Source: an uncultured Clostridia bacterium (GTDB lineage: Bacteria > Bacillota > Clostridia > Christensenellales > Borkfalkiaceae). Taken from it: 64,000 bases of DNA. The position numbers were made by a program, and so were the translations under genes. The stretch spans positions 248,001 through 312,000 of the forward strand of contig CALVUR010000001.1 of the NCBI GenBank assembly GCA_944363645.1, in the 5' to 3' direction. Below the pieces are notes generated by a model that saw only the letters and a program-made list of their open reading frames with translations, was not told the DNA's origin and did no database searches. Shown here piece by piece: positions 1 through 64,000 of this stretch. Within the stretch, counting starts at the first letter, position 1; the number at the start of each line of letters is the position of its first letter.

Positions 1-50
1 CTTTTTGAAAGTTCCGCCTAATTTTACCCTTTTAAAAATATCAAAATCTA
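1..50. other. Left edge, noncoding
   Basis: Fifty bases past the stop codon of the 2Fe-2S gene; AT-rich, with no recognisable feature. The operon may continue to the left. Confidence 0.4.
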
Positions 51-293
51 TTATTTTAATTTTGCCAAAACTTCGGTGTTGAAGAAGTCTTCACATGAAT
101 CTGGTGTTACTGAAAATAATACGTCATCGATTGTAACGCATACACCCTTTTGGCAATTTGACATACAGAATGTGCCAGATAATTCTACCTTATCGTTAAG
201 GTCGTTTGCTTCGATTAAACTTTGAAGTTGTTCTACAACTTGTCTTGAACCTTTAATGTGGCATGAACTACCAATACATACTACTATTTTCAT
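51..293 (-). CDS. Thioredoxin-like [2Fe-2S] ferredoxin-domain protein
   Basis: An 80-residue protein with the cysteine pattern of the thioredoxin-like 2Fe-2S family (NuoE/HymA C-terminal type): C6-x4-C11 near the N-terminus and C43-x3-C47 in the second half, with one further cysteine at C52. The four spaced cysteines should ligate one 2Fe-2S cluster, giving a small cytoplasmic electron carrier. It begins 18 bp after the kinase-like gene with an AAAGGGAG ribosome binding site, so it belongs to the adhE operon. In Clostridia such small proteins often sit beside iron hydrogenase genes; the gene downstream lies beyond the window edge, so this is only a suggestion. The reading as a 2Fe-2S protein is fairly secure; the redox partner is unknown. 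Confidence 0.8.
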   Translation of the reverse strand: MKIVVCIGSSCHIKGSRQVVEQLQSLIEANDLNDKVELSGTFCMSNCQKGVCVTIDDVLFSVTPDSCEDFFNTEVLAKLK

Positions 294-311
294 TTATATA
301 TCTCCCTTTAA

Positions 312-1061
312 TTATTCAAAATCTACTACTTGTGCCCATGATAAAAGGAATTCCCTTTCCTTTAAATTACCGCTTGCGGAGTGTGCAGCAGCAACGATTG
401 GCATCCATTTTTGAACGTATTGTTTTTGGGTGTTACTCTTTTCGCAGAATAATTCCAAATATTTTTTAGCACCGTCAAAGTCGCCTTGCAAGTTGAAAAG
501 TAAGTAAGTCATTGCGGCATCTGCTGATGCGTTGCCTTGTGTTGCGTGCGCCCAGTCCAAAATGTAGGCTGTGCCGTCTTCGCTTATTACGATGTTAGAT
601 GGGTTAAAGTCGCCATGACAAAGTTTGTTGTGCTTTGGCATAGATTCAAGCCTTGTATATAAGTCATAACGTGTGTTTGCATCGAGTTCGGCTTGTTCGA
701 TTTTGCGTTTCATTTTATCCTTTAATTTGTTGAGTAAAGGATTGGTTTTTGAATGCATTTGAAGTTGAAGGTCAACAAAAAAGTTTAAGTATTCATCCTT
801 TTTGTCGGGGTTTTCTTCCATCAATCTTTGTAAGGTTTTACCCTTAATGTATTGTGAAACGATTGCCCATTTGCCGTCGATTGTCAAAACTTCGACAATC
901 TTTGGAATTTGAAGCCCTGTTTCTTCAACACGTGCTTGGTTTAATGCTTCGTTTAAAACGTCTGCTTTAGAGTATTCTTTATTGAATACCTTTACGCAAA
1001 GGTCGCCATCACGATAAACGGTTTTGGTGTTTCTAACCGCTATAACTCTTTCAAGATTCAT
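312..1061 (-). CDS. Aminoglycoside phosphotransferase/choline kinase-fold protein
   Basis: A 249-residue protein of the APH/choline-kinase superfamily. The catalytic loop HGDFNPSN (H, D and N in the Brenner arrangement) is followed about 17 residues later by ILDW, whose aspartate would bind magnesium. The N-lobe has a VCVKVF strand with a candidate ATP-binding lysine. The length fits small-molecule kinases of this fold. It lies between adhE and the 2Fe-2S gene, starts 11 bp after adhE with a strong AAGGAGGGG ribosome binding site, and is clearly co-transcribed with them. The substrate cannot be read from the sequence. An antibiotic-resistance role is unlikely given the operon; a metabolite or sugar kinase role is an inference. 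Confidence 0.75.
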   Translation of the reverse strand: MNLERVIAVRNTKTVYRDGDLCVKVFNKEYSKADVLNEALNQARVEETGLQIPKIVEVLTIDGKWAIVSQYIKGKTLQRLMEENPDKKDEYLNFFVDLQLQMHSKTNPLLNKLKDKMKRKIEQAELDANTRYDLYTRLESMPKHNKLCHGDFNPSNIVISEDGTAYILDWAHATQGNASADAAMTYLLFNLQGDFDGAKKYLELFCEKSNTQKQYVQKWMPIVAAAHSASGNLKEREFLLSWAQVVDFE

Positions 1062-1072
1062 AATTCCCCTCC

Positions 1073-3781
1073 TTATATCTTCTTGCTTTTTGCTTTTACG
1101 TAAGTGATTTTGGTGCTTTCAGCATCCTTACTTTCAACTTCGCTGTGTTGGTTTGGCATTTTAGTTTCAACATATTCTAAACCATAGTAAGCGTTCAAGT
1201 ACATTTGCTTGATTTCTGAAAGTAATGGATAGCGTGGGTTTGCGCCTGTGCATTGGTCGTCGAATGCTTGGTCAACCATTTCGTCCAATGTATCCAAAAA
1301 TACCTTTTCGTCTACATTGTAATCTTTAATGGTTTCTTTAATGCCAACTTGTTTTTTAAGATCGTTTACAGCCTTGATTAAGCCTTCAACCTTTTCAGCA
1401 TCCGTTTCGCCCCTAATGCCTAAATAATCTGCGATTTCAGCATAACGTGCCATTGCGTGTGGGTGGTCATATTGTGGGAATGTACCCATTTTAACAGGTG
1501 TTTCGCATGAGTTGAAGCGGATAACTTGTTCAATCATGAGTGCGTTTGCAATACCGTGTGGTAAGTGGTGGAATGCACCGAGTTTGTGTGCCATTGAGTG
1601 GCATACGCCAAGGAATGCGTTTGCAAATGCCATACCTGCCATTGTTGCTGCGTTTGCCATTTTTTCACGAGCGATTACGTCGTTTTGACCGTCGTTATAT
1701 GCACGTGGTAAATAGGTAAAGATCATCTTTAATGCACGAAGTGCCAAGCCGTCGGTATAATCGGTTGCCATAACTGAAGCGTAAGCTTCTAAAGCGTGGG
1801 TTACGGCGTCAATACCAGAAGCAGCGGTTAAGCCCCTTGGTGCGCTCATGTGATAATCGGTATCGATAATTGCCATGTTTGGCAATAATTCGTAGTCGGC
1901 AAGTGGGTACTTAACGCCACTACGTTCATCTGTGATTACGGCAAATGGTGTAACTTCTGAACCGGTACCAGCGGAAGTTGGGATAGCGATAAAGTAAGCC
2001 TTTTCGCCCATCTTGGGGAATGTGTAAATACGTTTTCTAATATCGCAGAAACGCATTGCCATATCCATAAAGTCAACTTCCGGGTGTTCGTACATTACCC
2101 ACATAATTTTACCAGCGTCCATTGCAGAACCGCCACCTAAAGCGATTACGCAGTCGGGCGCAAATGCCGTCATTTGTTTTGCACCTTCTTTTGCACAAGC
2201 AAGTGTTGGGTCTGGTGCAACGTCAAAGAATGTTTCGTGTTGGATACCCATTTCGTCTAACTTGTCGGTAATGGGTTTTGTGTAACCATTTTTATATAAG
2301 AAACTGTCTGTTACGATAAAGCAACGTTTTTTACCCATTACGGTCTTTAATTCGTCAAGTGCAACGGGTAAGCAACCTTTTTTGATGTATACCTTTTGAG
2401 GTGCCCTGAACCACAACATATTCTCTCTCCTTTCTGCGACTGTTTTGATGTTGATAAGGTGTTTTACGCCAACGTTTTCACTAACTGAGTTACCGCCCCA
2501 TGAACCGCAACCTAAAGTGAGTGATGGTTTTAACTTGAAGTTGTATAAATCACCAATACCGCCTTGAGAAGATGGTGTGTTTACAAGCACACGGCATGTT
2601 TTCATTGCGTTTTCAAACTTGTGAAGTTTTTCTTGCGCTGTTGCTACGTTTAAGTAAACTGAAGATGTGTGACCATAGCCACCGTCTGCAATCAATCTTT
2701 CTGCCTTGTTTACTGCGTCGTCAAAGTCCTTTGCACGATACATTGCAAGTACAGGTGAAAGTTTTTCGTGTGCGAATTCTTCACTTAATTCAACAGATTC
2801 AACTTCACCGATAAGCACCTTTGTACCAACGGGAACTTTTACGCCAGCAAGTTCTGCAATTTTAGCGGCTTTTTGACCAACGATTTTTGCGTTTAATGAG
2901 CCGTTGATTAAAATTGTCTTACGAACTTTTTCTGTTTCCTTTTTATTTAAGAAGTAACAACCCCTTGACATGAACTCACTTTTTACGCCGTCGTAAATCT
3001 TGTCTAAAACGATTACTGATTGTTCTGATGCGCAAATCATACCGTTATCAAATGTCTTTGAGTGGATGATTGAGTTTACTGCCAAAACGATGTCAGCACT
3101 GTCATCAATGATTGCTGGGGTGTTGCCTGCGCCTACGCCGAGTGCTGGCTTACCGCTTGAGTATGCGGCTTTAACCATGCCCGGACCACCTGTTGCCAAA
3201 ATGATGTCGGCTTCTTTCATAAGTGTGTTTGTTAAGTCCAAACTTGGAACATCAATCCAACCGATAATGCCTTCTGGTGCGCCAGCCTTAACTGCTGCTT
3301 CAAGCACGATTTTTGCCGCTTCGATTGTGGACTTTTTAGCACGTGGGTGTGGGCTTATGATAATACCGTTTCTTGTCTTTAAACAAATAAGTGTTTTGAA
3401 AATTGCAGTAGACGTTGGGTTGGTGGTTGGAATAACTGCGCCAACTACGCCGATAGGTTCTGCAATCTTTTTGATACCATATGACTTATCCTCTTCTAAT
3501 ACGCCACATGTTTTAGTGTTCCTATAAGCATTGTAAATGTATTCTGATGCGTAGTGGTTTTTGATAACCTTGTCTTCTACTACGCCCATACCGGTTTCCT
3601 CAACGGCGAGTTTAGCAAGTGGGATCCTTGCCTTGTTTGCTGCCATTGCTGCTTCAAAAAAGATTTTGTCAACTTGTTCTTGTGAGTAAGTTGCAAAGAC
3701 CTTTTGAGCTTCTCTTACGCTTGACAATAACTTTTCAAATTGTTCGACAGAGTCAACTATTTCATAAGTCTTGTTTGCCAT
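1073..3781 (-). CDS. adhE: Bifunctional acetaldehyde-CoA/alcohol dehydrogenase AdhE
   Basis: A 902-residue AdhE of normal full length, converting acetyl-CoA to acetaldehyde and then ethanol while oxidising two NADH. Residues 1 to about 440 form the aldehyde dehydrogenase half, with catalytic C250 in NGMICASEQ and a GAGNTPA cofactor segment near 217. Residues from about 455 form the iron alcohol dehydrogenase half, with GGGSAMDAGK at 548-558, GTGSEVTPF near 605-613, and iron ligands predicted at D658, H662, H728 and H742 (the spacing matches the FucO family). The ribosome binding site is AGGAG. AdhE forms spirosome filaments in the cytoplasm in other species. The rex repressor gene lies directly upstream, which fits control by NADH/NAD ratio, although I see no convincing Rex operator in the 235-bp gap. 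Confidence 0.97.
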   Translation of the reverse strand: MANKTYEIVDSVEQFEKLLSSVREAQKVFATYSQEQVDKIFFEAAMAANKARIPLAKLAVEETGMGVVEDKVIKNHYASEYIYNAYRNTKTCGVLEEDKSYGIKKIAEPIGVVGAVIPTTNPTSTAIFKTLICLKTRNGIIISPHPRAKKSTIEAAKIVLEAAVKAGAPEGIIGWIDVPSLDLTNTLMKEADIILATGGPGMVKAAYSSGKPALGVGAGNTPAIIDDSADIVLAVNSIIHSKTFDNGMICASEQSVIVLDKIYDGVKSEFMSRGCYFLNKKETEKVRKTILINGSLNAKIVGQKAAKIAELAGVKVPVGTKVLIGEVESVELSEEFAHEKLSPVLAMYRAKDFDDAVNKAERLIADGGYGHTSSVYLNVATAQEKLHKFENAMKTCRVLVNTPSSQGGIGDLYNFKLKPSLTLGCGSWGGNSVSENVGVKHLINIKTVAERRENMLWFRAPQKVYIKKGCLPVALDELKTVMGKKRCFIVTDSFLYKNGYTKPITDKLDEMGIQHETFFDVAPDPTLACAKEGAKQMTAFAPDCVIALGGGSAMDAGKIMWVMYEHPEVDFMDMAMRFCDIRKRIYTFPKMGEKAYFIAIPTSAGTGSEVTPFAVITDERSGVKYPLADYELLPNMAIIDTDYHMSAPRGLTAASGIDAVTHALEAYASVMATDYTDGLALRALKMIFTYLPRAYNDGQNDVIAREKMANAATMAGMAFANAFLGVCHSMAHKLGAFHHLPHGIANALMIEQVIRFNSCETPVKMGTFPQYDHPHAMARYAEIADYLGIRGETDAEKVEGLIKAVNDLKKQVGIKETIKDYNVDEKVFLDTLDEMVDQAFDDQCTGANPRYPLLSEIKQMYLNAYYGLEYVETKMPNQHSEVESKDAESTKITYVKAKSKKI

Positions 3782-3883
3782 TACATATATCTCCTAAAAA
3801 AATATTATTTCTATTTTGAACGCTTTTAGCGTTTTTTAACTGTTTTAACCTGTTTATTATTGATTTTTTAATAGATTTTTTGC

Positions 3884-3920
3884 AAAAAGTCCGCCTATAA
3901 GCCCGTTATCGCCACTTTTT
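3884..3920 (+). repeat. Intergenic hairpin repeat, copy 1
   Basis: One of at least eleven intergenic copies of a roughly 37-bp element. It has outer arms AAAAAGT and ACTTTTT around the core CTATAAGCCCGTTATCG. This copy carries CCGCC on the left where most have GGGGC, a subtype shared with the copies at 40671 and 50593. It lies in the adhE leader region, about 100 bp upstream of the adhE start. Confidence 0.8.
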
Positions 3921-3982
3921 ATCATATTAAATCAATCAATTTTTGTGATTATTCTAATTGATTAAAAACTTCAAATATTTTG

Positions 3983-4016
3983 AAAAAGTGGGGCTATAAG
4001 CCCGTTATCGCAAAAA
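3983..4016 (+). repeat. Intergenic hairpin repeat, copy 2
   Basis: Left arm AAAAAGTGG and the full core are present, with inner stem GGGCT-ATA-AGCCC. The right arm is cut short because the rex stop codon begins at 4017, so the element abuts the gene end. On the minus strand it directly follows rex and could act as its transcript end or as a processing hairpin. Confidence 0.75.
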
Positions 4017-4628
4017 TTAGTCTTGTGCAAGTTTTGTTAAGTGTGCAAGTGAAAGTGCCAAATCTTCACGCTTGTAACTTACGGTTTTTGGCACGACTAA
4101 GTCGACCGGTGCGAAAGACCAAATGGCGGTAATATTATTTTTTACCATCATATCGGCGATTTGTTGAGCAGATTCTTGTGGGACGGCAATGATGCCAACC
4201 TTAATATCGTTTCGATAACAGAAAAGTTCAAACTCGCTAATATCAAAGATATTTTTGTCTTGATTTTCTTTAATAACCTGTGGGTTATTGTCGAAAAGTG
4301 CGACGATATCGATGCCGTAAACTTTAAAGCCCGAATAACCATAAAGGGCTTGACCGAGTTTACCAGCACCAACAATGACGGCTGGGCAGTCGGTTTTGAT
4401 ATTTACATAACTTTCTAAACAACCGATAAGTTCGGTAAGTTTATACCCTATTTTAGGTTTACCCCTACCGCAAACTTGATTTAAATCCTTTCTCACTTGT
4501 ACTTCGCCAAGGTTAAGGGCTTTTGCAATGAAGGTTGCTGAAACATAATCTTTATCGTCAAGCGACCTTAAAAAATTTAAATACTGCGGAATTCTTCCAA
4601 GCGTTGCTTTTGAAATTGGCGTACACAT
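4017..4628 (-). CDS. rex: Redox-sensing transcriptional repressor Rex
   Basis: A Rex-family repressor of 203 residues from the start chosen here. It has an N-terminal winged helix (SATFIAKALNLGEVQVRKDL, typical of Rex) and a Rossmann NAD(H) domain with VIVGAGKLGQAL. Rex binds operators when NADH is low and releases them when NADH rises, de-repressing fermentation genes. An upstream ATG at 4670 would add 14 hydrophobic residues; I chose 4628 because AAGGGGGTGAGG lies just before it and the protein then begins MCTPISKATLGRIPQYL, the normal family N-terminus. The downstream neighbour is adhE, the classic Rex target. A good promoter sits at 4657-4685. Confidence 0.93.
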   Translation of the reverse strand: MCTPISKATLGRIPQYLNFLRSLDDKDYVSATFIAKALNLGEVQVRKDLNQVCGRGKPKIGYKLTELIGCLESYVNIKTDCPAVIVGAGKLGQALYGYSGFKVYGIDIVALFDNNPQVIKENQDKNIFDISEFELFCYRNDIKVGIIAVPQESAQQIADMMVKNNITAIWSFAPVDLVVPKTVSYKREDLALSLAHLTKLAQD

Positions 4629-4656
4629 AGCCCTCACCCCCTTATAGTTTAAATAA

Positions 4657-4685
4657 ATTATAACAAACAAATTTAAGTTTGTAAA
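4657..4685 (-). promoter_or_regulatory. rex promoter with overlapping inverted repeat
   Basis: On the minus strand, TTTACA (4680-4685) and TATAAT (4657-4662) are separated by 17 bp. Inside the spacer, ACAAAC (4663-4668) and GTTTGT (4677-4682) form an inverted repeat with an 8-bp gap that overlaps the -35 box, a plausible autoregulatory operator. It only loosely resembles the known Rex site TTGTTAAnnnnTTAACAA. Confidence 0.7.
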
Positions 4686-4701
4686 CTATTTTAACGGCAT
4701 T

Positions 4702-4720
4702 TCGATAATATATTTATCGA
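4702..4720. promoter_or_regulatory. Perfect inverted repeat upstream of rex promoter
   Basis: TCGATAA (4702-4708) and TTATCGA (4714-4720) are perfect 7-bp arms around a 5-bp centre, 17 bp upstream of the rex -35 box. A related ATCGATAT motif recurs near 4840. It may be a binding site for a regulator acting on the rex-phosphatase divergent region. Confidence 0.45.
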
Positions 4721-4947
4721 TATAATTATTACTTATTTAAAATCGCTGATTTTATGCGGAATTTTGCCTAAAAAAATATTATTATTCGCCCATTTTTTAT
4801 GTTTAAAATTTTGGTATTATTCACAAATTGTATTTAATCGATATATAATTATTGATTTTCGTAAAAAAATTTTTTTATCAAATTTTTTATGTCAAATTGC
4901 TTTTTTTGTTTATATAATAATTAAAATCAATTTATTAGTTAATTTTA

Positions 4948-4976
4948 TTGATTTTTTCTTTACTTTTTGATATAAT
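4948..4976 (+). promoter_or_regulatory. Promoter of the tyrosine phosphatase gene
   Basis: TTGATT (4948-4953) and TATAAT (4971-4976) lie 17 bp apart, about 40 bp upstream of the 5018 start codon, which is preceded by GAGGAGAG. The rest of the 346-bp divergent gap with rex is very AT-rich. Confidence 0.7.
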
Positions 4977-5017
4977 ATTATGGTGACTTTGCTTATAATC
5001 GTAACCTGAGGAGAGAT

Positions 5018-5887
5018 ATGAGGAAAAAACAACTTAATACCCCTGTTTCTCGAGTGGTTGATTCCATTGGCAAGGGTTATTATCAAATTTACAACTACAA
5101 AAAAGGTGGCTTGGCAAACGGCAGAGATTTGGGCGGGCTTAAAACCGTAGATAGTCGTATTGTAAAGCACGGTAAATTTATCCGCAGTGGCAAACTTTGC
5201 AAACTTAATAAAAGAGAAATTAAAAGCCTTTTGGATGCAAATGTTAAAACCATAATTGACTTAAGGGTTGAAAACGAAAAGCAGTCACAGCCTGACACCA
5301 TTATTAAAGGCATTAAGTATATAAGCATCCCTATTTTGTGCGCAACAACGACGGGTATCACCCGTGAAAAGAGCATGTATAGGGTTATTAAAGAAGAATC
5401 TGGACTACTTAAAAAAGTTTACAATACCGCTGACGATTACTTTATGAGTTTGTATGAATTTATTTTGTTTTCCCCCGAAACACAACGTCAGCTTAAAAAG
5501 TGTTTGGAAATTATCATGAACGAGCAAGGCTGTGTGCTTTGGCACTGTGCTGCCGGTAAAGATAGGGCTGGGCTTGTTGCAATGCTTGTTGAAGGTATGC
5601 TTGGCGTAACCGAGTTTGATATCATAAACGATTATTTACTTTCACAACAATCGCAAAAGTTTAAAAAGTTTATGCAAAAAGCAGCACTTTCAATCTTTAC
5701 CCTTTTCACCTTTGGCTTTAAACTTCGCAACATCTTGTTTGCAATGATTGATGCAAAAGTTGAATACATAACAAGTGCAATAAACGTAATAAATAAAAAG
5801 CATGGCTCGATTGAAAATTACTGCATTGAAGCACTTGGAATTTCTAAACAAAAAATTGAAGAGTTTAAAAAGAAAAATTTACAATAA
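5018..5887 (+). CDS. Tyrosine-protein phosphatase (Y_phosphatase3 / DSP3 type)
   Basis: A 289-residue phosphatase of the bacterial tyrosine/serine phosphatase group. The P-loop HCAAGKDRAG holds catalytic C177 and R183 in the C-x5-R pattern. An upstream ANGRDLGG (33-40) followed by FIRSGKL and TIIDLR is characteristic of the Y_phosphatase3 family, which removes phosphate from phosphotyrosine or phosphoinositides. No signal peptide is seen, so a cytoplasmic location is expected. It is the only plus-strand gene here, is monocistronic, has its own promoter, and ends at a good terminator whose stem overlaps the stop codon. Its substrate is unknown. The GAGGAGAG ribosome binding site fixes the start. 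Confidence 0.88.
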   Translation: MRKKQLNTPVSRVVDSIGKGYYQIYNYKKGGLANGRDLGGLKTVDSRIVKHGKFIRSGKLCKLNKREIKSLLDANVKTIIDLRVENEKQSQPDTIIKGIKYISIPILCATTTGITREKSMYRVIKEESGLLKKVYNTADDYFMSLYEFILFSPETQRQLKKCLEIIMNEQGCVLWHCAAGKDRAGLVAMLVEGMLGVTEFDIINDYLLSQQSQKFKKFMQKAALSIFTLFTFGFKLRNILFAMIDAKVEYITSAINVINKKHGSIENYCIEALGISKQKIEEFKKKNLQ

Positions 5888-5923
5888 AAAAGGTCTTTAC
5901 TTGTTTTTAGTAAAGACTTTTTT
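5886..5923 (+). terminator. Rho-independent terminator of the phosphatase gene
   Basis: Stem GTCTTTACT / AGTAAAGAC with a 7-nt loop, flanked by an A run and followed by TTTTTTATT. It begins at the stop codon of the phosphatase gene. Confidence 0.85.
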
Positions 5924-5965
5924 ATTACCTGTTCCCTTTTTATCTAAATCATCCTTAAAAAAGCA

Positions 5966-6002
5966 AAAAAGTGGCTGTATAAGCCCGTTATCGCCACTTT
6001 TT
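5966..6002 (+). repeat. Intergenic hairpin repeat, copy 3
   Basis: Complete copy with arms AAAAAGTGG and CCACTTTTT and the core variant TGTATAAGCCCGTTATCG. It lies in the convergent space between the phosphatase and the opp cluster, where it could end transcription from both sides. Confidence 0.8.
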
Positions 6003-6065
6003 GACCTGATTTATTATCAATATATAAACAATTTATATCGCCCTTAAAAAGCCTTAAAAAGGCTT

Positions 6066-6095
6066 AAAAAGTGGGGCTATAAGCCCATTATCGCC
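6066..6095 (+). repeat. Intergenic hairpin repeat, copy 4 (right arm lost)
   Basis: Left arm and GGGGCTATAAGCCC are intact, the core reads CATTATCG, and the right arm CCACTTTTT is missing. It lies 63 bp from copy 3, so this gap holds two elements. Confidence 0.7.
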
Positions 6096-6156
6096 TAAAA
6101 ACGGCTTAAAAGTAAAATTTACAATTAAACGACCGAACGCCATTAAACAAGGCGCA

Positions 6157-6190
6157 AAAAAACCGCTTGGAATGCCAAGCGGTTTTTTTT
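6157..6190 (-). terminator. Terminator of the opp operon
   Basis: Stem ACCGCTTGG / CCAAGCGGT with a 4-nt loop, with an A run on the left and eight T on the right, so it can work on both strands. On the minus strand it overlaps the stop codon of the 87-residue membrane protein and ends the opp operon. Confidence 0.88.
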
Positions 6191-6452
6191 AAGTTGCTAA
6201 TAAATAAAGAATACCGAAAAAAGCGCAAACCAAAGCCAAACAGATAAGCATGGGGATAAACATCATTTTCATTGCGGAAAAGAATGTGCCCATTTTATCG
6301 GAAAACCTTGAAGGTGCTTTTGGTGCTTTTTGCTTTTTATTTGGAATAATTGGCGAAAAGGCACCGTGTACTTCCGACATATCGCTTATTGTTGAGTTAT
6401 CGTCGTAATAAACAACTTTTTCTTTCTTTTTTTCTTTATTTTTCTTACTCAT
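6189..6452 (-). CDS. Small single-pass membrane protein at the end of the opp operon
   Basis: An 87-residue protein that I do not recognise. The first 55 or so residues are hydrophilic and very lysine-rich at the N-terminus; residues 60-86 form one strong transmembrane helix ending almost at the C-terminus, so it resembles a tail-anchored protein. Its start overlaps the oppF stop as TAATG, indicating translational coupling with the ATPase. No cysteine or catalytic motif is visible. An accessory or regulatory role for the importer is an inference from position only. Confidence 0.7.
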   Translation of the reverse strand: MSKKNKEKKKEKVVYYDDNSTISDMSEVHGAFSPIIPNKKQKAPKAPSRFSDKMGTFFSAMKMMFIPMLICLALVCAFFGILYLLAT

Positions 6453-7654
6453 TATTCACCTTCTTCACAAAAGTGGCAAGCAACAAAATGACCTTTAGAA
6501 TATTCTTTATATTCGGGGGCAATATGTTTACAGATTTCTTGCGCCTTTGGACAACGTGTGTGGAATTTACAGCCCTTTGGCATATTTGCAGGAGAAGGAA
6601 TATCGCCCGACAAAATTACCCTGTTTGACTTGTTTTCTGGATCTGGGTTTGGAACGGCAGAGAAAAGTGCGATTGTGTAAGGATGTTTAGGATTGTTGAA
6701 AATTTCGTCCTTTTCACCGAATTCTACCATAGAACCTAAATACATAACGCCGATTTTATCGGAAATGTATTTTACAACGGAAAGGTCGTGTGAGATGAAT
6801 AGATAAGTCAACTTTCTTTCCTTTTGAAGTTTCTTTAAAAGGTTGATGATTTGGGCTTGAATGGATACGTCAAGTGCGGAAACAGGTTCGTCGCAAACGA
6901 CAAGTTTGGGGTTTACTGAAAGTGCCCTTGCGATACAAATACGCTGACGTTGACCGCCAGAGAATTCGTGCGGGTATCTTTCATAATAATAATCACGCAA
7001 ACCGCAACTTTCCATAAGTTTTAAAACATAATCTTTAATTTGGTCTTCAGGAACGATTTTATGTACCCTTACAGGCTCGGCTAAAATACCGCCAACGGTG
7101 CTTCTTGGTGGAAGTGATGAGTACGGATCTTGGAAAACAATCTGTATTTCGGTACGAAGCGAACGCATTTGTTTTGAAGAGTACTTTGCAATATCTTGAC
7201 CACGGAAGAAAATTTGACCTGCGGTTGGTTGGTGAAGTTTTAAAATTGTTCTGCCCATGGTGGTTTTACCACAACCAGATTCACCAACGATACCCAAAGT
7301 TTCGCCTTCATGAAGGACAAAAGAAACGTCGTCAACCGCCTTTAAGGTTGAAAGCGGTTTACCGAGTAAGGTCTTTTTTAGTACGAAGTGCTTTTTTAAG
7401 TGCCTTACCTCTAAAATGGCATCGGGATCCGGTGGCAAAAGCATATCTTCTTGAGCCTTTTTATCCAACTCTGCCTGTTCTTTTTGGGCTTCTTCTTCGT
7501 CGTTGAAGTTAGAAAATTCGCTTTCAGTGGGGTTTTCAACTGCTTCTTCGTTAAGTTCAGCACAATTTTCAGCGGTAACTTCTTGTAAATTAGCCGTATT
7601 TTCGTTCAAGTTGTCTTTATTTAAAGTTTCTTGATTTAAGTTTTCTTGATTCAT
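6452..7654 (-). CDS. oppF: Oligopeptide ABC transporter ATP-binding protein OppF
   Basis: One of two ATPases powering peptide import. From the chosen start it is 400 residues. Walker A GESGCGKTT is at about 134-142, followed by the signature FSGGQRQR and Walker B LVVCDEPVSALD. The C-terminal oligopeptide-transporter extension carries several cysteines (CKFHTRCPKAQEIC and VACHFC), the pattern of the DppD/OppF iron-sulfur region. The N-terminal 75 residues are an unusual acidic, Asn/Glu-rich low-complexity tail. An ATG at 7690 lies inside oppD; 7654 is preferred because AAGGAAG precedes it and it lies 1 bp past the oppD stop. Confidence 0.93.
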   Translation of the reverse strand: MNQENLNQETLNKDNLNENTANLQEVTAENCAELNEEAVENPTESEFSNFNDEEEAQKEQAELDKKAQEDMLLPPDPDAILEVRHLKKHFVLKKTLLGKPLSTLKAVDDVSFVLHEGETLGIVGESGCGKTTMGRTILKLHQPTAGQIFFRGQDIAKYSSKQMRSLRTEIQIVFQDPYSSLPPRSTVGGILAEPVRVHKIVPEDQIKDYVLKLMESCGLRDYYYERYPHEFSGGQRQRICIARALSVNPKLVVCDEPVSALDVSIQAQIINLLKKLQKERKLTYLFISHDLSVVKYISDKIGVMYLGSMVEFGEKDEIFNNPKHPYTIALFSAVPNPDPENKSNRVILSGDIPSPANMPKGCKFHTRCPKAQEICKHIAPEYKEYSKGHFVACHFCEEGE

Positions 7655-7655
7655 C

Positions 7656-8966
7656 TTAATCTTCCTTAGATTCGTATAAGTGGCAAGCAACGAAGTGAGT
7701 TGGACTTACCTGATGCATGCAGGGGTATTCACCCGAACATTTATCTATACAAGAACGACATCTTTCCTTAAAATAACAGTGGTTTGGCATGTTGATTGGG
7801 TTTGGAACATTGCCTGGGATGTTGTATAATGTGTCGCTTGATGATTTCATGGTCGGTTTTGATTTTTGCAAGCCTTGTGTGTATGGGTGTAATGGATTAC
7901 GGAAAATTTCAAGTGCTGTGCCTTGTTCAATAATCCTACCAGCGTACATAACAACAACATAGTCTGCCATTTCAGCGATAACACCAAGGTCGTGTGTAAT
8001 AAGCAAAATTGAGCCGTTAATCTTGGTTTTTAAGTCGTTGAATAAATCTAAAACCTGTGCCTGAATTGTAACGTCAAGTGCCGTTGTAGGCTCGTCAGCG
8101 ATGATTAAGCGTGGTTCACACGCAAGTGCCATAGCGATCATTACACGTTGACGCATACCGCCAGAGAGTTCGTGCGGGTAAGAAGCGTAAACTCTTTCTG
8201 GCATAGCGATACCAACCATGTTGAGCATTTCGATTGAACGCTTTTTTGCACTTTCTTTTGTTGAGCCTGGAATATGTAATAAAACGACTTCGTCAAGTTG
8301 GTTACCGATTGTGAAAACGGGGTTTAAACTTGTCATAGGTTCTTGGAAAACCATTGAGATTTGTCTACCACGAAGCCTATACATTTCGTGTATGGGCATT
8401 TTTGCGATGTCGTAAACGGCTTCTACCTTTTCGTAACCGCTAATTTTGGGAACGTTCTTTTTGGTTTTTGGATCAAATTCTTGAACGACTTCGCCATTTT
8501 CGTCTTTTTCGTAAATGGGGACAAACTTGCCGTCTTGATCACGTTTATAGTCGTATGCTTTAAACCTGATTGAACCGCTTACGATTTGACCTGTTGGGCC
8601 TTGCAATAGACGCATAACTGACATTGCAGTAACTGACTTACCACAACCGGATTCACCAACAACACCAACGGTTGAGTTTACAGGAATACTAAATGTAACA
8701 CCGTTTACCGCCTTGACAACGCCTTGGTCGGTGAAAAAGTAAGAATGAAGGTCTTCAATTTCTAAGATGTTGTTATCATCTTTCATTTGGGACATAAATT
8801 CTTCTTGAGGTACTTTACGGCGTTTTTCCTTTTCTAAACGGCGCATTTCTTTGGCGTTGGCTTTAGCGATTTCCCTAACCTCTTTACCCGTAAGGTAATG
8901 AGATTTTGCCTCTGATTTATCCTCTTTATTCTGTTTTAATCTGTTAAGTAAATCTTTAACGCCCAT
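7656..8966 (-). CDS. oppD: Oligopeptide ABC transporter ATP-binding protein OppD
   Basis: A 436-residue ATPase, longer than the usual 330-350. A charged, Lys/Glu-rich N-terminal extension of about 60 residues precedes the ABC domain. Walker A GESGCGKS is at 104-111, the signature is LSGGMRQR, and Walker B is LIIADEPTTALD. Between Walker A and the Q-loop there is an extra segment of roughly 45 residues rich in Lys, Asp and Glu (around 135-180). The C-terminus holds CYFKERCRSC and VACHL, the cysteine-rich Opp/Dpp extension. The ribosome binding site is AGAGGAG, just after oppC. Confidence 0.93.
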   Translation of the reverse strand: MGVKDLLNRLKQNKEDKSEAKSHYLTGKEVREIAKANAKEMRRLEKEKRRKVPQEEFMSQMKDDNNILEIEDLHSYFFTDQGVVKAVNGVTFSIPVNSTVGVVGESGCGKSVTAMSVMRLLQGPTGQIVSGSIRFKAYDYKRDQDGKFVPIYEKDENGEVVQEFDPKTKKNVPKISGYEKVEAVYDIAKMPIHEMYRLRGRQISMVFQEPMTSLNPVFTIGNQLDEVVLLHIPGSTKESAKKRSIEMLNMVGIAMPERVYASYPHELSGGMRQRVMIAMALACEPRLIIADEPTTALDVTIQAQVLDLFNDLKTKINGSILLITHDLGVIAEMADYVVVMYAGRIIEQGTALEIFRNPLHPYTQGLQKSKPTMKSSSDTLYNIPGNVPNPINMPNHCYFKERCRSCIDKCSGEYPCMHQVSPTHFVACHLYESKED

Positions 8967-8968
8967 TA

Positions 8969-10024
8969 TTATCTCCTCTGTTTGGGATCGAGTGCGTCCC
9001 TTAGACCGTCGCCAATAAAGTTAAAGCCCAAAACCGCAATAATGATGCAGATGCCTGGTGGCCCCCATACGTTGAAGTAGTTTTTCAAAATTTCAGTATC
9101 ACGTGAGATGATTTCTACCATTGAACCCCATGATGCGTAAGGTGCCGGTACACCTAAGTTTAAGTAAGACAAAGTTGATTCATACAAAATCATACTACCG
9201 AGTGATAATGTCATGGAAACCATGATTTGCGGTAAAATATTTGGAACTAAGTGCTTAAAGATTCGCCTTGCGGTTGAAAAGCCCATAGCTTCGGCTGCGA
9301 CCATATATTCTTGTTCACGTAGATAAAGAATTTGACCACGAACAAGCCTTGCCATGCCCGGCCATGAGAAAAGTGCAAGTAAAATCATTAAGATGTAGAT
9401 GTAGTAAATTGATTTGATACCGATTGATTCTAACACAGTACCTAAAATAAGCATGAGTGGTAGGGTTGGTAAACACATTAACATATCACAAATTCTCATG
9501 ATAATGTTATCAACGATACCGCCGTAATAACCGGCAAGACCGCCCATTACGATACCGAGTGCAGCGGTGATAAATACCGCCATAAAACTGATAATTAGTG
9601 AACGCCTTCCGCCGTACATAAGCCTTGCGAAAATGTCCATACCGATTTGGTCTGTACCTAAAATATGTTCGCCTGATGGTAATGCAAGTTTATTGATACT
9701 GTAACCTGAAACAATAAATTGAACAAATTGGTTACCGTTTTCGTCTTTGGCTTCGTATTCAAAGTAATCGTATGCGCCTGACCTATCTGTTTCAGTTTCG
9801 CCCCAAGCGGTGTAAACAACCGGGCCTAACCAACAAAATAGGAAAAGTGCGAGTATCATAGAAATACCAGCGATTGATAATTTTGAGCGGAAAAACCTAC
9901 GTGCGACCATTCTGCCTGGCGACATTAACTTGATGTTTTTATCAAGTGGCTTATCGGCGTCAGTAGGCGTATCAAATTCTATGTTTTCTAAATTTTCAAC
10001 TTCATTTAAATTCTTTTCTTCCAT
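8969..10024 (-). CDS. oppC: Oligopeptide ABC transporter permease OppC
   Basis: An inner-membrane permease with a hydrophilic N-terminal segment, a first transmembrane helix near residues 48-68, an extracytoplasmic loop, and the BPD_transp_1 core of about five helices. The coupling motif EAMGFSTARRIFKHLVPN is present. I use the start at 10024 (351 residues), preceded by AAAGGTG; an upstream ATG at 10051 would overlap oppB. The extracytoplasmic loop after helix 1 (about 70 residues with charged segments) is longer than usual. It pairs with OppB to form the peptide channel. Confidence 0.93.
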   Translation of the reverse strand: MEEKNLNEVENLENIEFDTPTDADKPLDKNIKLMSPGRMVARRFFRSKLSIAGISMILALFLFCWLGPVVYTAWGETETDRSGAYDYFEYEAKDENGNQFVQFIVSGYSINKLALPSGEHILGTDQIGMDIFARLMYGGRRSLIISFMAVFITAALGIVMGGLAGYYGGIVDNIIMRICDMLMCLPTLPLMLILGTVLESIGIKSIYYIYILMILLALFSWPGMARLVRGQILYLREQEYMVAAEAMGFSTARRIFKHLVPNILPQIMVSMTLSLGSMILYESTLSYLNLGVPAPYASWGSMVEIISRDTEILKNYFNVWGPPGICIIIAVLGFNFIGDGLRDALDPKQRR

Positions 10025-10034
10025 AGTAACACCT

Positions 10035-11027
10035 TTAAGCAAGTTTAACACGTGGGTCTACCACTGCATACATAAGGTCGGCAAGCAATACGCCCGTAAC
10101 GCTTAAAACTGCAAGGAACATGTTGTACGTCATAACGACAGGAATGTCTGCAACCTGCATTGCGTTGAGTGCGTAACTACCGATACCTGTTAAGTCGAAA
10201 ACCGATTCGGTAATCATTGCGCCCGAAAAGAGCGAAGGGATAAGCCCGGCTAAGCCGGTTACCAAAGGAATCATAGTGTTTCTAAACGCGTGTTTATAGA
10301 TAACCTTTGATTCGTTAAGCCCCTTTGCCCTTGCGGTACGTATGTAGTCGGCATTTAAAACTTCAAGCATGTTGGTACGAGTCATCCTCATACGAGAACC
10401 TATGCTTAAAATTACAACCGTTAAAATCGGCAGGAACATGTGTCTTAAGTAATCGACCAAGATGACGGCTTGACTTGCTTCTGCACCCAAAGATGGATCT
10501 TTTACACCTGAAACTGGGAACCAGCCAAGTTTGATTGCGAAGATGTTTTTGAGCATTTGACCAAAGAAGAATGATGGTAAAGAAATGCCCATAAGTACAA
10601 GAACCGTAACAAGGTAATCACGGAAAGAATATTGGTGGGTTGCCGCCGTTATACCTAAAGGTATAGCAATCATGAATTCGAAGATTGTTGAAACAAGTGC
10701 AACGAAAAATGATGTGCCGATTTTATCTGCAGAGAAGATTTCTTGCAAAACGGGACGGTGGTTTATGAAACTTGTACCGAATTCTAACCTTGCGATGTTG
10801 CCAAGCCACCTAAAGTAACCTTGTATGATTGTACCGTCCAAGCCATATGCACGATACATGGCTTGAACGTATTCTTCGGTTACTGTAACGCCAGAACCAG
10901 CAAGTGCGATGATTTGCTGTTCGATATAGTCGGTTGGCATACAGCGTAAAAGCGTGTAAAGAATTACGGAAACACCCAACAATATTAAAATGGAAATCCC
11001 TATTCTTTTTAAAATATACTTAAACAT
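10035..11027 (-). CDS. oppB: Oligopeptide ABC transporter permease OppB
   Basis: A 330-residue permease of normal OppB length. Helix 1 is at the extreme N-terminus (ILKRIGISILILLGVSVI), followed by a periplasmic-side loop and a five-helix core with the EAA-type coupling motif RTARAKGLNESKVIYKHAFRN. It ends with the family-typical DPRVKLA. It starts 53 bp after the substrate-binding protein stop and is followed 10 bp later by oppC. The function is passage of peptides across the membrane; peptide specificity cannot be read. Confidence 0.94.
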   Translation of the reverse strand: MFKYILKRIGISILILLGVSVILYTLLRCMPTDYIEQQIIALAGSGVTVTEEYVQAMYRAYGLDGTIIQGYFRWLGNIARLEFGTSFINHRPVLQEIFSADKIGTSFFVALVSTIFEFMIAIPLGITAATHQYSFRDYLVTVLVLMGISLPSFFFGQMLKNIFAIKLGWFPVSGVKDPSLGAEASQAVILVDYLRHMFLPILTVVILSIGSRMRMTRTNMLEVLNADYIRTARAKGLNESKVIYKHAFRNTMIPLVTGLAGLIPSLFSGAMITESVFDLTGIGSYALNAMQVADIPVVMTYNMFLAVLSVTGVLLADLMYAVVDPRVKLA

Positions 11028-11079
11028 TTTGTTCCTTTAAATCGCTTATAAGCGAGTAAATTTTTTAGTGTGTTTGTAA

Positions 11080-13680
11080 TTATTTAACTAATTCAAGTTC
11101 CCAAATCTTTTCAAGTGGTGATGAATATGGGTTTACATCTTCGTTAAAGCCTGTAACTGTATTTGAGTTATAAGCGTAGAGATTTTGACGTTGATATACA
11201 GGTAATTCTACTGCTAAATCAAGAACTAAGCCCATTGCTTGTTCGTATAAGATTGTTCTTCGTTTTTGATCGGTAATTTCACGAGCATCATCGATTAAAA
11301 CGCTTAATTCATTGATGATTCTTGTTTCTTCTGGATAGGTTGATGGTGAAGCCTTGATTTCACGATAGCCCCAAGCGTAAACTGAAGTTGCTGTTGAGTT
11401 TTTGTGGTAAACTTGGTACATATCTGGGTCGATTGTTGAACCCCAAGCGGCTGCCCAAACTGCTAATGAACCGGTTGCAAGTTTTGTAAGTGCTTGTGAG
11501 TCTGCTTTAACTTCGATTTCCCAACCTAAATCGTTTAAGATTTCTGCCGCTTGAATAAATACAGGATATACAGGGTGTTCGTTGATGTTTGAACCAGCGA
11601 TTGTAAACCTAATCTTTAAGTCGCCACTACCAGCGGGAACGCCCGCTAAATTCATGTATTTTTGAACATTTTCTTTAGCCTTATCAAGTGATTCCCACAT
11701 AGCGTAGTCGTGGCCGTTTGGTTTAGATGTTTGACCATCTTCTTGCCATGGATAAGCCCAACTTTCCATTGAGATTGGCCAGTCGATAGTTTTTGCTGTG
11801 TTTGGTTTGTAATATTCGAGTGCTAAACTTGTTTGCATTGCGCTCATGATAGCCTTACGGATATTGATGTTGGTAACCTTACCAGCGTTGATACCGATAT
11901 AACCATAACCTAATTGCCAAGCATACATTGACCTAATGCCTGAATTTTTATAACTATCTAATCTGTCTGCGTTGTCCTTTGTGAATTGTGGTGTAATGTA
12001 GTCAACTTCGCCACTTAAAAGTTTGTCGATAGCGTTGGTTGAACTGATTACTTGGAAACGGATTCTTTCAGTCTTTACTTCGAACATGAAGTGTGGGTTC
12101 TTTTTGAAGTAAACGATTTTACTATTAACGAAGTTTGCACCTGTTGGGTTGTCGCTGTCGTTTGCGTCAGTAGCCATGTATGGACCAGCACCCATAGGTA
12201 CTTCTTGGTTTTTCTGTGATTGGATAACTTTGCTTTGGAATTCTGAATCGCCCCAAAGTACACCAAATTTGTTGTTTGCGATATCGATTTCTTGGTTGCT
12301 GTAGTAGTGTGCAGGTGCAACTGTGAAACCAAAGTTGTAAATTGCCTTAGGGTCAACGCCGTTGATGGTGATTTGTAAAACGTCAAATTCGTTTGCGTTT
12401 ACAGGTTCGCCATTTTCGTTGTGTTCGTGTGCAACAGCGTATGTTGTGCCGTTGATAACAACTTTATCAGTGTTTGTTGTATGACCTAAAGAAACGATAC
12501 CAGAGATGTTTGGGAATGGTAAGTTGCCATCGCCTACTTCTTGGTGCAAAATGATGTCCCTTGCGTCAGCAGCAAAGATTGTTTGAAGTGTACCAGCAGT
12601 ACCCCAGAAAGAGATAATGTTGTTGAATGCAGATTGAACGTTATCGTTGTAGATAAGGTTGATTGCTTCTTCTTTAGTCTTTTCACGATCGCCATTCATT
12701 AAAGCGGCTTCGTTTTCAAAACTGAGAATTTTTGTTCTGTCGTCCCTGCTTGTATTAGGAAGTTTTGCGTAAACCGGTGTGATTTTACCTTCATATAAAA
12801 GGAATTTGAAAACTTCACTTTCAAGTTTATTTTTCCATTCATTGTAAGGTGCAGTTGTTACGTCAAAAGATTCTTGAGCAGCGTTATAGTCTGATTCAAG
12901 TTCTTCCCTGAAGGTCTTTAAAGCGAGTTCATAGTCTTCTAAAAGTTTAGCGTTGAAGTCGAAAGTTGCCCATTCGCTTTCGTTTGCAACAGCAAGTTTG
13001 TAACCATCGCTTACTGTCCAATTTGCGATTTCGGCTTTCATTTCTTCTTCACTTAAACTGTAAGAAGTTGTACTGCCGTCGATTAAACCTTTTTCTTCGT
13101 AAATGGTTAAAAGTTCGAACTTTCTGTTGGTTGCGTAAGTTTCTGCTTGTCTTGTAATGCTTTCTTCGACTGCTTCACTACCTTCAGAAAGGTTTTGTTG
13201 TGTTCTGTAGTTACCTAAACCAACGATGTCGATTGAGTACATGGTTGAAGAACCTGTGTAAACGGGGTCTAAGTATTCATACATGTTAAATAGAACGTCT
13301 TCCATAGTAAGTGGATGACCATCACTAAATTTTAAGCCGTTTTTGATAACAAATGTGTAAACTGTAACAGGGTTACCAGATGCATCAGTTGATTCTTCTT
13401 GTTTGTATGCTTTTACAACAGTTGCTTCTTCATCGCCTGCAACAGTGTTACCGCTTTTGTCAGTTGAAAGCATACCGATTTGCGTCATACCAATTACGTC
13501 TTGGTCTGCGGCTGATGTTGCGTAGAATGGGTTGTAGTTACCGCTTAATTCTTCGGACATGATATTGATACTTGTTTTTTCGCCTTTTTTACCGCAGAAT
13601 GCAATGCCCAATACTATGCCGGCAACCAATACAACTGCAACAGCACCAGCGATAATTGCAATTAATTTTTTCTTGTTCAT
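11080..13680 (-). CDS. Large peptide-binding protein of the opp operon (SBP_bac_5 type)
   Basis: An 866-residue extracellular solute-binding protein, family 5, captured by its SIMSEELSGNYNPFYAT and LKFSDGHPLTMEDVLFNMYEYLDPVYTG segments. It binds peptides and delivers them to OppBC. The N-terminus has a hydrophobic helix ending in GIAFCGKK; C29 could be lipid-modified, but Phe at -1 is a poor lipobox, so an uncleaved membrane anchor is also possible. It is about 300 residues longer than most OppA proteins, with an acidic, partly helical insertion from about 140 to 330. I chose 13680 because TTGGAGGAT precedes it; an ATG at 13704 overlaps the gene before. Confidence 0.9.
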   Translation of the reverse strand: MNKKKLIAIIAGAVAVVLVAGIVLGIAFCGKKGEKTSINIMSEELSGNYNPFYATSAADQDVIGMTQIGMLSTDKSGNTVAGDEEATVVKAYKQEESTDASGNPVTVYTFVIKNGLKFSDGHPLTMEDVLFNMYEYLDPVYTGSSTMYSIDIVGLGNYRTQQNLSEGSEAVEESITRQAETYATNRKFELLTIYEEKGLIDGSTTSYSLSEEEMKAEIANWTVSDGYKLAVANESEWATFDFNAKLLEDYELALKTFREELESDYNAAQESFDVTTAPYNEWKNKLESEVFKFLLYEGKITPVYAKLPNTSRDDRTKILSFENEAALMNGDREKTKEEAINLIYNDNVQSAFNNIISFWGTAGTLQTIFAADARDIILHQEVGDGNLPFPNISGIVSLGHTTNTDKVVINGTTYAVAHEHNENGEPVNANEFDVLQITINGVDPKAIYNFGFTVAPAHYYSNQEIDIANNKFGVLWGDSEFQSKVIQSQKNQEVPMGAGPYMATDANDSDNPTGANFVNSKIVYFKKNPHFMFEVKTERIRFQVISSTNAIDKLLSGEVDYITPQFTKDNADRLDSYKNSGIRSMYAWQLGYGYIGINAGKVTNINIRKAIMSAMQTSLALEYYKPNTAKTIDWPISMESWAYPWQEDGQTSKPNGHDYAMWESLDKAKENVQKYMNLAGVPAGSGDLKIRFTIAGSNINEHPVYPVFIQAAEILNDLGWEIEVKADSQALTKLATGSLAVWAAAWGSTIDPDMYQVYHKNSTATSVYAWGYREIKASPSTYPEETRIINELSVLIDDAREITDQKRRTILYEQAMGLVLDLAVELPVYQRQNLYAYNSNTVTGFNEDVNPYSSPLEKIWELELVK

Positions 13681-13681
13681 G

Positions 13682-15217
13682 TTATCCTCCAATAGTAATT
13701 TCAAATTGCGCTTGTTTGTATTTTTTCATACTTGTTACTGTAAGCGAAACATTACCTGTTGCGGTGTCAACGCTTACTGATTCGGGATCTACAGTGTAAG
13801 TATAATCGTCTGTACCATACATTTCGTTACCGTAAATGAATAGTTTTATCGTTGCAGTGTCGTATGTAATGCCTGTTTTTGTGCCGTTTGCAACAATATT
13901 GATAAGTGATGTATCCCTTAAAGAGATTTCGCCTATCCTTAAACTGTTTACACCTGTAAGATTTATGCTTAAAGTTGCATTTTCATCTATATCACCAGCG
14001 ATTAAGCCGTAATATCCGTTACCTGTCATACCGGTAGTTACATAATCGTAAGTTACGTTGTTAAGTGTTAAATCACTTATACAAGCGTCGCTTGAAAGCC
14101 TACCGAACAAACCGCCAACGCTTGCTGATTTTGAATTAAATTTAGCGTTGATGTTTTTGAATGTGTGATTGTTACCGCAAATTGTGCCTGTAAATTCGTT
14201 GTACATAAGTGCGCTTGGCCATGTTAAATCGGTAAAATCTAAATCTGCTTCAATGTAATATGTACCTTTTGAGTTTGCGTGTTTTACAAATTGTTCAGCA
14301 GTTGTGATGTGGTAAATTGTACCTTCATCAAACTTAACATAAACGTTTTGTACCCTATTTGAAGCAACGCCCGTTGCTAAATCAAGTGAGCCACTGTGTT
14401 TTAATGTGTCTACAATTTTATTTTCGCACGCTTCGTCTAAATAAGCTGAATTGAATGTGTAATTTTCTACGCCGGGGAATGTGTAGATTGAACCATTTTC
14501 ATAACGGGCTTGATATTGCATTGCGCCGTCTTCATACTTTGGCATGAAAATGGTGTCGTGGTCAACAGATGTACTGCCTTCGGCGTGTGTTGTCTTATAG
14601 TCGAATGTGGTGGTTGAATATTTTTCCCAACTACCGTTTAAGTTGTGGTAATAATTGAATTCGTAGTAAGGTACCCAACCAGCGTATAAGGTCATAGTCA
14701 ATTCTTCTTCACCGTTTGTAACGATGCGGTCGTTTTCAAAGTCCCAATAACCGTTATATGACACGCATTTTGGATAACCTAATGTTTCACCATTGCTGTC
14801 TTTTAAGAAGTAACGACCTTCGATTTCTTCTAACGGTTGATCGTTCCAATCGACGACTTCGCCTTCACTGTTTGTGGCAAGCACCCTTTCTTTATACCAG
14901 CCGGCAAAGAAGTAGCCTTGCTTTGTCAATGAGATGTCATCAACGCTACCTGATGGGCGTAAGGATGAAGTAGGCTCTAAAAGTTTGATTGAAACATTAC
15001 CGCTTGCATCTTTTTCGTAATTGTTAGGATTAAATAGGTCAACAAGCGTGTTGTTTGGACCACCAACAAGCGAGCCACTGTTTGTATCGTAGTATACGGA
15101 AATAATATAACCTTGCTGTTTATAATCTTCGAGTGGGTTCTCGTTTGAACAGCCCGCTAAGGTTAATGTAACAACCATTATCAATGTTAAAATTGCAATT
15201 ACATGAAATTTTTTCAT
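13682..15217 (-). CDS. InlB-repeat lipoprotein preceding the peptide transporter
   Basis: A 511-residue predicted lipoprotein with lipobox LAGC (C23). An InlB_B-type repeat is visible around 60-160, with GYFFAGWYKE at 101-110. The middle third contains a segment resembling the GLUG/IgA-peptidase beta-helix repeats (TAEQFVKHANSKGTYYIEADLDF, then CGNNHTFKNINAKF and GGLFGRL), shown here as separate short motifs. The C-terminal part is beta-rich with no recognised domain. It ends 1 bp before the peptide-binding protein start, so the two are translationally linked. It is probably a surface-exposed partner of the importer, for example a docking or substrate-presenting factor; that role is inferred. 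Confidence 0.8.
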   Translation of the reverse strand: MKKFHVIAILTLIMVVTLTLAGCSNENPLEDYKQQGYIISVYYDTNSGSLVGGPNNTLVDLFNPNNYEKDASGNVSIKLLEPTSSLRPSGSVDDISLTKQGYFFAGWYKERVLATNSEGEVVDWNDQPLEEIEGRYFLKDSNGETLGYPKCVSYNGYWDFENDRIVTNGEEELTMTLYAGWVPYYEFNYYHNLNGSWEKYSTTTFDYKTTHAEGSTSVDHDTIFMPKYEDGAMQYQARYENGSIYTFPGVENYTFNSAYLDEACENKIVDTLKHSGSLDLATGVASNRVQNVYVKFDEGTIYHITTAEQFVKHANSKGTYYIEADLDFTDLTWPSALMYNEFTGTICGNNHTFKNINAKFNSKSASVGGLFGRLSSDACISDLTLNNVTYDYVTTGMTGNGYYGLIAGDIDENATLSINLTGVNSLRIGEISLRDTSLINIVANGTKTGITYDTATIKLFIYGNEMYGTDDYTYTVDPESVSVDTATGNVSLTVTSMKKYKQAQFEITIGG

Positions 15218-15385
15218 AATTTTTCCTTAAATAAGCTTTTTTGAACTTATTTTTAATTGAACGAATGGGTTTAAAATTTAAAGCCTTATTTTTGTCTGAG
15301 TACACCAATTTAAAGCGTTTTAAATGGCTTTTAAATGGGTTTTTTACAACAATCTAACGCACATAAAAACTTTGTTTTTATGGCT

Positions 15386-15400
15386 AAAATGCGGAATTTT
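15386..15400 (+). promoter_or_regulatory. Shared upstream element, copy before the 511-aa lipoprotein
   Basis: AAAATGCGGAATTTT, related to elements found upstream of rex, the MoxR cluster and both giant genes. The rest of the 295-bp gap between the protease and this gene is AT-rich, and I see no convincing -35/-10 pair. Confidence 0.35.
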
Positions 15401-15423
15401 GGGCTTTAGCCCCTTTTTTTAAA

Positions 15424-15468
15424 AAGGTTTTTACCTTCTTCCGCCTAAAAATTTAAACGGAAGAAGGT
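15424..15468 (-). terminator. Probable terminator of the subtilisin-LRR protease gene
   Basis: ACCTTCTTCCG (15433-15443) and CGGAAGAAGGT (15458-15468) form an 11-bp stem. Overlapping it, AAGGT-AAAA-ACCTT followed by TTT on the minus strand gives a second small hairpin. The minus-strand U tract is short, so efficiency is uncertain. Confidence 0.55.
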
Positions 15469-15512
15469 TTTAAACATTTTTTTTGTTTTTTTGTTATTTT
15501 TTTTAACAAAAT

Positions 15513-18500
15513 TTAGTCAACTTTTTCTTCGTTTTCGCTTTCTTTAACTTCTTCAACTTGTTCGTCTTTAACTTCTTCAACTTCTTCAGTTTCTTCAACC
15601 TGTTCAACTTGTTCAGTTTCTTCAACTTGTTCAGTTTCGTCTTGAGTTGTTGGGGTTGAAGGTTGGCTTTCAGCGAAATCTTTCACCTTATCGACTTTGC
15701 GTGTTTTTGGTTTGTTTTTTACATTTGCAAAGATTAAGAACAAACAGATTGTAGTTGTTACAGCGCAAAGAATGCAAAGGATAAGAATTGTAACCATTAC
15801 GCCGATTGTAAGACCGTTGCCCGGGGTTTCAACATCGGGTGTTTCGGGCTCGACTTGACCAGATTGTTGTTGTTTTAAGTATTGAATTACTGCTTCAGCA
15901 GAAGTCAATTTTTCGTAGTTACTAACGAGAGATTGTTGTTCTAAACTTGGTAAACCGTTGTATTTTGCCCTTATGCTTACAATAAGTTGTTCATCGTTTA
16001 AGGTAACTGATTGTGGAATTGTATCAATTAACTTGATAACTTCTTCGGTAACTTGTTGTTTTGCAGGACTGCCTGAAACGAAGTTATTGAAGTATTGTTT
16101 GAAGATGAATGTATTGTAGTATTGACCGTTTGAAGGAGCAACCATTGTTAAGTTTTGTTTAACGTGACCGATGTAGTCAACGAAGTTTGCACCGAAGTAG
16201 AAGTTGTTGAAGTTGCCTGTGATGTTCCACATGTAGTAATCAACAATGCCTAAGCCTTCGTAACCAGCGAATATACCAGAAAGTGGCAAGTTTTCGTAAG
16301 TTAAGTAGCTTTCGTCATATTCTTCTTCTAAAATAGGCGCATTGTAACTTAAGAATGTAACGGTTGAAAGTTTTTCCATACCATAGAAAGCCATATGACC
16401 GATGGAATCTAATGTGGTTGGAAGTGTTACGTTTACTAAACTTGAACCAGCAAATGCCCTTGCAGATATGCGTGCAGTTTGTTCTTTAACGGTATAAGAA
16501 GTTAAAGTTGATGCCATTGGGAATGAAACGAGTTCGTATTCACCGTTTGGCAACATTTGATAAAGTACGCCGTCAAATACCATTACGTTTTGTGAAACTT
16601 GGTAATTTTCTTGTAAGGTTGTACCAACTACGTTTTCACCGAATATAACTTCTTCTTCCCTACCGAATGTTGCGATTTGGCAGTTAAAGAATGGGTTTTC
16701 GCCTAAACTTTCAAGTGTTTGTGGTAAAGTAACTGTTGTAACCTTGCTGTTTGCAAATGCAAAGTCGCCAATAACTTGTGCGTTTTGCAAGTTTGCGTTT
16801 GTGATCTTAGTGTTTGTAAATGCTAAGCTACCAATGTTTGTAAGGTTTTCAACACCGGTAATTTGTGTCAAGTTGTAGCAGTTTGCAAATGCACCGTCGC
16901 CAACGGTTGTTGGGTTTTGTGAAAGTGTAACTTGCTTTAATGCTGTCCTTGCGAAACTTGATTCACCGATGGTTGTAACATTTGATAAATCGATTGAAGT
17001 GATTGCTGTCTTTAAGAATGCGTAATTGCCAATTTCGGTAACGCCGTCTGGTAAAACAACATCCTTTAAGTTTGTACATTGTGCGAATAATTCTGCACTA
17101 ATTGAAGTCATTGCTGGGTTTAAAGTAACGCTTACTAAACTGTCGTTGAATGCAAACGCACCCCTACCAACATCGCTAACGCCTTCTAAATTTAAAGTGG
17201 TAATTTGTGGTGCATAACTTGCGTACATGTAACCTGTGATTACTACTTCGCCATCGATGTATTCCCTTTCATAAGCGGGACGCCACAAGCCTTTGTATAA
17301 CCAGTAGTCATCGATTGTTGCACCAGAGAATGCGTATTCGCCAATAGATACAACACCTGATAAGTCAACTGTTTGTAAGTTACTGTCGTTAAAGAATGCC
17401 CTTTCGCCAATAACTGTGCCTTGACCTAATGTGAGTGAACTTAATTTTAAGTTGCCAGCAAATGCTGCATAGCCGATTTTTGCGTTTTCACCGATTGTAA
17501 CTGTGTTCAAAACTGATACTGAACCAGCAGTTGGGGTGTAACGGTAGTAATCGTATGTTTCGATTACGTTGCCGTCAGCATCGGTTACTTCGTAAGTGTA
17601 TTGAGTGTAGTTATTGAAGTTACCTGTTGCTTCGTAAGTTAAGTCAACCATTGGGCAGTAGAATGCGCCTTCATTGATTGTTACGTCGTTGCCGATTGTA
17701 ACAGTTTCAAGTTTTTGCATTAAACTGAATGCATAGTTATCAACCAAACAGCCGTCAGGAATTGTAACTTGTTTAATTGATGTTGCATAGAAAGCATACT
17801 TGCCGATTGATTTAACGTTTGCTAAACTTGGTAAAACTTGTAAGTTTGTATCGCCAAAGAATGCGTAATCGCCAATTTCTGTTGCACTTTGTAAGGAAAC
17901 TTCCCTTAAGTTTGTGCATTGTGCGAATGCATAGTTTGCAATCTTTGTAACGTTGTTTGCAACAACTTTGAATACTTTAACGTTGCCAGCAAATGCGCCA
18001 ACAGCGATTGATGTTGCGTCAGTTGTGATTGTATTTGCTACACCGCCATATTGTGGTGCAACCAACATAAGTTCTGTACCCTTATAGATGATTGCCCCGC
18101 CATTGCCCGTTGTAAGTTGAGTGTTTAATGGGCTTACGGTGAATTTAGATACGTTTGTGCCTGCAAATGCGTATTGACCGATAACGGCAACGTCTTTACC
18201 GAGTGTTACATTTTTAAGTTTTGGACAATCTGCGAATGAATAAGATGAAACAACGACTGCGTTGATGTTGATTGATTCTAACATATCACAACCAGCGAAT
18301 GCGTTTGCACCGATTTTAATCTTATCAGCGGCAAAGAATACGTCAACCAAATAATCGTTGTTTGTGAACGCACCAATACCCAAAGATTGAGATGTAAGTG
18401 GTAATGATAAACTGTTTAATTTACAGTTTTCAAATGAGTAGTTACCGATTGAAACTACGCTTGACAATTTGATATCTGCCAAGTTGCAGTTATAGAATGC

Positions 18501-21500
18501 ACGTTCGTTGATAAACTTAACGTTTTCTAAATTGATTTTGCTTAATTTTGTACAGCCATAGAATGCGCCAACGCCGATACGAGTCAAACTCTTTGGTAAA
18601 ACAACTTCTTCTAATGCGGTTAAGCCTGCAAATGCGTAAGAGTTGATGTCGGTTACGCCTTCAGGAATAACAACCTTTGTGATTGTGTCTTCACCGATAA
18701 ATTGTTGTTTGATAAGATATGGATCTTCTTCGTCGATGATATCGCCTGCGGCTGGATCTTTATCTACGTATTCGTAATTTGAGAATGCGTAATCGTAAAT
18801 GGTGGTGATACCCCTATCGTCTGGGATAACAACTTCACCGCCTAAGCCTTTATAACTGTTGAGGTAAATTGCGTTAATGGTGTAAGGATCTTTAACGGTG
18901 ATTACTACACGTTGTGAGAAAAGTGTTGGCTTGCCGTCAAATGTGATTGTTACCATTAAGTTGGTTGTACCTTCTTCTAAAGCGGTAATTGTACCTTTTT
19001 CATCTACGGTTGCTATCCTTTGGTTACCGATCCTAAATGTAACGCCTGTGTTTTCCGGGTAGTAAGAATCTACTTCATAGCGAAGGGTTACGCTTTCTGA
19101 TGGGTACATTGAAAGTGAATAGGTGTCGCCGAAAGAGTTTTCGTTACCGGTAAGACCGATTTCCCTTTCATCACTTGATACGCCGTAGAATGCTTTTTCT
19201 GTCTTATAACCTGTTAAGGTGAATTTGTTTACTTCTGGTAAGGTGTAGTTTGGAACAAAGCCTTCGTCGCCTTCTGCCAAAACAATGACTTCGCAACTTG
19301 TGGTAACTGTGTTGCCGTCAGCATCTTTACCAACTGCAGTAATGGTTGCTGTACCGCTTTGTTTAGCAAGTAAGGTTTGGTTTACTATGTCGCAAATGTT
19401 GTCGTCGCTTGTTCTAAAGTCTAAAACTTGCATCCAACTTGTGCTTGGGTAAACATTGAGTACGGTGTCAAGTTTTAATGTTTCGTTTGGACTTAACCTG
19501 ATTTGGTCTTGTTCAAAGTACATTGAAGCGATTTCGTCAGGAAGTTTGATTTCGTACATTGCTTGGTTCATTGCGTAGTCGTAACATGAAACAACGAATG
19601 AATTGATATTGTGTACTATTTCTGAACTGCCGTCAGCCAAATATCTAATACCAGATGCGTTTTTGATTTTTGAGATGTGGTCAGTGAGGTCGACCGTTAC
19701 AAGTGAAGTTGAGTTGAATGTTGAGTAAACAGGTGTAATGTATTTATCGAATGTTGAATACATAAATCTGTTGTCTTCGCTTAAATTGATTGCACCAACT
19801 TGCATACCCATTGCGTAATGGTTGTCGTAAAGGTAAATGTCTGCAAAGAGTTTTGTTTCTTTTGTTGTTCTGTCGTATTCTGTACGATATACAACATCTT
19901 CAACAACGGGGGCTTCAAAGTCGACATAGAATGGGAATTCAAAGACGTTCCTTAAATTCTTTTGGTCTTCTTTGTTGCCGTAGTCAATATACGCCTCAAC
20001 TTTTACGTTGTATTTTGTATTATTCTTTAAGTTGTGTTCTAAAACTGAGAATTCAGTATCGATTGACGATGGGTAAATAGTTAAACCAGCACTGTGAGAT
20101 TTCATTTGGTTGTATTCTGTTCTTTCAAAGATTACCCTACCGGTTGCTTCTTCAGTGATGGTGATATTTACTTCTTTTACGTTACGCAAGAAACCTGCAT
20201 TGATGGACCTGATTGTGTTTACCGTCCAATTATCTTCGCCTGTTTGGTTGGAAAGTGCGATATGTTCTTTACTTGCGGCGATTTGGATGCTTGATGGGTT
20301 TTGTACAAAGTAGTAAGAACCGAGTGTGGTGATATAATCGCTATATAAACCACCGATTACCCTTGTTGCGTAAGCATCTGCCATGACTTTATCGTTTTCG
20401 TCTAAACCGGCATTGATTTCGTCTTTATGTGTATCGTAATATTCTTCGTCAAAGATTGGGGCTTGTGTCCAGTCGCCAAAGAAAGCGAGCATTGGGACGT
20501 TCATATCAACTTCTGTGCCAGATTGAGCATCTAAAGCGATAAAGCCTTCAACGTACATACCGTTTTCAAATGAATCGTTGATGTACTGTTTATCTTCTTC
20601 GGATAAAACAATTTTAACTGAAACTTTTGCAGTTTGACCGTTGCCAACTGTAACAGTGTTGCCACTTAATGAACCGTTTTCTACATTAGTAACTTGTATT
20701 GAAGTGCCTTCTAAAAGGTAACCTTCTTGAGTAACGGTTTGATCGTCGTGGCCCGTGTAAGTTGAACTTACGCCTTCAGTGATTAACTGTGCGTCGATAC
20801 TGTAACTTACGTTTGAACTGCTGATGTTGGTGATGCCGAAAGTCATTTCGTAAACACCTGTTTTTTGCTTGTCATCGCCAAGTTCAAGTTTTGCCTTATC
20901 CATTTCATTACCCTCACTGTCGTAAGTGGTAATGTATGATGCGGTTGTTGTTGCGTCGTTAATGTTGATTAAGCCTGCACCTTGTTTTCTTACTGCGTAT
21001 GGTAAACCGTTTTTGTTGATAACGATATCTGCAGTTGACATCATCAATCTGTTTACAAGTGAGTTGATTTCTGTACCAGTTAAGTCGTTACCGAAAACGC
21101 CACTATAAATTACGTATTGACGAATGAGTGCAGCGGCACCTGCTTGGTTTGGTGCAGCCATTGATGTACCAGAAAGTCTTTCATAACCTTGACCTGGTAC
21201 TGCGGATAAGATTTCACCACCGTGTGCGGTGATTTCCGGCTTAATTCTTAAATCACTTGTTGGGCCCCATGAAGAGAAGTCTGACATGAATGGACCAGCA
21301 GTGTTGTTTCTTGAAATTAAAATTTTACCTGTTGGGGTTTTTGCAAGTTTTTCGCCTTCGTCTTGAGAGATTGAACATACAGCACCGATATCATCACCAA
21401 CTGCCATTGAGATTGTACCTGATACGTTGTTGTAAATGATGATACCTGCTGCGCCTTTTTCTTTTAAAGCGATCCTAACCTTGTCTTCGAAGGTTGATTG

Positions 21501-23000
21501 TCCCCTTTTTACCAAAACAATTTTGTCTCTGTAATATTCAGGTGATTCAGCATAGTCGGAAGATTTACCAATGCCCGGAATTGTTACGTAAGTGAATTCG
21601 TAACTATCTACGCCACCAACTTGTTTTAAAACATCGTCAACGAAGTTTTTCTTTGTTTCTGCGTCGTTTGTTGATGCTTCGTTAAAGTAAATGATGTCGC
21701 CTTCGTGTACAAGGTATGGTGTCTTTACGCCGTCAACTGATGCAACAGATAATGATGCTTCGTAAGTTGATGGTGAACCAACTGTACCAGAGTCTGGGTT
21801 AGAGGTTAAACCGTTGCTACCGTTTTTATCAGAACCTTGTGTTGCGTTGCCGTCGTTTGATGCAGCACAAATTAAGGAAATGCCTTGTTCATGAATCTTG
21901 TCGTAAATGACGTTGATGTTTTCTCTGTCAACTTCCCTTGTGAAACCGCAAGATGTACCGAGCGACATGTTGATTACGTCTACGCCCAAAACAACACAGT
22001 CTTCTAACGCAGCCAAAATCCAACTTGTTTTTGCACCCGTTTGGGTATCAGAGAATACCTTCATGATGGCAAGTTGTGCGTTTGGTGCAACACCTACGAT
22101 TGTGTCGTCTTTACCAGCGATAACACCGGCAACGTGAGTACCGTGTTCACTGTTGATTGGAAGTACGTCAGGATCTTTATCGCCATAGTCGTATGCGTAA
22201 GGCACTTTACTGTTTAAGTAAACATCTTCACCCGTTAAGCCACGTGTTGTGGTTGCTGCGGCTAAGTCGTCAACAACTTTTGAAACGCTTTCTAATGTGA
22301 ACTTTTCAACTTCGGTTGTGAAGTTGTCTACGCTAAATGCTGTGTGCGTATAGTCTAAACCTGTATCGAGTACAGCAACAACTACGCCGTCGCCTTGATA
22401 TTCACAATTTGAACTGTCGAAAATACCTGTTTCGTATACATCAACTACGTTTTCAACGACAACTGATTCGCAAGGGTTGTAAACTTCGCCAACCATCAAT
22501 GTGCCGTAAGATGACAACAAGTCGTTTAACTTATCAAAATCTTTTGCCTTAATGGTTACTTCAAAGCCACCGAAAAGTGTTTCGTAACTTTCGCCTAACG
22601 AATATTTAACGCCAGAACGCTTAATCATGTTTAAAAGTTTTGACTTTTGCTTATTGATTGCGTTTACTGCCCTTCTGCCGTCGACTGAATTTGCGTATTC
22701 AAATACGGACAAAGAAGAATTTTCCCTTTGATGTTTATCCAAAACGCTGTCAACATTCATTTCAACGATAACTGAAATGTCGTCATTATCACTTACCGTT
22801 TCGGGAAGTTTTGTAACTACGTTTTGGTCAAGGTATGATTCAACGTTTAAATCAACGCTGTAATCTACTTTTGAAATTTGTTCTTGTGGAAGGTATTCTG
22901 CCTTTACTTTGTTTGTTGGTGTTTGGGCAAGTAATGTAACTGCCAACATTGCAACAACTAATAAAGATGTCAACCTTGGTAAAATTTTCCTTAGCTTCAT
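15513..23000 (-). CDS. Giant S8 subtilisin-like protease with PA, Big2 and LRR_5 domains, membrane-anchored
   Basis: A 2,495-residue exported protease. A signal peptide covers about 1-35. The S8 catalytic triad is D212 (VLDTGLD), H286 (EHGTHVAG) and S613 (SGTSMAAP); a PA domain is inserted at roughly 425-560, as in lactocepin and C5a-peptidase relatives. An Fn3-like region follows, then Big_2-like domains around 1190-1370, then about 800 residues of BspA-type LRR_5 repeats (near 1390-2200). The C-terminus has one transmembrane helix (GLTIGVMVTILILCILCAV) and an acidic Glu/Val-rich tail instead of an LPXTG signal. It should degrade extracellular proteins at the cell surface. It precedes the opp genes, so released peptides could be imported directly. 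Confidence 0.92.
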   Translation of the reverse strand: MKLRKILPRLTSLLVVAMLAVTLLAQTPTNKVKAEYLPQEQISKVDYSVDLNVESYLDQNVVTKLPETVSDNDDISVIVEMNVDSVLDKHQRENSSLSVFEYANSVDGRRAVNAINKQKSKLLNMIKRSGVKYSLGESYETLFGGFEVTIKAKDFDKLNDLLSSYGTLMVGEVYNPCESVVVENVVDVYETGIFDSSNCEYQGDGVVVAVLDTGLDYTHTAFSVDNFTTEVEKFTLESVSKVVDDLAAATTTRGLTGEDVYLNSKVPYAYDYGDKDPDVLPINSEHGTHVAGVIAGKDDTIVGVAPNAQLAIMKVFSDTQTGAKTSWILAALEDCVVLGVDVINMSLGTSCGFTREVDRENINVIYDKIHEQGISLICAASNDGNATQGSDKNGSNGLTSNPDSGTVGSPSTYEASLSVASVDGVKTPYLVHEGDIIYFNEASTNDAETKKNFVDDVLKQVGGVDSYEFTYVTIPGIGKSSDYAESPEYYRDKIVLVKRGQSTFEDKVRIALKEKGAAGIIIYNNVSGTISMAVGDDIGAVCSISQDEGEKLAKTPTGKILISRNNTAGPFMSDFSSWGPTSDLRIKPEITAHGGEILSAVPGQGYERLSGTSMAAPNQAGAAALIRQYVIYSGVFGNDLTGTEINSLVNRLMMSTADIVINKNGLPYAVRKQGAGLININDATTTASYITTYDSEGNEMDKAKLELGDDKQKTGVYEMTFGITNISSSNVSYSIDAQLITEGVSSTYTGHDDQTVTQEGYLLEGTSIQVTNVENGSLSGNTVTVGNGQTAKVSVKIVLSEEDKQYINDSFENGMYVEGFIALDAQSGTEVDMNVPMLAFFGDWTQAPIFDEEYYDTHKDEINAGLDENDKVMADAYATRVIGGLYSDYITTLGSYYFVQNPSSIQIAASKEHIALSNQTGEDNWTVNTIRSINAGFLRNVKEVNITITEEATGRVIFERTEYNQMKSHSAGLTIYPSSIDTEFSVLEHNLKNNTKYNVKVEAYIDYGNKEDQKNLRNVFEFPFYVDFEAPVVEDVVYRTEYDRTTKETKLFADIYLYDNHYAMGMQVGAINLSEDNRFMYSTFDKYITPVYSTFNSTSLVTVDLTDHISKIKNASGIRYLADGSSEIVHNINSFVVSCYDYAMNQAMYEIKLPDEIASMYFEQDQIRLSPNETLKLDTVLNVYPSTSWMQVLDFRTSDDNICDIVNQTLLAKQSGTATITAVGKDADGNTVTTSCEVIVLAEGDEGFVPNYTLPEVNKFTLTGYKTEKAFYGVSSDEREIGLTGNENSFGDTYSLSMYPSESVTLRYEVDSYYPENTGVTFRIGNQRIATVDEKGTITALEEGTTNLMVTITFDGKPTLFSQRVVITVKDPYTINAIYLNSYKGLGGEVVIPDDRGITTIYDYAFSNYEYVDKDPAAGDIIDEEDPYLIKQQFIGEDTITKVVIPEGVTDINSYAFAGLTALEEVVLPKSLTRIGVGAFYGCTKLSKINLENVKFINERAFYNCNLADIKLSSVVSIGNYSFENCKLNSLSLPLTSQSLGIGAFTNNDYLVDVFFAADKIKIGANAFAGCDMLESININAVVVSSYSFADCPKLKNVTLGKDVAVIGQYAFAGTNVSKFTVSPLNTQLTTGNGGAIIYKGTELMLVAPQYGGVANTITTDATSIAVGAFAGNVKVFKVVANNVTKIANYAFAQCTNLREVSLQSATEIGDYAFFGDTNLQVLPSLANVKSIGKYAFYATSIKQVTIPDGCLVDNYAFSLMQKLETVTIGNDVTINEGAFYCPMVDLTYEATGNFNNYTQYTYEVTDADGNVIETYDYYRYTPTAGSVSVLNTVTIGENAKIGYAAFAGNLKLSSLTLGQGTVIGERAFFNDSNLQTVDLSGVVSIGEYAFSGATIDDYWLYKGLWRPAYEREYIDGEVVITGYMYASYAPQITTLNLEGVSDVGRGAFAFNDSLVSVTLNPAMTSISAELFAQCTNLKDVVLPDGVTEIGNYAFLKTAITSIDLSNVTTIGESSFARTALKQVTLSQNPTTVGDGAFANCYNLTQITGVENLTNIGSLAFTNTKITNANLQNAQVIGDFAFANSKVTTVTLPQTLESLGENPFFNCQIATFGREEEVIFGENVVGTTLQENYQVSQNVMVFDGVLYQMLPNGEYELVSFPMASTLTSYTVKEQTARISARAFAGSSLVNVTLPTTLDSIGHMAFYGMEKLSTVTFLSYNAPILEEEYDESYLTYENLPLSGIFAGYEGLGIVDYYMWNITGNFNNFYFGANFVDYIGHVKQNLTMVAPSNGQYYNTFIFKQYFNNFVSGSPAKQQVTEEVIKLIDTIPQSVTLNDEQLIVSIRAKYNGLPSLEQQSLVSNYEKLTSAEAVIQYLKQQQSGQVEPETPDVETPGNGLTIGVMVTILILCILCAVTTTICLFLIFANVKNKPKTRKVDKVKDFAESQPSTPTTQDETEQVEETEQVEQVEETEEVEEVKDEQVEEVKESENEEKVD
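15533..15650 (-). repeat. Short tandem repeats encoding the acidic tail of the protease
   Basis: Imperfect repeats of a 9-15 bp unit (TTCTTCAAC, TGTTC and similar on the plus strand) encode the EQVEE/EEVEE tail. Slippage here could alter tail length without changing the catalytic part. Confidence 0.6.
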
Positions 23001-23437
23001 AATAAGTTCCTTTTATATAGTGAAAAATTTTTTCCGTACATATAAGATTTAAGCGTAATAGTTACACTTAACCATTATTAATACTATGCTTAACTATTTT
23101 ACAACAAAAAAATAAAATTGTAAAACATATATAGGCTATTTTTTCAATTATATTTAATATATTATTATATATAATAGCAAATTCACCTATATTTCACATT
23201 TTAAAGCACTTTAGTTGGCAAAAGTTACCAAAAAGTGTTTTTTTGTGGGCAAGCCATTTAAATTTTAGCCTTATTTTTTATGCACCTTCCCTTTAAGCCT
23301 TAAAAAAACCACCTTTTTATCTATTTAGATAAAAAATTTACTGCCGTCCAACAAAATTTAATGTAAGCAGTAATAAAAAGTTTATACCGACCACCTTTTC
23401 TCGCCCTTTTCTACCCTTATATCGAAAATTACAAAAT
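23001..23437. other. AT-rich gap upstream of the protease gene
   Basis: Holds the leader of the protease gene with AAAGGAA before the start. TTTTACAA (23097-23104) and TTGTAAAA (23118-23125) form a perfect 8-bp inverted repeat upstream of weak -10-like AT motifs; no strong promoter pair is visible. No ORF of interest. Confidence 0.4.
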
Positions 23438-23540
23438 AAAAAAGCACCACGGAAAATGATGTGTACCTCCAAAAGTGTCTAACTTTTGGGGTACACATCA
23501 GTTTTGGGGTACACCCCAAAACCGCAGTGCTTTATTTTTA
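23438..23540 (-). terminator. Three-way-junction terminator with IS3-like palindrome
   Basis: Outer stem AAAGCAC (23441-23447) with GTGCTTT (23527-23533) continues through CGG/CCG. Inside are two hairpins: arm 1 pairs 23457-23476 with 23482-23500 (about 19 bp with one bulged T) and arm 2 pairs GTTTTGGGG (23501-23509) with CCCCAAAAC (23514-23522) over a TACA loop. On the minus strand the outer stem is followed by CTTTTTTATTTT, so the whole should terminate the 1,656-residue gene. Arm 1 contains GTACCCCAAAAGTTAGACA on the minus strand, like ends of IS3-family elements as I remember them. Confidence 0.75.
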
Positions 23541-23541
23541 A

Positions 23542-26500
23542 TTATGCTTGTGTTTCTTCTTTTACTTCTGTAATTGAAGCAACGCCGTCAGTAATTGTTA
23601 CTGTGTACTTTTTGTCGCCAACGACTGTAACCAAGTAACTGCCGTCTTGTTGAACTTCACAACTTCTTGCGATGAGTGTTGCGTAAGTTGGGCCGTCTGC
23701 ACCAGCAGTTTGGGCAACGATTGTAACGACCTTACCACCGGACATTTCAACAAATTGGTCTTTTGCCAAGTTGTAGTGAATGGTGTTTTCAGTCTTTTCG
23801 ATTGTAGCAGATTCGTAAGCCTTAACTGTGTCGGTTTCAACGCCTTCATCAGCCTTTTCAACAAGGTTGATTGTGTAGTGAACTGAACTTGTAACTAAGT
23901 TGTTTTCGTCCAAAGTCCTTACGATATAAACGATTGCGCCTTCAACAAGGTATGCTTGTGTGTAGTCAACGAATGTGCCGTTTACGGAAAGTTCTACATC
24001 GAAGATTGCGCCCGGATTTGCGTAGTCAGAAGCGATAACTCTCTTAACAACTAAAGAATATTCTGTACCAACGGTGAGTGTTTGTACCCTTACAAAGCCG
24101 AGTAAGCGGTAGCATGAAATACCCATTACATCTGCAGTGATGAATTGGAATTCATATGTGTAGCCGTCAGCCATATTTACACTTACTGTGTAAACTTGTG
24201 TTGTTTCGTTGTATGTGTAAGCAACCTTATCCATTGTGAGTAAGTTGCCTAAAGAGTCGAAGCAACCTGAGTCTTCGCCGAATGATGCGTTGATGTAATC
24301 TTCAACAACAGCACCCGTTTCATCGTAAATTTGTGATACTTGTAATACACCGATTGTGTTTGGAAGTTGGATACCAAACATGATGTAGTACATAATGTAA
24401 CTTTGTGCCCATGAGTAAGCGTAGTAAACAGCGTAGTGTTCCATACTTGAAAGTGTATAGAAAGCATTGCCTGCGCCCTTATAGGTAACTGCTAAGTCAA
24501 ATTGATATTGACCTGCACCGTCCAAAATAACAAGGTGTAAACCGTTTGCATCTTTAACAACGCCACCATCTAATTGCTTATCGCCAACGGTGATTGTTGC
24601 CCTTACTGAGTAAGTTTCGCCACCAACAGGTGTGAAGGATACGCTTGTAATTTGTTCGCCATTGATTGCGTATTTACCTACGTTTTCAGCAACACGTTCA
24701 AACTTGATGTCATAGCCGTCATACTTATAGTATGTTGCGCCGTCAAATGTGATTACGTCTTGGAAAGTACCGAAAGATTCTTCAACAAAGCCGTAAGCGT
24801 TTGCATTTACATTTTCTGCGTCATAGCGGTAAATGGTTGCATTGCCGTTTTCAATGGTGTAATAGAAAGCAAGTTCATTGTTTTTAATTACGAAGCCATA
24901 CTTTGTGAATAAAAGTGTATTTAAATCTTCGGTGTAATAGTTGTAACTTAATGTTTCGCAAAGGGTGATTGTTTGTGTTGCCGGATCAAAGTAGTATAAG
25001 CAAGCATCAGTACCTTCATCGTTTGCGTAGTAAATCAATGATTCGGTGATAAGTTTATATGTACCGGTTTCTTTAACACCTAAATCTTTGTATCTTATTG
25101 CTTTACCAACGTCGTTTAAAATCAAAACTGTCCAGTCAGAACCTTCAACATATGCTTTTACGATTGAATCTTCCCTGATAAGTTCAAAGGCGTTCAAATA
25201 GTAATCGTTGTAAACAAACAAACTTGTTTTACCAACATATTTGAGTTGATCTGTACCGTCAACAAAACTGATTGTAATAACGTCGCCGTTAATTTGGTAA
25301 GTTGCGTTTTCGTCAATGTATGTCCTTACTGCTTCGGTTTCGCCATCTGGGGTGGTCATTGTGAACACTGTTGCTTTGCCGTAACCGTCAAAGTATACAT
25401 ATTGACCGTTCATACGTTGGTTATCAAATACGATGTAAGCACTTGTTTCGCTACCAGCGTATTCCAAGCCACGTGCTGTAAATGTTGTGCCGTTTACGTC
25501 GAAATAACGATAACCATAATCGGTGATCATCCTTACGCCTGTGCCGTAAGCGGTTGCGCCAACTAATGAATATCTACCTTGGTAAACTTCGCCTTCTACT
25601 GTGGTGTATGTTGCGTAGAAACCAAAGCCGTCTAATTTTAAGATACCGTAAACGTCGCTTGTGTATTCAACGCCTGAGCATGTTTCGTCATCATAGTTGT
25701 ATTTTGCGAAGAATGCGTTTTGTGATGTGTAAAGTTGGATATACTTAAAGTTTACTGTTGCTGATGAGAATGTGTAAATGTAAGAGTTATAGTCGTTTGT
25801 GAAATCTGTTTGAGTTACTGTACCAACAACTTCTTCTACATTTTGAACTTCTTCACCTGTTGTTTCGTCAACGGTTGTAGTGATTACTGTGTAAACTGCA
25901 CCGCCCTTGCCGTCTAATGCGATATATTCGTTAGCGTTTTGTGTGCCGTCTTCGTTGTAAGCATAAACGTTGTATGGTGCGTGGTCTAACTTGATAAATT
26001 TTGTACTTTCTGTAGCAACTTCAAAGTAAAGGTTGCCGTTTGATGTGGATAATACTGTAAGACCGTTGCTTACTTGGTATTCGCCAACAACAACTTGACC
26101 TTGACTTGAATAGATTGCCATACCGCCAACCAAAACAAGTGTTGCGCCCGTTTCGTCGGTGTACATCTTGTCGTAAGTTTCAACGGTGTCATCAAGTTTA
26201 GTAACTTGATACCAATAACTTACGCTGTAATCTGTAGATGTGCTGTCAAGTGCGCAGATGATTTGCTTAACTTGGGTTAAATCGTAAAGTGATGTTGATA
26301 CTTCTGGTGCAGGGTCAACATAAGTTGTAACATCAATTTGGTAAATTGATAAGCCTGTGCCTTCGTTGATAACTTCTTTTACTTTATATGTACCTTCAGA
26401 AACTTTTTCAAATGTTCTTGCTGTTGTGAAACCGTAAATTGTAACTGTGCCTTCGCCATTTTCGTCGATAACGATAAGTGGTGCATAATAAATGTTAGCA

Positions 26501-28512
26501 CTGTCTTTGTAGTAATATTCTGCATAAGTTGCTAATTTTTGTTCAAATGAATATGTGGTAACTGTTTCAGTTTGACCTCCAGCAACTTCGTTTGTGGTTG
26601 TTTGAACGTTAATTAAGAATTTTTCTGGATTTTGGTTGATTGTTGTGTTTACAATTATGCCACCGAAAACTGATGATTGGGTTGTGTAATAACCTGTGTA
26701 TTCGGTTGTGCCATCAAAATATGTTAAGTTATAAATACCGTCTAAAGTAAGTTTTGTGCCGTCTTCGTTTACGATTGTTTGGTCTAACTGTGCATCATAC
26801 AAAGCGTAACCTAAAACGTCGCCAACGGTGAGCATTTTAACGGTGAGTGAAGAATTGCCTTCTTTAATGGTGATTATATCGCCTTCACGTGTGTATGCTA
26901 AAGTTTCGTATTTTGTTTCATCTTCTAAATCGTTATAAAAGAGTGCGTTGCCAAAACCGTCAAGTTCGATAAAGTATGTTCTGTAGGAAACAACTGAACC
27001 TTGATATGTTGCAAAGCGTGTAAGTTTGCCAAGTTCTACATCAGCCATATCACGAACGATAAATACAGGTGTACCGTTTGATGTGCCGATTAAAATTTGC
27101 ATGCTTGTGCCAGCCATTTCGCCACCGGTAAAGGTGATTTCAAAAATGCCTTCGTCATTTACAACGTAAGTACCTTCGCCTGTCACTATATTTTGCTTAT
27201 AGTATGTGATACCATTTGCGCTGTCAAACTCAATTGTTTCGCCTTCAATAATTTTGCGTTGTTTCCAATCTAAAAGTGTAGATGAATAGTCTTGGCGTGA
27301 GTCGTCTAAATAAACGAATGTACCGTTATCATTTAACTTACCAGCCAAAATTACGCTGTTATCCGGATCGATATCGAACCTAAAGTTTTGAAGTTCGCCA
27401 TTAGGATAATATCTACCCTTAAAGAAGTAACTACCACGGTTTAAGTAAGCAGTGCCAACGTTTGGATTTTCACCGTCTAATTCAACGAAAATATAGTCGT
27501 CGCCACCGAACATATCATAATAACCTTTTTCCCATACGGCGTAAAGTACCATTGTTCTTTCAGGTACGATTGAGTCGTTTGCCGGGATTTCTTGTGCGCC
27601 ATAAACCACACGGTCAAGATAGTTTGATTCGTAAACTAATTCGCCGTCGGCTTGGGTTGCCCAACCTTTTAAGTAGAAACCTTCACGTTCAAAATAAGAG
27701 TTGTCTGGGAAGGTTGTTTGTACACCATAATAAGTTTCAACCTTAGCGGTTTCGGTGCTACCTTCAAAGTTTGCAAGGAAAGTGATTGTTACTGCGTTTC
27801 TATCGTAATAAGCAACTAATTCATTGTTGGTTGCTTGCATTACCAAACTATGTTTGCTGTTTTCTTTTGTTACCAAAGAAAACCCTTGTTTGTTTGCTTC
27901 AACACTGATTTCGTTGCCTTCGTATTCAAAGCCTTCGATAACTTCTTCATTATAACCATCAAGTGTTTCGTTTTGTGTGTAAAGTTTGATTGTGTAAGGT
28001 GCTTTGTAAACTGCTGTTAAAGTCAATTCTTTAGCGGGCATCCTTGTGTTTTGACCAACTTGGGTTTTACCATTATACCATGCGCCAAATTGATAGCCTG
28101 ATTTAGTTGGTGCTAAACCACTTACCGCTTCGTAAACATTTTCGCCTTGTTTTAAGTAAACTTTTGTGGTGGAAAGTTGTCCGCCTTGTGCGTCAAGGTT
28201 TACTGCGTATTTTTGTTCCCACTTAGCGTAAACTGTCATATCAGCACTTGGGGTAACTGATGTAACAGCACTACCGCTGAAATCGCTTTCTAAATACCAG
28301 CCTTCAAAACTGTATTCTTCGCCACGACTTGGTGCTTCGGGTAAAACATATTCAACGCCTATATCAACTTTTACGTTGTCGTAACCGCTTGCGCCGTTTG
28401 TTTCAAAGTGAATTGTTGCAGTTTTAACTTTGCAACCAAACGCAAAAAGGGAAAGTGATAATATAGCCATAAATAATAGGCTTATAACCACATTCTTTTT
28501 CAGGTTTTTCAT
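23542..28512 (-). CDS. Large surface lipoprotein with InlB repeats and an unrecognised LDGxG repeat
   Basis: A 1,656-residue predicted lipoprotein with lipobox AFGC (C27). Residues about 30-330 contain several InlB_B repeats (FEGWYLESDF, FGAWYNGK, LKGWATQADG with YAKW/YAVW ends). From about 340 to 1,600 the protein is a long beta-rich array with a recurring motif of the form xLDGxGxAxY: near residues 346, 516, 590, 866, 961, 1041 and 1331. Each is followed by a G-x-Y and a GDxITI-like strand. I do not recognise this repeat as a named family. Aromatic and Thr-rich composition and the absence of cysteines suggest an extracellular stalk or ligand-binding array. It has its own promoter and an AGGAG ribosome binding site. 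A role in adhesion or glycan binding would be a guess. Confidence 0.85.
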   Translation of the reverse strand: MKNLKKNVVISLLFMAILSLSLFAFGCKVKTATIHFETNGASGYDNVKVDIGVEYVLPEAPSRGEEYSFEGWYLESDFSGSAVTSVTPSADMTVYAKWEQKYAVNLDAQGGQLSTTKVYLKQGENVYEAVSGLAPTKSGYQFGAWYNGKTQVGQNTRMPAKELTLTAVYKAPYTIKLYTQNETLDGYNEEVIEGFEYEGNEISVEANKQGFSLVTKENSKHSLVMQATNNELVAYYDRNAVTITFLANFEGSTETAKVETYYGVQTTFPDNSYFEREGFYLKGWATQADGELVYESNYLDRVVYGAQEIPANDSIVPERTMVLYAVWEKGYYDMFGGDDYIFVELDGENPNVGTAYLNRGSYFFKGRYYPNGELQNFRFDIDPDNSVILAGKLNDNGTFVYLDDSRQDYSSTLLDWKQRKIIEGETIEFDSANGITYYKQNIVTGEGTYVVNDEGIFEITFTGGEMAGTSMQILIGTSNGTPVFIVRDMADVELGKLTRFATYQGSVVSYRTYFIELDGFGNALFYNDLEDETKYETLAYTREGDIITIKEGNSSLTVKMLTVGDVLGYALYDAQLDQTIVNEDGTKLTLDGIYNLTYFDGTTEYTGYYTTQSSVFGGIIVNTTINQNPEKFLINVQTTTNEVAGGQTETVTTYSFEQKLATYAEYYYKDSANIYYAPLIVIDENGEGTVTIYGFTTARTFEKVSEGTYKVKEVINEGTGLSIYQIDVTTYVDPAPEVSTSLYDLTQVKQIICALDSTSTDYSVSYWYQVTKLDDTVETYDKMYTDETGATLVLVGGMAIYSSQGQVVVGEYQVSNGLTVLSTSNGNLYFEVATESTKFIKLDHAPYNVYAYNEDGTQNANEYIALDGKGGAVYTVITTTVDETTGEEVQNVEEVVGTVTQTDFTNDYNSYIYTFSSATVNFKYIQLYTSQNAFFAKYNYDDETCSGVEYTSDVYGILKLDGFGFYATYTTVEGEVYQGRYSLVGATAYGTGVRMITDYGYRYFDVNGTTFTARGLEYAGSETSAYIVFDNQRMNGQYVYFDGYGKATVFTMTTPDGETEAVRTYIDENATYQINGDVITISFVDGTDQLKYVGKTSLFVYNDYYLNAFELIREDSIVKAYVEGSDWTVLILNDVGKAIRYKDLGVKETGTYKLITESLIYYANDEGTDACLYYFDPATQTITLCETLSYNYYTEDLNTLLFTKYGFVIKNNELAFYYTIENGNATIYRYDAENVNANAYGFVEESFGTFQDVITFDGATYYKYDGYDIKFERVAENVGKYAINGEQITSVSFTPVGGETYSVRATITVGDKQLDGGVVKDANGLHLVILDGAGQYQFDLAVTYKGAGNAFYTLSSMEHYAVYYAYSWAQSYIMYYIMFGIQLPNTIGVLQVSQIYDETGAVVEDYINASFGEDSGCFDSLGNLLTMDKVAYTYNETTQVYTVSVNMADGYTYEFQFITADVMGISCYRLLGFVRVQTLTVGTEYSLVVKRVIASDYANPGAIFDVELSVNGTFVDYTQAYLVEGAIVYIVRTLDENNLVTSSVHYTINLVEKADEGVETDTVKAYESATIEKTENTIHYNLAKDQFVEMSGGKVVTIVAQTAGADGPTYATLIARSCEVQQDGSYLVTVVGDKKYTVTITDGVASITEVKEETQA

Positions 28513-28549
28513 AATATTCTCCTGCTAATAGTCTTATTTTTTATTTTAC

Positions 28550-28563
28550 CGACCTATAGGTCG
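28550..28563. repeat. Perfect palindrome related to the intergenic repeat core
   Basis: CGACCTATAGGTCG is a perfect 14-bp palindrome followed by a T run on plus. Its left half matches the CGACCTATAG variant in the repeat copies at 40537 and 60651. It lies 38 bp upstream of the 1,656-residue gene, inside its leader. Confidence 0.5.
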
Positions 28564-28689
28564 TTTTTTTCTTGTTTTTTTACGGCAAAACTCAACCGAT
28601 TTTTAATTTTTAGATCTTTTAAAAGTGTGATTTTATAAAAAACGCCAACAAAAAAGAGTAAAATTGTTCGCATTTTAGCGATATATTTT

Positions 28690-28719
28690 TTTATAAATCG
28701 TTTCGCCGTGTGCGGTCAA
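28690..28719 (-). promoter_or_regulatory. Promoter of the 1,656-residue lipoprotein gene
   Basis: Minus-strand TTGACC (28714-28719) and TATAAA (28690-28695) with an 18-bp spacer. The surrounding TGCGGTCAAATGTACGC (28711-28727) is repeated with one change at 28777-28793, giving a second -35-like box 66 bp upstream and a candidate regulator site. Confidence 0.55.
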
Positions 28720-28800
28720 ATGTACGCGTATACTGTGCATTTTTGTATAAAATTTGGATGTAAACTTTTCGTATACTGCGGTCAAATGTCCGCCATTAAA

Positions 28801-28857
28801 AAGCGTTTTTCACCTGCAAACTGTTAAATTTGCAGGTGGATAAAACGATTTTTTTAA
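28801..28857 (-). terminator. Terminator of the MoxR/VWA cluster
   Basis: CACCTGCAAA (28811-28820) pairs with TTTGCAGGTG (28829-28838), extended by CGTTTT/AAAACG outside. On the minus strand GCTTTTT follows. It lies about 60 bp beyond the stop of the LRR lipoprotein gene. Confidence 0.8.
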
Positions 28858-28910
28858 TTTGTTAAAGTAAAATTTACCTTAAATTTGATGTGCAAATTTG
28901 CTAAAAACAA

Positions 28911-31817
28911 TTATACTTCCGGGATGGTTTCGCCCGTGCCAGGAAGTGTTGGATCTGTAACGCCCGGATCAACGACTTCAGATTTTACCGTCCAAACGGC
29001 ATAAAGTGTTGTGCCGACTTCGACTTCTTTTAATTGTTGCAAGGTGTATTGTGCTTCGGTTGCGCCTTCAGTTTGCGACCAACCACTAAACACAAAGCCT
29101 TCCCTTTGGGGTGCGGTAAGCAAGTTGTATTCGTTTTCGTATGAAACTGTGTTTTCAGTTTTTGTAAGCGAATAAACATATTTACCCGTTTCGTCAAGGG
29201 TTACGCCCCAAACGATTGGGCGGTAAGATGCGTTGAATCTTCCGTGCCAATTTTCAAGTTCGCTTGTTGCGTCGGTGTAGATAGTTGCAACGTTGCATTG
29301 ATAGAATGCGTATGCACCAATCCATGTGGTGTTTTTAGAAATTGTAAGTGAAGATAATGATTCAGCACCGCTAAATGCGTAACTGCCGATAAAACTTACG
29401 TTATCGCCGATAACCAATTCTTTAATCAAGGTCAAACCGCAGAATGCGTTTGAGCCGATGTGTTTTAAGTTATCGCCAAAACTTAATGTTGCGATTGAAG
29501 CGCAACCAAAGAATGCTGAGTCTTCAATAACTTCGAGTGAAAGTGGTAAGTTGATTTGTTCAAGTGAGTAGCATTGATAGAATGCAGAATCACCTATTTC
29601 AATCAATTCATTATCCTTTTTGAAAGTAACTGTTTTTAAGTTGTCGCAACCGAAAAATGCTTGTTCGCCTATTGCGGTAATGCCTTCGGGGATGACAAAT
29701 TCGGTAATACCATTACATTCATAGAAAGTGTAAGGTTTGATTTCGGTCAAAATAAAGCCAGGAAGTTTTACCGATGTTAATGCTTCGCAATAACCAAAAG
29801 CAAATAAGCCAATGTCGGTTAAGTCATAGCAGTTGCTTAAATCCATTTCGGTAAGAGCAGAACATGAGTAAAATGCTGAACGGCCAATAGACCTTAAACT
29901 TGTAGGAACGCCTACACGTGATAAACTTAAACAGCCATAGAAACAGAAGTCTGGGATTTCTGTAATATAAATATTGATGTTGATTTCGAGTAGGAACTTA
30001 CATAAATAGAAAGCGCCTTCACCAATATATCTTAAGTCGTTTGTGCCACTTACTGCGGTAATGCCTTCTTCGGCATCAATAGATTCCATAAAGGCGTAAT
30101 CTGCAATACCGACTGTGTTTGGGCGCAATGAAAGTACGCCACTTGCTGCCGTTTTACCGATTGCCCAATTACCAGCGTAAATAACGCCATTTTCGCTACC
30201 GGTGTTCCAAATGCCAGAGTTGAAAAAGGCATAACCACCGATTTTTCTTACGCTTTCAGGGATGATCCTTGTGTAGTTTGCTTGATCGGCTGGCATAAAT
30301 AGGCTTGAACATTTATAGAATGCGTAACCGCCGATTTCCCTTACCTTTTGACCTAATAAGACGTTTGATAAAAGTTCACATTCATAAAATGCGCTGTTAC
30401 CAACGACCAATAAGTTTGATGCGTAAGAGTCAAATTTCCATAGTTTAGCGCAACCTGCAAAAGCGCCTGCGCCCAAATATTTTAAACTTATGGGGACAAC
30501 AACTTCTTCTAAAAGTTCGCAGTTACGGAAAGTTGATTCTGCAATACCGACTGTGCCTTCTTCGATAGAGATTGTGTTTTCACCTGTTGCGCCAATCTTT
30601 AAGATATTCTTCTTTAAGTAGTTAGTTGCGCCAACTACCCATTTATCTGCGTAGAATAACTTATTTTCTTGTAATTCAGCATCTTGTTCGGTAAACATTG
30701 GTGTTTTGTATGTTACGAACGCACCGACTGTGGTAACAGAGTCAGGAATAGAGATGCTTGTAAGTGATTCACATCCTAAAAAGCAGTTATCGTTGATGAT
30801 TTCTAAACCTTCAGGAAGTTCAATGGTTTGTAAACCTGTTGAATAAGCAAATGCCTTTGTGTCAAGACCGTATAAATTGCCACTGTTTGAAAAGACTACG
30901 CCACCAGATAAATCGGTTTTTGTGAAGGCATTTTTACCAATGTAGGTTAAGCCTGCGCCGAAAGTTACCTTTTTCAAACTTGAACAACTGTCAAAAGCGT
31001 TGTCATAAATGTATTCAACGCTGTCAGGGATAACAATTTCTTGAAGTTGGCTACAACCGATAAATGCGTTTTCGCCAATGCTTTCAAGTTGGTCGTGCAA
31101 GGTGATATTTTCAAGCGACCTACAGTTTGCGAAAGTGTATTCTGGGATATCTTTAATGCCCGTTGGGAAGTTTACAGTGGTGAGTGCAGTACACATCATA
31201 AACACTGAATCGCCCATTTCTAAAACAGAGTCAGCAATGTTGACCGTTTTAAGGGTTAAACAGTTCATGAATGCGCCCGAGCCAATGTAAGTAACATATT
31301 TACCAATGGTTACGCCCGTAATTGCCTTACTTTTTCTAAATGCGCCGTCATTGATACGTGTTACCGGTTTGCCCCTATAAATATCTTCGATAACAAAGTC
31401 GCCAGACGCCCTGCCTACCCTTGTGATTTCGTATTCCTTTTCACTGTTTATAAGGGTATAAACTAAGCCTGTTTCATAATCTTTATGGAAATAGATAATG
31501 TCGGTATAGTCGCTATCCTTTTTCGTACGGGTAGTAGGCACTGCCTTTAATCTTATTTCGTAATCGCCTTCTTCTAAAAGTGAAAGTGAATATGTTGTTC
31601 GCCTTGAAGTTACTTCTTGTACTTCTTGCGTTAGGTAATTTTTAAACTCAATTACATAATGCTTTGCGCCCTCGACTTCGTCCCAACTCATGTTGTTTTC
31701 TTCGTCGAAGGTTATATTCGTGGGTGTAGCGATTTTTTCATTGTTACACGCCACGAATGATAAACTTAGCGATAACACCATCACCATTAAAAGGGCTGGT
31801 ATTAAAAATTTTCTCAT
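28911..31817 (-). CDS. LRR_5 (BspA-type) lipoprotein at the end of the MoxR/VWA cluster
   Basis: A 968-residue predicted lipoprotein with lipobox FVAC (C24). Residues about 30-110 form an Fn3-like domain (NITFDEENNMSWDEVEGAKHY), followed by roughly 750 residues of BspA-type LRR_5 repeats of 22-25 residues with the typical AFxxCxxL core, including two longer loops. A single InlB_B repeat (FVFSGWSQTEG to LYAVW) closes the protein near the C-terminus. Such proteins act as surface adhesins or sensors in Treponema, Bacteroidota and trichomonads. It starts 14 bp after the VWA membrane gene, so it is very likely a product of the same transcript, which suggests the MoxR/VWA proteins act on it or with it. 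Confidence 0.88.
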   Translation of the reverse strand: MRKFLIPALLMVMVLSLSLSFVACNNEKIATPTNITFDEENNMSWDEVEGAKHYVIEFKNYLTQEVQEVTSRRTTYSLSLLEEGDYEIRLKAVPTTRTKKDSDYTDIIYFHKDYETGLVYTLINSEKEYEITRVGRASGDFVIEDIYRGKPVTRINDGAFRKSKAITGVTIGKYVTYIGSGAFMNCLTLKTVNIADSVLEMGDSVFMMCTALTTVNFPTGIKDIPEYTFANCRSLENITLHDQLESIGENAFIGCSQLQEIVIPDSVEYIYDNAFDSCSSLKKVTFGAGLTYIGKNAFTKTDLSGGVVFSNSGNLYGLDTKAFAYSTGLQTIELPEGLEIINDNCFLGCESLTSISIPDSVTTVGAFVTYKTPMFTEQDAELQENKLFYADKWVVGATNYLKKNILKIGATGENTISIEEGTVGIAESTFRNCELLEEVVVPISLKYLGAGAFAGCAKLWKFDSYASNLLVVGNSAFYECELLSNVLLGQKVREIGGYAFYKCSSLFMPADQANYTRIIPESVRKIGGYAFFNSGIWNTGSENGVIYAGNWAIGKTAASGVLSLRPNTVGIADYAFMESIDAEEGITAVSGTNDLRYIGEGAFYLCKFLLEININIYITEIPDFCFYGCLSLSRVGVPTSLRSIGRSAFYSCSALTEMDLSNCYDLTDIGLFAFGYCEALTSVKLPGFILTEIKPYTFYECNGITEFVIPEGITAIGEQAFFGCDNLKTVTFKKDNELIEIGDSAFYQCYSLEQINLPLSLEVIEDSAFFGCASIATLSFGDNLKHIGSNAFCGLTLIKELVIGDNVSFIGSYAFSGAESLSSLTISKNTTWIGAYAFYQCNVATIYTDATSELENWHGRFNASYRPIVWGVTLDETGKYVYSLTKTENTVSYENEYNLLTAPQREGFVFSGWSQTEGATEAQYTLQQLKEVEVGTTLYAVWTVKSEVVDPGVTDPTLPGTGETIPEV

Positions 31818-31831
31818 AATTTTAACCTATT

Positions 31832-34774
31832 TTATTTGTGATTTTTGAATCTGCTGTCCTTTCTATCACGAATGATTTCGTGTAACCACTTAAACTTGAA
31901 CTTACGGACTGCGATGTCGAGTAAGAACAATACGATTATTATGATTATGAAAAGAACTCTTGGGTCGTAAGACCTGTGAACGTCTGTAATAAAGGTTTCA
32001 AAAATCTTACCAACGTTATTGATATCGTCAATGTAAGCACCGTTTGCCGTTTGCGCTAAATTTTCAAGTTTAGTAACAACGCTTTCTTCAGTTGTTTGGT
32101 CTGTTTGGTCGTATTCTTTCGAATAAGAGAAAGCCTTTTCAAATGAAGTTGTTTCTACAACTTGACCGTTTGCATCAAGTTTTTTGAGTGTAATTGTGTA
32201 GTTACCTGAATTTTTGATAACAAAATTACATCTACTGTAGTTGTTTTTCGCTTCAAATGGTGTTGTAACAAAGATATCGTCGTTAGTTTTTGTTGTGTCG
32301 CTTAAGGAAATGCTTCCGCCGTCCCACGTGATTTCACCAGTGATACTTTCCCCTTCTTCTAAACTTACCATAACATTTAATTGGTTTAGGTAGTTGTCTT
32401 CGATAAGGGTGTAATCAATGTTGTTTGCCCTGATATCACTTGTTGCGCTTATGTTTTCAACTACGTTTAAGACAAAGCGTTTACCACGGTCGCTTGCGAT
32501 AAAGTCGCTTGAAAGTTGACCGTGTAAGTCAATCATAAATGAGCCGACCATACCTTTACCGAATTTCCACTGTGCGTAAATGGGTTCGTTATAATCGCCT
32601 TTTAAGATCAAATCTGCGCTGGCACGAACCTTTACACCATAAAAGCCGTTAAGCGATACGGGGATTTTGTCGAAGTCGTCATTTTCTTCATCCCTTACAC
32701 CGTTTAAAAGCGGACTCATGATATTGTGAATGGTGGGTTGGAAACTTTTAAGTTCGATTTCTTTAATGCTTGAAGATAATAAATCTTTTCTTAACTCGGT
32801 TGCGATTGAAGCACCGCTTGAGATTAAGTGAAGTTTATCAACTACTTCTTGTCTTTTCTTAACAGTTAATTCTGGACTGTCTGGAACGGCTTCTACGTCG
32901 TTGCCGAGCCAAATTGCACGAAGTAATGAGTCGTATGCACTTGAAGATTCGGTAAGTTCGCCCGGGACAACTGTAACTTCACCGTTTATCAACTGGTTGG
33001 CAAAAGCAGTTGGCTTTGTGTCTGTACCGATGATAACGATTGAAAGTGTAATGCCGTGTTCTTGATAGTTTTCGTAAACTAACTGTTCAAAGGTCTGTTG
33101 TTCACCTGCGCTGATTAAACCGTCGGTAAGCATGATAATATGCCTACGTTCTACATTAGGATTACCAGCAAGTTGTTGACATGCAGCCGTGTAAGCATCG
33201 CAGTAAAGGGTACCGCCACGTGTGTCTTGCAAGGTGTTGATTGCTGCCTTTATCTTTGATTGTTGTGGTAATGGTGTCATAGGTAAAACCATATGGTGTG
33301 AACTTTCCATTGCGATAATACCCAAATAATCTCTTTCGGTCAATGCTTCCATTGAAGCGGCAAGACCGATCCTTGCCCACGTGAGCCTTGTATCGCCTGT
33401 GCCGTCGTCAGCGGACATTGAACCGGAGATATCGATAAGTCCCATTACGCCAACGGGTGGTGTGTAATTGATTGCTTGGACAGGTAACATATCTTGGTAC
33501 TTTGTACCGTACATATCGCTTCTGTCATAAGCGTGCGGAATAGGAATCATTTGACCTTCGCTGTTTAATTCCTCGCCGTCGCTACCACCGACTGTAAGCA
33601 AACCGCCGCCAAAGTCGTAAACATAACTATATAATATGTCAACAAAACTTTCTTCCATATCGGCGTTTGCAATGTTGTTTAAAATAACTTGGTCGTATTC
33701 ACGAAGTTCGTCAATGGTCTGTGGGAAGCCTTCTGCACCAATATAAGTATTGGTAACTTGGTACTTGTTGTCCCTTGTAAGTTCTTCATACAAAAAGGCT
33801 GCTTCGTCCATTGTTGCATCGCTTCTTGAAACTAACAATACATTGTTGTAAAGTTGTAAGTTAAAGAATGTGCTAAACTTATTGTTTTCTTTAATACCGT
33901 CGCCATTTGTAACTACTTCAAAGTCCATTTTGTGGATGCCTTCGGTCTTAAAGACGTGAGTAAATTCAACCGTGTTAATACCCGGTTCAAGGTTGATTGT
34001 AAGTTTACCGTAAGTATCGTCAACCACCTTGTTATCAACAAGGGTGATTTCGCTTGTTGCAGAGTAACTTGAATTGAAAGTAAGTTTTAAAGTAATAGGT
34101 TCGTTTTGGGTGATTCTGTATTCGGGTAATTCGCAACCTAAAAACTGAATATCATTGCCGTAAAAACCTGCTGGCACATACGCAACATCTAAACGGGTGT
34201 TTTGTGCTGTAACGTATTTAATTGCCGTATTTAAATCTTCTTCTGTTTCTTTACCGTCGGTAATAAGTACGATTTTACCTGTGTCGGGGTTGTTGAATAA
34301 TTCTGCTGTGTATCTTATCGCCTGCGCAATGTTTGTTGATGTAACATCTGGCTTTGGTGCTGATAGATACATATCGTAAATTGTTTCGATTTCCTTAGTT
34401 AACGGAACTGCGTAAACTTGGTCAAAACCAAAAGTTACAACGCCTACGCTATAACCATCGTAAACGCTTTCATCAATAATGTTTCTTACAAACTTATCTC
34501 TATCTTCTTCGGAATATTCTTCACTGTCGGATAAGTCGACCAAAATGATGATTTCGTTTGTGGTGTTTTTTAGCGAGTAGTTAAATTGCATACCTGCAAG
34601 CAACATAATTGCAAGCACCATAACAATGGTGTGAAGTATGATGGATGTGATACGGTTTCTGTTGCGCCTATACCTTTTATTTAATGTAAAGTATGGTATT
34701 ATCGCAAGCAAAATTGCAGGTATTAATAACAACAATAACCAAGGGTATGAAAAAGAAATTGAAATATTTTCCAT
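31832..34774 (-). CDS. Membrane protein with two VWA domains and a GATase-1-like domain
   Basis: A 980-residue membrane protein. Two N-terminal helices (about 11-33 and 43-62) are followed by a first VWA domain with MIDAS-like DLSDS at 80-84, a class I glutamine-amidotransferase-like segment around 310-405 (YDQVILNNIANADM, GGGLLTVGG), and a second VWA domain with a canonical DISGSMS near 448. A beta-sandwich region follows and a last helix near 935-950 returns the chain to the membrane, leaving a basic cytoplasmic tail. The order matches the COG5426-like membrane proteins encoded with MoxR/DUF58 genes. Metal-dependent VWA domains usually bind protein partners. It begins 15 bp after the BatA-like gene with GGTGGAG. 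Confidence 0.85.
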   Translation of the reverse strand: MENISISFSYPWLLLLLIPAILLAIIPYFTLNKRYRRNRNRITSIILHTIVMVLAIMLLAGMQFNYSLKNTTNEIIILVDLSDSEEYSEEDRDKFVRNIIDESVYDGYSVGVVTFGFDQVYAVPLTKEIETIYDMYLSAPKPDVTSTNIAQAIRYTAELFNNPDTGKIVLITDGKETEEDLNTAIKYVTAQNTRLDVAYVPAGFYGNDIQFLGCELPEYRITQNEPITLKLTFNSSYSATSEITLVDNKVVDDTYGKLTINLEPGINTVEFTHVFKTEGIHKMDFEVVTNGDGIKENNKFSTFFNLQLYNNVLLVSRSDATMDEAAFLYEELTRDNKYQVTNTYIGAEGFPQTIDELREYDQVILNNIANADMEESFVDILYSYVYDFGGGLLTVGGSDGEELNSEGQMIPIPHAYDRSDMYGTKYQDMLPVQAINYTPPVGVMGLIDISGSMSADDGTGDTRLTWARIGLAASMEALTERDYLGIIAMESSHHMVLPMTPLPQQSKIKAAINTLQDTRGGTLYCDAYTAACQQLAGNPNVERRHIIMLTDGLISAGEQQTFEQLVYENYQEHGITLSIVIIGTDTKPTAFANQLINGEVTVVPGELTESSSAYDSLLRAIWLGNDVEAVPDSPELTVKKRQEVVDKLHLISSGASIATELRKDLLSSSIKEIELKSFQPTIHNIMSPLLNGVRDEENDDFDKIPVSLNGFYGVKVRASADLILKGDYNEPIYAQWKFGKGMVGSFMIDLHGQLSSDFIASDRGKRFVLNVVENISATSDIRANNIDYTLIEDNYLNQLNVMVSLEEGESITGEITWDGGSISLSDTTKTNDDIFVTTPFEAKNNYSRCNFVIKNSGNYTITLKKLDANGQVVETTSFEKAFSYSKEYDQTDQTTEESVVTKLENLAQTANGAYIDDINNVGKIFETFITDVHRSYDPRVLFIIIIIVLFLLDIAVRKFKFKWLHEIIRDRKDSRFKNHK

Positions 34775-34789
34775 AAACTCTCCACCCCC

Positions 34790-36805
34790 TTACCTGTCTT
34801 CACGGAGGTGTAATAACCATTCCGCAAATAAAAGTGCTGTCAACCCGATTGCAAAGTATAAAAGCCAATCTTCAACGAAGTTCTTTTCTTCACTGTTTGC
34901 ATATGGGTTGTAAACTGTATCTGCCTCTGGGAAACAATTACCTTCGGCATAAGGAATTTTTACATAAATTTGTTCGGTCAAGATTTCACCAGAGAAAAGT
35001 TCTTGACTTAAGGTGTAACTGCCCGGCAAAGATACCGTTGCAGCAACCGGGAATTCAGTATAAACTTGTTCAAATTCAAAGCCTTTAAGTGTGATTGCGT
35101 TGCCACGTGTACTTAAATCAATGCCCTTGTTTACTTCGAATACGTTAGATTGAACCATTGGTGGGAAGAAGTATTCAAATAAATTGTGGAAAAAGAGCGG
35201 GAATTCAATAAGTAGTGGGAAATTTGAATAATGTAAACTGAAGTTTAAGTATACCACTTTTGTTTGGTTTGTGTTGCAAACGAGCATTATTGGTTGTCCC
35301 ATTGCGGACAAAACAACTTCGTAAGCGGAATCATAATCTACCACAGAGAAGTAACTTGTAATGTTAATGCTTGATGCGTCCATACCCTTTAAAAGTGGGT
35401 GGTCAGCAGTTTTATCTAATGCGATACCGCCAGCGACCGAAACGGCTTGTTCATTACCGATAATTACGCCCGTGCCAGAGATGTTTGCTTGCGGTGCGAT
35501 AATCAATGATACGCCGTCAACGGGAAGTGTTGGTGGCATTTCGTTATGCTCGTAAATGTATAAGTCAAAGCCTTCGGTTTTTGCTTCTTCGATAAATGCT
35601 GTACTTGAAATAGAAAATTCGTACCTGTCTGCGTATAAAGCACTCATTGAGAATAGTGCTGCGTTAATAAATGGGTTTGGCAAGGTACTTGTGTATTGTA
35701 CATTTAATGGGCTTTTTTGTCCGCCGTAAATGTAAATTTCGTTATCTTCATAAAAATTATCTTCGTAATAAATTTCCGGCTTACCTGATGGATCGGTTGC
35801 GACAGAGTCAACAACTGATACGTGGACATTATTATATAAATAAATGTCGAGTGGTAAGTCGCAAATTATTGTGTTTTCGGGTACGGTAATTGATGAATCT
35901 AACGGTTGACTTCTAAAATTCAATGTGTAAACAATGTCTTGTTCAAAGTCAAGGTGTTTTTGTACAACACGGATATCTTGTTCTTCTTCGTTTACGCCCT
36001 TGATTTCGAGCATTACTGCGCAGTCAACAAATGGTCTGCCGTAAGAGCCTAATTCAATGGTGTAATTGTAGAAGTTGTCTTCAAGCGTTGCGTAAGCATC
36101 TAAAATTGAGATGTTCCATTCTTCTTCATAATCTACGTTGTGCAAATTTACGCCGGTTGGAAGGTGTAAATATTCCGTATCGGTGTAAAGGTGAATTGCT
36201 GTGCTTTCGTTTATGAAAATAATGTCTTCACAAAGTTGCAAAGCCTTTTCTACATCGGCTTCCCCGTAAGAGCAAGCGTATGGATCACCTGCTAATTCGT
36301 TAAGCGTATTATATAATTCGTTTGCACGTTCGTATGTAAGCCTACTTCCGATTAAAAATTCTGGGGTGTCGTCTGCGATGATTACGGAAACTTTACCCTC
36401 TTTCCTAAATGTATAATCGGCAAGGTCGATAGCGTCAATTATCGCCCTTTGGAAACGATTTTGATATTCGCCTGTTGCTTCGTCAAGCACAGATTCAACA
36501 CGCATTGATGCGGAAGAGTCGATGATGATAACGATTTCGTCACCCGATTCTTTGGCGAGTAAAATTTTACCCGGTTGTGCCAAAATGAATGAACAGCAAA
36601 CAAGTGCCAAAATTTGGCATAAAATCAAAAGCAAATTCCTGAGTTTGCTTATAGGAACACGTTTTTTCTTGTATTTTAAACTTAACTTCCAGATGTACGT
36701 ACTTGAGATGACACGTTGCTGGTAGTTAGGTCTAATTATATAAATGATTAGTAGGACGATTAAACTTAGTAAGCCCAACAGCCCTAATGGTACTAATAAT
36801 GTCAT
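34790..36805 (-). CDS. BatA-like VWA membrane protein
   Basis: A 671-residue protein with the N-terminal aerotolerance-regulator (BatA) layout: a hydrophobic helix at 3-25, a second helix at about 57-77, then a VWA domain with MIDAS motif DSSAS at 96-100. The following 400 residues are beta-rich and extracytoplasmic by topology, and a final helix (WLLYFAIGLTALLFAEWLL) ends at a short basic tail. Its ATG overlaps the DUF58 stop as ATGA, so translation is coupled. In the Bat and related operons such proteins sit in a membrane complex with a MoxR ATPase; the client protein here is unknown. Confidence 0.87.
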   Translation of the reverse strand: MTLLVPLGLLGLLSLIVLLIIYIIRPNYQQRVISSTYIWKLSLKYKKKRVPISKLRNLLLILCQILALVCCSFILAQPGKILLAKESGDEIVIIIDSSASMRVESVLDEATGEYQNRFQRAIIDAIDLADYTFRKEGKVSVIIADDTPEFLIGSRLTYERANELYNTLNELAGDPYACSYGEADVEKALQLCEDIIFINESTAIHLYTDTEYLHLPTGVNLHNVDYEEEWNISILDAYATLEDNFYNYTIELGSYGRPFVDCAVMLEIKGVNEEEQDIRVVQKHLDFEQDIVYTLNFRSQPLDSSITVPENTIICDLPLDIYLYNNVHVSVVDSVATDPSGKPEIYYEDNFYEDNEIYIYGGQKSPLNVQYTSTLPNPFINAALFSMSALYADRYEFSISSTAFIEEAKTEGFDLYIYEHNEMPPTLPVDGVSLIIAPQANISGTGVIIGNEQAVSVAGGIALDKTADHPLLKGMDASSINITSYFSVVDYDSAYEVVLSAMGQPIMLVCNTNQTKVVYLNFSLHYSNFPLLIEFPLFFHNLFEYFFPPMVQSNVFEVNKGIDLSTRGNAITLKGFEFEQVYTEFPVAATVSLPGSYTLSQELFSGEILTEQIYVKIPYAEGNCFPEADTVYNPYANSEEKNFVEDWLLYFAIGLTALLFAEWLLHLREDR

Positions 36806-37698
36806 GAAATAATACCTACCTTCAATAATTCACCGAAAAGCACCTTTTCAATGGGCATATCGGTGCTTATTGAGATGTAATCAACACCGCGCTTTCGTGA
36901 AAAAGTTTTAATGTCATCGTAGAAATCTTTTAACGCTTCCATATACGCTAATTGCGATGAACGTGTAATTCTTATCTTCATGTTCTTATCGTCTGCGATA
37001 TCAACCGATTCAGAGTCGATAAGGTTTACCCTGCCGTCAAAACTTGGTTCGATTTCTGCAGGGGTTAAGGGTTGGACAAGCATAACCTGACGCTTTTTAT
37101 AGCAAAGGTAATCAACGCCCTTTTTCCAATTTGCATCGGTAAATAAATCACTGATTATTACCGTTAAACCATTGTTTGAGCCTGTTTCGGTTGAAAGTAA
37201 ACACTTTTCAACGTCGCTTTCGCCATCGAATTCTAACGTTTCAAGTTGACCGATTGCCCTAAAAAATGCGTTTTTACCAATGATTGTGCCGAAAGGATTT
37301 TCTGCCCGATTACCCTTCATTAAATGGAAGGATACCTTATCCATGTTATGCACTGCCAAAAAGCCGATTGCTGCCGCAGCCGCTATTGCGTAGGACGCCT
37401 TTTCCAGGTTATCCTTACCCATTGATGCTGAACAGTCAATGAAAATTTGTACGTGCATTTGCCTTTCATCTGTAAATAACTTAATGAAATACTTTTCAAA
37501 ACGACTAAATAAGTTCCAGTCGATACGTCTAATATCATCACCAAGTTGATATTCACGGAAATCGGCAAATTCAACGGTTTGACCATAGGTTGATACCAAG
37601 TGTTTACCGCCGAAATACCCTAATAAGTGTGATTTTAAGTTGAATGCAAGCGTTTCAAGCCTGTTGAAAAATTTGTCGTCTAAATTTACGTACTTCAT
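36802..37698 (-). CDS. DUF58 domain protein
   Basis: A 298-residue DUF58 protein with the family signature FREYQLGDDIRRIDWNLFSR at about 47-66 and a VWA-like core with MIDAS motif DCSAS at 88-92. No transmembrane helix or signal peptide is apparent, so it is cytoplasmic or membrane-associated through partners. DUF58 proteins are almost always encoded next to MoxR ATPases and are thought to act as their adaptors. It is preceded by AAGGTAG and is separated from moxR by a 264-bp gap containing three hairpins, while it overlaps the BatA-like gene by 4 bp. Confidence 0.92.
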   Translation of the reverse strand: MKYVNLDDKFFNRLETLAFNLKSHLLGYFGGKHLVSTYGQTVEFADFREYQLGDDIRRIDWNLFSRFEKYFIKLFTDERQMHVQIFIDCSASMGKDNLEKASYAIAAAAAIGFLAVHNMDKVSFHLMKGNRAENPFGTIIGKNAFFRAIGQLETLEFDGESDVEKCLLSTETGSNNGLTVIISDLFTDANWKKGVDYLCYKKRQVMLVQPLTPAEIEPSFDGRVNLIDSESVDIADDKNMKIRITRSSQLAYMEALKDFYDDIKTFSRKRGVDYISISTDMPIEKVLFGELLKVGIIS

Positions 37699-37805
37699 TT
37701 ATCTACCTTAATTGCCGTAACAACTTTTTACCAAATCTGTGAAAATTGTCCGCTTAAATTTTTGTCAAAAAAGCATTACAATAATTTTATAATCTATAAA
37801 TTTTT

Positions 37806-37845
37806 GCACCAAAAAAGGTCAAATTACCCCTTTTTTATTTGGTGC
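37806..37845. repeat. Long hairpin between moxR and the DUF58 gene
   Basis: GCACC (37806-37810) pairs with GGTGC (37841-37845), and AAAAAAGG with CCTTTTTT inside it, leaving a loop of about 10 nt. It overlaps the left end of a repeat copy. No U tract follows on minus, so it may be an RNA-stability or processing structure rather than a terminator. Confidence 0.55.
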
Positions 37846-37872
37846 GATAACGGGCTTATAGCCCCACTTTTT
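37841..37872 (-). repeat. Intergenic hairpin repeat, copy 5
   Basis: Reverse orientation, with core CGATAACGGGCTTATAG and arm CCCCACTTTTT; the usual AAAAAGTGG arm is replaced by GGTGC, which instead pairs with the hairpin to its left. It lies inside the MoxR/VWA cluster, between moxR and the DUF58 gene. Confidence 0.7.
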
Positions 37873-37906
37873 GCCAATTTTTATTTGGCTTTTAAACGCA
37901 CAAAGT

Positions 37907-37935
37907 CTTGTAACCTAAGATTGAAAGGTTACAAG
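37907..37935. other. Hairpin after moxR
   Basis: CTTGTAACC (37907-37915) and GGTTACAAG (37927-37935) form a perfect 9-bp stem with an 11-nt loop, 28 bp beyond the moxR stop. The minus-strand sequence after it lacks a clear U tract, so partial termination or 3-prime end protection are both possible. Confidence 0.5.
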
Positions 37936-37962
37936 AACAATAAGCGATAAAATATCTAATTT

Positions 37963-38979
37963 TTATTTGATTTTGTACTTTTTGGCAAGTTCTTCCAAAA
38001 TCATATCGATAACTTGGTCAGCACTGATTCTTTCAGCGATTGCTTCAAAGTTAAGTTTAATACGGTGGCGAAGTACCAAGCGTGCCAAGTGGTTGATGTC
38101 GCTATACGCAACGTTGTATCTACCCTTGATAAGTGCCAAAACCTTACCAGCGGAGATAAGTGCTTGACCAGCACGTGGACTTGCGCCCAAACGAACGTAT
38201 TTTTTAGCGGCTTCGGTTGCGCATTCACTGTCAGCGTGTGTTGCAGAAGTTAAAATCATAGCGTATTTTAAAACTTCTTCGCTAACGGGGATTTGGTTTG
38301 CGATTTCACGCATTCTTAATAATTCTTCACCCGTACAAGCACGGTCTGCGACTTCTGCCATGGTCTTTTGTGTCATGGTTACGATGTCCATAAGTTCGTT
38401 TAAACTTGGGTTTGGTACGAGAAGTTTAAACATGAACCTGTCCATTTGCGCTTCTGGTAATGGATAAGTACCGTCTTGTTCGATTGGGTTTTGGGTTGCA
38501 AGTACGAAGAAAGGCTCTGCAAGTCTTCTTGATGTACCCATTACGGTAACGGTGTGTTCTTGCATGGCTTCAAGGAGTGCTGATTGTGTTTTTGGTGTAG
38601 CACGGTTGATTTCGTCGGCAAGAATAATGTTACTGAAAATAGGACCTTCTTGGAAATGGAAGGTTGAGTTGCCGTTTTCGTCTTTAACGATGATGTTTGT
38701 ACCTGTTACGTCGGCTGGCATTAAGTCTGGGGTGAATTGAATACGTGAGAATGGTAAGTCAAATACCCTACCTAATGTTCTAACAAGCCTTGTTTTACCA
38801 ACGCCCGGTACACCTTCAAGTAATACGTTACCGCCAGCGATCATGGCGATAATTGTACCTTCAACAACTTCTTGTTGACCGATAACGTCACGTCTTATTT
38901 GTGTGAAGATTTCTTGAATTTGCTTACTGAATTGATCAATGTCTTGTTGATTGATAGCCTTTACTTCTTGTGTTGCCAT
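37963..38979 (-). CDS. MoxR-family AAA+ ATPase
   Basis: A 338-residue MoxR ATPase (AAA_3). Walker A GVPGVGKT is at about 56-63, Walker B IILADE at 118-123 followed by INRATPKTQSALLEAMQE, and sensor-1 is ATQNP in the segment FFVLATQNPIEQDGTYPLPEAQ. The arginine-finger region and C-terminal AAA lid (GASPRAGQALI) are intact. MoxR proteins act as chaperones that mature or assemble partner complexes, typically through VWA proteins like those encoded next. It starts 49 bp after the DUF4175-like gene with AAGGAAAT. Confidence 0.95.
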   Translation of the reverse strand: MATQEVKAINQQDIDQFSKQIQEIFTQIRRDVIGQQEVVEGTIIAMIAGGNVLLEGVPGVGKTRLVRTLGRVFDLPFSRIQFTPDLMPADVTGTNIIVKDENGNSTFHFQEGPIFSNIILADEINRATPKTQSALLEAMQEHTVTVMGTSRRLAEPFFVLATQNPIEQDGTYPLPEAQMDRFMFKLLVPNPSLNELMDIVTMTQKTMAEVADRACTGEELLRMREIANQIPVSEEVLKYAMILTSATHADSECATEAAKKYVRLGASPRAGQALISAGKVLALIKGRYNVAYSDINHLARLVLRHRIKLNFEAIAERISADQVIDMILEELAKKYKIK

Positions 38980-39028
38980 TTTTTCTTATTTCCTTAAAAT
39001 TTTATCGTTTATTTTTTATTTTTTAAAA

Positions 39029-40093
39029 TTATTTTTTGATGTTGTTGTAGTAGCTGTTGATAGCGTCTTCTTCATCATCTGTAAGATCTTTTTTGTTTTC
39101 AACTTCGTTGATTGCATCTTTTACTGCTTCGCTGTAAACCTTACCGCCATAATATGTCTTGCCGTCATATACCATGTAGGCATCTTGACCACTTGTTGCT
39201 TGGCTTGGGTTATTATCTGGCTTGTCTGGTGATTCTTCAGGGTCTTGCCAATCAGGTCTACCGCCCTGACCTTCTTCACCTTCAGGGTCAACAGGAATCA
39301 TTGAACTGCCGTCGGTAACTTGCTCTTTTTCATTGATGTTTGCTACTACTTCAAAAATTGCAGTCAATAATGTATCAGATTCAACGTTTAAATCAACGCG
39401 GTAAGGTTCTTCATAGCCGTCAGACCAGCGTACAAATGCGTAACCGTAATCGGGTACTGCCATGATGGGCGTGCCAGATTCGCCTTTTACCAAAACTTGT
39501 GATTCTTCGCCCATGATAACACCGCTACCTTCAATAACATAATTTAAGTTTACGTATTGGGTGGGAACAGTGTTTATATCTTCAATGATTTGCTTACCTG
39601 ACCTTATAACGCCCGTTGAAGAAAGTGCGTTGACTGTAATCATGCCGCCACCAAAAATGAAAGCAACGACCAAACAACAGATTACCGGAATTGAAACGAC
39701 AAATTTGATAAGTTTGCCATCTACCTTTTTTGATGCCTTTGTTGCATCTTCACGTTGAAGTTGAGCAATAAAGGAAGTGTCATCTTTTAATTCGGTCATG
39801 GTGATAAGCCTTTCGTCAAGCCCTAATTTATCAAGTTTACGTGCCATATACTTTTCACGCAACTTATATTTTGTGAAAAATAAAAGTACGCCGTAAAGCA
39901 CTGTTGATACGATAAATACAGGCACTGAAAGCCATACTAATTTTATGTCGAAATACCAAAACGCAAGTGCTGTAATTGCTGTGGTAAGAAAACCGAACAC
40001 TGCGCCGAGTAATAAAGACTTAATTATACTTTCAAGGATAAACTGCTTTTGATGCACGGAAAATGCTTGGTTTTCAATTTGATTGTTTTTCAT
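39029..40093 (-). CDS. DUF4175-like membrane protein leading the MoxR/VWA cluster
   Basis: A 354-residue protein with three predicted transmembrane helices, near 24-47, 53-73 and 129-150. The segment RKLDKLGLDERLITMTEL at about 86-102 resembles the cytoplasmic motif of DUF4175-type proteins that accompany MoxR genes. After the third helix, residues about 175-250 form a single divergent InlB-like module (GYAFVRWSDG, LTAIFE). The rest is an acidic Gly/Pro/Asp-rich region and a charged C-terminal segment. It is the first gene of the cluster, preceded by an excellent AAAGGAGG and a -35/-10 pair at 40165-40193. The family assignment is tentative. Confidence 0.75.
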   Translation of the reverse strand: MKNNQIENQAFSVHQKQFILESIIKSLLLGAVFGFLTTAITALAFWYFDIKLVWLSVPVFIVSTVLYGVLLFFTKYKLREKYMARKLDKLGLDERLITMTELKDDTSFIAQLQREDATKASKKVDGKLIKFVVSIPVICCLVVAFIFGGGMITVNALSSTGVIRSGKQIIEDINTVPTQYVNLNYVIEGSGVIMGEESQVLVKGESGTPIMAVPDYGYAFVRWSDGYEEPYRVDLNVESDTLLTAIFEVVANINEKEQVTDGSSMIPVDPEGEEGQGGRPDWQDPEESPDKPDNNPSQATSGQDAYMVYDGKTYYGGKVYSEAVKDAINEVENKKDLTDDEEDAINSYYNNIKK

Positions 40094-40164
40094 GTTGATT
40101 ACCTCCTTTAGAAAAATTACTGTTTTATGTCGAAAAAATTATTTCCGTTGTGCATTTGTTAGTT

Positions 40165-40193
40165 ATTATACAACACTTGTTTGTCGCTGTCAA
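40165..40193 (-). promoter_or_regulatory. Promoter of the MoxR/VWA cluster
   Basis: Minus-strand TTGACA (40188-40193) and TATAAT (40165-40170) with a 17-bp spacer. The 14 bases covering the -35 (40181-40194) are identical to those of the promoter of the first giant lipoprotein gene (50085-50098). Confidence 0.8.
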
Positions 40194-40326
40194 ACAATTA
40201 AACCGCCCTTTTAAATATATTATATTATTTTTTTTATTGTTTGTAACGCCTTAAATCGCCTTGTAAAACAACATTTTTGCATACAATTTTAAAAAATGAA
40301 TAATCGGCATTTTTTGCCACTTTTGT

Positions 40327-40352
40327 AAATCGCTTTTAAAATGTGAGATTTT
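40327..40352 (+). promoter_or_regulatory. Shared upstream element, MoxR cluster copy
   Basis: AAATCGCT followed by AAAATGTGAGATTTT, related to the elements at 4740, 50156 and 59826. It lies about 134 bp upstream of the cluster -35 box. Confidence 0.4.
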
Positions 40353-40536
40353 AAGTTTTTGCCACCCCTATAATATTCTACTTTTGCATAAAACCGTGTA
40401 AATTTTTACCAGCAAAAATTTTTTTACTTTTTACCAAAAAAATACTAACAACTTTTTTGCAAAAAAAATTTTATTCTATCCCCTTACAATTTACTTTAAC
40501 CTGATTTTCACCCCTAAATTTGACTATAAAAACGGC

Positions 40537-40573
40537 AAAAAGTGGCGATAATCGACCTATAGAGGCACTTTTT
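40537..40573 (-). repeat. Intergenic hairpin repeat, copy 6
   Basis: Reverse-oriented variant with AAAAAGTGG-like arm, CGATAATCGACCTATAG core and GGCACTTTTT arm. It lies in the 950-bp gap before the first giant gene. Confidence 0.65.
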
Positions 40574-40643
40574 GAGTTTTTTACACTATTTTACCCTTGT
40601 TTTTTTGCCACTTTTTTATAGCAAAAATAATGGCAAAAATAAA

Positions 40644-40660
40644 GGGCGTAAAAAACGCCC
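40644..40660 (-). terminator. Hairpin with U tract in the 950-bp gap
   Basis: GGGCGT (40644-40649) pairs with ACGCCC (40655-40660) around AAAAA; on minus it is followed by TTTATTTTTG. It is a possible secondary terminator downstream of the giant gene. Confidence 0.5.
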
Positions 40661-40670
40661 AAAAAATATA

Positions 40671-40706
40671 AAAATCCGCCTATAAGCCCGTTATCGGGCA
40701 TTTTTT
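40671..40706 (+). repeat. Intergenic hairpin repeat, copy 7
   Basis: Core CTATAAGCCCGTTATCG in forward orientation with CCGCC on the left (the subtype of copies 1 and 8) and a divergent GGGCATTTTTT right arm. Confidence 0.65.
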
Positions 40707-40883
40707 ATCTTTTTTATCCCTAAAAACCGTCATATTTTAAGCCACGTTATCAAAAAAACGATAAAAGTAAAAAACGTCTAATTAAAAAAGGGCTTTAACG
40801 GGCTTTTTAGGGGAAATTTAAACTTTTATAATTTGGTTTAAAGCCGTTTTGGTTTTTGCCATAAATTTGGGTAAAATGAGACT

Positions 40884-40920
40884 AAAAAACCAACACATAT
40901 GCCGATGTCGGCGGTTTTTT
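40884..40920. terminator. Bidirectional terminator-like hairpin
   Basis: AAAAAACC (40884-40891) pairs with GGTTTTTT (40913-40920), and GCCG-ATGT-CGGC sits inside. T runs exist on both strands. No plus-strand gene ends here, so it may act with the neighbouring terminator of the giant gene. Confidence 0.5.
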
Positions 40921-40963
40921 TAATTAAATTTGCCACAGTAAAAAGTTTTTAAAATTAAGTATG

Positions 40964-41005
40964 AAAAACGCCTGCCCCAGCGTTTAGCCAAGGCAGGCGT
41001 TTTTT
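40964..41005 (-). terminator. Terminator of the first giant lipoprotein gene
   Basis: AAAAACGCCTGCC (40964-40974 region) pairs with GGCAGGCGTTTTT (40992-41005) around a 16-nt loop, about 40 bp past the stop codon at 41045. It is closely parallel in sequence to the terminator of the second giant gene. Confidence 0.88.
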
Positions 41006-41044
41006 AATTTAACACAAGTTTAGAGAAACTTGGTAATAGTGATA

Positions 41045-44000
41045 TTATGCTTCGACGTAATCGAAGATAATGTTTGCGTTGCAACCGCCGTCCCAACTTA
41101 CACTACCGTTATCCATCCAATTGGATGTTTCGTCTTTACTGAACTTGAAGCAAATGGTTTGTTGTTCAGTCCAGAATTCAAATACATCACGACCGAAGTA
41201 GGTTTGTGGTGATTTGTGGAATACGATCTTTTCAACAGCGGTACAGCCACTGAATGCTTCCCAACCGATTTCATCAAGGTTTTGACTTAATGTAATGCTT
41301 GAGAGTGCTGTACAACCACTGAATGCTTGGCTACCGATTGTGGTAACTGTATCAGGAAGAACGATTGATTGAAGTGATGTGCAGTCAAGGAATGTTGAAG
41401 TACCGATGGTTAAGAAACCTTCTGGTAAGATAACTTCACGCAAGTTAGCACAGTAACGGAATATACCACCTGTTGTTGAGTATGAAGCCTTTGCTGTCTT
41501 TGTTGCCTTAAATTCTGTTACGCCACTTGGGATAGTAATAGAGATAAGACCTGTATTTTCGAAGCAGTAAGTACCAATGTATGTCAAACTTTGTGGTAAT
41601 GTGATTGCTTGCAATGATGTGCAGTTTTGGAACATGTAACTACTTAAATCGGTAATGCCCTCGCCGAGAGTTACGTTTGAAAGCATTGAAGCGTCTTTGA
41701 ACATGTAGTTACCGAGAGAGATAGGTGTACCATCTTCTTGAATGTTTGCTGGGATGTTGATTGTTGTTAAACTGTCGCAACCAGCGAAAGCGTATGTACC
41801 AATCTTTGTAACGTTTGAACCGATTGTAACATTTACTAAACTATCGCATTCGTAGAATAAGTAGTTAGGAATGTCTGTATCGATAGAAACGGTTTCAATC
41901 TTACTGCCACTAAATACTGAGTTAGTTGATGAAGAACCATTCAATTTAACGCCTTGTGGAATTGTTACGTTTTTGATGCCTGAACCATTGAATGCACCGT
42001 AACCAAGTTCGGTAACGGTTGCTGGGATTTCTATTGTTTCAAGTGATGTACAGTTACGGAATGCGTAACCACCGATCAATGTAACTTCGCCAAGGAATGT
42101 AACTGTTGTAAGGTTTGTACAACCATCAAATACATAACCAGATGAGTAACTTGAACCAATCTTTGTAACGCCAGCGGGGATAGTAACCTTTGTCAAGCCT
42201 GTTGCGTCAGCAAAACTTTGGTTTGGAATTGATGTCATATCGTCTGGTAAAACGATTTCTGTGATTAAATCACAACCAGCGAAAGCATAGCCACGGATTG
42301 TAACGCCACTTGGAATGGTTACAACACCGTTTGTACCTTTTGCTGCGCCTGGAACGCAAACGATTTCTAATTCTGATGGATCAGTGATGTTAATCAATGC
42401 GCCGGTGGTTGGATCTGTTGTGAAGTTTGTGTTGCCTTCTGCAACGTCAAAGCCTGTTAAGTTCTTGTTATAAGCGAATGCGCCCATACCAAGGTTAGCA
42501 GATTTTGCGAGTAAGCCAGATGGAATTGTGTACCTTGTTGCGCCTGTGTTAGCAAATGCCCTTGTACCAACAACTGTTACGGTTGATGGGATATCCATTG
42601 TGAGTGATGTACAACCATAGAATGCATAACCGCCGATCTTGGTAATTACGCCCAAGAAGTTTACGGTTGTTAAGTTTGTACAACCTGCGAATGTGTAAGC
42701 ACTGCCTGTTGCTGAACATGCTGTTGCGCTTGTACCAATCATCTTAACGCCAACAGGAACATCGATTGATTTTAAGCCTGAGTTCTGGAATGTGTAAGTG
42801 CCAAGGAAGTTAAGTGATGAACTTTCACCGAATGTAACGGTTTCTAAACCGGTACAACCATCGAACATGTGTGTTGTCAATGCTTTTACGCCATCAGGAA
42901 CAGCAAACGTTTTTAATTTAACGCATGCTTCTGCTGGATCGATAGTGGTGTTGCCCTTGTAACTTGAGAACATGTAAGTACCTAAGGTTGTTAAACTTGA
43001 ACCTTGTGTGAAGTTTACACTTTCTAAGTTAATACAACCGCTGAAGCAGTATGTACCAAACTTAGTTAAGGTATCAGGAATGTCGATTGAAACTAAACTT
43101 CTGCAGTTTGTGAAAGCATAGTTGCCGATTTCTTTCAAACCTTCTGGTAAGTTGATTTCAGCCAAACTTGTACAACCTGTGAATGCATAGTTGTTAATCT
43201 TTGTAACAGTTTGAGGTACTACGAATAATTCAATACTTGTACAGTTTTGGAATGCATTTGTGCCGATTTCAGTGATTGCTGAGTTGCCAGCAAAGTTTAC
43301 TGTTTGTAAGTTAGCGCAATTTGCAAACAAATATGATTCAATTTTTTTAATGCCTTCTGGCAATGTGATTGATGTGATAGATGTACCACGGAATGCACTT
43401 GCCTTAATGCTTGTTAACTGACTGCCTTCTTCAAATTCGATTGAAGTAAGAGCTGTACAGTTGTAGAATGCTGAACCGTTAATCGTTGTAACTGATTTAG
43501 GAATTACAATAGATTCAAGTGCTGTACATGGTGTGTATGTTGTACTTGTTAATGATGAGTAACCGAATGCGTAAGAGCCGATTGATGTTAAACTTGTACC
43601 GCCGGTAGCGTCTTTTACAAAGTTAACTGCCCTTAATTTATCGTTACTTACGAATGAGTAGTTGCCGATTGTAACAACTGTTGATGGGATGTCGATTGTT
43701 TCGAATGATGCGCCACGGAAAGCGTAGTTGCCGATTGTTTTAAGTTTTGAATCTGCTGGGAATGTAACTGATGTTAAGTTTTCACAGAATTCAAATGCAG
43801 AAACATCGATTTCGATAACGCTTGCTGGGATTTCGATTGAAGTGATACCGCTTGAATTGAACATATCTTCAGGGATAATGCTGAATTGTTCAGAATTTGG
43901 TAAAACAACTTCTTTCAAGTTTGTACAACCCATGAACATTGAAACACCAACTTCGTTGCCCTTTAAAGCACTTGGCTTATCCGGGTCGTTTTGGAATACA

Positions 44001-47000
44001 ACTTTTGTCAAGTTTGCGCAGTTGGAGAACGCACCATCACCAATTCTTTCAACGGTGTAAGGAATGTAAAGTTCGGTAATAGTATTTTGTTCTTCAAATA
44101 CGAATGAACCAATTTCAACAATGCCTTCTTTAATCGTTAATGGACCAGATGGTAATGTACCATAGATGAACATGATACCTGTGCCGTCTGTGTTATAGAT
44201 GAAAGGTTCGCCTGCAACGGTCTTGAATGATGGGTGTGTTGCCGGGATGTTGATTGTTGTAAGGTTTGGACAATCTTTAAATACGTATTCAATATTTGTA
44301 ACTGAATTTGAAAGGTTTACTGTAGTTAATGCATAACAGTTGTAGAATAATCTACCCTTGTTTGAAACTACTGTTGTGCCACCGCCCAAATCGAGTTTGC
44401 CGGAAATTGTTTCCGGGAATGTGAATTCGGTAAGAGCAGTTTGTGCAAATGCCTTGTATTCAATAATTTCGAGTGCGGACTTGCCAGCATTGTCACCGTC
44501 TTGGTAAGTTTCAAGTGTAATGCTTGCTAAGTTTGAAGCACCGCTGAATGCGTTGTAACCAATCTTTGTAACTGTCTTTGGAATTACCATTGAGGTAAGA
44601 CCTGTCATACCACTGAATGCATTGCTTGAAATTTCTTTTAAGCCGTCAGGAAGTGTGATAGACGTAATCTTCTTACAACCACTGAATGATGAGCCCATTT
44701 TTTCAAGTTTACTATTTGCACCGAAAGAAACTGTAGTGAGTTCTGGTGAATAGTTAAACACATAGGTCATTGATTTAACGCTACCTGGAACAACAATGCT
44801 TGTAAGGTTTGAATAACCGAGTGTGCCGTACATTGTGTATCCGTCTGGTGATGAAGATTCAGGAAGATTGATTGATGAAAGTTTGCTACAACCATAGAAT
44901 GTGTAGTAAAGTGCTGCATCATTTGTTGCTGTACCAGCGTCAGCAAGTTTTGAAACGCCTTCGCCGTAGAATTCAACACTTTCTAATGCTTCACAATAAT
45001 AGAAAGCATTTTTACCGAGATATTCGATGGTGTTAGGAATTCTTACACGTACGAGTGTTTGGTTAGCGTTATCTGAACCGTAATTTGAATAGTAACCCAT
45101 TAAGTAGTCACCAATGTGAGTTGTCCTTTGTGGGAAATTAAGTTCGGCAACAGGTACATATGAGAATACGCCTGTGTAAGAAACGCCGTAACCACTGCTA
45201 CCAGAAGTACCGTCTGCGATAACTAATGGTGCAACGTATGTGCCGTCTTCGTTCTTAGCGTCGTTGCCTTCTTCAAAGGTAATACTTGTGAGTGATGTGC
45301 AGTAGTAGAATGCTCTATCGCCTATTTCTGTTACCGAATTAGGAATAACGATTGATTCTAATGCCGAGCAGTAGTAGAATGCGTATTCGCCAATACGTGT
45401 AACTGATTGAGGAATTGTAACGCTTACTAAGCTTTCTGACCAATAGAACATTCTGTCAGCGATTTCTGTTAAGCCTTCAGGAAGTTCAATAGTAGTGATT
45501 AAACTGTTGTAGAATGCTTGTTGACCGAATGTTAAGGTTGCGCCTTGTTCGATGCCTTGACTGAATGTAAGTCTTTCTGCTTGTGAGTAAGCAAATGCCT
45601 TATCGCCAATGGTGGTAACTGTCTTTGGTACGTCGATTGTGCCTGTCAATGCTGATGGGCAGAATAACAATGTAACTAAGTTACCGTTAGCATCTTTTTC
45701 ATATAAGATACCGTTATGTGTACCATATTTGGGGTTGCTTTCTGCAACGATTACGCTTGTCAATGCTGAACTTGAAGTGGTGTAGAACATGTTGAAGATT
45801 TCTTTCTTCAAGGTTGAGTCGTAACCGTATTTAATAACTGTAAGTGTTGATGGTAACGTAACGCTTTCTAAGCCATAGCAGTAGTAGAATAATTGTGCGC
45901 CAACTTCGGTTACCCTTTCAGGTAATACCATAGTTGTAAGTTCATTACAATACATGAATACTGCTTCGCCTAAAATTAAGTTTTCAGTACCGCCTTCTTC
46001 AAAGACAACTTCTACCAATGCGTCGCAGTCATAGAATGCTTCGTTACCGATAGACGTAACATTTTTACCGATTGTTATCTTTGTCAATTTATCTCTGTCA
46101 CGGAATACGTTTGAACCGATTGATGTAACGGTTTCAGGTGTTACATATTCGCCTTCTTTTTCAGCTGGGTAGAATAAAATGTTTGTAACTGCCTTATCGT
46201 AAACAACGTTATCGATAACAGAGTAGTTTGTGTTGTTAGGATCTACGTTTACATTGATTAACTTTGGACCGAATACGCCGGCAATTTCAAGTTGGCTTGC
46301 GTTTGGACCGATGTTCAATGTTTTAACATAATATGTTGGGGCTGTTGTAGAGTTTGTAACTGTACCAAATGCGCCGTTAGCAAAGCCAGAGCAGTCGTAA
46401 GAGTCGAGTGTAACGGTTACAAGCTTTGAACATGCACCAAATGCACCAACACCAAGTTCTTGTAAGTTTGCTGGAAGTGAAACTGATGTGAATAATGCAT
46501 CTGATAAACTGTAGAATGCTTCGTTTTTGATAACTAATGGGTTATCGTTGATTGTGCCTTGGAAAACAAGGTTTTCAATAGCGTTACAACCACGGAATGC
46601 TGCTTCACCGATGTATGTAACATAGCCAGGAATGATGATTTCGGTAAGTTTTGTGTTGCCGTAGTATGTGTATGGGTTTACGCTTGATGTTGTGTTTTCA
46701 AACCTTGATGTGAAAGCGATTTCGCCGATACGTGTAACGCCTGCAGGAATTGTGTAACTACCGCCACGACCAACTGGGAAGTAAACAAGTGTTTTAACAC
46801 CTAATTCGTCTGTAGAGATAACTACGCCGTCAATAGATGAGAACTTGCCGTCATCACTTGCGAAGTTTACTGCTGAAAGTTTAGCACAACTTCTAAAGAT
46901 GCTACCTGTGATTGATTCAAGGCGTGATGGGAATGTGATTTCAAGTAAGTTTGAACAACCATAGATTGCTTCGTCGTCGATGCTAAGTGGAACAACTTCT

Positions 47001-50000
47001 TCGCCTTCTGCGGTTTCTTCAAACACGATTGAAGTTAAGTTTGTGTTGTAATAGAAAGCATTCTTTTCGATCTTTTGAACGCTTGCCGGTAAGGTAACAG
47101 TGTTAATCTTGGAAGCGTTTTTGAAGATGCTTGCTGAAATTGTTTGAACGCCATCAGCAACAACGATATCGCCAGATTTTGCGTATGGTACTGCGAAAAG
47201 TTCAACTGCGTTTGTTACTTCATTGTTTCTGTAAACAATACCATCTTTTGACCAGTATGGACCGAGTTCGCCAGTAGCACTACCTGTTTCGTAAATGTTG
47301 ATGTTGCTCAATTTTGTACAACTTTGGAATGCTGAACCTGTTTGGTTGATACCTTCGATACCAACGAAGATGTATTCGATTGTATCAGGTACATTGATTG
47401 TTTCAAGTCTGTTGCATGATGCGAATGCGCCAGAGTCGATTGTTGTAACCTTTTTACCATTATATGTTGCTGGAATGGTGATTTCGGTTACGAGTGAGAT
47501 ATAATTGCCTGCTGATACTGCATAGCCGTCGCTTAATTCGTCATAGGTAAATACCAACGCTTCAACGAAGTTAGCGGTAAGTGTTACGTCGCTGATACGG
47601 TCGTATTTAGCGAGTGCGTTACCGAGTTCGTCGGTGTATTTAACTGAACCTAAGTACCAACCGCTAAACGCATAACCGTTTGGCTCGATTTGTGGTACGG
47701 GCAAGGTGTATTTTTCGTTGTAGTAAACTTGGACTGTGTCGGTAAGTTGTTCGCCACCGTCTTCCCAATTAAGTGTTACATTAAAGGGCTTTGGTGTCCA
47801 GTTTGCGTACATGGTTACGTCATTTTTAAGTGTAAAGATGCCGTCTTCATATTGCTTACCGTTTGAACTTGCACCGCCTACCGTGTTGTACCAACCGTCA
47901 AAGTTGTAACCACCTTTGATACTTTCAGGAAGTGTTAAGTGGTCGCCGTCAGCAACATATTGTGTTGCTACGCTTGTACCACCGTTTACTTCGTAGTAAA
48001 CTGTGTAAATGCTTACATCGATTGATGCGGCAGTTGAATCGATTTTATTGCCATATGCTGCAACTTGGATGGTGTATTCACCGCTTCTTGTAAAGGATAC
48101 AGGGATACTGTGTGTGTTTGCATCCAAAACAACAGGTTCGTTTGTGCCAACGGTTACACGGAATCTTTCTGCGCCAAAGACGTTACCCCATGTTAAGTAA
48201 CCATCTTGGTATTCGATAAGATCGGGTGTCATTTTTGCCAAGTTGCTGATTTCAACTTCGTCTGAATAAAGTGATGATTGTGTACCAACTTGGAGTTGAA
48301 CTTGAACTGTCCATTTATCCATGCCAGCGAAGTTGCTTTCGTCAAGAAGGAGTGAGTTTGTTGTTGTTGTAAGAACCTTACTACCAATCTTTACCCTATA
48401 CGTTGCGCCTTCAACGTTATCCCAAACGAGAGTTTTTTCGTTTAACATAATGTTTGTTGGGCATGCTAAGGTTGATTTGTTGTAAGTAACGCTTACTGCT
48501 TCTGGTGAGTAATAGTTGTTTGCTTCTGGTTGAACGCTTACTGTGATACTGCCAGCGTCGTATGATTTGAGTGAAATTTGTGTTTCGCTGATGTATTCAA
48601 CAGTTTCGCCGTTTGCGGTTGTAACTGTTACTGCGTAACTTGTTGCGTTTTTAACTGCGCCCCATGTTACCATACCAGTGTCGCTGTCTACCTTTAAGCC
48701 GGTAACTTTGTCTAAACCTTGATAGAAGTTAAATACATTTGACGTTGATGGTAAATAACCTTCTGCTTGTGCGGTTACGGTAAAGTTGATACCGTCTGCT
48801 TGCATATCGCAGTTTGCAAAGTTGTATGTTGTGGACATGCCGTTTGAAAGCATTGTGTGCTTATGACCTTTGTTGCCACAATCAATAGTGATAAGATATT
48901 CGGTTGCGTTTTCAACAGAGTTATAGGTAAGTGCTGTGCCGTTTGATACTTGGAAGTTAGATACTTTTGCCAAAGCCTTGTTTCTTAAGTATGCAGTACC
49001 TGTTTGTCCCCTGTATGAAACGTTTACCCTGTATTCGCCAGCAGGTTGATTTGAGAAAGCAAAATCATACCTTGTTGATGTTGTCGTTTCTGAAACTAAA
49101 AGTTCGCCTTCTGGTGAATATACATAAACGCTGTATGTGCCAAGACCTAAATTGTTCCAGCTGATAACATCGTTGCTAACAGATACAACGGGCGCACTTT
49201 GTTTCCAAACTGCGAAAAGTGTTGTGTTTTGATTGAGTTTTTGACCTTCATATTTGTATGTAAGTTTTGTTGGATCTTCATAATCACTTACATACCAACC
49301 CAAAAATGTGTAAGAACCAGGTCTACTTGGAGCATCTAAAATTTGCGCTACGCCATTTTGAGTTTTTGAAGTAGTTACGCTTGCGCCGTCGTAGTTAGGA
49401 TTATATGTAACTACAAATTCGTTTTCAGCCGCTTGACCGTAAGATGCATACAATGTGATGTCTGCTGTTACTGCTTCGCCGCCAAATTGATAAGGTTGGT
49501 TAAATGCTTCGTCTTTATACCAGCCCAAGAAAACTTTACCGGGTGAATGTGGGTCTGCTGGTTTTTCAACAGTCTTACCATGACGTACCTGTTGTGCTGG
49601 TACGCTTGAACCACCCTTTGAGTCAAAAGTAACTGTAAAAGTTATATCTTTCAAGAATATGTAAGTGTTTGACCTGAAAAGTACACTTAATACATTGTTA
49701 CTATAAGTTGCTTGTGCTACATAATCGATAGAGTCGCCAAAGTTTAATGTCAATTTATAGGCATCGTCTTCATCTTTAACACAAGTACCACTTAAGTTTT
49801 CGTCAGCAAGTACAAGCGAGGTTGAACCGTCTTCGCCGATAGTCAAAGTAGATTCTTCACCATCGACAACGCAGTAATAACTGCCTACCTCATCGCCTGC
49901 CTTATAGTCGCTATCTGTCTTTTCCTTACATGCAGCAAATGCCAAAACACTTACTAACATAATAGCCGAAAGAATGATAACGCTCAGCCGTTTAGTGTTC

Positions 50001-50002
50001 AT
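41045..50002 (-). CDS. Giant InlB/Fn3/LRR_5 surface lipoprotein 1
   Basis: A 2,985-residue predicted lipoprotein (lipobox FAAC, C25). After a beta-rich N-terminal module (26-115) come two InlB_B repeats (about 118-268, ending LYASYG and LFAVWK), several Fn3-like modules to about 640 (VTWGAVKNATSY, LVWDNVEGATYR), two more InlB_B repeats near 667-815, and then some 2,000 residues of BspA-type LRR_5 repeats of about 23 residues. A conserved C-terminal cap begins SPQTYFGRDVF. It has no LPXTG signal and no C-terminal helix, so lipid anchoring at the N-terminus is expected. It is a tandem paralogue of the gene at 50743-59670. Start: strong ATAGGAGGC. Likely an adhesin or ligand sensor on the cell surface. 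Confidence 0.9.
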   Translation of the reverse strand: MNTKRLSVIILSAIMLVSVLAFAACKEKTDSDYKAGDEVGSYYCVVDGEESTLTIGEDGSTSLVLADENLSGTCVKDEDDAYKLTLNFGDSIDYVAQATYSNNVLSVLFRSNTYIFLKDITFTVTFDSKGGSSVPAQQVRHGKTVEKPADPHSPGKVFLGWYKDEAFNQPYQFGGEAVTADITLYASYGQAAENEFVVTYNPNYDGASVTTSKTQNGVAQILDAPSRPGSYTFLGWYVSDYEDPTKLTYKYEGQKLNQNTTLFAVWKQSAPVVSVSNDVISWNNLGLGTYSVYVYSPEGELLVSETTTSTRYDFAFSNQPAGEYRVNVSYRGQTGTAYLRNKALAKVSNFQVSNGTALTYNSVENATEYLITIDCGNKGHKHTMLSNGMSTTYNFANCDMQADGINFTVTAQAEGYLPSTSNVFNFYQGLDKVTGLKVDSDTGMVTWGAVKNATSYAVTVTTANGETVEYISETQISLKSYDAGSITVSVQPEANNYYSPEAVSVTYNKSTLACPTNIMLNEKTLVWDNVEGATYRVKIGSKVLTTTTNSLLLDESNFAGMDKWTVQVQLQVGTQSSLYSDEVEISNLAKMTPDLIEYQDGYLTWGNVFGAERFRVTVGTNEPVVLDANTHSIPVSFTRSGEYTIQVAAYGNKIDSTAASIDVSIYTVYYEVNGGTSVATQYVADGDHLTLPESIKGGYNFDGWYNTVGGASSNGKQYEDGIFTLKNDVTMYANWTPKPFNVTLNWEDGGEQLTDTVQVYYNEKYTLPVPQIEPNGYAFSGWYLGSVKYTDELGNALAKYDRISDVTLTANFVEALVFTYDELSDGYAVSAGNYISLVTEITIPATYNGKKVTTIDSGAFASCNRLETINVPDTIEYIFVGIEGINQTGSAFQSCTKLSNINIYETGSATGELGPYWSKDGIVYRNNEVTNAVELFAVPYAKSGDIVVADGVQTISASIFKNASKINTVTLPASVQKIEKNAFYYNTNLTSIVFEETAEGEEVVPLSIDDEAIYGCSNLLEITFPSRLESITGSIFRSCAKLSAVNFASDDGKFSSIDGVVISTDELGVKTLVYFPVGRGGSYTIPAGVTRIGEIAFTSRFENTTSSVNPYTYYGNTKLTEIIIPGYVTYIGEAAFRGCNAIENLVFQGTINDNPLVIKNEAFYSLSDALFTSVSLPANLQELGVGAFGACSKLVTVTLDSYDCSGFANGAFGTVTNSTTAPTYYVKTLNIGPNASQLEIAGVFGPKLINVNVDPNNTNYSVIDNVVYDKAVTNILFYPAEKEGEYVTPETVTSIGSNVFRDRDKLTKITIGKNVTSIGNEAFYDCDALVEVVFEEGGTENLILGEAVFMYCNELTTMVLPERVTEVGAQLFYYCYGLESVTLPSTLTVIKYGYDSTLKKEIFNMFYTTSSSALTSVIVAESNPKYGTHNGILYEKDANGNLVTLLFCPSALTGTIDVPKTVTTIGDKAFAYSQAERLTFSQGIEQGATLTFGQQAFYNSLITTIELPEGLTEIADRMFYWSESLVSVTIPQSVTRIGEYAFYYCSALESIVIPNSVTEIGDRAFYYCTSLTSITFEEGNDAKNEDGTYVAPLVIADGTSGSSGYGVSYTGVFSYVPVAELNFPQRTTHIGDYLMGYYSNYGSDNANQTLVRVRIPNTIEYLGKNAFYYCEALESVEFYGEGVSKLADAGTATNDAALYYTFYGCSKLSSINLPESSSPDGYTMYGTLGYSNLTSIVVPGSVKSMTYVFNYSPELTTVSFGANSKLEKMGSSFSGCKKITSITLPDGLKEISSNAFSGMTGLTSMVIPKTVTKIGYNAFSGASNLASITLETYQDGDNAGKSALEIIEYKAFAQTALTEFTFPETISGKLDLGGGTTVVSNKGRLFYNCYALTTVNLSNSVTNIEYVFKDCPNLTTINIPATHPSFKTVAGEPFIYNTDGTGIMFIYGTLPSGPLTIKEGIVEIGSFVFEEQNTITELYIPYTVERIGDGAFSNCANLTKVVFQNDPDKPSALKGNEVGVSMFMGCTNLKEVVLPNSEQFSIIPEDMFNSSGITSIEIPASVIEIDVSAFEFCENLTSVTFPADSKLKTIGNYAFRGASFETIDIPSTVVTIGNYSFVSNDKLRAVNFVKDATGGTSLTSIGSYAFGYSSLTSTTYTPCTALESIVIPKSVTTINGSAFYNCTALTSIEFEEGSQLTSIKASAFRGTSITSITLPEGIKKIESYLFANCANLQTVNFAGNSAITEIGTNAFQNCTSIELFVVPQTVTKINNYAFTGCTSLAEINLPEGLKEIGNYAFTNCRSLVSIDIPDTLTKFGTYCFSGCINLESVNFTQGSSLTTLGTYMFSSYKGNTTIDPAEACVKLKTFAVPDGVKALTTHMFDGCTGLETVTFGESSSLNFLGTYTFQNSGLKSIDVPVGVKMIGTSATACSATGSAYTFAGCTNLTTVNFLGVITKIGGYAFYGCTSLTMDIPSTVTVVGTRAFANTGATRYTIPSGLLAKSANLGMGAFAYNKNLTGFDVAEGNTNFTTDPTTGALINITDPSELEIVCVPGAAKGTNGVVTIPSGVTIRGYAFAGCDLITEIVLPDDMTSIPNQSFADATGLTKVTIPAGVTKIGSSYSSGYVFDGCTNLTTVTFLGEVTLIGGYAFRNCTSLETIEIPATVTELGYGAFNGSGIKNVTIPQGVKLNGSSSTNSVFSGSKIETVSIDTDIPNYLFYECDSLVNVTIGSNVTKIGTYAFAGCDSLTTINIPANIQEDGTPISLGNYMFKDASMLSNVTLGEGITDLSSYMFQNCTSLQAITLPQSLTYIGTYCFENTGLISITIPSGVTEFKATKTAKASYSTTGGIFRYCANLREVILPEGFLTIGTSTFLDCTSLQSIVLPDTVTTIGSQAFSGCTALSSITLSQNLDEIGWEAFSGCTAVEKIVFHKSPQTYFGRDVFEFWTEQQTICFKFSKDETSNWMDNGSVSWDGGCNANIIFDYVEA
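47341..47807 (-). repeat. Near-identical tract shared by the giant genes (first copy)
   Basis: Codes for the third and fourth InlB repeats and first LRR of giant 1. Identical to the copy at 57012-57478 except at two or three silent positions near its ends. The best explanation is recent gene conversion. Confidence 0.85.
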
Positions 50003-50067
50003 AAAAGCCTCCTATTGTAAATTTTCTATAAATTGTAAAAAATATTACAAAAAATTTATATGCGTTT

Positions 50068-50097
50068 ATTATATCATTATATAATTGTCGCTGTCAA
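50068..50097 (-). promoter_or_regulatory. Promoter of giant lipoprotein gene 1
   Basis: Minus-strand TTGACA (50092-50097) and TATAAT (50068-50073), spacer 18. The 5-prime untranslated leader is then about 60 nt. The -35 neighbourhood matches the MoxR cluster promoter. Confidence 0.75.
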
Positions 50098-50155
50098 ATG
50101 CTTTTTAGCAATTTGAAAAAATTTAATAAAATTTTAAGACAAAAAATTGATGTTT

Positions 50156-50182
50156 AAAATCATTGATTTTATGCGAGATTTT
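50156..50182 (+). promoter_or_regulatory. Shared upstream element, giant gene 1 copy
   Basis: AAAATC-ATT-GATTTT inverted repeat followed by ATGCGAGATTTT. It is almost the same as the element upstream of rex (4739-4765) and lies 59 bp upstream of the -35. The remainder of 50100-50590 is AT-rich and shows no ORF or other structure. Confidence 0.5.
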
Positions 50183-50592
50183 AAAGATTTTGCATAAAAT
50201 TTTACATAAAAGTATAAAAAAATTTCGGTTGCCCACGCCAAACAACCGTTTTTCAGCAGAAAACAAACATCAAAAAAACTTTAGTCCCCTAAAGAAATTT
50301 TTGCAGTGTTAAATTTTGTGAAAGAATTCACCTTTTTATAATGTTTTTGTAAATTTTTATTAGTTTTAAATTTTTTGCCCTGTCTTTTTAAAAAAATCGG
50401 CGAATTTTTACTTTTTTATTTAAGCAAAATCAAATGATAAAAATATAAAAAACAACTTTTGAAAAAAGTAAACTTTAAAAAACAAATTTATTTATTTATT
50501 TATTTATATTTTATCCTTATAAAAATATGCTAATTTAAATAAAAATTTGCTAATTTAATTTAAAACGAGCAAAAAAATGGTTAAATTTAGCC

Positions 50593-50627
50593 AAAAGTGG
50601 CGATAACGGGCTTATAGGCGGACTTTT
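50593..50627 (-). repeat. Intergenic hairpin repeat, copy 8
   Basis: Reverse orientation, AAAAGTGG arm, core CGATAACGGGCTTATAG then GCGGACTTTT; the CCGCC subtype. It lies just downstream of the second giant gene terminator. Confidence 0.75.
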
Positions 50628-50667
50628 AAAAAAACCGCCCTTAAATTTGCCCTTTTTTAGCAAAGAA

Positions 50668-50705
50668 AAAGCGTCTACCCCGGCAGTAACCGAAGTAGAC
50701 GCTTT
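50668..50705 (-). terminator. Terminator of the second giant lipoprotein gene
   Basis: AAAGCGTCTAC (50668-50678) pairs with GTAGACGCTTT (50695-50705); CTTTTTC follows on minus. The stop codon is at 50743. Confidence 0.85.
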
Positions 50706-50742
50706 AATTTAATTTACAAGTAAAAACTTGTTTTAAATTGTG

Positions 50743-53700
50743 TTATGCTTCAACATAGTTGAAAACAAAGGTTGCTTCGGACGAACTTGCCCAACTTGAA
50801 GTTGTGGTTTGTGTCCAGTTTGTAGTTTCTTCTTCGCCGAACATAAAGTATACAGTTTGGTCTTTAGTCCAGTTTAAGAATACATTTGTACCGAAGTAAG
50901 TTTGTGGTGAAGCCTTAAATACAAGTTTTTTAATGCCTGTACAATCTGCAAACGCTTGGTAACCAAGTGAGTCAAGGCTTGATGGTAAAGTGAGTTCTTG
51001 AAGTGATGTACAGCCGTTAAATGCGTTGCTACCGATGATTGCGGTATTGTCTGGCAATACAACGTTTACAAGTGATGTGCAGCCTTGGAATACGCCTGCA
51101 CCCATGCCTTCGAAACCTTCTGGGAAGATAACTTCACGTAAGTTTTCGCAGCCTTTGAAGGTGTATGCCGTTGATGAATATGTCATAGTAGCAGTTGGGC
51201 TTGATTTAAGAGTTTTTACGCCAGATGGGATGGTAAGTGTTTCAAGACCAGATTCGCTGAAGCAGTAAGTACCGATATGTGTCAAAGACTGTGGTAAAGT
51301 GATTGTCCTTAATGATGAGCATCTTTGGAATGTGTAGTTGCCGATTTCGGTAATGCCCTCTTCTAAGGTAACATTTGCTAAACCTGTGCAGTCTTGGAAA
51401 AGGTATGTACCAAGTTTGATTGGTGTGCCTTCGGTATTAACGTTTGCGGGGATACTGATTGAAACTAAGCCATCGCATTTTGAGAATGCGTCGTTGCCAA
51501 TGCTTCTTACGTTTGGACCGATTACAACGCTTACTAAACTGTCTGAATCGTAGAACAAGTAATTTGGAATATCTGTGTCGATATTAACCTTTTGAATTAA
51601 ACTTTGACTGAAGATTGCGGTTGAAGAAGAAGTACCCTTTAACTCTATACCAGCGGGTATTGTAAGTTCGGTAAGACCTGAAAGTTTGAATACGCCGTAG
51701 CCGAGTTGTTCAACCGTGTTAGGAATTTCAAAAGATGTAAGCGATGTACAACGTTCAAATGTGTAACCGCCCAAAAGGGTGATGTTGCCAAGGAATGTAA
51801 CGCTTGTCAATGATGTACAGCCCGAGAACATGTAACCTGATGAATAACTTGAACCAATTTTTGTGATACCAGCCGGGATAGTAATTGAAGTTAAGCCCGT
51901 AGCATCGTAGAATGTGTAATTGTTAAGTACTGTCATGTCGTCAGGTAAAACGATTTGAGTTATCTTATCGCAACCAGCGAAAGCGTAACCACGGATTGTG
52001 TCGCCACTATTTATAGTAATAGTACCGTTATCCCCTGCTAAACTTGCCGGGAAGCAGATAAATTCTTGTGTGCCGTCAGCGTTAGGTACAGAAAGTGCGC
52101 CCGTTACGGCATCTACTTTGAAGTCTGTATTGCCTTCAGCGATAGTAAAGCCTGTAAGTTTTGTGTTGTAAGCAAATGCGCCGTCGCCTATTGAGGATGA
52201 ACCTGAAGATAAGCCTGCTGGGATGGTGTAATTTGTTGTAGCAGTGTCAGCAAACGCCAACTTACCAATTAAAGTAACGGTTTGTGGGATGTCCATTGTA
52301 AGTGAAGAACAGCCGTAGAACACGTAAGCACCAATCTTTGTTACTTCGCCAAGGAACGTAACGCTTGTTAAGTTTTCACAACCGGCAAAAGTGTATGCTG
52401 CGCCCGTTGTTGTACAACTTGTTGCGCTTGTGCCGAGTTCTGTAACGCCATCAGGAATAACGATTGATTGTAAGCCTGAATCACGGAAAGTGGACTGACC
52501 AAGGAATGTAAGTTGCGAACCTTCGCCAAATGTAACAGTTTCTAAAGCGGTACAACCCATAAACATATAGTTACCTAATGCGGTAACGCCATCAGGGATA
52601 GCAATGCTTCTTAAACTTATACATGAGTTTGCTGTTGTGCCGTACCCAGCGAATACATAAGTACCGAATGATACAAGTTGAGAATTTTCGCCGAATGTAA
52701 CAGTTTCTAAAAGTTCACAACCACTGAATGCGTAGTTACCGATCTTTGTAATGCTGTCTGGGATAGCGATTGATGGTAAAGATTTACAATTTGTAAATGT
52801 ATACGATTGAAGTTGAGTTAAGTTTTGTGATAATTTTACGCTTGTTAAGTTTTCACAGCCCATAAATACATATGTGCCGAGTGAGGTAACAGTGTCAGGT
52901 ATCGCAATGCTTTCTAAACTTGTACAATTTTGGAATACATAGTTACCGATTGTCTTTAACTGAGATGCTTCGTCAAAAATTACCGTACGAAGGTTTGCAC
53001 AACCATTAAATATGTAGTTATCAAAAGTGGTGATTGATTGTGGTACAACGAAAGTTTCGATTGCGGTGTTACGGAAAGCACTGTAACCAAACGCTGTAAG
53101 TGTGGTACCTTCTTCAAACACGAAAGACCTAAGTGATGTACAGTTATAGAATGTGTAACCTTGAAGTTTAGTAACCGATTTAGGAATTACGATAGATTCA
53201 AGCGAGATACAAGGTGTATATGTTGTTGAAGTCATGCTTGAATAACCGAACGCATAGTTGCCGATTGTAGTCAAACTTGTGTTGCCGTTTTCGTCCTTTT
53301 CAAAGATTACTTCCCTTAACGCAACGTTACTGATAAATGCGTAAGTACCGATAGTTTTAAGGCTTGAAGGAAGTGAGATTGTTTCAAACGCTGTTTCACG
53401 GAATGCATAGTTGCCGATTGTGGTAAGTTTGCTACCCTTAGCGAATGTAAGTGATGTCAAGTTGTTGCAGAATTCAAATGCAGATGGACCGATTTCAACG
53501 ATATTTGCAGGAATTTCAAATGAAGTTAAGCCCGAGCCGTTGAAGGTGTCTTCTGGGATGGTTGTAAACTGTTCGCTTGTAGGAAGTACAACTTCTTTCA
53601 AGTTTTTACAGTCTTTAAATAATGCAACGCCCACGTGGTCTTGTTTTAAAGCACTTGGTTTTTCCGGGGTGTTTTCAAACACTACCCTTTCCAAACCTTG

Positions 53701-56700
53701 ACAGTTAGCAAATGCGCCGTCGCCAATCTTTTCAACAGTGTAAGGTACGTGGATTTCGGTAATTTTATCTTGACCATCAAATACGTAAGGTGCTATTTCT
53801 AAAATACCTTCTTTAATTTCGAATTTACCTGCCGGCAATGTACCGAAAACGTACAAAATGCCCGTGCCTTCTGCGTTGTAAATGTAAGGTTCACCTCTGA
53901 CTGTCTTAAAGTTTTCATGACTGTCGGGGATGATGATTGTGGTAAGGTTTGGACAATCTTTGAACACGTATTCGATGTTCTTGATTGAGTGTGAAAGTGT
54001 TACGGTGGTTAAGCCGTAGCAATTATAGAACAACCTACCTTTGTAATCAACGTTTGTTGTACCGCCGCCAAGTGCAATGTCGCCACTAATAGATTCCGGG
54101 AAAGTGAAACTTGTCAAAGCGGTGTTTGCAAATGCCTTATAATCGATTTCAACAAGGCTTGTTTTGCCCATATTTTCGCCTTCGGTGAATGTTGCAAAGA
54201 CGATATCACTTAAACTTGTGCAGTTTAAGAATGCGTTGTAACCAATAGAAGTAACAGTTTTTGGTATTACTATCGATGTAAGGGCTTTTAAGCCAGAGAA
54301 TGCGCTGTAGTTAATTGTTTCTAAACCATCTGGTAAGATGATTGTGTGAAGATTTACTGCTCGACTAAAGCAAGATGAAATTGATTTAAGTTTGCTGTTT
54401 TCTGCAAATGTTACTTTTTGTAAGTTTTCGCTGTAGTTGAAAGCAGAGGTCATTGATTTTACGCTTGCAGGAACGACAACTTCTTCAAGATTTGAATAAC
54501 TGAAACCGCCGTAAATTGAATAGCCTGCTTCTGCGGAAGATTCTGGGATGTTTATCGACCTTAAACTCTTACAGCCGTAGAATGTGTAATAGATTGCAGA
54601 ATCGTCATAGTCAGGGCCACGGTCGGCAAGTTTTGAAAGTCCTTCGCCAACAAATTCTACCGTTTCTAAGCCTTCGCAGTAGTAGAATGCACGTGCGCCG
54701 AGATATTCGATTGACATAGGAATTACTACGCGTTTAAGTGTTTGGTTACCGCTTGATGAGTAGCCATACATTAAGTTGTTTGCAATATGTGTTGTCCTTT
54801 GTGGGAAGATAAGTTCTGTAATAGCAGTGTTGCTGAGTGCGCCCGGCGATGCAACTAATGAACTTGAAGAAGTTGATTTTGCGTTTGCAAATACCAATGG
54901 GTTTACATAAGTGCCGTCTGGGTTTTTAGCGTCGTTGCCTTCTTCAAAGGTAATACTTGTGAGTGACGTGCAGTAGTTGAATGCTTTATCGCCTATTTCT
55001 GTTACCGAATTAGGAATAACGATTGATTCTAACGCCTTACAGTAGTAGAAGGCGTACTCGCCAATGCGTGTTACAGTTGACGGAATGGTAATGCTTACAA
55101 GAGATTCGCTGTAATAGAACATTCTGTCAGTGATTTCTGTCAAGCCTTCAGGAAGGTCGATTTTTGAAATTTCACTGCTGTAAAATGCCTGTTCGCCAAA
55201 GATCAAGGTTGCGCCTTGTTCGATGCCTTGACTAAATGTAAGCCTTTCTGCTTGAGAGTAAGCAAATGCCTTTTCACCAATCTTTGTTACGGTGTTAGGA
55301 ATATCAATTACGCCCGTAATTGAAGATGGGCAGAACAACAAGGTAACCAAGTTGCCGTCAGTATCTTTTTCAAATAACATGCCGTTAAGTGAGCCGTAGT
55401 TTGCGTTGCTTTCGCTTATGTTGATTGCACGCAAAACTGATGACGATGTGCCACTAAACATGTTAAAGATGTCTTTTTTGAGTGTTGAGTCGTAACCAAA
55501 TTTGATTGATTGAAGTGTGGATGGTAAACTTACTGTTTCAAGTGAGTTGCAGTAATAGAAAAGTTCTGAACCAACTTGTGTAAGTCTTTCGGGTAAAGTG
55601 ATGTTTTCGATCAATGAGCAGTACGTAAATACGCCATTGCCTAAAACCAATTCACTGCTGCCGCCGTCCTCGAAGATTACGCTTACAAGTTCGTCGCAGT
55701 CATAGAATGCTTCGTCGCCGATAGACGTAACATTTTTGCCGATTACAATACTTGTCAAGCCGTCCCTATCACGGAAAACGTTTGCGCCGATTGAAGTAAG
55801 TGTTTCAGGTGTTACGTATCCGCCATATTTAGCAGATGGGTAGAATAATACGCTTGTAACCAACTTATCGTACACTACGTTATCGATAACAGAGTAGTTT
55901 TCGTTGGTAGGATCTACGTTTACTTTGATTAACTTTGGACCGAAAACGCCGGCAATTTCGATTGCGCTTGCGTTAGGACCAATGTTTAAGGTTGTAACGT
56001 AATACGTTGGGGCTGTTGTTGAAGTGGTAACTGTACCAAATGCGCCCGTTTCAAAACCTGAACAGTCGTAAGAATTTAAGTTTACTGTAAGAAGTTTTGT
56101 ACAGTTGCCGAACGCACCTGCGCCAAGTGATACCAAGTTGCCGGGAAGGGTTACCGTTGTAAACCTATCGTCAGTGATGCCGTAAAAGGCTTCGTTTGCG
56201 ATTGTCAATGGGTTGTCGGTAATTGTACCTAAGAAGTTGATTCTTTCAAGAGCAGTACAAGCACGGAATGCTACTTCGCCGATATATGTAACATAGCCCG
56301 GAATTGTGATTTCGGTAAGTTTTGTGTTGCCGTAGTATGTGAATGGTGTAATGGTTGAAGTTGTGTTTTCAAACCTTGTTGTAAACGCCAAATCACCGAT
56401 ACGTGTTACGCCTGATGGTATTGTGAACTCGCCACCCCTTGCGATTGGGAAGTAAACAAGTGTTACAACGCCCAATTCGTCTTTAGAATATACGATACCG
56501 TCGTCGCTGTAATAATTACCGCCGTCGCCAGAGACGTTTATCGTTGCAAGTTTAGAACAACTTCTAAAGATGTTGCCTGCAAAGTTTGTTAAGCGTGAAG
56601 GAAGTGTTGCTTCAAGCAAGTTTGAACAGATATAGAAGGCTTCTGTTTCAATTTCGAGTGGAACTGCTTCATCGCCTTCTGGGGTTTCTTCAAACACGAC

Positions 56701-59670
56701 TGATGTCAAGTTGGTGTTTGAGTAGAATGCACGGTATTCGATAGATTTTACGCTTGCTGGGAAAACAACTGTGTTGATTTTTGACAAATATTTAAATGTG
56801 TTAGAAGTGATTGTTTCAACGCCGTCAGCGATTACGACAGTACCGGATTTTGCGTAAGGTACAGCGAAAAGTTCAACTGCGTTTGTTACTTCATTGTTTC
56901 TGTAAACGATGCCGTCCACCGACCAATATGGACCAACTTCGCCAGCAGAACTACCTGTTTCGTAAATGTTAATGTTACGAAGTAATGTACAGCCTTGGAA
57001 TGCAGAACCTGTTTGGTTGATACCTTCGATACCAACGAAAATGTATTCGATTGTATCGGGTACATTGATTGTTTCAAGTCTGTTGCATGATGCGAATGCG
57101 CCAGAGTCGATTGTTGTAACCTTTTTACCATTATATGTTGCTGGAATGGTGATTTCGGTTACGAGTGAGATATAATTGCCTGCTGATACTGCATAGCCGT
57201 CGCTTAATTCGTCATAGGTAAATACCAACGCTTCAACGAAGTTAGCGGTAAGTGTTACGTCGCTGATACGGTCGTATTTAGCGAGTGCGTTACCGAGTTC
57301 GTCGGTGTATTTAACTGAACCTAAGTACCAACCGCTAAACGCATAACCGTTTGGCTCGATTTGTGGTACGGGCAAGGTGTATTTTTCGTTGTAGTAAACT
57401 TGGACTGTGTCGGTAAGTTGTTCGCCACCGTCTTCCCAATTAAGTGTTACATTAAAGGGCTTTGGTGTCCAGTTTGCATACATGGTTACGTCATTTTTAA
57501 GTGTAAAGATGCCGTCTTCATATTGCTTACCGTTTGAACTTGCACCGCCAACAGAGTTGTACCAACCGTCAAAGTTGTAACCACCTTTAATGCTTTCAGG
57601 AAGTGTTAAGTGGTCGCCTTCTGCAACGATTTGAGAGTTTACGATTGTACCGCCGTTTGATTCGTAGTAAACGGTGTAAACGCTTACTTCGATTGAAGCA
57701 GCAGTTGAATCGATTTTATTGCCATATGCTGAAACTTGAATGGTGTATTCACCGCTTCTTGTAAAGGTTACGGGGGTGCTATGTGTGCTTGCATCCAAAA
57801 CCATTGGTTCGTTTGTGCCAACGGTTACACGGAATCTTTCTGCACCAAAGACGTTGCCCCAAGTAACTACGCCGTCTTGATATTTAATAAGATCGGCAGT
57901 CATTTTTGCCAAGTTGCTGATTTCAATTTCTTGTGAGTAAAGCGAGGACTTTCCGCCAACTTCAAGTTGGACTTGAACGGTCCATTTATCCATGCCGTCA
58001 AAGTTGCTTTCGTCAAGAACAAGTGAGTTTGTGCTGGTAGAAACAACTTTATCGCCAATTTTAACCTTATATGTTGCGCCTTCAACGTTATCCCAAACGA
58101 GAGTTTTTTCGTTTAACATAATGTTTGTTGGGCATGCCAAAGTGGTTTTTGCGTAAGTTAATGATACGGCATCTGGTGAGTAATAGTTGTTTGCTTTTGG
58201 CTGAACGGAAATTGTAATATCGCCTACGCCATAATCTTTAATTGATATGGTTTGATTTGATACGTGGTGTACCTTTTCGCCGTCAGCAGTAGTAACTGTT
58301 ACCGTGTAACTTGTTGCGTTTTCAACAGCGTCCCATGCAACAATCCCTGTGTCGCCGTCAACTTTTAAGCCTTTAACGCTTTCTAAACCTTGATAGAAGT
58401 TGAAAACTTTTGAGGTTGATGACATGTATCCGCTTGCCGTTGCTGTTACGCTAAAGTTGATACCTTCTGCTTGCATATCGCAGTTTGCGAAGTTGTATGT
58501 TGTGGAATTGCCGTTTGATAGCATTGTGTGCTTGTGGGCTTTGTTTCCGCAGTCGATAGTAATAAGGTATTCTGTTGCGTTTTCAACAGGGTTATAGGTA
58601 AGTGCTGTGCCGTTTGTTACTTGGAAGTTAGATACCCTTGCCAAAACCTTATTTTTTAAGTACGCACTACCCGTTTGTCCCCTATACGATACGTTGATTT
58701 TGTATTCGCCAGCGGGTTGGGATGAAAATGCGTATTCATACTTTGTTGTGGTTGTTGTTTCGGAAACTAAAAGTTCACCGCTTTGTGAATACACATAAAC
58801 GCTGTATGTGCCAAGACCTAAACTGTTCCAACTGATTACATCACCGCTAACAGATACTGTTGGGGCGGAATTTTTCCAGCCGGCAAACAAAATGGTGTCT
58901 TGCTTAATAGTTTGACCTTCATATTTATATGTAAGTTTTGTTGGATCGTCATAATCACTTACGTACCAGCCCAAAAATACCGAAGAATCGGGGTTTTGTG
59001 GGTTTTTAGGCATTGTTACCACGCCGTTTTCCGTTTTTACGGTCGTGATTTCTGCGCCGTCATAGTTTGGGTTGAAGGTAACCATGAATTCAGTTTCTGC
59101 CGCATTGCCGTAAACCGCGTAAAGGGTTAAATCTTCTGTAACCGCTTCACCGTCAAATGAATATGGCATATTGCCCTCTTTATCCTTATACCAGCCGATA
59201 AACGGCTTATTGCCATAGGTTGGATCTTCGGGCTTTGATACCGTTTCGCCGTGGCGTACTTGCTTTGATGCAACAGTTGACCCACCCATTGAATCAAATG
59301 TTACTGTAAAATTTATATCCCTTAGATATCTGTACTCAGTAGACCTAAACGTTACAACAAGTATGTTTTTGCCGTAACTTGCCTGTGCGACTTCGCTTTC
59401 GCCAAATGTCAAGGTAAATTGTGTCGAACTTGACTTTTCTTTGTCGCATGTACCAGATATGGTTTCTTCGCCAAGTACAAGTGTAACAGTTCCCTCATCA
59501 CTAATGGTTAAGGTTGATTCTTCACCATTAACAATGCAGTAATAACTGCCTACCTCGTCGCCTTTTTTAAAGCCACTATCATCATTCTTTGTTTTGCAAC
59601 CAATACTAAATATTGTCGCAAGTGCCATAATAACGGCAAGAAGTATGATATTAGTTTTCTTTGCGTTCAT
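50743..59670 (-). CDS. Giant InlB/Fn3/LRR_5 surface lipoprotein 2
   Basis: A 2,975-residue paralogue of the preceding giant, collinear from signal peptide to C-terminal cap (SPQTYFGTNVF), hence a tandem gene duplication. The lipobox is SIGC (C25), less canonical than in protein 1. Architecture: N-terminal module, two InlB_B repeats, Fn3-like modules, two InlB_B repeats, then about 2,000 residues of LRR_5. The InlB 3-4 and first LRR region is essentially identical to protein 1, while flanking regions differ at many residues, indicating gene conversion. Separate promoter (59737-59766) and terminator allow independent expression. Start supported by AAGGAGGC. The divergence of the LRR tract suggests different ligands. 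Confidence 0.9.
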   Translation of the reverse strand: MNAKKTNIILLAVIMALATIFSIGCKTKNDDSGFKKGDEVGSYYCIVNGEESTLTISDEGTVTLVLGEETISGTCDKEKSSSTQFTLTFGESEVAQASYGKNILVVTFRSTEYRYLRDINFTVTFDSMGGSTVASKQVRHGETVSKPEDPTYGNKPFIGWYKDKEGNMPYSFDGEAVTEDLTLYAVYGNAAETEFMVTFNPNYDGAEITTVKTENGVVTMPKNPQNPDSSVFLGWYVSDYDDPTKLTYKYEGQTIKQDTILFAGWKNSAPTVSVSGDVISWNSLGLGTYSVYVYSQSGELLVSETTTTTKYEYAFSSQPAGEYKINVSYRGQTGSAYLKNKVLARVSNFQVTNGTALTYNPVENATEYLITIDCGNKAHKHTMLSNGNSTTYNFANCDMQAEGINFSVTATASGYMSSTSKVFNFYQGLESVKGLKVDGDTGIVAWDAVENATSYTVTVTTADGEKVHHVSNQTISIKDYGVGDITISVQPKANNYYSPDAVSLTYAKTTLACPTNIMLNEKTLVWDNVEGATYKVKIGDKVVSTSTNSLVLDESNFDGMDKWTVQVQLEVGGKSSLYSQEIEISNLAKMTADLIKYQDGVVTWGNVFGAERFRVTVGTNEPMVLDASTHSTPVTFTRSGEYTIQVSAYGNKIDSTAASIEVSVYTVYYESNGGTIVNSQIVAEGDHLTLPESIKGGYNFDGWYNSVGGASSNGKQYEDGIFTLKNDVTMYANWTPKPFNVTLNWEDGGEQLTDTVQVYYNEKYTLPVPQIEPNGYAFSGWYLGSVKYTDELGNALAKYDRISDVTLTANFVEALVFTYDELSDGYAVSAGNYISLVTEITIPATYNGKKVTTIDSGAFASCNRLETINVPDTIEYIFVGIEGINQTGSAFQGCTLLRNINIYETGSSAGEVGPYWSVDGIVYRNNEVTNAVELFAVPYAKSGTVVIADGVETITSNTFKYLSKINTVVFPASVKSIEYRAFYSNTNLTSVVFEETPEGDEAVPLEIETEAFYICSNLLEATLPSRLTNFAGNIFRSCSKLATINVSGDGGNYYSDDGIVYSKDELGVVTLVYFPIARGGEFTIPSGVTRIGDLAFTTRFENTTSTITPFTYYGNTKLTEITIPGYVTYIGEVAFRACTALERINFLGTITDNPLTIANEAFYGITDDRFTTVTLPGNLVSLGAGAFGNCTKLLTVNLNSYDCSGFETGAFGTVTTSTTAPTYYVTTLNIGPNASAIEIAGVFGPKLIKVNVDPTNENYSVIDNVVYDKLVTSVLFYPSAKYGGYVTPETLTSIGANVFRDRDGLTSIVIGKNVTSIGDEAFYDCDELVSVIFEDGGSSELVLGNGVFTYCSLIENITLPERLTQVGSELFYYCNSLETVSLPSTLQSIKFGYDSTLKKDIFNMFSGTSSSVLRAINISESNANYGSLNGMLFEKDTDGNLVTLLFCPSSITGVIDIPNTVTKIGEKAFAYSQAERLTFSQGIEQGATLIFGEQAFYSSEISKIDLPEGLTEITDRMFYYSESLVSITIPSTVTRIGEYAFYYCKALESIVIPNSVTEIGDKAFNYCTSLTSITFEEGNDAKNPDGTYVNPLVFANAKSTSSSSLVASPGALSNTAITELIFPQRTTHIANNLMYGYSSSGNQTLKRVVIPMSIEYLGARAFYYCEGLETVEFVGEGLSKLADRGPDYDDSAIYYTFYGCKSLRSINIPESSAEAGYSIYGGFSYSNLEEVVVPASVKSMTSAFNYSENLQKVTFAENSKLKSISSCFSRAVNLHTIILPDGLETINYSAFSGLKALTSIVIPKTVTSIGYNAFLNCTSLSDIVFATFTEGENMGKTSLVEIDYKAFANTALTSFTFPESISGDIALGGGTTNVDYKGRLFYNCYGLTTVTLSHSIKNIEYVFKDCPNLTTIIIPDSHENFKTVRGEPYIYNAEGTGILYVFGTLPAGKFEIKEGILEIAPYVFDGQDKITEIHVPYTVEKIGDGAFANCQGLERVVFENTPEKPSALKQDHVGVALFKDCKNLKEVVLPTSEQFTTIPEDTFNGSGLTSFEIPANIVEIGPSAFEFCNNLTSLTFAKGSKLTTIGNYAFRETAFETISLPSSLKTIGTYAFISNVALREVIFEKDENGNTSLTTIGNYAFGYSSMTSTTYTPCISLESIVIPKSVTKLQGYTFYNCTSLRSFVFEEGTTLTAFGYSAFRNTAIETFVVPQSITTFDNYIFNGCANLRTVIFDEASQLKTIGNYVFQNCTSLESIAIPDTVTSLGTYVFMGCENLTSVKLSQNLTQLQSYTFTNCKSLPSIAIPDSITKIGNYAFSGCELLETVTFGENSQLVSFGTYVFAGYGTTANSCISLRSIAIPDGVTALGNYMFMGCTALETVTFGEGSQLTFLGQSTFRDSGLQSIVIPDGVTELGTSATSCTTTGAAYTFAGCENLTSVTFLGEVTKIGAYVFYGCSSLTMDIPQTVTLIGKLAFADTATTNYTIPAGLSSGSSSIGDGAFAYNTKLTGFTIAEGNTDFKVDAVTGALSVPNADGTQEFICFPASLAGDNGTITINSGDTIRGYAFAGCDKITQIVLPDDMTVLNNYTFYDATGLTSITIPAGITKIGSSYSSGYMFSGCTSLTSVTFLGNITLLGGYTFERCTSLTSFEIPNTVEQLGYGVFKLSGLTELTIPAGIELKGTSSSTAIFSQSLIQKVNIDTDIPNYLFYDSDSLVSVVIGPNVRSIGNDAFSKCDGLVSISIPANVNTEGTPIKLGTYLFQDCTGLANVTLEEGITEIGNYTFQRCSSLRTITLPQSLTHIGTYCFSESGLETLTIPSGVKTLKSSPTATMTYSSTAYTFKGCENLREVIFPEGFEGMGAGVFQGCTSLVNVVLPDNTAIIGSNAFNGCTSLQELTLPSSLDSLGYQAFADCTGIKKLVFKASPQTYFGTNVFLNWTKDQTVYFMFGEEETTNWTQTTTSSWASSSEATFVFNYVEA
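57012..57478 (-). repeat. Near-identical tract shared by the giant genes (second copy)
   Basis: Corresponds to 47341-47807 at a constant offset of 9,671 bp. By eye only two differences occur up to 57060, and none in the 419 bp between about 57059 and 57478. Flanks differ at ten or more of 60 positions. Confidence 0.85.
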
Positions 59671-59736
59671 AATTGCCTCCTTTTTTGAAAATTAGTATAA
59701 AAAAATAAAAATTTTGCACTAAATTGATTTGTTGCC

Positions 59737-59766
59737 ATTATACCATTTAAAAATTTTTGTTGTCAA
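59737..59766 (-). promoter_or_regulatory. Promoter of giant lipoprotein gene 2
   Basis: Minus-strand TTGACA (59761-59766) and TATAAT (59737-59742), spacer 18. The layout (spacer length, distance to start, element 60 bp upstream) matches giant gene 1, consistent with a duplicated leader. Confidence 0.78.
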
Positions 59767-59825
59767 CAAGATTTTATGCCTTTGTGAAAATTTTGTGAAA
59801 AAATTTTTCCATTTCACCACACGCA

Positions 59826-59851
59826 AAAACGCCGATAAAATGCGAGATTTT
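59826..59851 (+). promoter_or_regulatory. Shared upstream element, giant gene 2 copy
   Basis: ACGCCGATAAAATGCGAGATTTT, aligned with the element at 50156-50182 and at nearly the same distance (60 bp) from the -35. Confidence 0.45.
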
Positions 59852-60288
59852 AAATTTTTGGTATAAAATTTGAGCAAATATTCAAAAAATTTTCGATTGC
59901 ATACAGCAAACAAATGCACGCTGACGGCAAACATATTGTCAATTTTTTTTGTTAATTTTTGTAAATTTTGGTTATTTTTTACATGAAAAATCATACAATG
60001 TAAAAATTTTGCAAGTTTTAAAATTTTCTGCAAAATTTGCTGATTTTTTTCAAAAATGCACCAAATTTTCTCTATTATATATAATAAGCACATTTTTTAT
60101 GACAAGTTTTTGCCTTTTTTGAACATCTTTATTTTAAAATTTTTGATTTTTTAGGTAAACTTTTGGGCGCAAAATTTAGCCAAAATAAATTATACAAATA
60201 TTTGTTACGTTCAAAATTTTGCCATTTAAAATATGTAACAATAATGAATAAATATTTTTTGCCAAATTTTCCCTATTTTTTGCAAGTT

Positions 60289-60316
60289 AAAAAGCCCATC
60301 TTAAAATGGGCTTTTT
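60289..60316. terminator. Bidirectional terminator-like hairpin
   Basis: AAAAAGCCCA (60289-60298) pairs perfectly with TGGGCTTTTT (60307-60316), loop 8 nt. It may end transcripts reading through from yerC (stop at 60822) before the giant gene 2 promoter. Confidence 0.75.
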
Positions 60317-60650
60317 AAAATTATTTTCATTTTTTATTTTAAGTGTTATTTTTAACTTTTTTAAGTTGTTTAACTAAGTACTATTTGAAAGTTTAATTTA
60401 ACTTAAAGTTATATATTTAACTTGTAGATTTGTTTAGTTGCGCACATGCACGCTTACTATATATATAAGTATAATTAAGTTTAATTTTCTTGATTAAGTT
60501 TAATAAAAACACGGCGATTTTTGATAAAAACGTTAAACTTTTGCCCTTTTTACGGACCTTTTGATTTTTATATAACTATTGATTATTTTGTGCTTTTTTG
60601 GCGTTAAATAAAGTCTTTTATTTTACTAATTTTAGTTAAAAAAGCAAACA

Positions 60651-60698
60651 AAAAAGTGGCAAAAACCGACCTATAGCCCAATTTTTGCCACATTTTTT
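60651..60698 (-). repeat. Intergenic hairpin repeat, copy 9 (extended)
   Basis: GTGGCAAAAA (60656-60665) pairs with TTTTTGCCAC (60682-60691) around CCGACCTATAGCCCA; T runs follow on both strands. This is the CGACCTATAG subtype and probably serves as terminator for the yerC end of the amino-acid importer operon. Confidence 0.7.
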
Positions 60699-60821
60699 AA
60701 AAATTTAACCGCATTAAAAGTCCTTTTAAATAATTGACCAAAGTCAAACAAAAACATTAAACAAACAAAATAATGGTCAATAAAAAACTTTTAAGCACTT
60801 TTTTAAACTAAAGTAAATTTG

Positions 60822-61088
60822 TTAATCTTCCTTTAAAAATTTGCGATAGCCATTGCCTTGCTTAACGCATTTTGAAACCCTTGAAAGCGTTGCGGATGAG
60901 ATATCTGTTTCCTTTATAACGTTTTCATAAGTTTCCCCTTTAAGTAAAAGTTCAGCAGAATACACCCTTTGCGCCATCTGTTCTATCTCACGATAAGTGC
61001 AAAGGTCTTTAAAAAAATCTTTACATTCTTGCACGGTGTTAAGTTTTATAATCGTTTCGTACAACTTGTTTACATGGTTATTTTTCAT
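60822..61088 (-). CDS. yerC: YerC/YecD-type TrpR-related regulator
   Basis: An 88-residue TrpR-like protein. The order of helices and the segment LCTYREIEQMAQRVYSAELL, then a helix-turn-helix with ETDISSATLSRVSKCV, match the YerC/YecD family of TrpR relatives. It should be a small DNA-binding dimer that may sense an amino acid. It starts 39 bp after the ATPase gene with AAAGGTGG, so it is the last gene of the importer operon. Regulation of that operon, through the inverted repeats at 63743-63804, is a reasonable inference; the ligand is unknown. Confidence 0.9.
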   Translation of the reverse strand: MKNNHVNKLYETIIKLNTVQECKDFFKDLCTYREIEQMAQRVYSAELLLKGETYENVIKETDISSATLSRVSKCVKQGNGYRKFLKED

Positions 61089-61127
61089 AAGCCACCTTTT
61101 AAATATACAATTTTTGAAAATCTTACA

Positions 61128-61970
61128 CTATTTATTATAACCTTGTAAAAATTGCTTTGTCAACTGATTTTTAGGATTATTGAACACTTCTTTTGGTGAA
61201 CCGCACTCAATTATGTTGCCATTTGCCATAAAAACTACCTTATCTGATATGTTTTTAGCAAATTCCATTTCGTGCGTTACGATTATCATTGTAATGTTTT
61301 CTTTTTCTTTTAATTCCCTTATAACCTTTAAAACTTCGCCGGTAAGTTCTGGATCTAATGCGCTTGTTGGCTCATCTAAACATAAGATTTTTGGCTTTAA
61401 CGCAAGTGCCCTTGCAATGGCAACACGCTGACACTGACCGCCACTTAACTGGTGGGGGTAACTTTGCATTTTGTCTTTAAGTCCCATTTTTTCGAGCACT
61501 GATATGCAGTATTCTTCGGTCGCCTTCAAATTTTCTTTTAAATAAGCGTTTACCATTTCTTTTAACTTTTTACCTTTAACGCCCTGACTTTTTAAACTTT
61601 TTTTGTAGGCTTTTGCCTCACGGTTTACCTTAATTTTGGGTGCAAAGTCCACATTTTTTAACACATTTTTTTGTGGAATCAAATAAAAGTTTTGAAAGAC
61701 CAAACCAAAGTTTGAACGTTTATCTGAAAGTGCGCTTTCCTTTAATTTGCTATCACGCACGCCGTCAAAAAGCAATTTGTCTTCCAAATAAATTTGACCG
61801 CTGTCTAAACTTTCCAAAAAAGTAAGGCAATTTAAAAGTGTGGACTTGCCACTACCGGAAGAGCCAATTATTGATAAAACTTCCCCTTTTTCTATATCAA
61901 AGGATATGCCCTTTAAAACTTCTAAGTCGTTAAACTTTTTCTTAAAATCTTTTACCTGTAAATATGCCAT
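61128..61970 (-). CDS. Polar amino-acid ABC transporter ATP-binding protein
   Basis: A 280-residue GlnQ/HisP-type ATPase. Walker A GSSGSGKST is at 36-44, the Q-loop LVFQNFYLIPQ, the signature LSGGQCQR, Walker B ILCLDEPTSALDPE and the switch VTHEMEF are intact. It is about 40 residues longer than usual because of a Lys-rich insertion between the Q-loop and the signature (around 112-155, beginning KIKVNREAKAYK). It starts 6 bp after the permease stop with GTGAGGG and energises uptake by the permease and binding protein encoded before it. Confidence 0.93.
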   Translation of the reverse strand: MAYLQVKDFKKKFNDLEVLKGISFDIEKGEVLSIIGSSGSGKSTLLNCLTFLESLDSGQIYLEDKLLFDGVRDSKLKESALSDKRSNFGLVFQNFYLIPQKNVLKNVDFAPKIKVNREAKAYKKSLKSQGVKGKKLKEMVNAYLKENLKATEEYCISVLEKMGLKDKMQSYPHQLSGGQCQRVAIARALALKPKILCLDEPTSALDPELTGEVLKVIRELKEKENITMIIVTHEMEFAKNISDKVVFMANGNIIECGSPKEVFNNPKNQLTKQFLQGYNK

Positions 61971-61976
61971 AAGCCC

Positions 61977-62675
61977 TCACGATTTAAAATAGTCAAGCCT
62001 TTTTTCCACTTGATTGAAAATAAGTGTAAGTACGCCAACGAAAATCAAGTAAAATACGCCCGTGTAAAATAATGGCCAAATTAAACCCTTACTTGACATG
62101 ATGTCTGCAACTTTTATTATTTCGATTACGCCAATTACCCTTGCAAGTGCAGTATCTTTTACAAGGGTAATGATTTCGTTTGCGGTGGGTGGAACGATGC
62201 GTTTTATAACTTGAAGTAAAACGATTTTACTGAAAATTTGATATTTAGTAAGCCCAAGCATTTTGCCAGCCTTATATTGACCTTGACTTATGCTTTCAAT
62301 ACCGCCACGGAAAATTTCGGAAAAATAGCAAGCGTAATTTATGACAAAAGCGATAAGTGTTGCGATAAAACAGCCAACGTTGTCTATGCCATAATTAAAG
62401 TAAAATGTGTTGTCAATGTTGCCCCAAAATGAAAGTGAACTGTTGCTTAAAATGCCCGGAAGATAGTAAATCATAAATAGTTGCAACATAAGGGGTATGC
62501 CACGAATGATCCATACAAATACTTTAAAGACCGCTTTTATGGGCTTAAATTTACTCATTGTGCAAAAGGATATCAAAAGCCCAAGCGGTAATGAAAATAT
62601 AAGCGTTAATATAAATAGTAGGCAGGTTACACCAAAGCCTTCTAATAATTGTAATGTAACAGAAATAAAGTCCAT
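61977..62675 (-). CDS. Polar amino-acid ABC transporter permease
   Basis: A 232-residue HisMQ-type permease with about five transmembrane helices. The segment GGIESISQGQYKAGKMLGL, the EAA-loop equivalent that docks the ATPase, is clear, and ANEIITLVKDTALARVIGVIEI follows it, both typical of the family. A single permease gene is present, so a homodimer channel is expected. Ribosome binding is weak (AAGATAA). A 207-bp gap holding two repeat copies separates it from the binding-protein gene, which may lower its expression relative to that gene. Confidence 0.93.
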   Translation of the reverse strand: MDFISVTLQLLEGFGVTCLLFILTLIFSLPLGLLISFCTMSKFKPIKAVFKVFVWIIRGIPLMLQLFMIYYLPGILSNSSLSFWGNIDNTFYFNYGIDNVGCFIATLIAFVINYACYFSEIFRGGIESISQGQYKAGKMLGLTKYQIFSKIVLLQVIKRIVPPTANEIITLVKDTALARVIGVIEIIKVADIMSSKGLIWPLFYTGVFYLIFVGVLTLIFNQVEKRLDYFKS

Positions 62676-62713
62676 ATTTTTATCTTTTTTATAATTTTTT
62701 ATCGTTTTTTGGT

Positions 62714-62751
62714 AAAAAGTGGGGCTATAAGCCCGTTATCGCCACTTTTTT
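62714..62751 (+). repeat. Intergenic hairpin repeat, copy 10
   Basis: The cleanest copy: AAAAAGTGG, GGCTATAAGCCC, GTTATCG and CCACTTTTTT all intact. It lies between the binding-protein gene and the permease gene, within one operon. Confidence 0.85.
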
Positions 62752-62808
62752 ATATATTTTTTTAACTCACTTAATTTGTTTTTATTTTTTCCTTTAAAAA
62801 CGGCTAAA

Positions 62809-62856
62809 ACCTTTAAAAAGTGGGGCTATAAGCCCATTAACGCACTTTTTAAAGGT
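62809..62856 (+). repeat. Intergenic hairpin repeat, copy 11 (long arms)
   Basis: Arms extended to 14 bp: ACCTTTAAAAAGTG (62809-62822) pairs with CACTTTTTAAAGGT (62843-62856). The core reads CTATAAGCCCATTAACG. It sits 26 bp past the binding-protein stop and could terminate or stabilise that transcript. Confidence 0.85.
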
Positions 62857-62882
62857 TTTTGGTGATTTATTATTAACTTAAA

Positions 62883-63704
62883 TTATTTTGCTTCTGATAG
62901 GTCAATATACGCTTTTTCTAAACCATATTTAATAGCCAATTCTTCAAGTTGACCTGTTTTTGAAAATGCGGTAAGCATAATGTTTACCTTATCACGAAGT
63001 GCTGCGCCTTCTTCTGTTTTAGCAAAACCGATTGCGTAATATTCTTCACTTGTTTCAAAGCCTTCGTTAAGTGCTAATGCGGTGAAGTTACCTTTGCCAC
63101 AAATACGGCTTGCCAAAAGTAAATCGACAATGGCGTATTGACTTGTGCCGGAGTTTACTTCTTTAATGGCGTCCATTTGTGATGCAACTGCTTTTTTGTT
63201 TGCGCCTTCGATATCTTTAACTAAATCTTCAGCGGCTGAACCACTTTCAAACGCAACAGTTTTGCCAGCAAAGTCCGCACTTGTTGCGATGTCGGGTGTA
63301 CCTGACTTTTTAACGATACATTGCTTGTTTATCATATAGTTATATGAAAAGTTTACAAGTTCTGCCCTTGGTGTGCCGTCGTCTTCAGAGTTTGAAGTGA
63401 AACCGTTCCACAAACAGTCTACTGTGCCGGCGGAAAGTTCGTTATACTTATTTGACCAGTCGATAAGTTTAAACCTTACGTCATAACCGAGCGCATTGAA
63501 AACCATAAGCGCAAGTTCGGTATCAAAGCCCTTTAAAACGCCGTCTTCGGTGTAGTTCATTGGCTCGTAATCGGTATAAGCAACGGTGATTGTTTTTGTC
63601 TTATAATCAATTACGCCCTCGCCTTTTTCACCACATGCGGTAAATGAAAGCGTTAAACTTAAAAGCATCATAATACTTACTAACAAAATTAAAAACTTTT
63701 TCAT
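62883..63704 (-). CDS. Polar amino-acid ABC transporter substrate-binding lipoprotein
   Basis: A 273-residue family 3 binding protein. Lipobox FTAC (C24) predicts a membrane-tethered lipoprotein. The motifs ITVAYTDYEPMNYTEDGVLKGFDTELA and VDCLWNGFTSNSEDD match the ligand cleft of the family; the specific amino acid cannot be read. Its first-gene position and its own strong promoter explain likely excess over the permease. RBS AAGGGC. Confidence 0.93.
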   Translation of the reverse strand: MKKFLILLVSIMMLLSLTLSFTACGEKGEGVIDYKTKTITVAYTDYEPMNYTEDGVLKGFDTELALMVFNALGYDVRFKLIDWSNKYNELSAGTVDCLWNGFTSNSEDDGTPRAELVNFSYNYMINKQCIVKKSGTPDIATSADFAGKTVAFESGSAAEDLVKDIEGANKKAVASQMDAIKEVNSGTSQYAIVDLLLASRICGKGNFTALALNEGFETSEEYYAIGFAKTEEGAALRDKVNIMLTAFSKTGQLEELAIKYGLEKAYIDLSEAK

Positions 63705-63742
63705 AATTTAGCCCTTTTTATCTGTAATTTTGAGATTATTTT

Positions 63743-63770
63743 TACTTTATCACTTTAATTTGATAAAGTA
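63743..63770. promoter_or_regulatory. Operator candidate downstream of the importer promoter
   Basis: TACTTTATCA (63743-63752) and TGATAAAGTA (63761-63770) are perfect 10-bp arms with 8 bp between, just after the expected transcription start. A bound repressor dimer would block initiation or elongation. A shared half site recurs inside the promoter. Confidence 0.65.
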
Positions 63771-63781
63771 ATTATGACAAC

Positions 63782-63810
63782 ATTATACTTTATCGTACTA
63801 AAGTTGTAAA
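63782..63810 (-). promoter_or_regulatory. Promoter of the amino-acid importer operon
   Basis: Minus-strand TTTACA (63805-63810) and TATAAT (63782-63787), spacer 17. ACTTTA (63787-63792) and TAAAGT (63799-63804) form an inverted repeat filling the spacer, with the same half site as the operator at 63743. Confidence 0.8.
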
Positions 63811-63963
63811 GCGTTTTTTAGCACTTTTTTAAAATTTTTAAATTTTTTTTGAATTTGGGAATTTTGTCGCCTATTTAATAAACAAGTTTGATATTTATAT
63901 AAAAAATCATTATATAAAAAGGGCAACACCAAAAAAGCATTGACCCTTACTAAACAAAAAATG

Positions 63964-63989
63964 AAAAAAGCCCCGATAAACGGGGCTTT
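63964..63989 (-). terminator. Terminator of a gene beyond the right edge
   Basis: AAAGCCCCG and CGGGGCTTT are perfect arms with a 5-nt loop ATAAA; CTTTTTTC follows on minus. The minus-strand gene it serves must lie outside the window. Confidence 0.8.
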
Positions 63990-64000
63990 ATGGTTTAACT

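Follow-up and report, generated by a model that had tools for sequence, protein, structure and literature searches.

We found that a segment of about 614 bp was very probably homogenised between two tandem paralogous genes, here called A and B, by a conversion-type event long after the duplication that gave rise to the pair, as judged from sequence comparison. The window, i.e. the whole 64,000-nucleotide stretch of DNA that was analyzed, corresponds to positions 248001-312000 of contig C1 of a 1.50-Mb genome, which is assembled in 13 contigs and 94.6% complete. A and B are minus-strand open reading frames arranged head to tail, forming direct tandem repeats with a spacing of 9.7 kb, and both reading frames are intact and complete. 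The genes, their putative signals, and the homogenised segment are located as follows:

41045-50002, minus strand: gene A, encoding a 2985-aa lipoprotein with a Cys-lipobox signal peptide, Flg_new (Listeria-Bacteroides) repeats, and a long BspA-type LRR_5 region
50743-59670, minus strand: gene B, encoding a 2975-aa tandem paralogue of A with 68% amino-acid identity
50068-50097, minus strand: promoter-like site of A, TTGACA-18-TATAAT, 12/12, with an extended -10
59737-59766, minus strand: promoter-like site of B, TTGACA-18-TATAAT, 12/12, with an extended -10
50668-50705, minus strand: strong terminator-like hairpin after B, 17 pairs
47334-47947, minus strand: homogenised (putatively converted) tract in A, differing from B at 8 of 614 bp (maximum-scoring segment)
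57005-57618, minus strand: homogenised tract in B, the counterpart of 47334-47947 in A, holding the exact run 57059-57477

The DNA of A and B is 71.8% identical over 8922 aligned bases. Both proteins start with a lipoprotein signal peptide, as read from the sequence, and LRR_5 was matched at 1048 bits in A and 1023 bits in B (Pfam cut-off 27.7), which identifies them as BspA-type LRR proteins; Flg_new was also matched far over its cut-off. The pair is the product of tandem duplication of one giant LRR lipoprotein gene of the BspA type, and the lipoprotein and LRR features suggest that both products are probably exposed on the cell surface. A search of the rest of the genome revealed no third copy of the tract, the total being two.

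The near-identity of 47341-47807 and 57012-57478, which had been described in an earlier note on this DNA, was confirmed. At an offset of 9671, the two stretches show three differences (47369, 47387, and 47807), each of which falls on codon position 3, and an exact run of 419 bp extends from 47388 to 47806 in A and from 57059 to 57477 in B. No exact repeats in the window are longer than those of 419, 71, and 65 bp. As likewise proposed earlier, the flanks are more diverged than the tract: on the left, identity in 100-bp steps is 62-86%, and on the right it declines gradually, from 95% to 81-89%. The tract covers the coding sequence for the latter part of a Flg_new repeat, for the Flg_new repeat that follows, and for the first LRR, and in the alignment the two proteins are identical for >150 residues at this junction preceding the LRR region.

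Silent sites set the tract apart from the remainder of the genes. The longest run of identical codons was 139, compared to at most 19 when the codon columns were permuted 2000 times, and the longest run of silent-identical codons among those encoding the same amino acid was 136, compared to a maximum of 42 in 5000 permutations. Of the fourfold silent sites, 3/96 differed in codons 696-915 and 343/857 elsewhere (Fisher p = 7.6e-16). Penalised segmentation of the silent differences returned codons 696-915 as the single low segment (0.03 versus 0.33 and 0.36). In codons 733-872, silent divergence between A and B was 0.01 and pN was 0.00, while the silent divergence mostly amounted to 0.3-0.8 elsewhere; the background silent distance between the genes is about 0.9 (Jukes-Cantor). 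Synonymous divergence plotted along the genes is thus not uniform and collapses in the main tract alone, which is bounded and has a silent divergence far below that of its flanks, as is typical of a conversion tract. No significant decay of divergence was seen with increasing distance from the tract (p = 0.07-0.08).

Identity of the tract taken by itself would also be expected if purifying selection at the nucleotide level, exerted through an overlapping gene, an RNA structure, or a binding site, had preserved it without recombination. This could be assessed with a congener, G004, whose only orthologue, C, lies at the syntenic site between the ABC transporter gene and the 354-aa/MoxR/DUF58/BatA genes. 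Since C is single-copy at this site, the duplication of A and B is local. In codons 733-872, pS was 0.74 for A and C and 0.73 for B and C, with a pN of 0.31, similar to the rest of the gene. Both tracts therefore differ from the orthologue at ordinary rates (pS about 0.73, pN 0.31), as a conversion tract should, which excludes nucleotide-level constraint for practical purposes and leaves recombination between A and B as the best explanation. In line with this, no Rfam family reached threshold in 40000-62000. We rejected constraint as the cause of the tract on the basis of the orthologue comparison and assign it next to no probability. The proposal of a recent conversion in the main tract is well supported for this single genome, in that silent divergence collapses there only while divergence from the orthologue is normal. 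The relatives retrieved in the scan of genome contigs, including one in a Candidatus Scatosoma pullistercoris MAG, are all distant (36-37%), so that the scan provided no conspecific strain for comparison. No strain or species with orthologues of both A and B was found among the genomes searched, and viral contigs contained no relative.

Another way to obtain such a tract would be an assembly artefact, in which the assembler collapsed or copied the segment and the true copies are as diverged as the flanks. The assembly indeed appears to be built from short reads: the ends of several contigs have exactly 77 bp in common (C2/C6 and C12/C13), the same sequence is found at the end of three contigs, and no 16S gene was recovered. 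We take these features to indicate that the reads were short and were assembled through a de Bruijn graph with k = 77. Since the 419-bp repeat is longer than k, it was presumably joined through paired reads. The assembler could have merged isolated differences flanked on either side by 77 identical bases, and all identical runs between A and B apart from this one are shorter than 77 bp; the 419-bp identity should therefore be taken as very high and not as literally perfect. However, a collapse requires at least 77 identical bases flanking each difference, which are absent at 15% divergence, so that divergence of this degree could not have been merged. In addition, the tract edges grade into partly diverged sequence in which differences are retained. 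Gross misjoining is also unlikely, since the assembled path is the sole linear path through one contig that takes in both direct repeats together with the middle segment. Overall, we consider an artefact improbable and retain recombination between the genes.

Two shorter blocks had also been reported as near-identical, the whole being read as a mosaic produced by repeated recombination. These blocks exist, but their coordinates in B were off by 3-4 bases; at the positions originally given, merely 17/65 and 28/106 bases match. The corrected positions are as follows:

48402-48466 in A and 58073-58137 in B (not 58076-58140), minus strand: 65-bp exact block, within chance given the amino-acid identity
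45255-45295 and 45316-45361 in A and 54926-54966 and 54987-55032 in B, minus strand: two exact runs of 41 and 46 bp, not significant

The longest silent-identical run outside the main run directly adjoins the tract and did not reach significance (p = 0.055). Outside codons 696-915, the longest fourfold-identical run was 11, with 12 expected, and fourfold differences outside the tract were not significantly overdispersed (p = 0.056). As silent sites gave no significant signal, the minor blocks were rejected as separate conversions; amino-acid conservation and chance account for them, and the mosaic interpretation was not sustained. Fourfold differences were modestly more frequent in codons 1-240 (34/63) than in codons 241-695 (57/178; p = 0.0025, for regions picked after inspection), which may be a trace of an older exchange.

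The following course of events would explain the data. Tandem duplication of a giant lipoprotein gene would have generated A and B, which then diverged for a long time before a segment of about 614 bp of one copy overwrote the other by homologous recombination. We infer that the general recombination machinery carried out this conversion non-reciprocally, with the donor segment on the same chromosome or on a sister chromosome, and that it would have left nearly identical tracts within otherwise diverged genes. The arrangement of A and B as direct tandem repeats 9.7 kb apart would also permit two unequal crossovers, i.e. a temporary triplication followed by a deletion at a different point, leaving the identical tract in both copies. 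This path leads to the same end product and is inseparable from conversion by sequence, but it requires two events instead of one, and we regard it as improbable.

Downstream of A and B lies a conserved cluster (31832-40093) encoding a 354-aa protein, a MoxR-type ATPase, a DUF58 protein, a BatA/VWA protein, and a VWA protein. The order of giant lipoprotein gene and MoxR-VWA genes recurs, in whole or in part, in G004, G007, G015, G022, G024, G239, and G242, which belong to several genera; the cluster genes in other genomes were recognised by the similarity of translated starts, without a profile search. A functional link of the MoxR-VWA system with the surface lipoprotein is possible, and a brief literature search yielded no paper on this association. 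Two giant lipoprotein genes also lie in tandem by the MoxR cluster in another genus (L122/L123, G239:C1:29000-58000), with 49% protein identity and without a recent conversion tract. Further downstream of the cluster in the window, at 15513-31817, more large genes are located. Since a 968-aa protein (28911-31817) contains LRR_5 and a 2495-aa frame contains matches to A (15513-23000), the locus is a cluster of such genes. Between gene B and the ABC transporter gene, a small TrpR-like (Trp_repressor) protein is encoded at 60822-61088.

Relatives of the N-terminal 901 aa were found in 111/398 genomes of the family (E up to 1e-20). Where two copies lay on recovered contigs, as was the case in 17 genomes, the pairs showed 35-51% protein identity and neither conversion nor a long identical run; the longest exact run, 40 bp, was found in the G239 tandem pair. 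Many hits end at contig edges, with 11/22 edges at residues 606-722 (binomial p = 0.00015, for edges gathered by eye and an interval picked after the data were seen). In G242, two genes on different contigs, L157 and L158 (C86 and C87), are 95% identical over 204 bp that run from the contig edge in the same Flg_new repeat; beyond these 204 bp, similarity ceases. The downstream genes differ, C87 carrying a gene like that for the 354-aa protein and MoxR, and C86 another lipoprotein gene. In the pairs L207/L208 in G203 (C3/C33) and L209/L210 in G364 (C84/C183), the contigs are identical for exactly their first 77 and first 55 bases, respectively, and then diverge. These contig starts in G203 and G364 are typical assembly-graph forks, and together the three cases suggest shared segments upstream of each fork, although the G203 and G364 contig pairs might be alleles of two strains instead of paralogues. 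Near-identical tracts or forks in up to three other species hint at recurrent exchange, or collapse, at the Flg_new/LRR junction domain. That the junction of Flg_new and first LRR is a recurrent recombination site in this small-genome gut-type family, with paralogues sharing the N-terminal module while their LRR regions diverge, and thus a route of domain shuffling for surface proteins, is nevertheless a tentative idea that we think doubtful. If exchange at the junction truly recurs, it would offer a simple route for remodelling LRR surface proteins. The A/B case also serves as a warning that these giant lipoprotein genes break or merge at a predictable place in short-read assemblies.

Programmed antigen variation, in which A and B regularly exchange segments and thereby alter the displayed protein, would be consistent with the apparent surface exposure of A and B as LRR lipoproteins and with the forks or near-identical tracts seen in the junction domain in paralogue pairs of other species. 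Surface-antigen variation, which the earlier note had raised as a possibility, is however argued against by several observations. The genome has just two copies, both complete and each with a 12/12 promoter-like site, and we found no promoterless silent donor cassettes, both tract copies lying within intact genes. Furthermore, an exact run of >40 bp was found in 0/17 other within-genome pairs. The tract is also shared, not variable: it homogenises the Flg_new/first-LRR junction and does not diversify the LRR region. Homogenisation runs opposite to what antigen variation needs, although in principle the event might, when it occurred, have given one copy a new mosaic structure. We therefore judge a programmed system to be very improbable.

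Segmental conversion is known from antigen variation in Borrelia vlsE, Neisseria pilE/pilS, and Anaplasma msp2, with vlsE tracts of up to 423 bp (PMC4534519). The tract of A and B resembles these in being partial and a few hundred bases long. The known systems, however, combine silent donors with an expression site, whereas A and B are two complete genes with promoter-like sites, and no silent cassettes were found. Compared to BspA-type LRR surface proteins (Pfam LRR_5, with Flg_new), A and B match both families but are very large (about 2980 aa), arranged in tandem, and located upstream of a MoxR-DUF58-BatA/VWA cluster. A parallel is provided by bacterial paralogues that undergo gene conversion and evolve in concert, as described for rRNA operons (PMC8022953) and protein genes (PMC6053082). 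As in these cases, a segment matches the other copy while the flanks differ, and intragenomic recombination explains the pattern. In contrast to them, the A/B tract is partial, the pair is otherwise 28% diverged in DNA, and the gene is a giant surface-lipoprotein gene from an uncultured lineage. Partial conversion between paralogues is well known, and the A/B event is an ordinary but clean example of it from an uncultured lineage.

Follow-up and report, generated by a model that had tools for sequence, protein, structure and literature searches.

A probable HisR-autoregulated histidine importer operon, with operator half-sites interleaved with its promoter, in an uncultured clostridial bacterium

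The window analyzed here, a 64,000-nucleotide stretch of DNA from an uncultured clostridial bacterium, carries a four-gene minus-strand operon (63704 to 60822) encoding a substrate-binding lipoprotein (SBP), a permease, an ATPase, and an 88-amino-acid TrpR-family protein:

62883 to 63704, minus strand: substrate-binding lipoprotein, HisX-like (PF00497; best PDB sequence matches 3hv1 and the histidine-bound 4ohn)
61977 to 62675, minus strand: amino acid ABC permease, HisY-like (PF00528; TIGR01726 above cut-off)
61128 to 61970, minus strand: amino acid ABC ATPase, HisZ*-like (PF00005)
60822 to 61088, minus strand: YerC/HisR, TrpR-family repressor, last gene of the operon (TIGR02531, PF01371)

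The SBP, permease, and ATPase together form an importer of the polar amino acid family (PF00497, PF00528, PF00005). An earlier note on this DNA had taken the last gene to encode a TrpR-like YerC protein, and profile searches bear this out, the product scoring 79.4 bits against the YerC/YecD model TIGR02531 (cut-off, 42.2) and 69.4 against PF01371 (cut-off, 27). Against the TrpR equivalog model TIGR01321 it scored 22.4 bits and did not reach the cut-off of 67.25. On either side of the operon lie two other minus-strand features. Downstream, one open reading frame of 2,975 amino acids (50743 to 59670) begins like a lipoprotein and contains many leucine-rich-like repeats; by eye it is BspA-like. 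A strong terminator-like hairpin (9 pairs plus a T run, 63989 to 63967) lies just upstream of the importer promoter and presumably ends the preceding minus-strand gene.

The importer promoter was the top match of a promoter scan (11/12), and the inverted repeats that the earlier note had placed around it are present where that note put them. One is a perfect repeat, TTACTTTATCA / TGATAAAGTAA, occupying 63742 to 63752 and 63761 to 63771; it had been described as having 10-bp arms, but its arms are 11 nt long and are separated by a loop of 8 nt. The other, ACTTTATCGTACTAAAGT (63787 to 63804), fits exactly between the minus-strand −35 and −10 boxes, just as had been claimed. Each repeat turns out to be part of an array of three half-sites. 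When half-sites are read as CACTTTA/TAAAGTG with at most one mismatch, two mirror-image arrays emerge, a promoter array at 63786 to 63813 (minus strand) and a downstream array at 63743 to 63770 (about +5 to +32). The location given earlier for the whole feature (63743 to 63810) thus holds, but not its end, which lies three bases further, at 63813. The elements are as follows:

63782 to 63787, minus strand: −10 box TATAAT of the importer promoter (promoter scan; match to the promoter cassette described below at 63782 to 63811, 0 mismatches)
63805 to 63810, minus strand: −35 box TTTACA, 17-bp spacer (promoter scan)
63743 to 63749, plus strand: HisR half-site TACTTTA, left, downstream array (6/7 matches to CACTTTA)
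63751 to 63757, plus strand: HisR half-site CACTTTA, left, downstream array, 8 bp from the one at 63743 (7/7)
63764 to 63770, plus strand: HisR half-site TAAAGTA, right, downstream array, forming an N6 dyad with 63751 to 63757 and an N14 dyad with 63743 to 63749 (6/7; inverted repeat 63742 to 63771)
63786 to 63792, plus strand: HisR half-site TACTTTA, left, promoter array, abutting and overlapping the −10 box (6/7)
63799 to 63805, plus strand: HisR half-site TAAAGTT, right, promoter array, forming a 6-N6-6 dyad with 63786 to 63792 (6/7)
63807 to 63813, plus strand: HisR half-site TAAAGCG, right, promoter array, 8 bp from the one at 63799 and overlapping the −35 box (6/7)

The 7-mers start at 63743, 63751, and 63764 and at 63786, 63799, and 63807, and each array consists of two like-oriented half-sites 8 bp apart with a third facing them across a 6-bp gap. 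The 6-N6-6 dyads are centered at 63760.5 (downstream array) and 63795.5 (promoter array); in the downstream array, the perfect loop-of-8 repeat corresponds to the outer pair (N14), and the inner two half-sites make up the usual N6 dyad. In an intergenic region this AT rich, a perfect arm of 11 nt is by itself only moderately unusual (17 of 1,000 dinucleotide shuffles reach it), but three-half-site arrays in 8-bp register did not arise in a single one of 5,000 such shuffles (0/5,000). Exact ACTTTA-N6-TAAAGT occurs twice in the whole 1.50-Mb genome, both times at the importer promoter.

The histidine repressor HisR is encoded by yerC in Bacillus subtilis, and Ashniev et al. (2022; PMC9413887) published its operator consensus as cacTTTAnnnnnnTAAAgtg and also reported histidine-dependent DNA binding in vitro by HisR of Ruminococcus gnavus. 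The two sites in the window match this consensus at 13/14 and 12/14 positions.

If the repeats are operators of the operon's own YerC, they should persist where the linkage persists, and the earlier note had named their absence from relatives that keep yerC next to the importer as the observation that would count against it. In a search of 121 related genomes, YerC turned up in 81, at 87 distinct loci: importer-linked ones with yerC in last place (31 complete, one cut), his operon-linked ones with yerC in first place (27), and others. Sites matching the consensus at 11/14 or better lie upstream of 28 of 30 importer-yerC operons (locus L041, with 31 bases to scan, was left out) and of 25 of 27 yerC-his operons in these relatives. 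By shuffling, sites pass P ≤ 0.05 at 27/30 importer loci (3/30 being above that level), 24/27 his loci, and 10/29 other YerC loci. In named genomes, most of them Clostridia assembled from animal gut metagenomes, a separate scan found a site at 44 of 51 further importer-yerC loci; left out of the 80 named loci were 10 duplicates, two cut importers, and two importers too short to score (L230 and L232). The proposal thus survives the check that the earlier note had set for it. Across the class, a site of at least 11/14 is present in 25 of the 30 hisZ upstream regions that scored best in a 291-genome search.

The promoter itself recurs as a 30-base cassette, CTTTAC-N2-CTTTA-N6-TAAAGTATAAT, in which the −35, the spacer, and the −10 all carry half-sites. 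With at most one mismatch, it is present in 33 of the 81 genomes with YerC and in none of 40 genomes without it (Fisher P = 1.4e-7). The informative part of this count is the 0/40, since the same loci had served to derive the cassette. These observations bear on whether the repeats might be operators of some other regulator, or hairpins of a leader RNA, with the yerC linkage being incidental. The downstream repeat could indeed fold as an AU-rich hairpin in the 5′ leader, but the promoter array lies upstream of the start site and so cannot act as RNA, no Rfam match was found at the operator within a 12-kb stretch around it, and the cassette tracks YerC across genomes, equals the HisR consensus, and occurs before importer and his operons alike. 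We regard this explanation as highly improbable. A T-box or other leader RNA was likewise considered and rejected, the Rfam search having returned no match except one tRNA in L097, outside the window. Comparative genomics (consensus match, recurrence, and the distribution of the cassette) thus gives good support to the earlier proposal that the repeats are YerC operators and that the operon may be autoregulated by an imported amino acid.

The arrangement of half-sites is itself conserved. In a scan of spacers from 0 to 18 between half-sites, the only peaks were N6 and N14 (28 and 29 of 30 importer loci, respectively, and 25 and 24 of 27 his loci), no other spacer exceeding 10 loci. Like-oriented half-sites 8 bp apart occur at 20/30 importer, 13/27 his, and 38/51 new importer loci, and half-sites are repeated at 8 bp in 14 of the best 30 class-wide hisZ regions; for these sets, shuffles gave 0.0 to 0.2 loci. 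Two separate arrays per promoter are found at 16/30 and 26/51 importer loci. It could be argued that only the two 20-bp palindromes matter and that AT-rich promoter sequence produced the third half-site of each array incidentally, given that the outer half-site of the promoter cassette overlaps the −35 box and that a 20-bp site with one palindrome is enough for R. gnavus HisR to bind in vitro (PMC9413887), which means that arrays are not required for binding. We consider this unlikely. The 8-bp repeats are also frequent in hisZ regions that are not fused to a −10 (14/30), and because just 1/30 of the class loci has a −10-like hexamer after the site, promoter overlap does not account for the register. 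Moreover, the −35 of the cassettes is TTTACA 45 times and TTGACA twice, whereas other promoters in the same DNA have TTTACA 33 times and TTGACA 49 times.

A precedent for such a register exists in TrpR, whose tandem dimers have an 8-bp geometry; the tandem binding itself was reportedly described by Lawson and Carey in 1993. The Escherichia coli trp operator also overlaps its promoter, and the present arrays can be likened to it in both respects. E. coli TrpR and the window's protein share PF01371 and conserved Ala, Thr, and Arg residues of the recognition helix, but they differ in half-site (GNACT versus TAAAGTG here), in probable ligand, and in that the TIGR01321 cut-off is not reached here. 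An 8-bp spacer between TrpR half-sites is cited in PMC9413887; PMC7518442 and PMC4139847 contain no passage on tandem TrpR binding. From the half-site register and the TrpR precedent we infer that HisR, too, may bind in tandem.

The YerC proteins of these relatives fall into two lineages. In a tree of 87 rows and few columns (rooted at the midpoint for drawing only), a branch with support of 100/99 separates 41 canonical rows, with no importer-linked copy among them, from the other 46. The latter take in all 32 importer-linked copies, 11 copies that head his operons, and the window's own YerC. The recognition-helix sequence SSATLSRVS is nearly fixed in the importer- and his-linked members of this divergent lineage. 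Position 27, a putative ligand-side acidic residue, is Glu in 33/41 canonical HisR proteins; it is Lys in the window's YerC and mixed in its lineage. Two genomes join the his operon to the importer. G003, of the same genus as the source bacterium, has a yerC-hisZ-hisG-hisD-hisC-hisB-hisH-hisA-hisF-(hisI) operon (names read from gene order, with hisD confirmed) preceded by the cassette with 0 mismatches, and its unlinked importer has a 13/14 site. G077 has the cassette with 0 mismatches before both its his operon and its importer. Each of these genomes has one YerC, with sites at the his operon and at an importer unlinked to it. More broadly, 9/11 testable unlinked importers have a site, counting those of G081 and G023 without a shuffle test, and those of G088 and G098 have none. 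Among the 12 loci sampled, G057 and G107 were picked for their cassette, G012, G077, and G081 had also shown a cassette, and G091 is cut before its first gene; among the nine picked from a permease search, 7 have a site, in a sample that leaves out further permease matches of at least 40% identity (e.g., in G086, G093, G094, and G097).

An importer-linked YerC might be expected to control a distant his operon as well, but the six testable genomes of the family do not bear this out. In these six, all with importer-linked YerC (G016, G027, G033, G053, G059, and G069), no site was found before the separate his operon (0/6), and an Rfam search found no T-box there; a seventh genome, G010, stands outside this count, its contig starting at hisG. 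The six operons (L107 in G033, L108 in G027, L110 in G016, L142 in G053, L143 in G059, and L144 in G069) run hisZ-hisG-hisD-hisB-hisH-hisA-hisF, with hisC absent from its usual place and with neither a HisR site nor a T-box despite the presence of YerC. The order-level relative G120, with an importer-linked YerC, has a site before its distant his operon, as does the his operon of G114, whose YerC is not importer-linked. Control his operons in genomes without YerC had a site in 0/8 cases. Seven genomes carry two YerC proteins: in each, the his operon begins with a canonical copy and the importer operon closes with a divergent one, and the operator half-sites of the two are similar (locus pairs L051/L052, L061/L099, L063/L064, L068/L069, L072/L100, L081/L098, and L082/L103), and it is possible that the two copies engage in cross-talk or respond to different ligands. 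In G006, of the same genus as the source bacterium, a long-branch YerC-like protein (L045) is encoded near two ATPase genes with no HisR site upstream and is possibly a re-specialized or decaying copy.

Taking the arrays and the lineages together, we hold with moderate confidence that HisR operators across Clostridia are half-site arrays in a strict 8-bp register that HisR would occupy as side-by-side dimers, like TrpR, and that a second, divergent HisR lineage travels with a histidine importer whose promoter −35, spacer, and −10 are themselves built of operator half-sites.

As to the amino acid sensed, histidine, not tryptophan, is most likely, judging from the same YerC lineage heading his operons in relatives, including a species of the same genus. 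Tryptophan was rejected as the ligand: the TIGR01321 score is far below cut-off, and the operator is the HisR motif and not that of TrpR. The two top PDB sequence matches of the SBP are 3hv1 and then 4ohn; the title of the latter entry reads "with Bound Histidine", and it shares an IDW..K..EL..GT.D..WNG signature with the SBP (no paper naming 4OHN was among the literature matches listed). The predicted SBP model (pLDDT, 92.1) resembles Lys/Arg/Orn and Gln binders just as closely, and the fold therefore does not decide the ligand. Neither hisD nor hisG turned up in the genome, whose completeness is 94.6%, and the source bacterium is therefore probably a histidine auxotroph. In a tally of 73 family genomes, importer-linked YerC showed no association with histidine auxotrophy, hisD being kept in 14 and absent in 16 of the genomes that have such a YerC.

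Given the siteless his operons, the lack of a tie to hisD loss, the genomes with both lineages, and the variable position 27, the ligand may have changed in some members of the divergent lineage. There is a parallel in HisR2 of Enterococcus, for which re-specialization to tyrosine has been proposed (PMC9413887). It is conceivable that YerC proteins of the divergent lineage are HisR paralogs re-specialized to the cargo of the importer, e.g., a basic amino acid, while keeping the same operator. The 100/99 split from canonical HisR, the seven genomes carrying both lineages, the six his operons without a site, and an SBP fold that is also near Lys/Arg/Orn- and Gln-binding proteins would all fit. 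However, eleven members of this very lineage head his operons, in G003 and in G077 a single YerC has sites at the his operon and the importer alike, and histidine-bound 4OHN, which carries the same IDWxxKxxEL-WNG signature, is among the sequences closest to the SBP. Re-specialization thus seems to us quite unlikely, even more so than the dismissal of the third half-site considered above, and histidine remains the preferred ligand.

We consider it quite probable that the locus of this uncultured clostridial bacterium is a histidine importer operon, hisX-hisY-hisZ*-hisR, that HisR autoregulates. What the DNA of the window and of its relatives directly displays is the arrays, their overlap with the promoter, the operon, the recurrence of the sites with YerC, and the co-occurrence with his operons. 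Binding by the window's YerC and the role of histidine as co-repressor are what we infer from these. The anatomy of the locus, together with the precedents of R. gnavus HisR and TrpR, suggests that control is by repression and that tandem occupancy is cooperative. With ample histidine, HisR (YerC) dimers loaded with it would sit on the two arrays of TAAAGTG-type half-sites. Because the promoter array places half-sites on the −35 box, within the spacer, and next to the −10 box, it would exclude RNA polymerase, and the downstream array would act as a second block. The 8-bp steps would allow two or more dimers to lie side by side, as in TrpR, perhaps sharpening the response. When histidine drops, the dimers would come off, and the importer and its own repressor would be made together.

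The HisR/YerC system itself has been known since 2022 (PMC9413887). As described there, HisR targets include hisXYZ* and hisR, and the regulons of Firmicutes have in common with the present locus a TrpR-family YerC, the operator cacTTTAnnnnnnTAAAgtg, control of the his operon and the hisXYZ* importer, and autoregulation. The main text of that paper describes a 20-bp palindrome, whereas the predicted operators here are three-half-site arrays in 8-bp register that are fused to the promoter and number two per promoter, and the regulator comes from a divergent lineage holding all 32 importer-linked copies in our tree. The closest counterpart reported there is the hisXYZ*-hisR operon of Acholeplasma laidlawii, likewise an importer operon with hisR in a histidine auxotroph with a site upstream, but with a single reported site where we find two arrays, in an arrangement that dozens of uncultured Clostridia share. 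Our comparison with PMC9413887 covers its main text, where "tandem" and "cooperat" appear only in connection with other matters, and the tandem 8-bp array, the operator-promoter fusion, and the divergent, largely importer-borne HisR lineage seem to be undescribed in it.

What had been a possible YerC operator thereby becomes a specific histidine switch, open to testing, in uncultured Clostridia of the gut, and the results support HisR as a histidine sensor in a lineage where the importer itself carries HisR. Arrays of half-sites at 8-bp steps explain the odd nested repeats at this promoter and predict tandem HisR binding, and their architecture should help to detect HisR sites that searches with a single palindrome score as weak.
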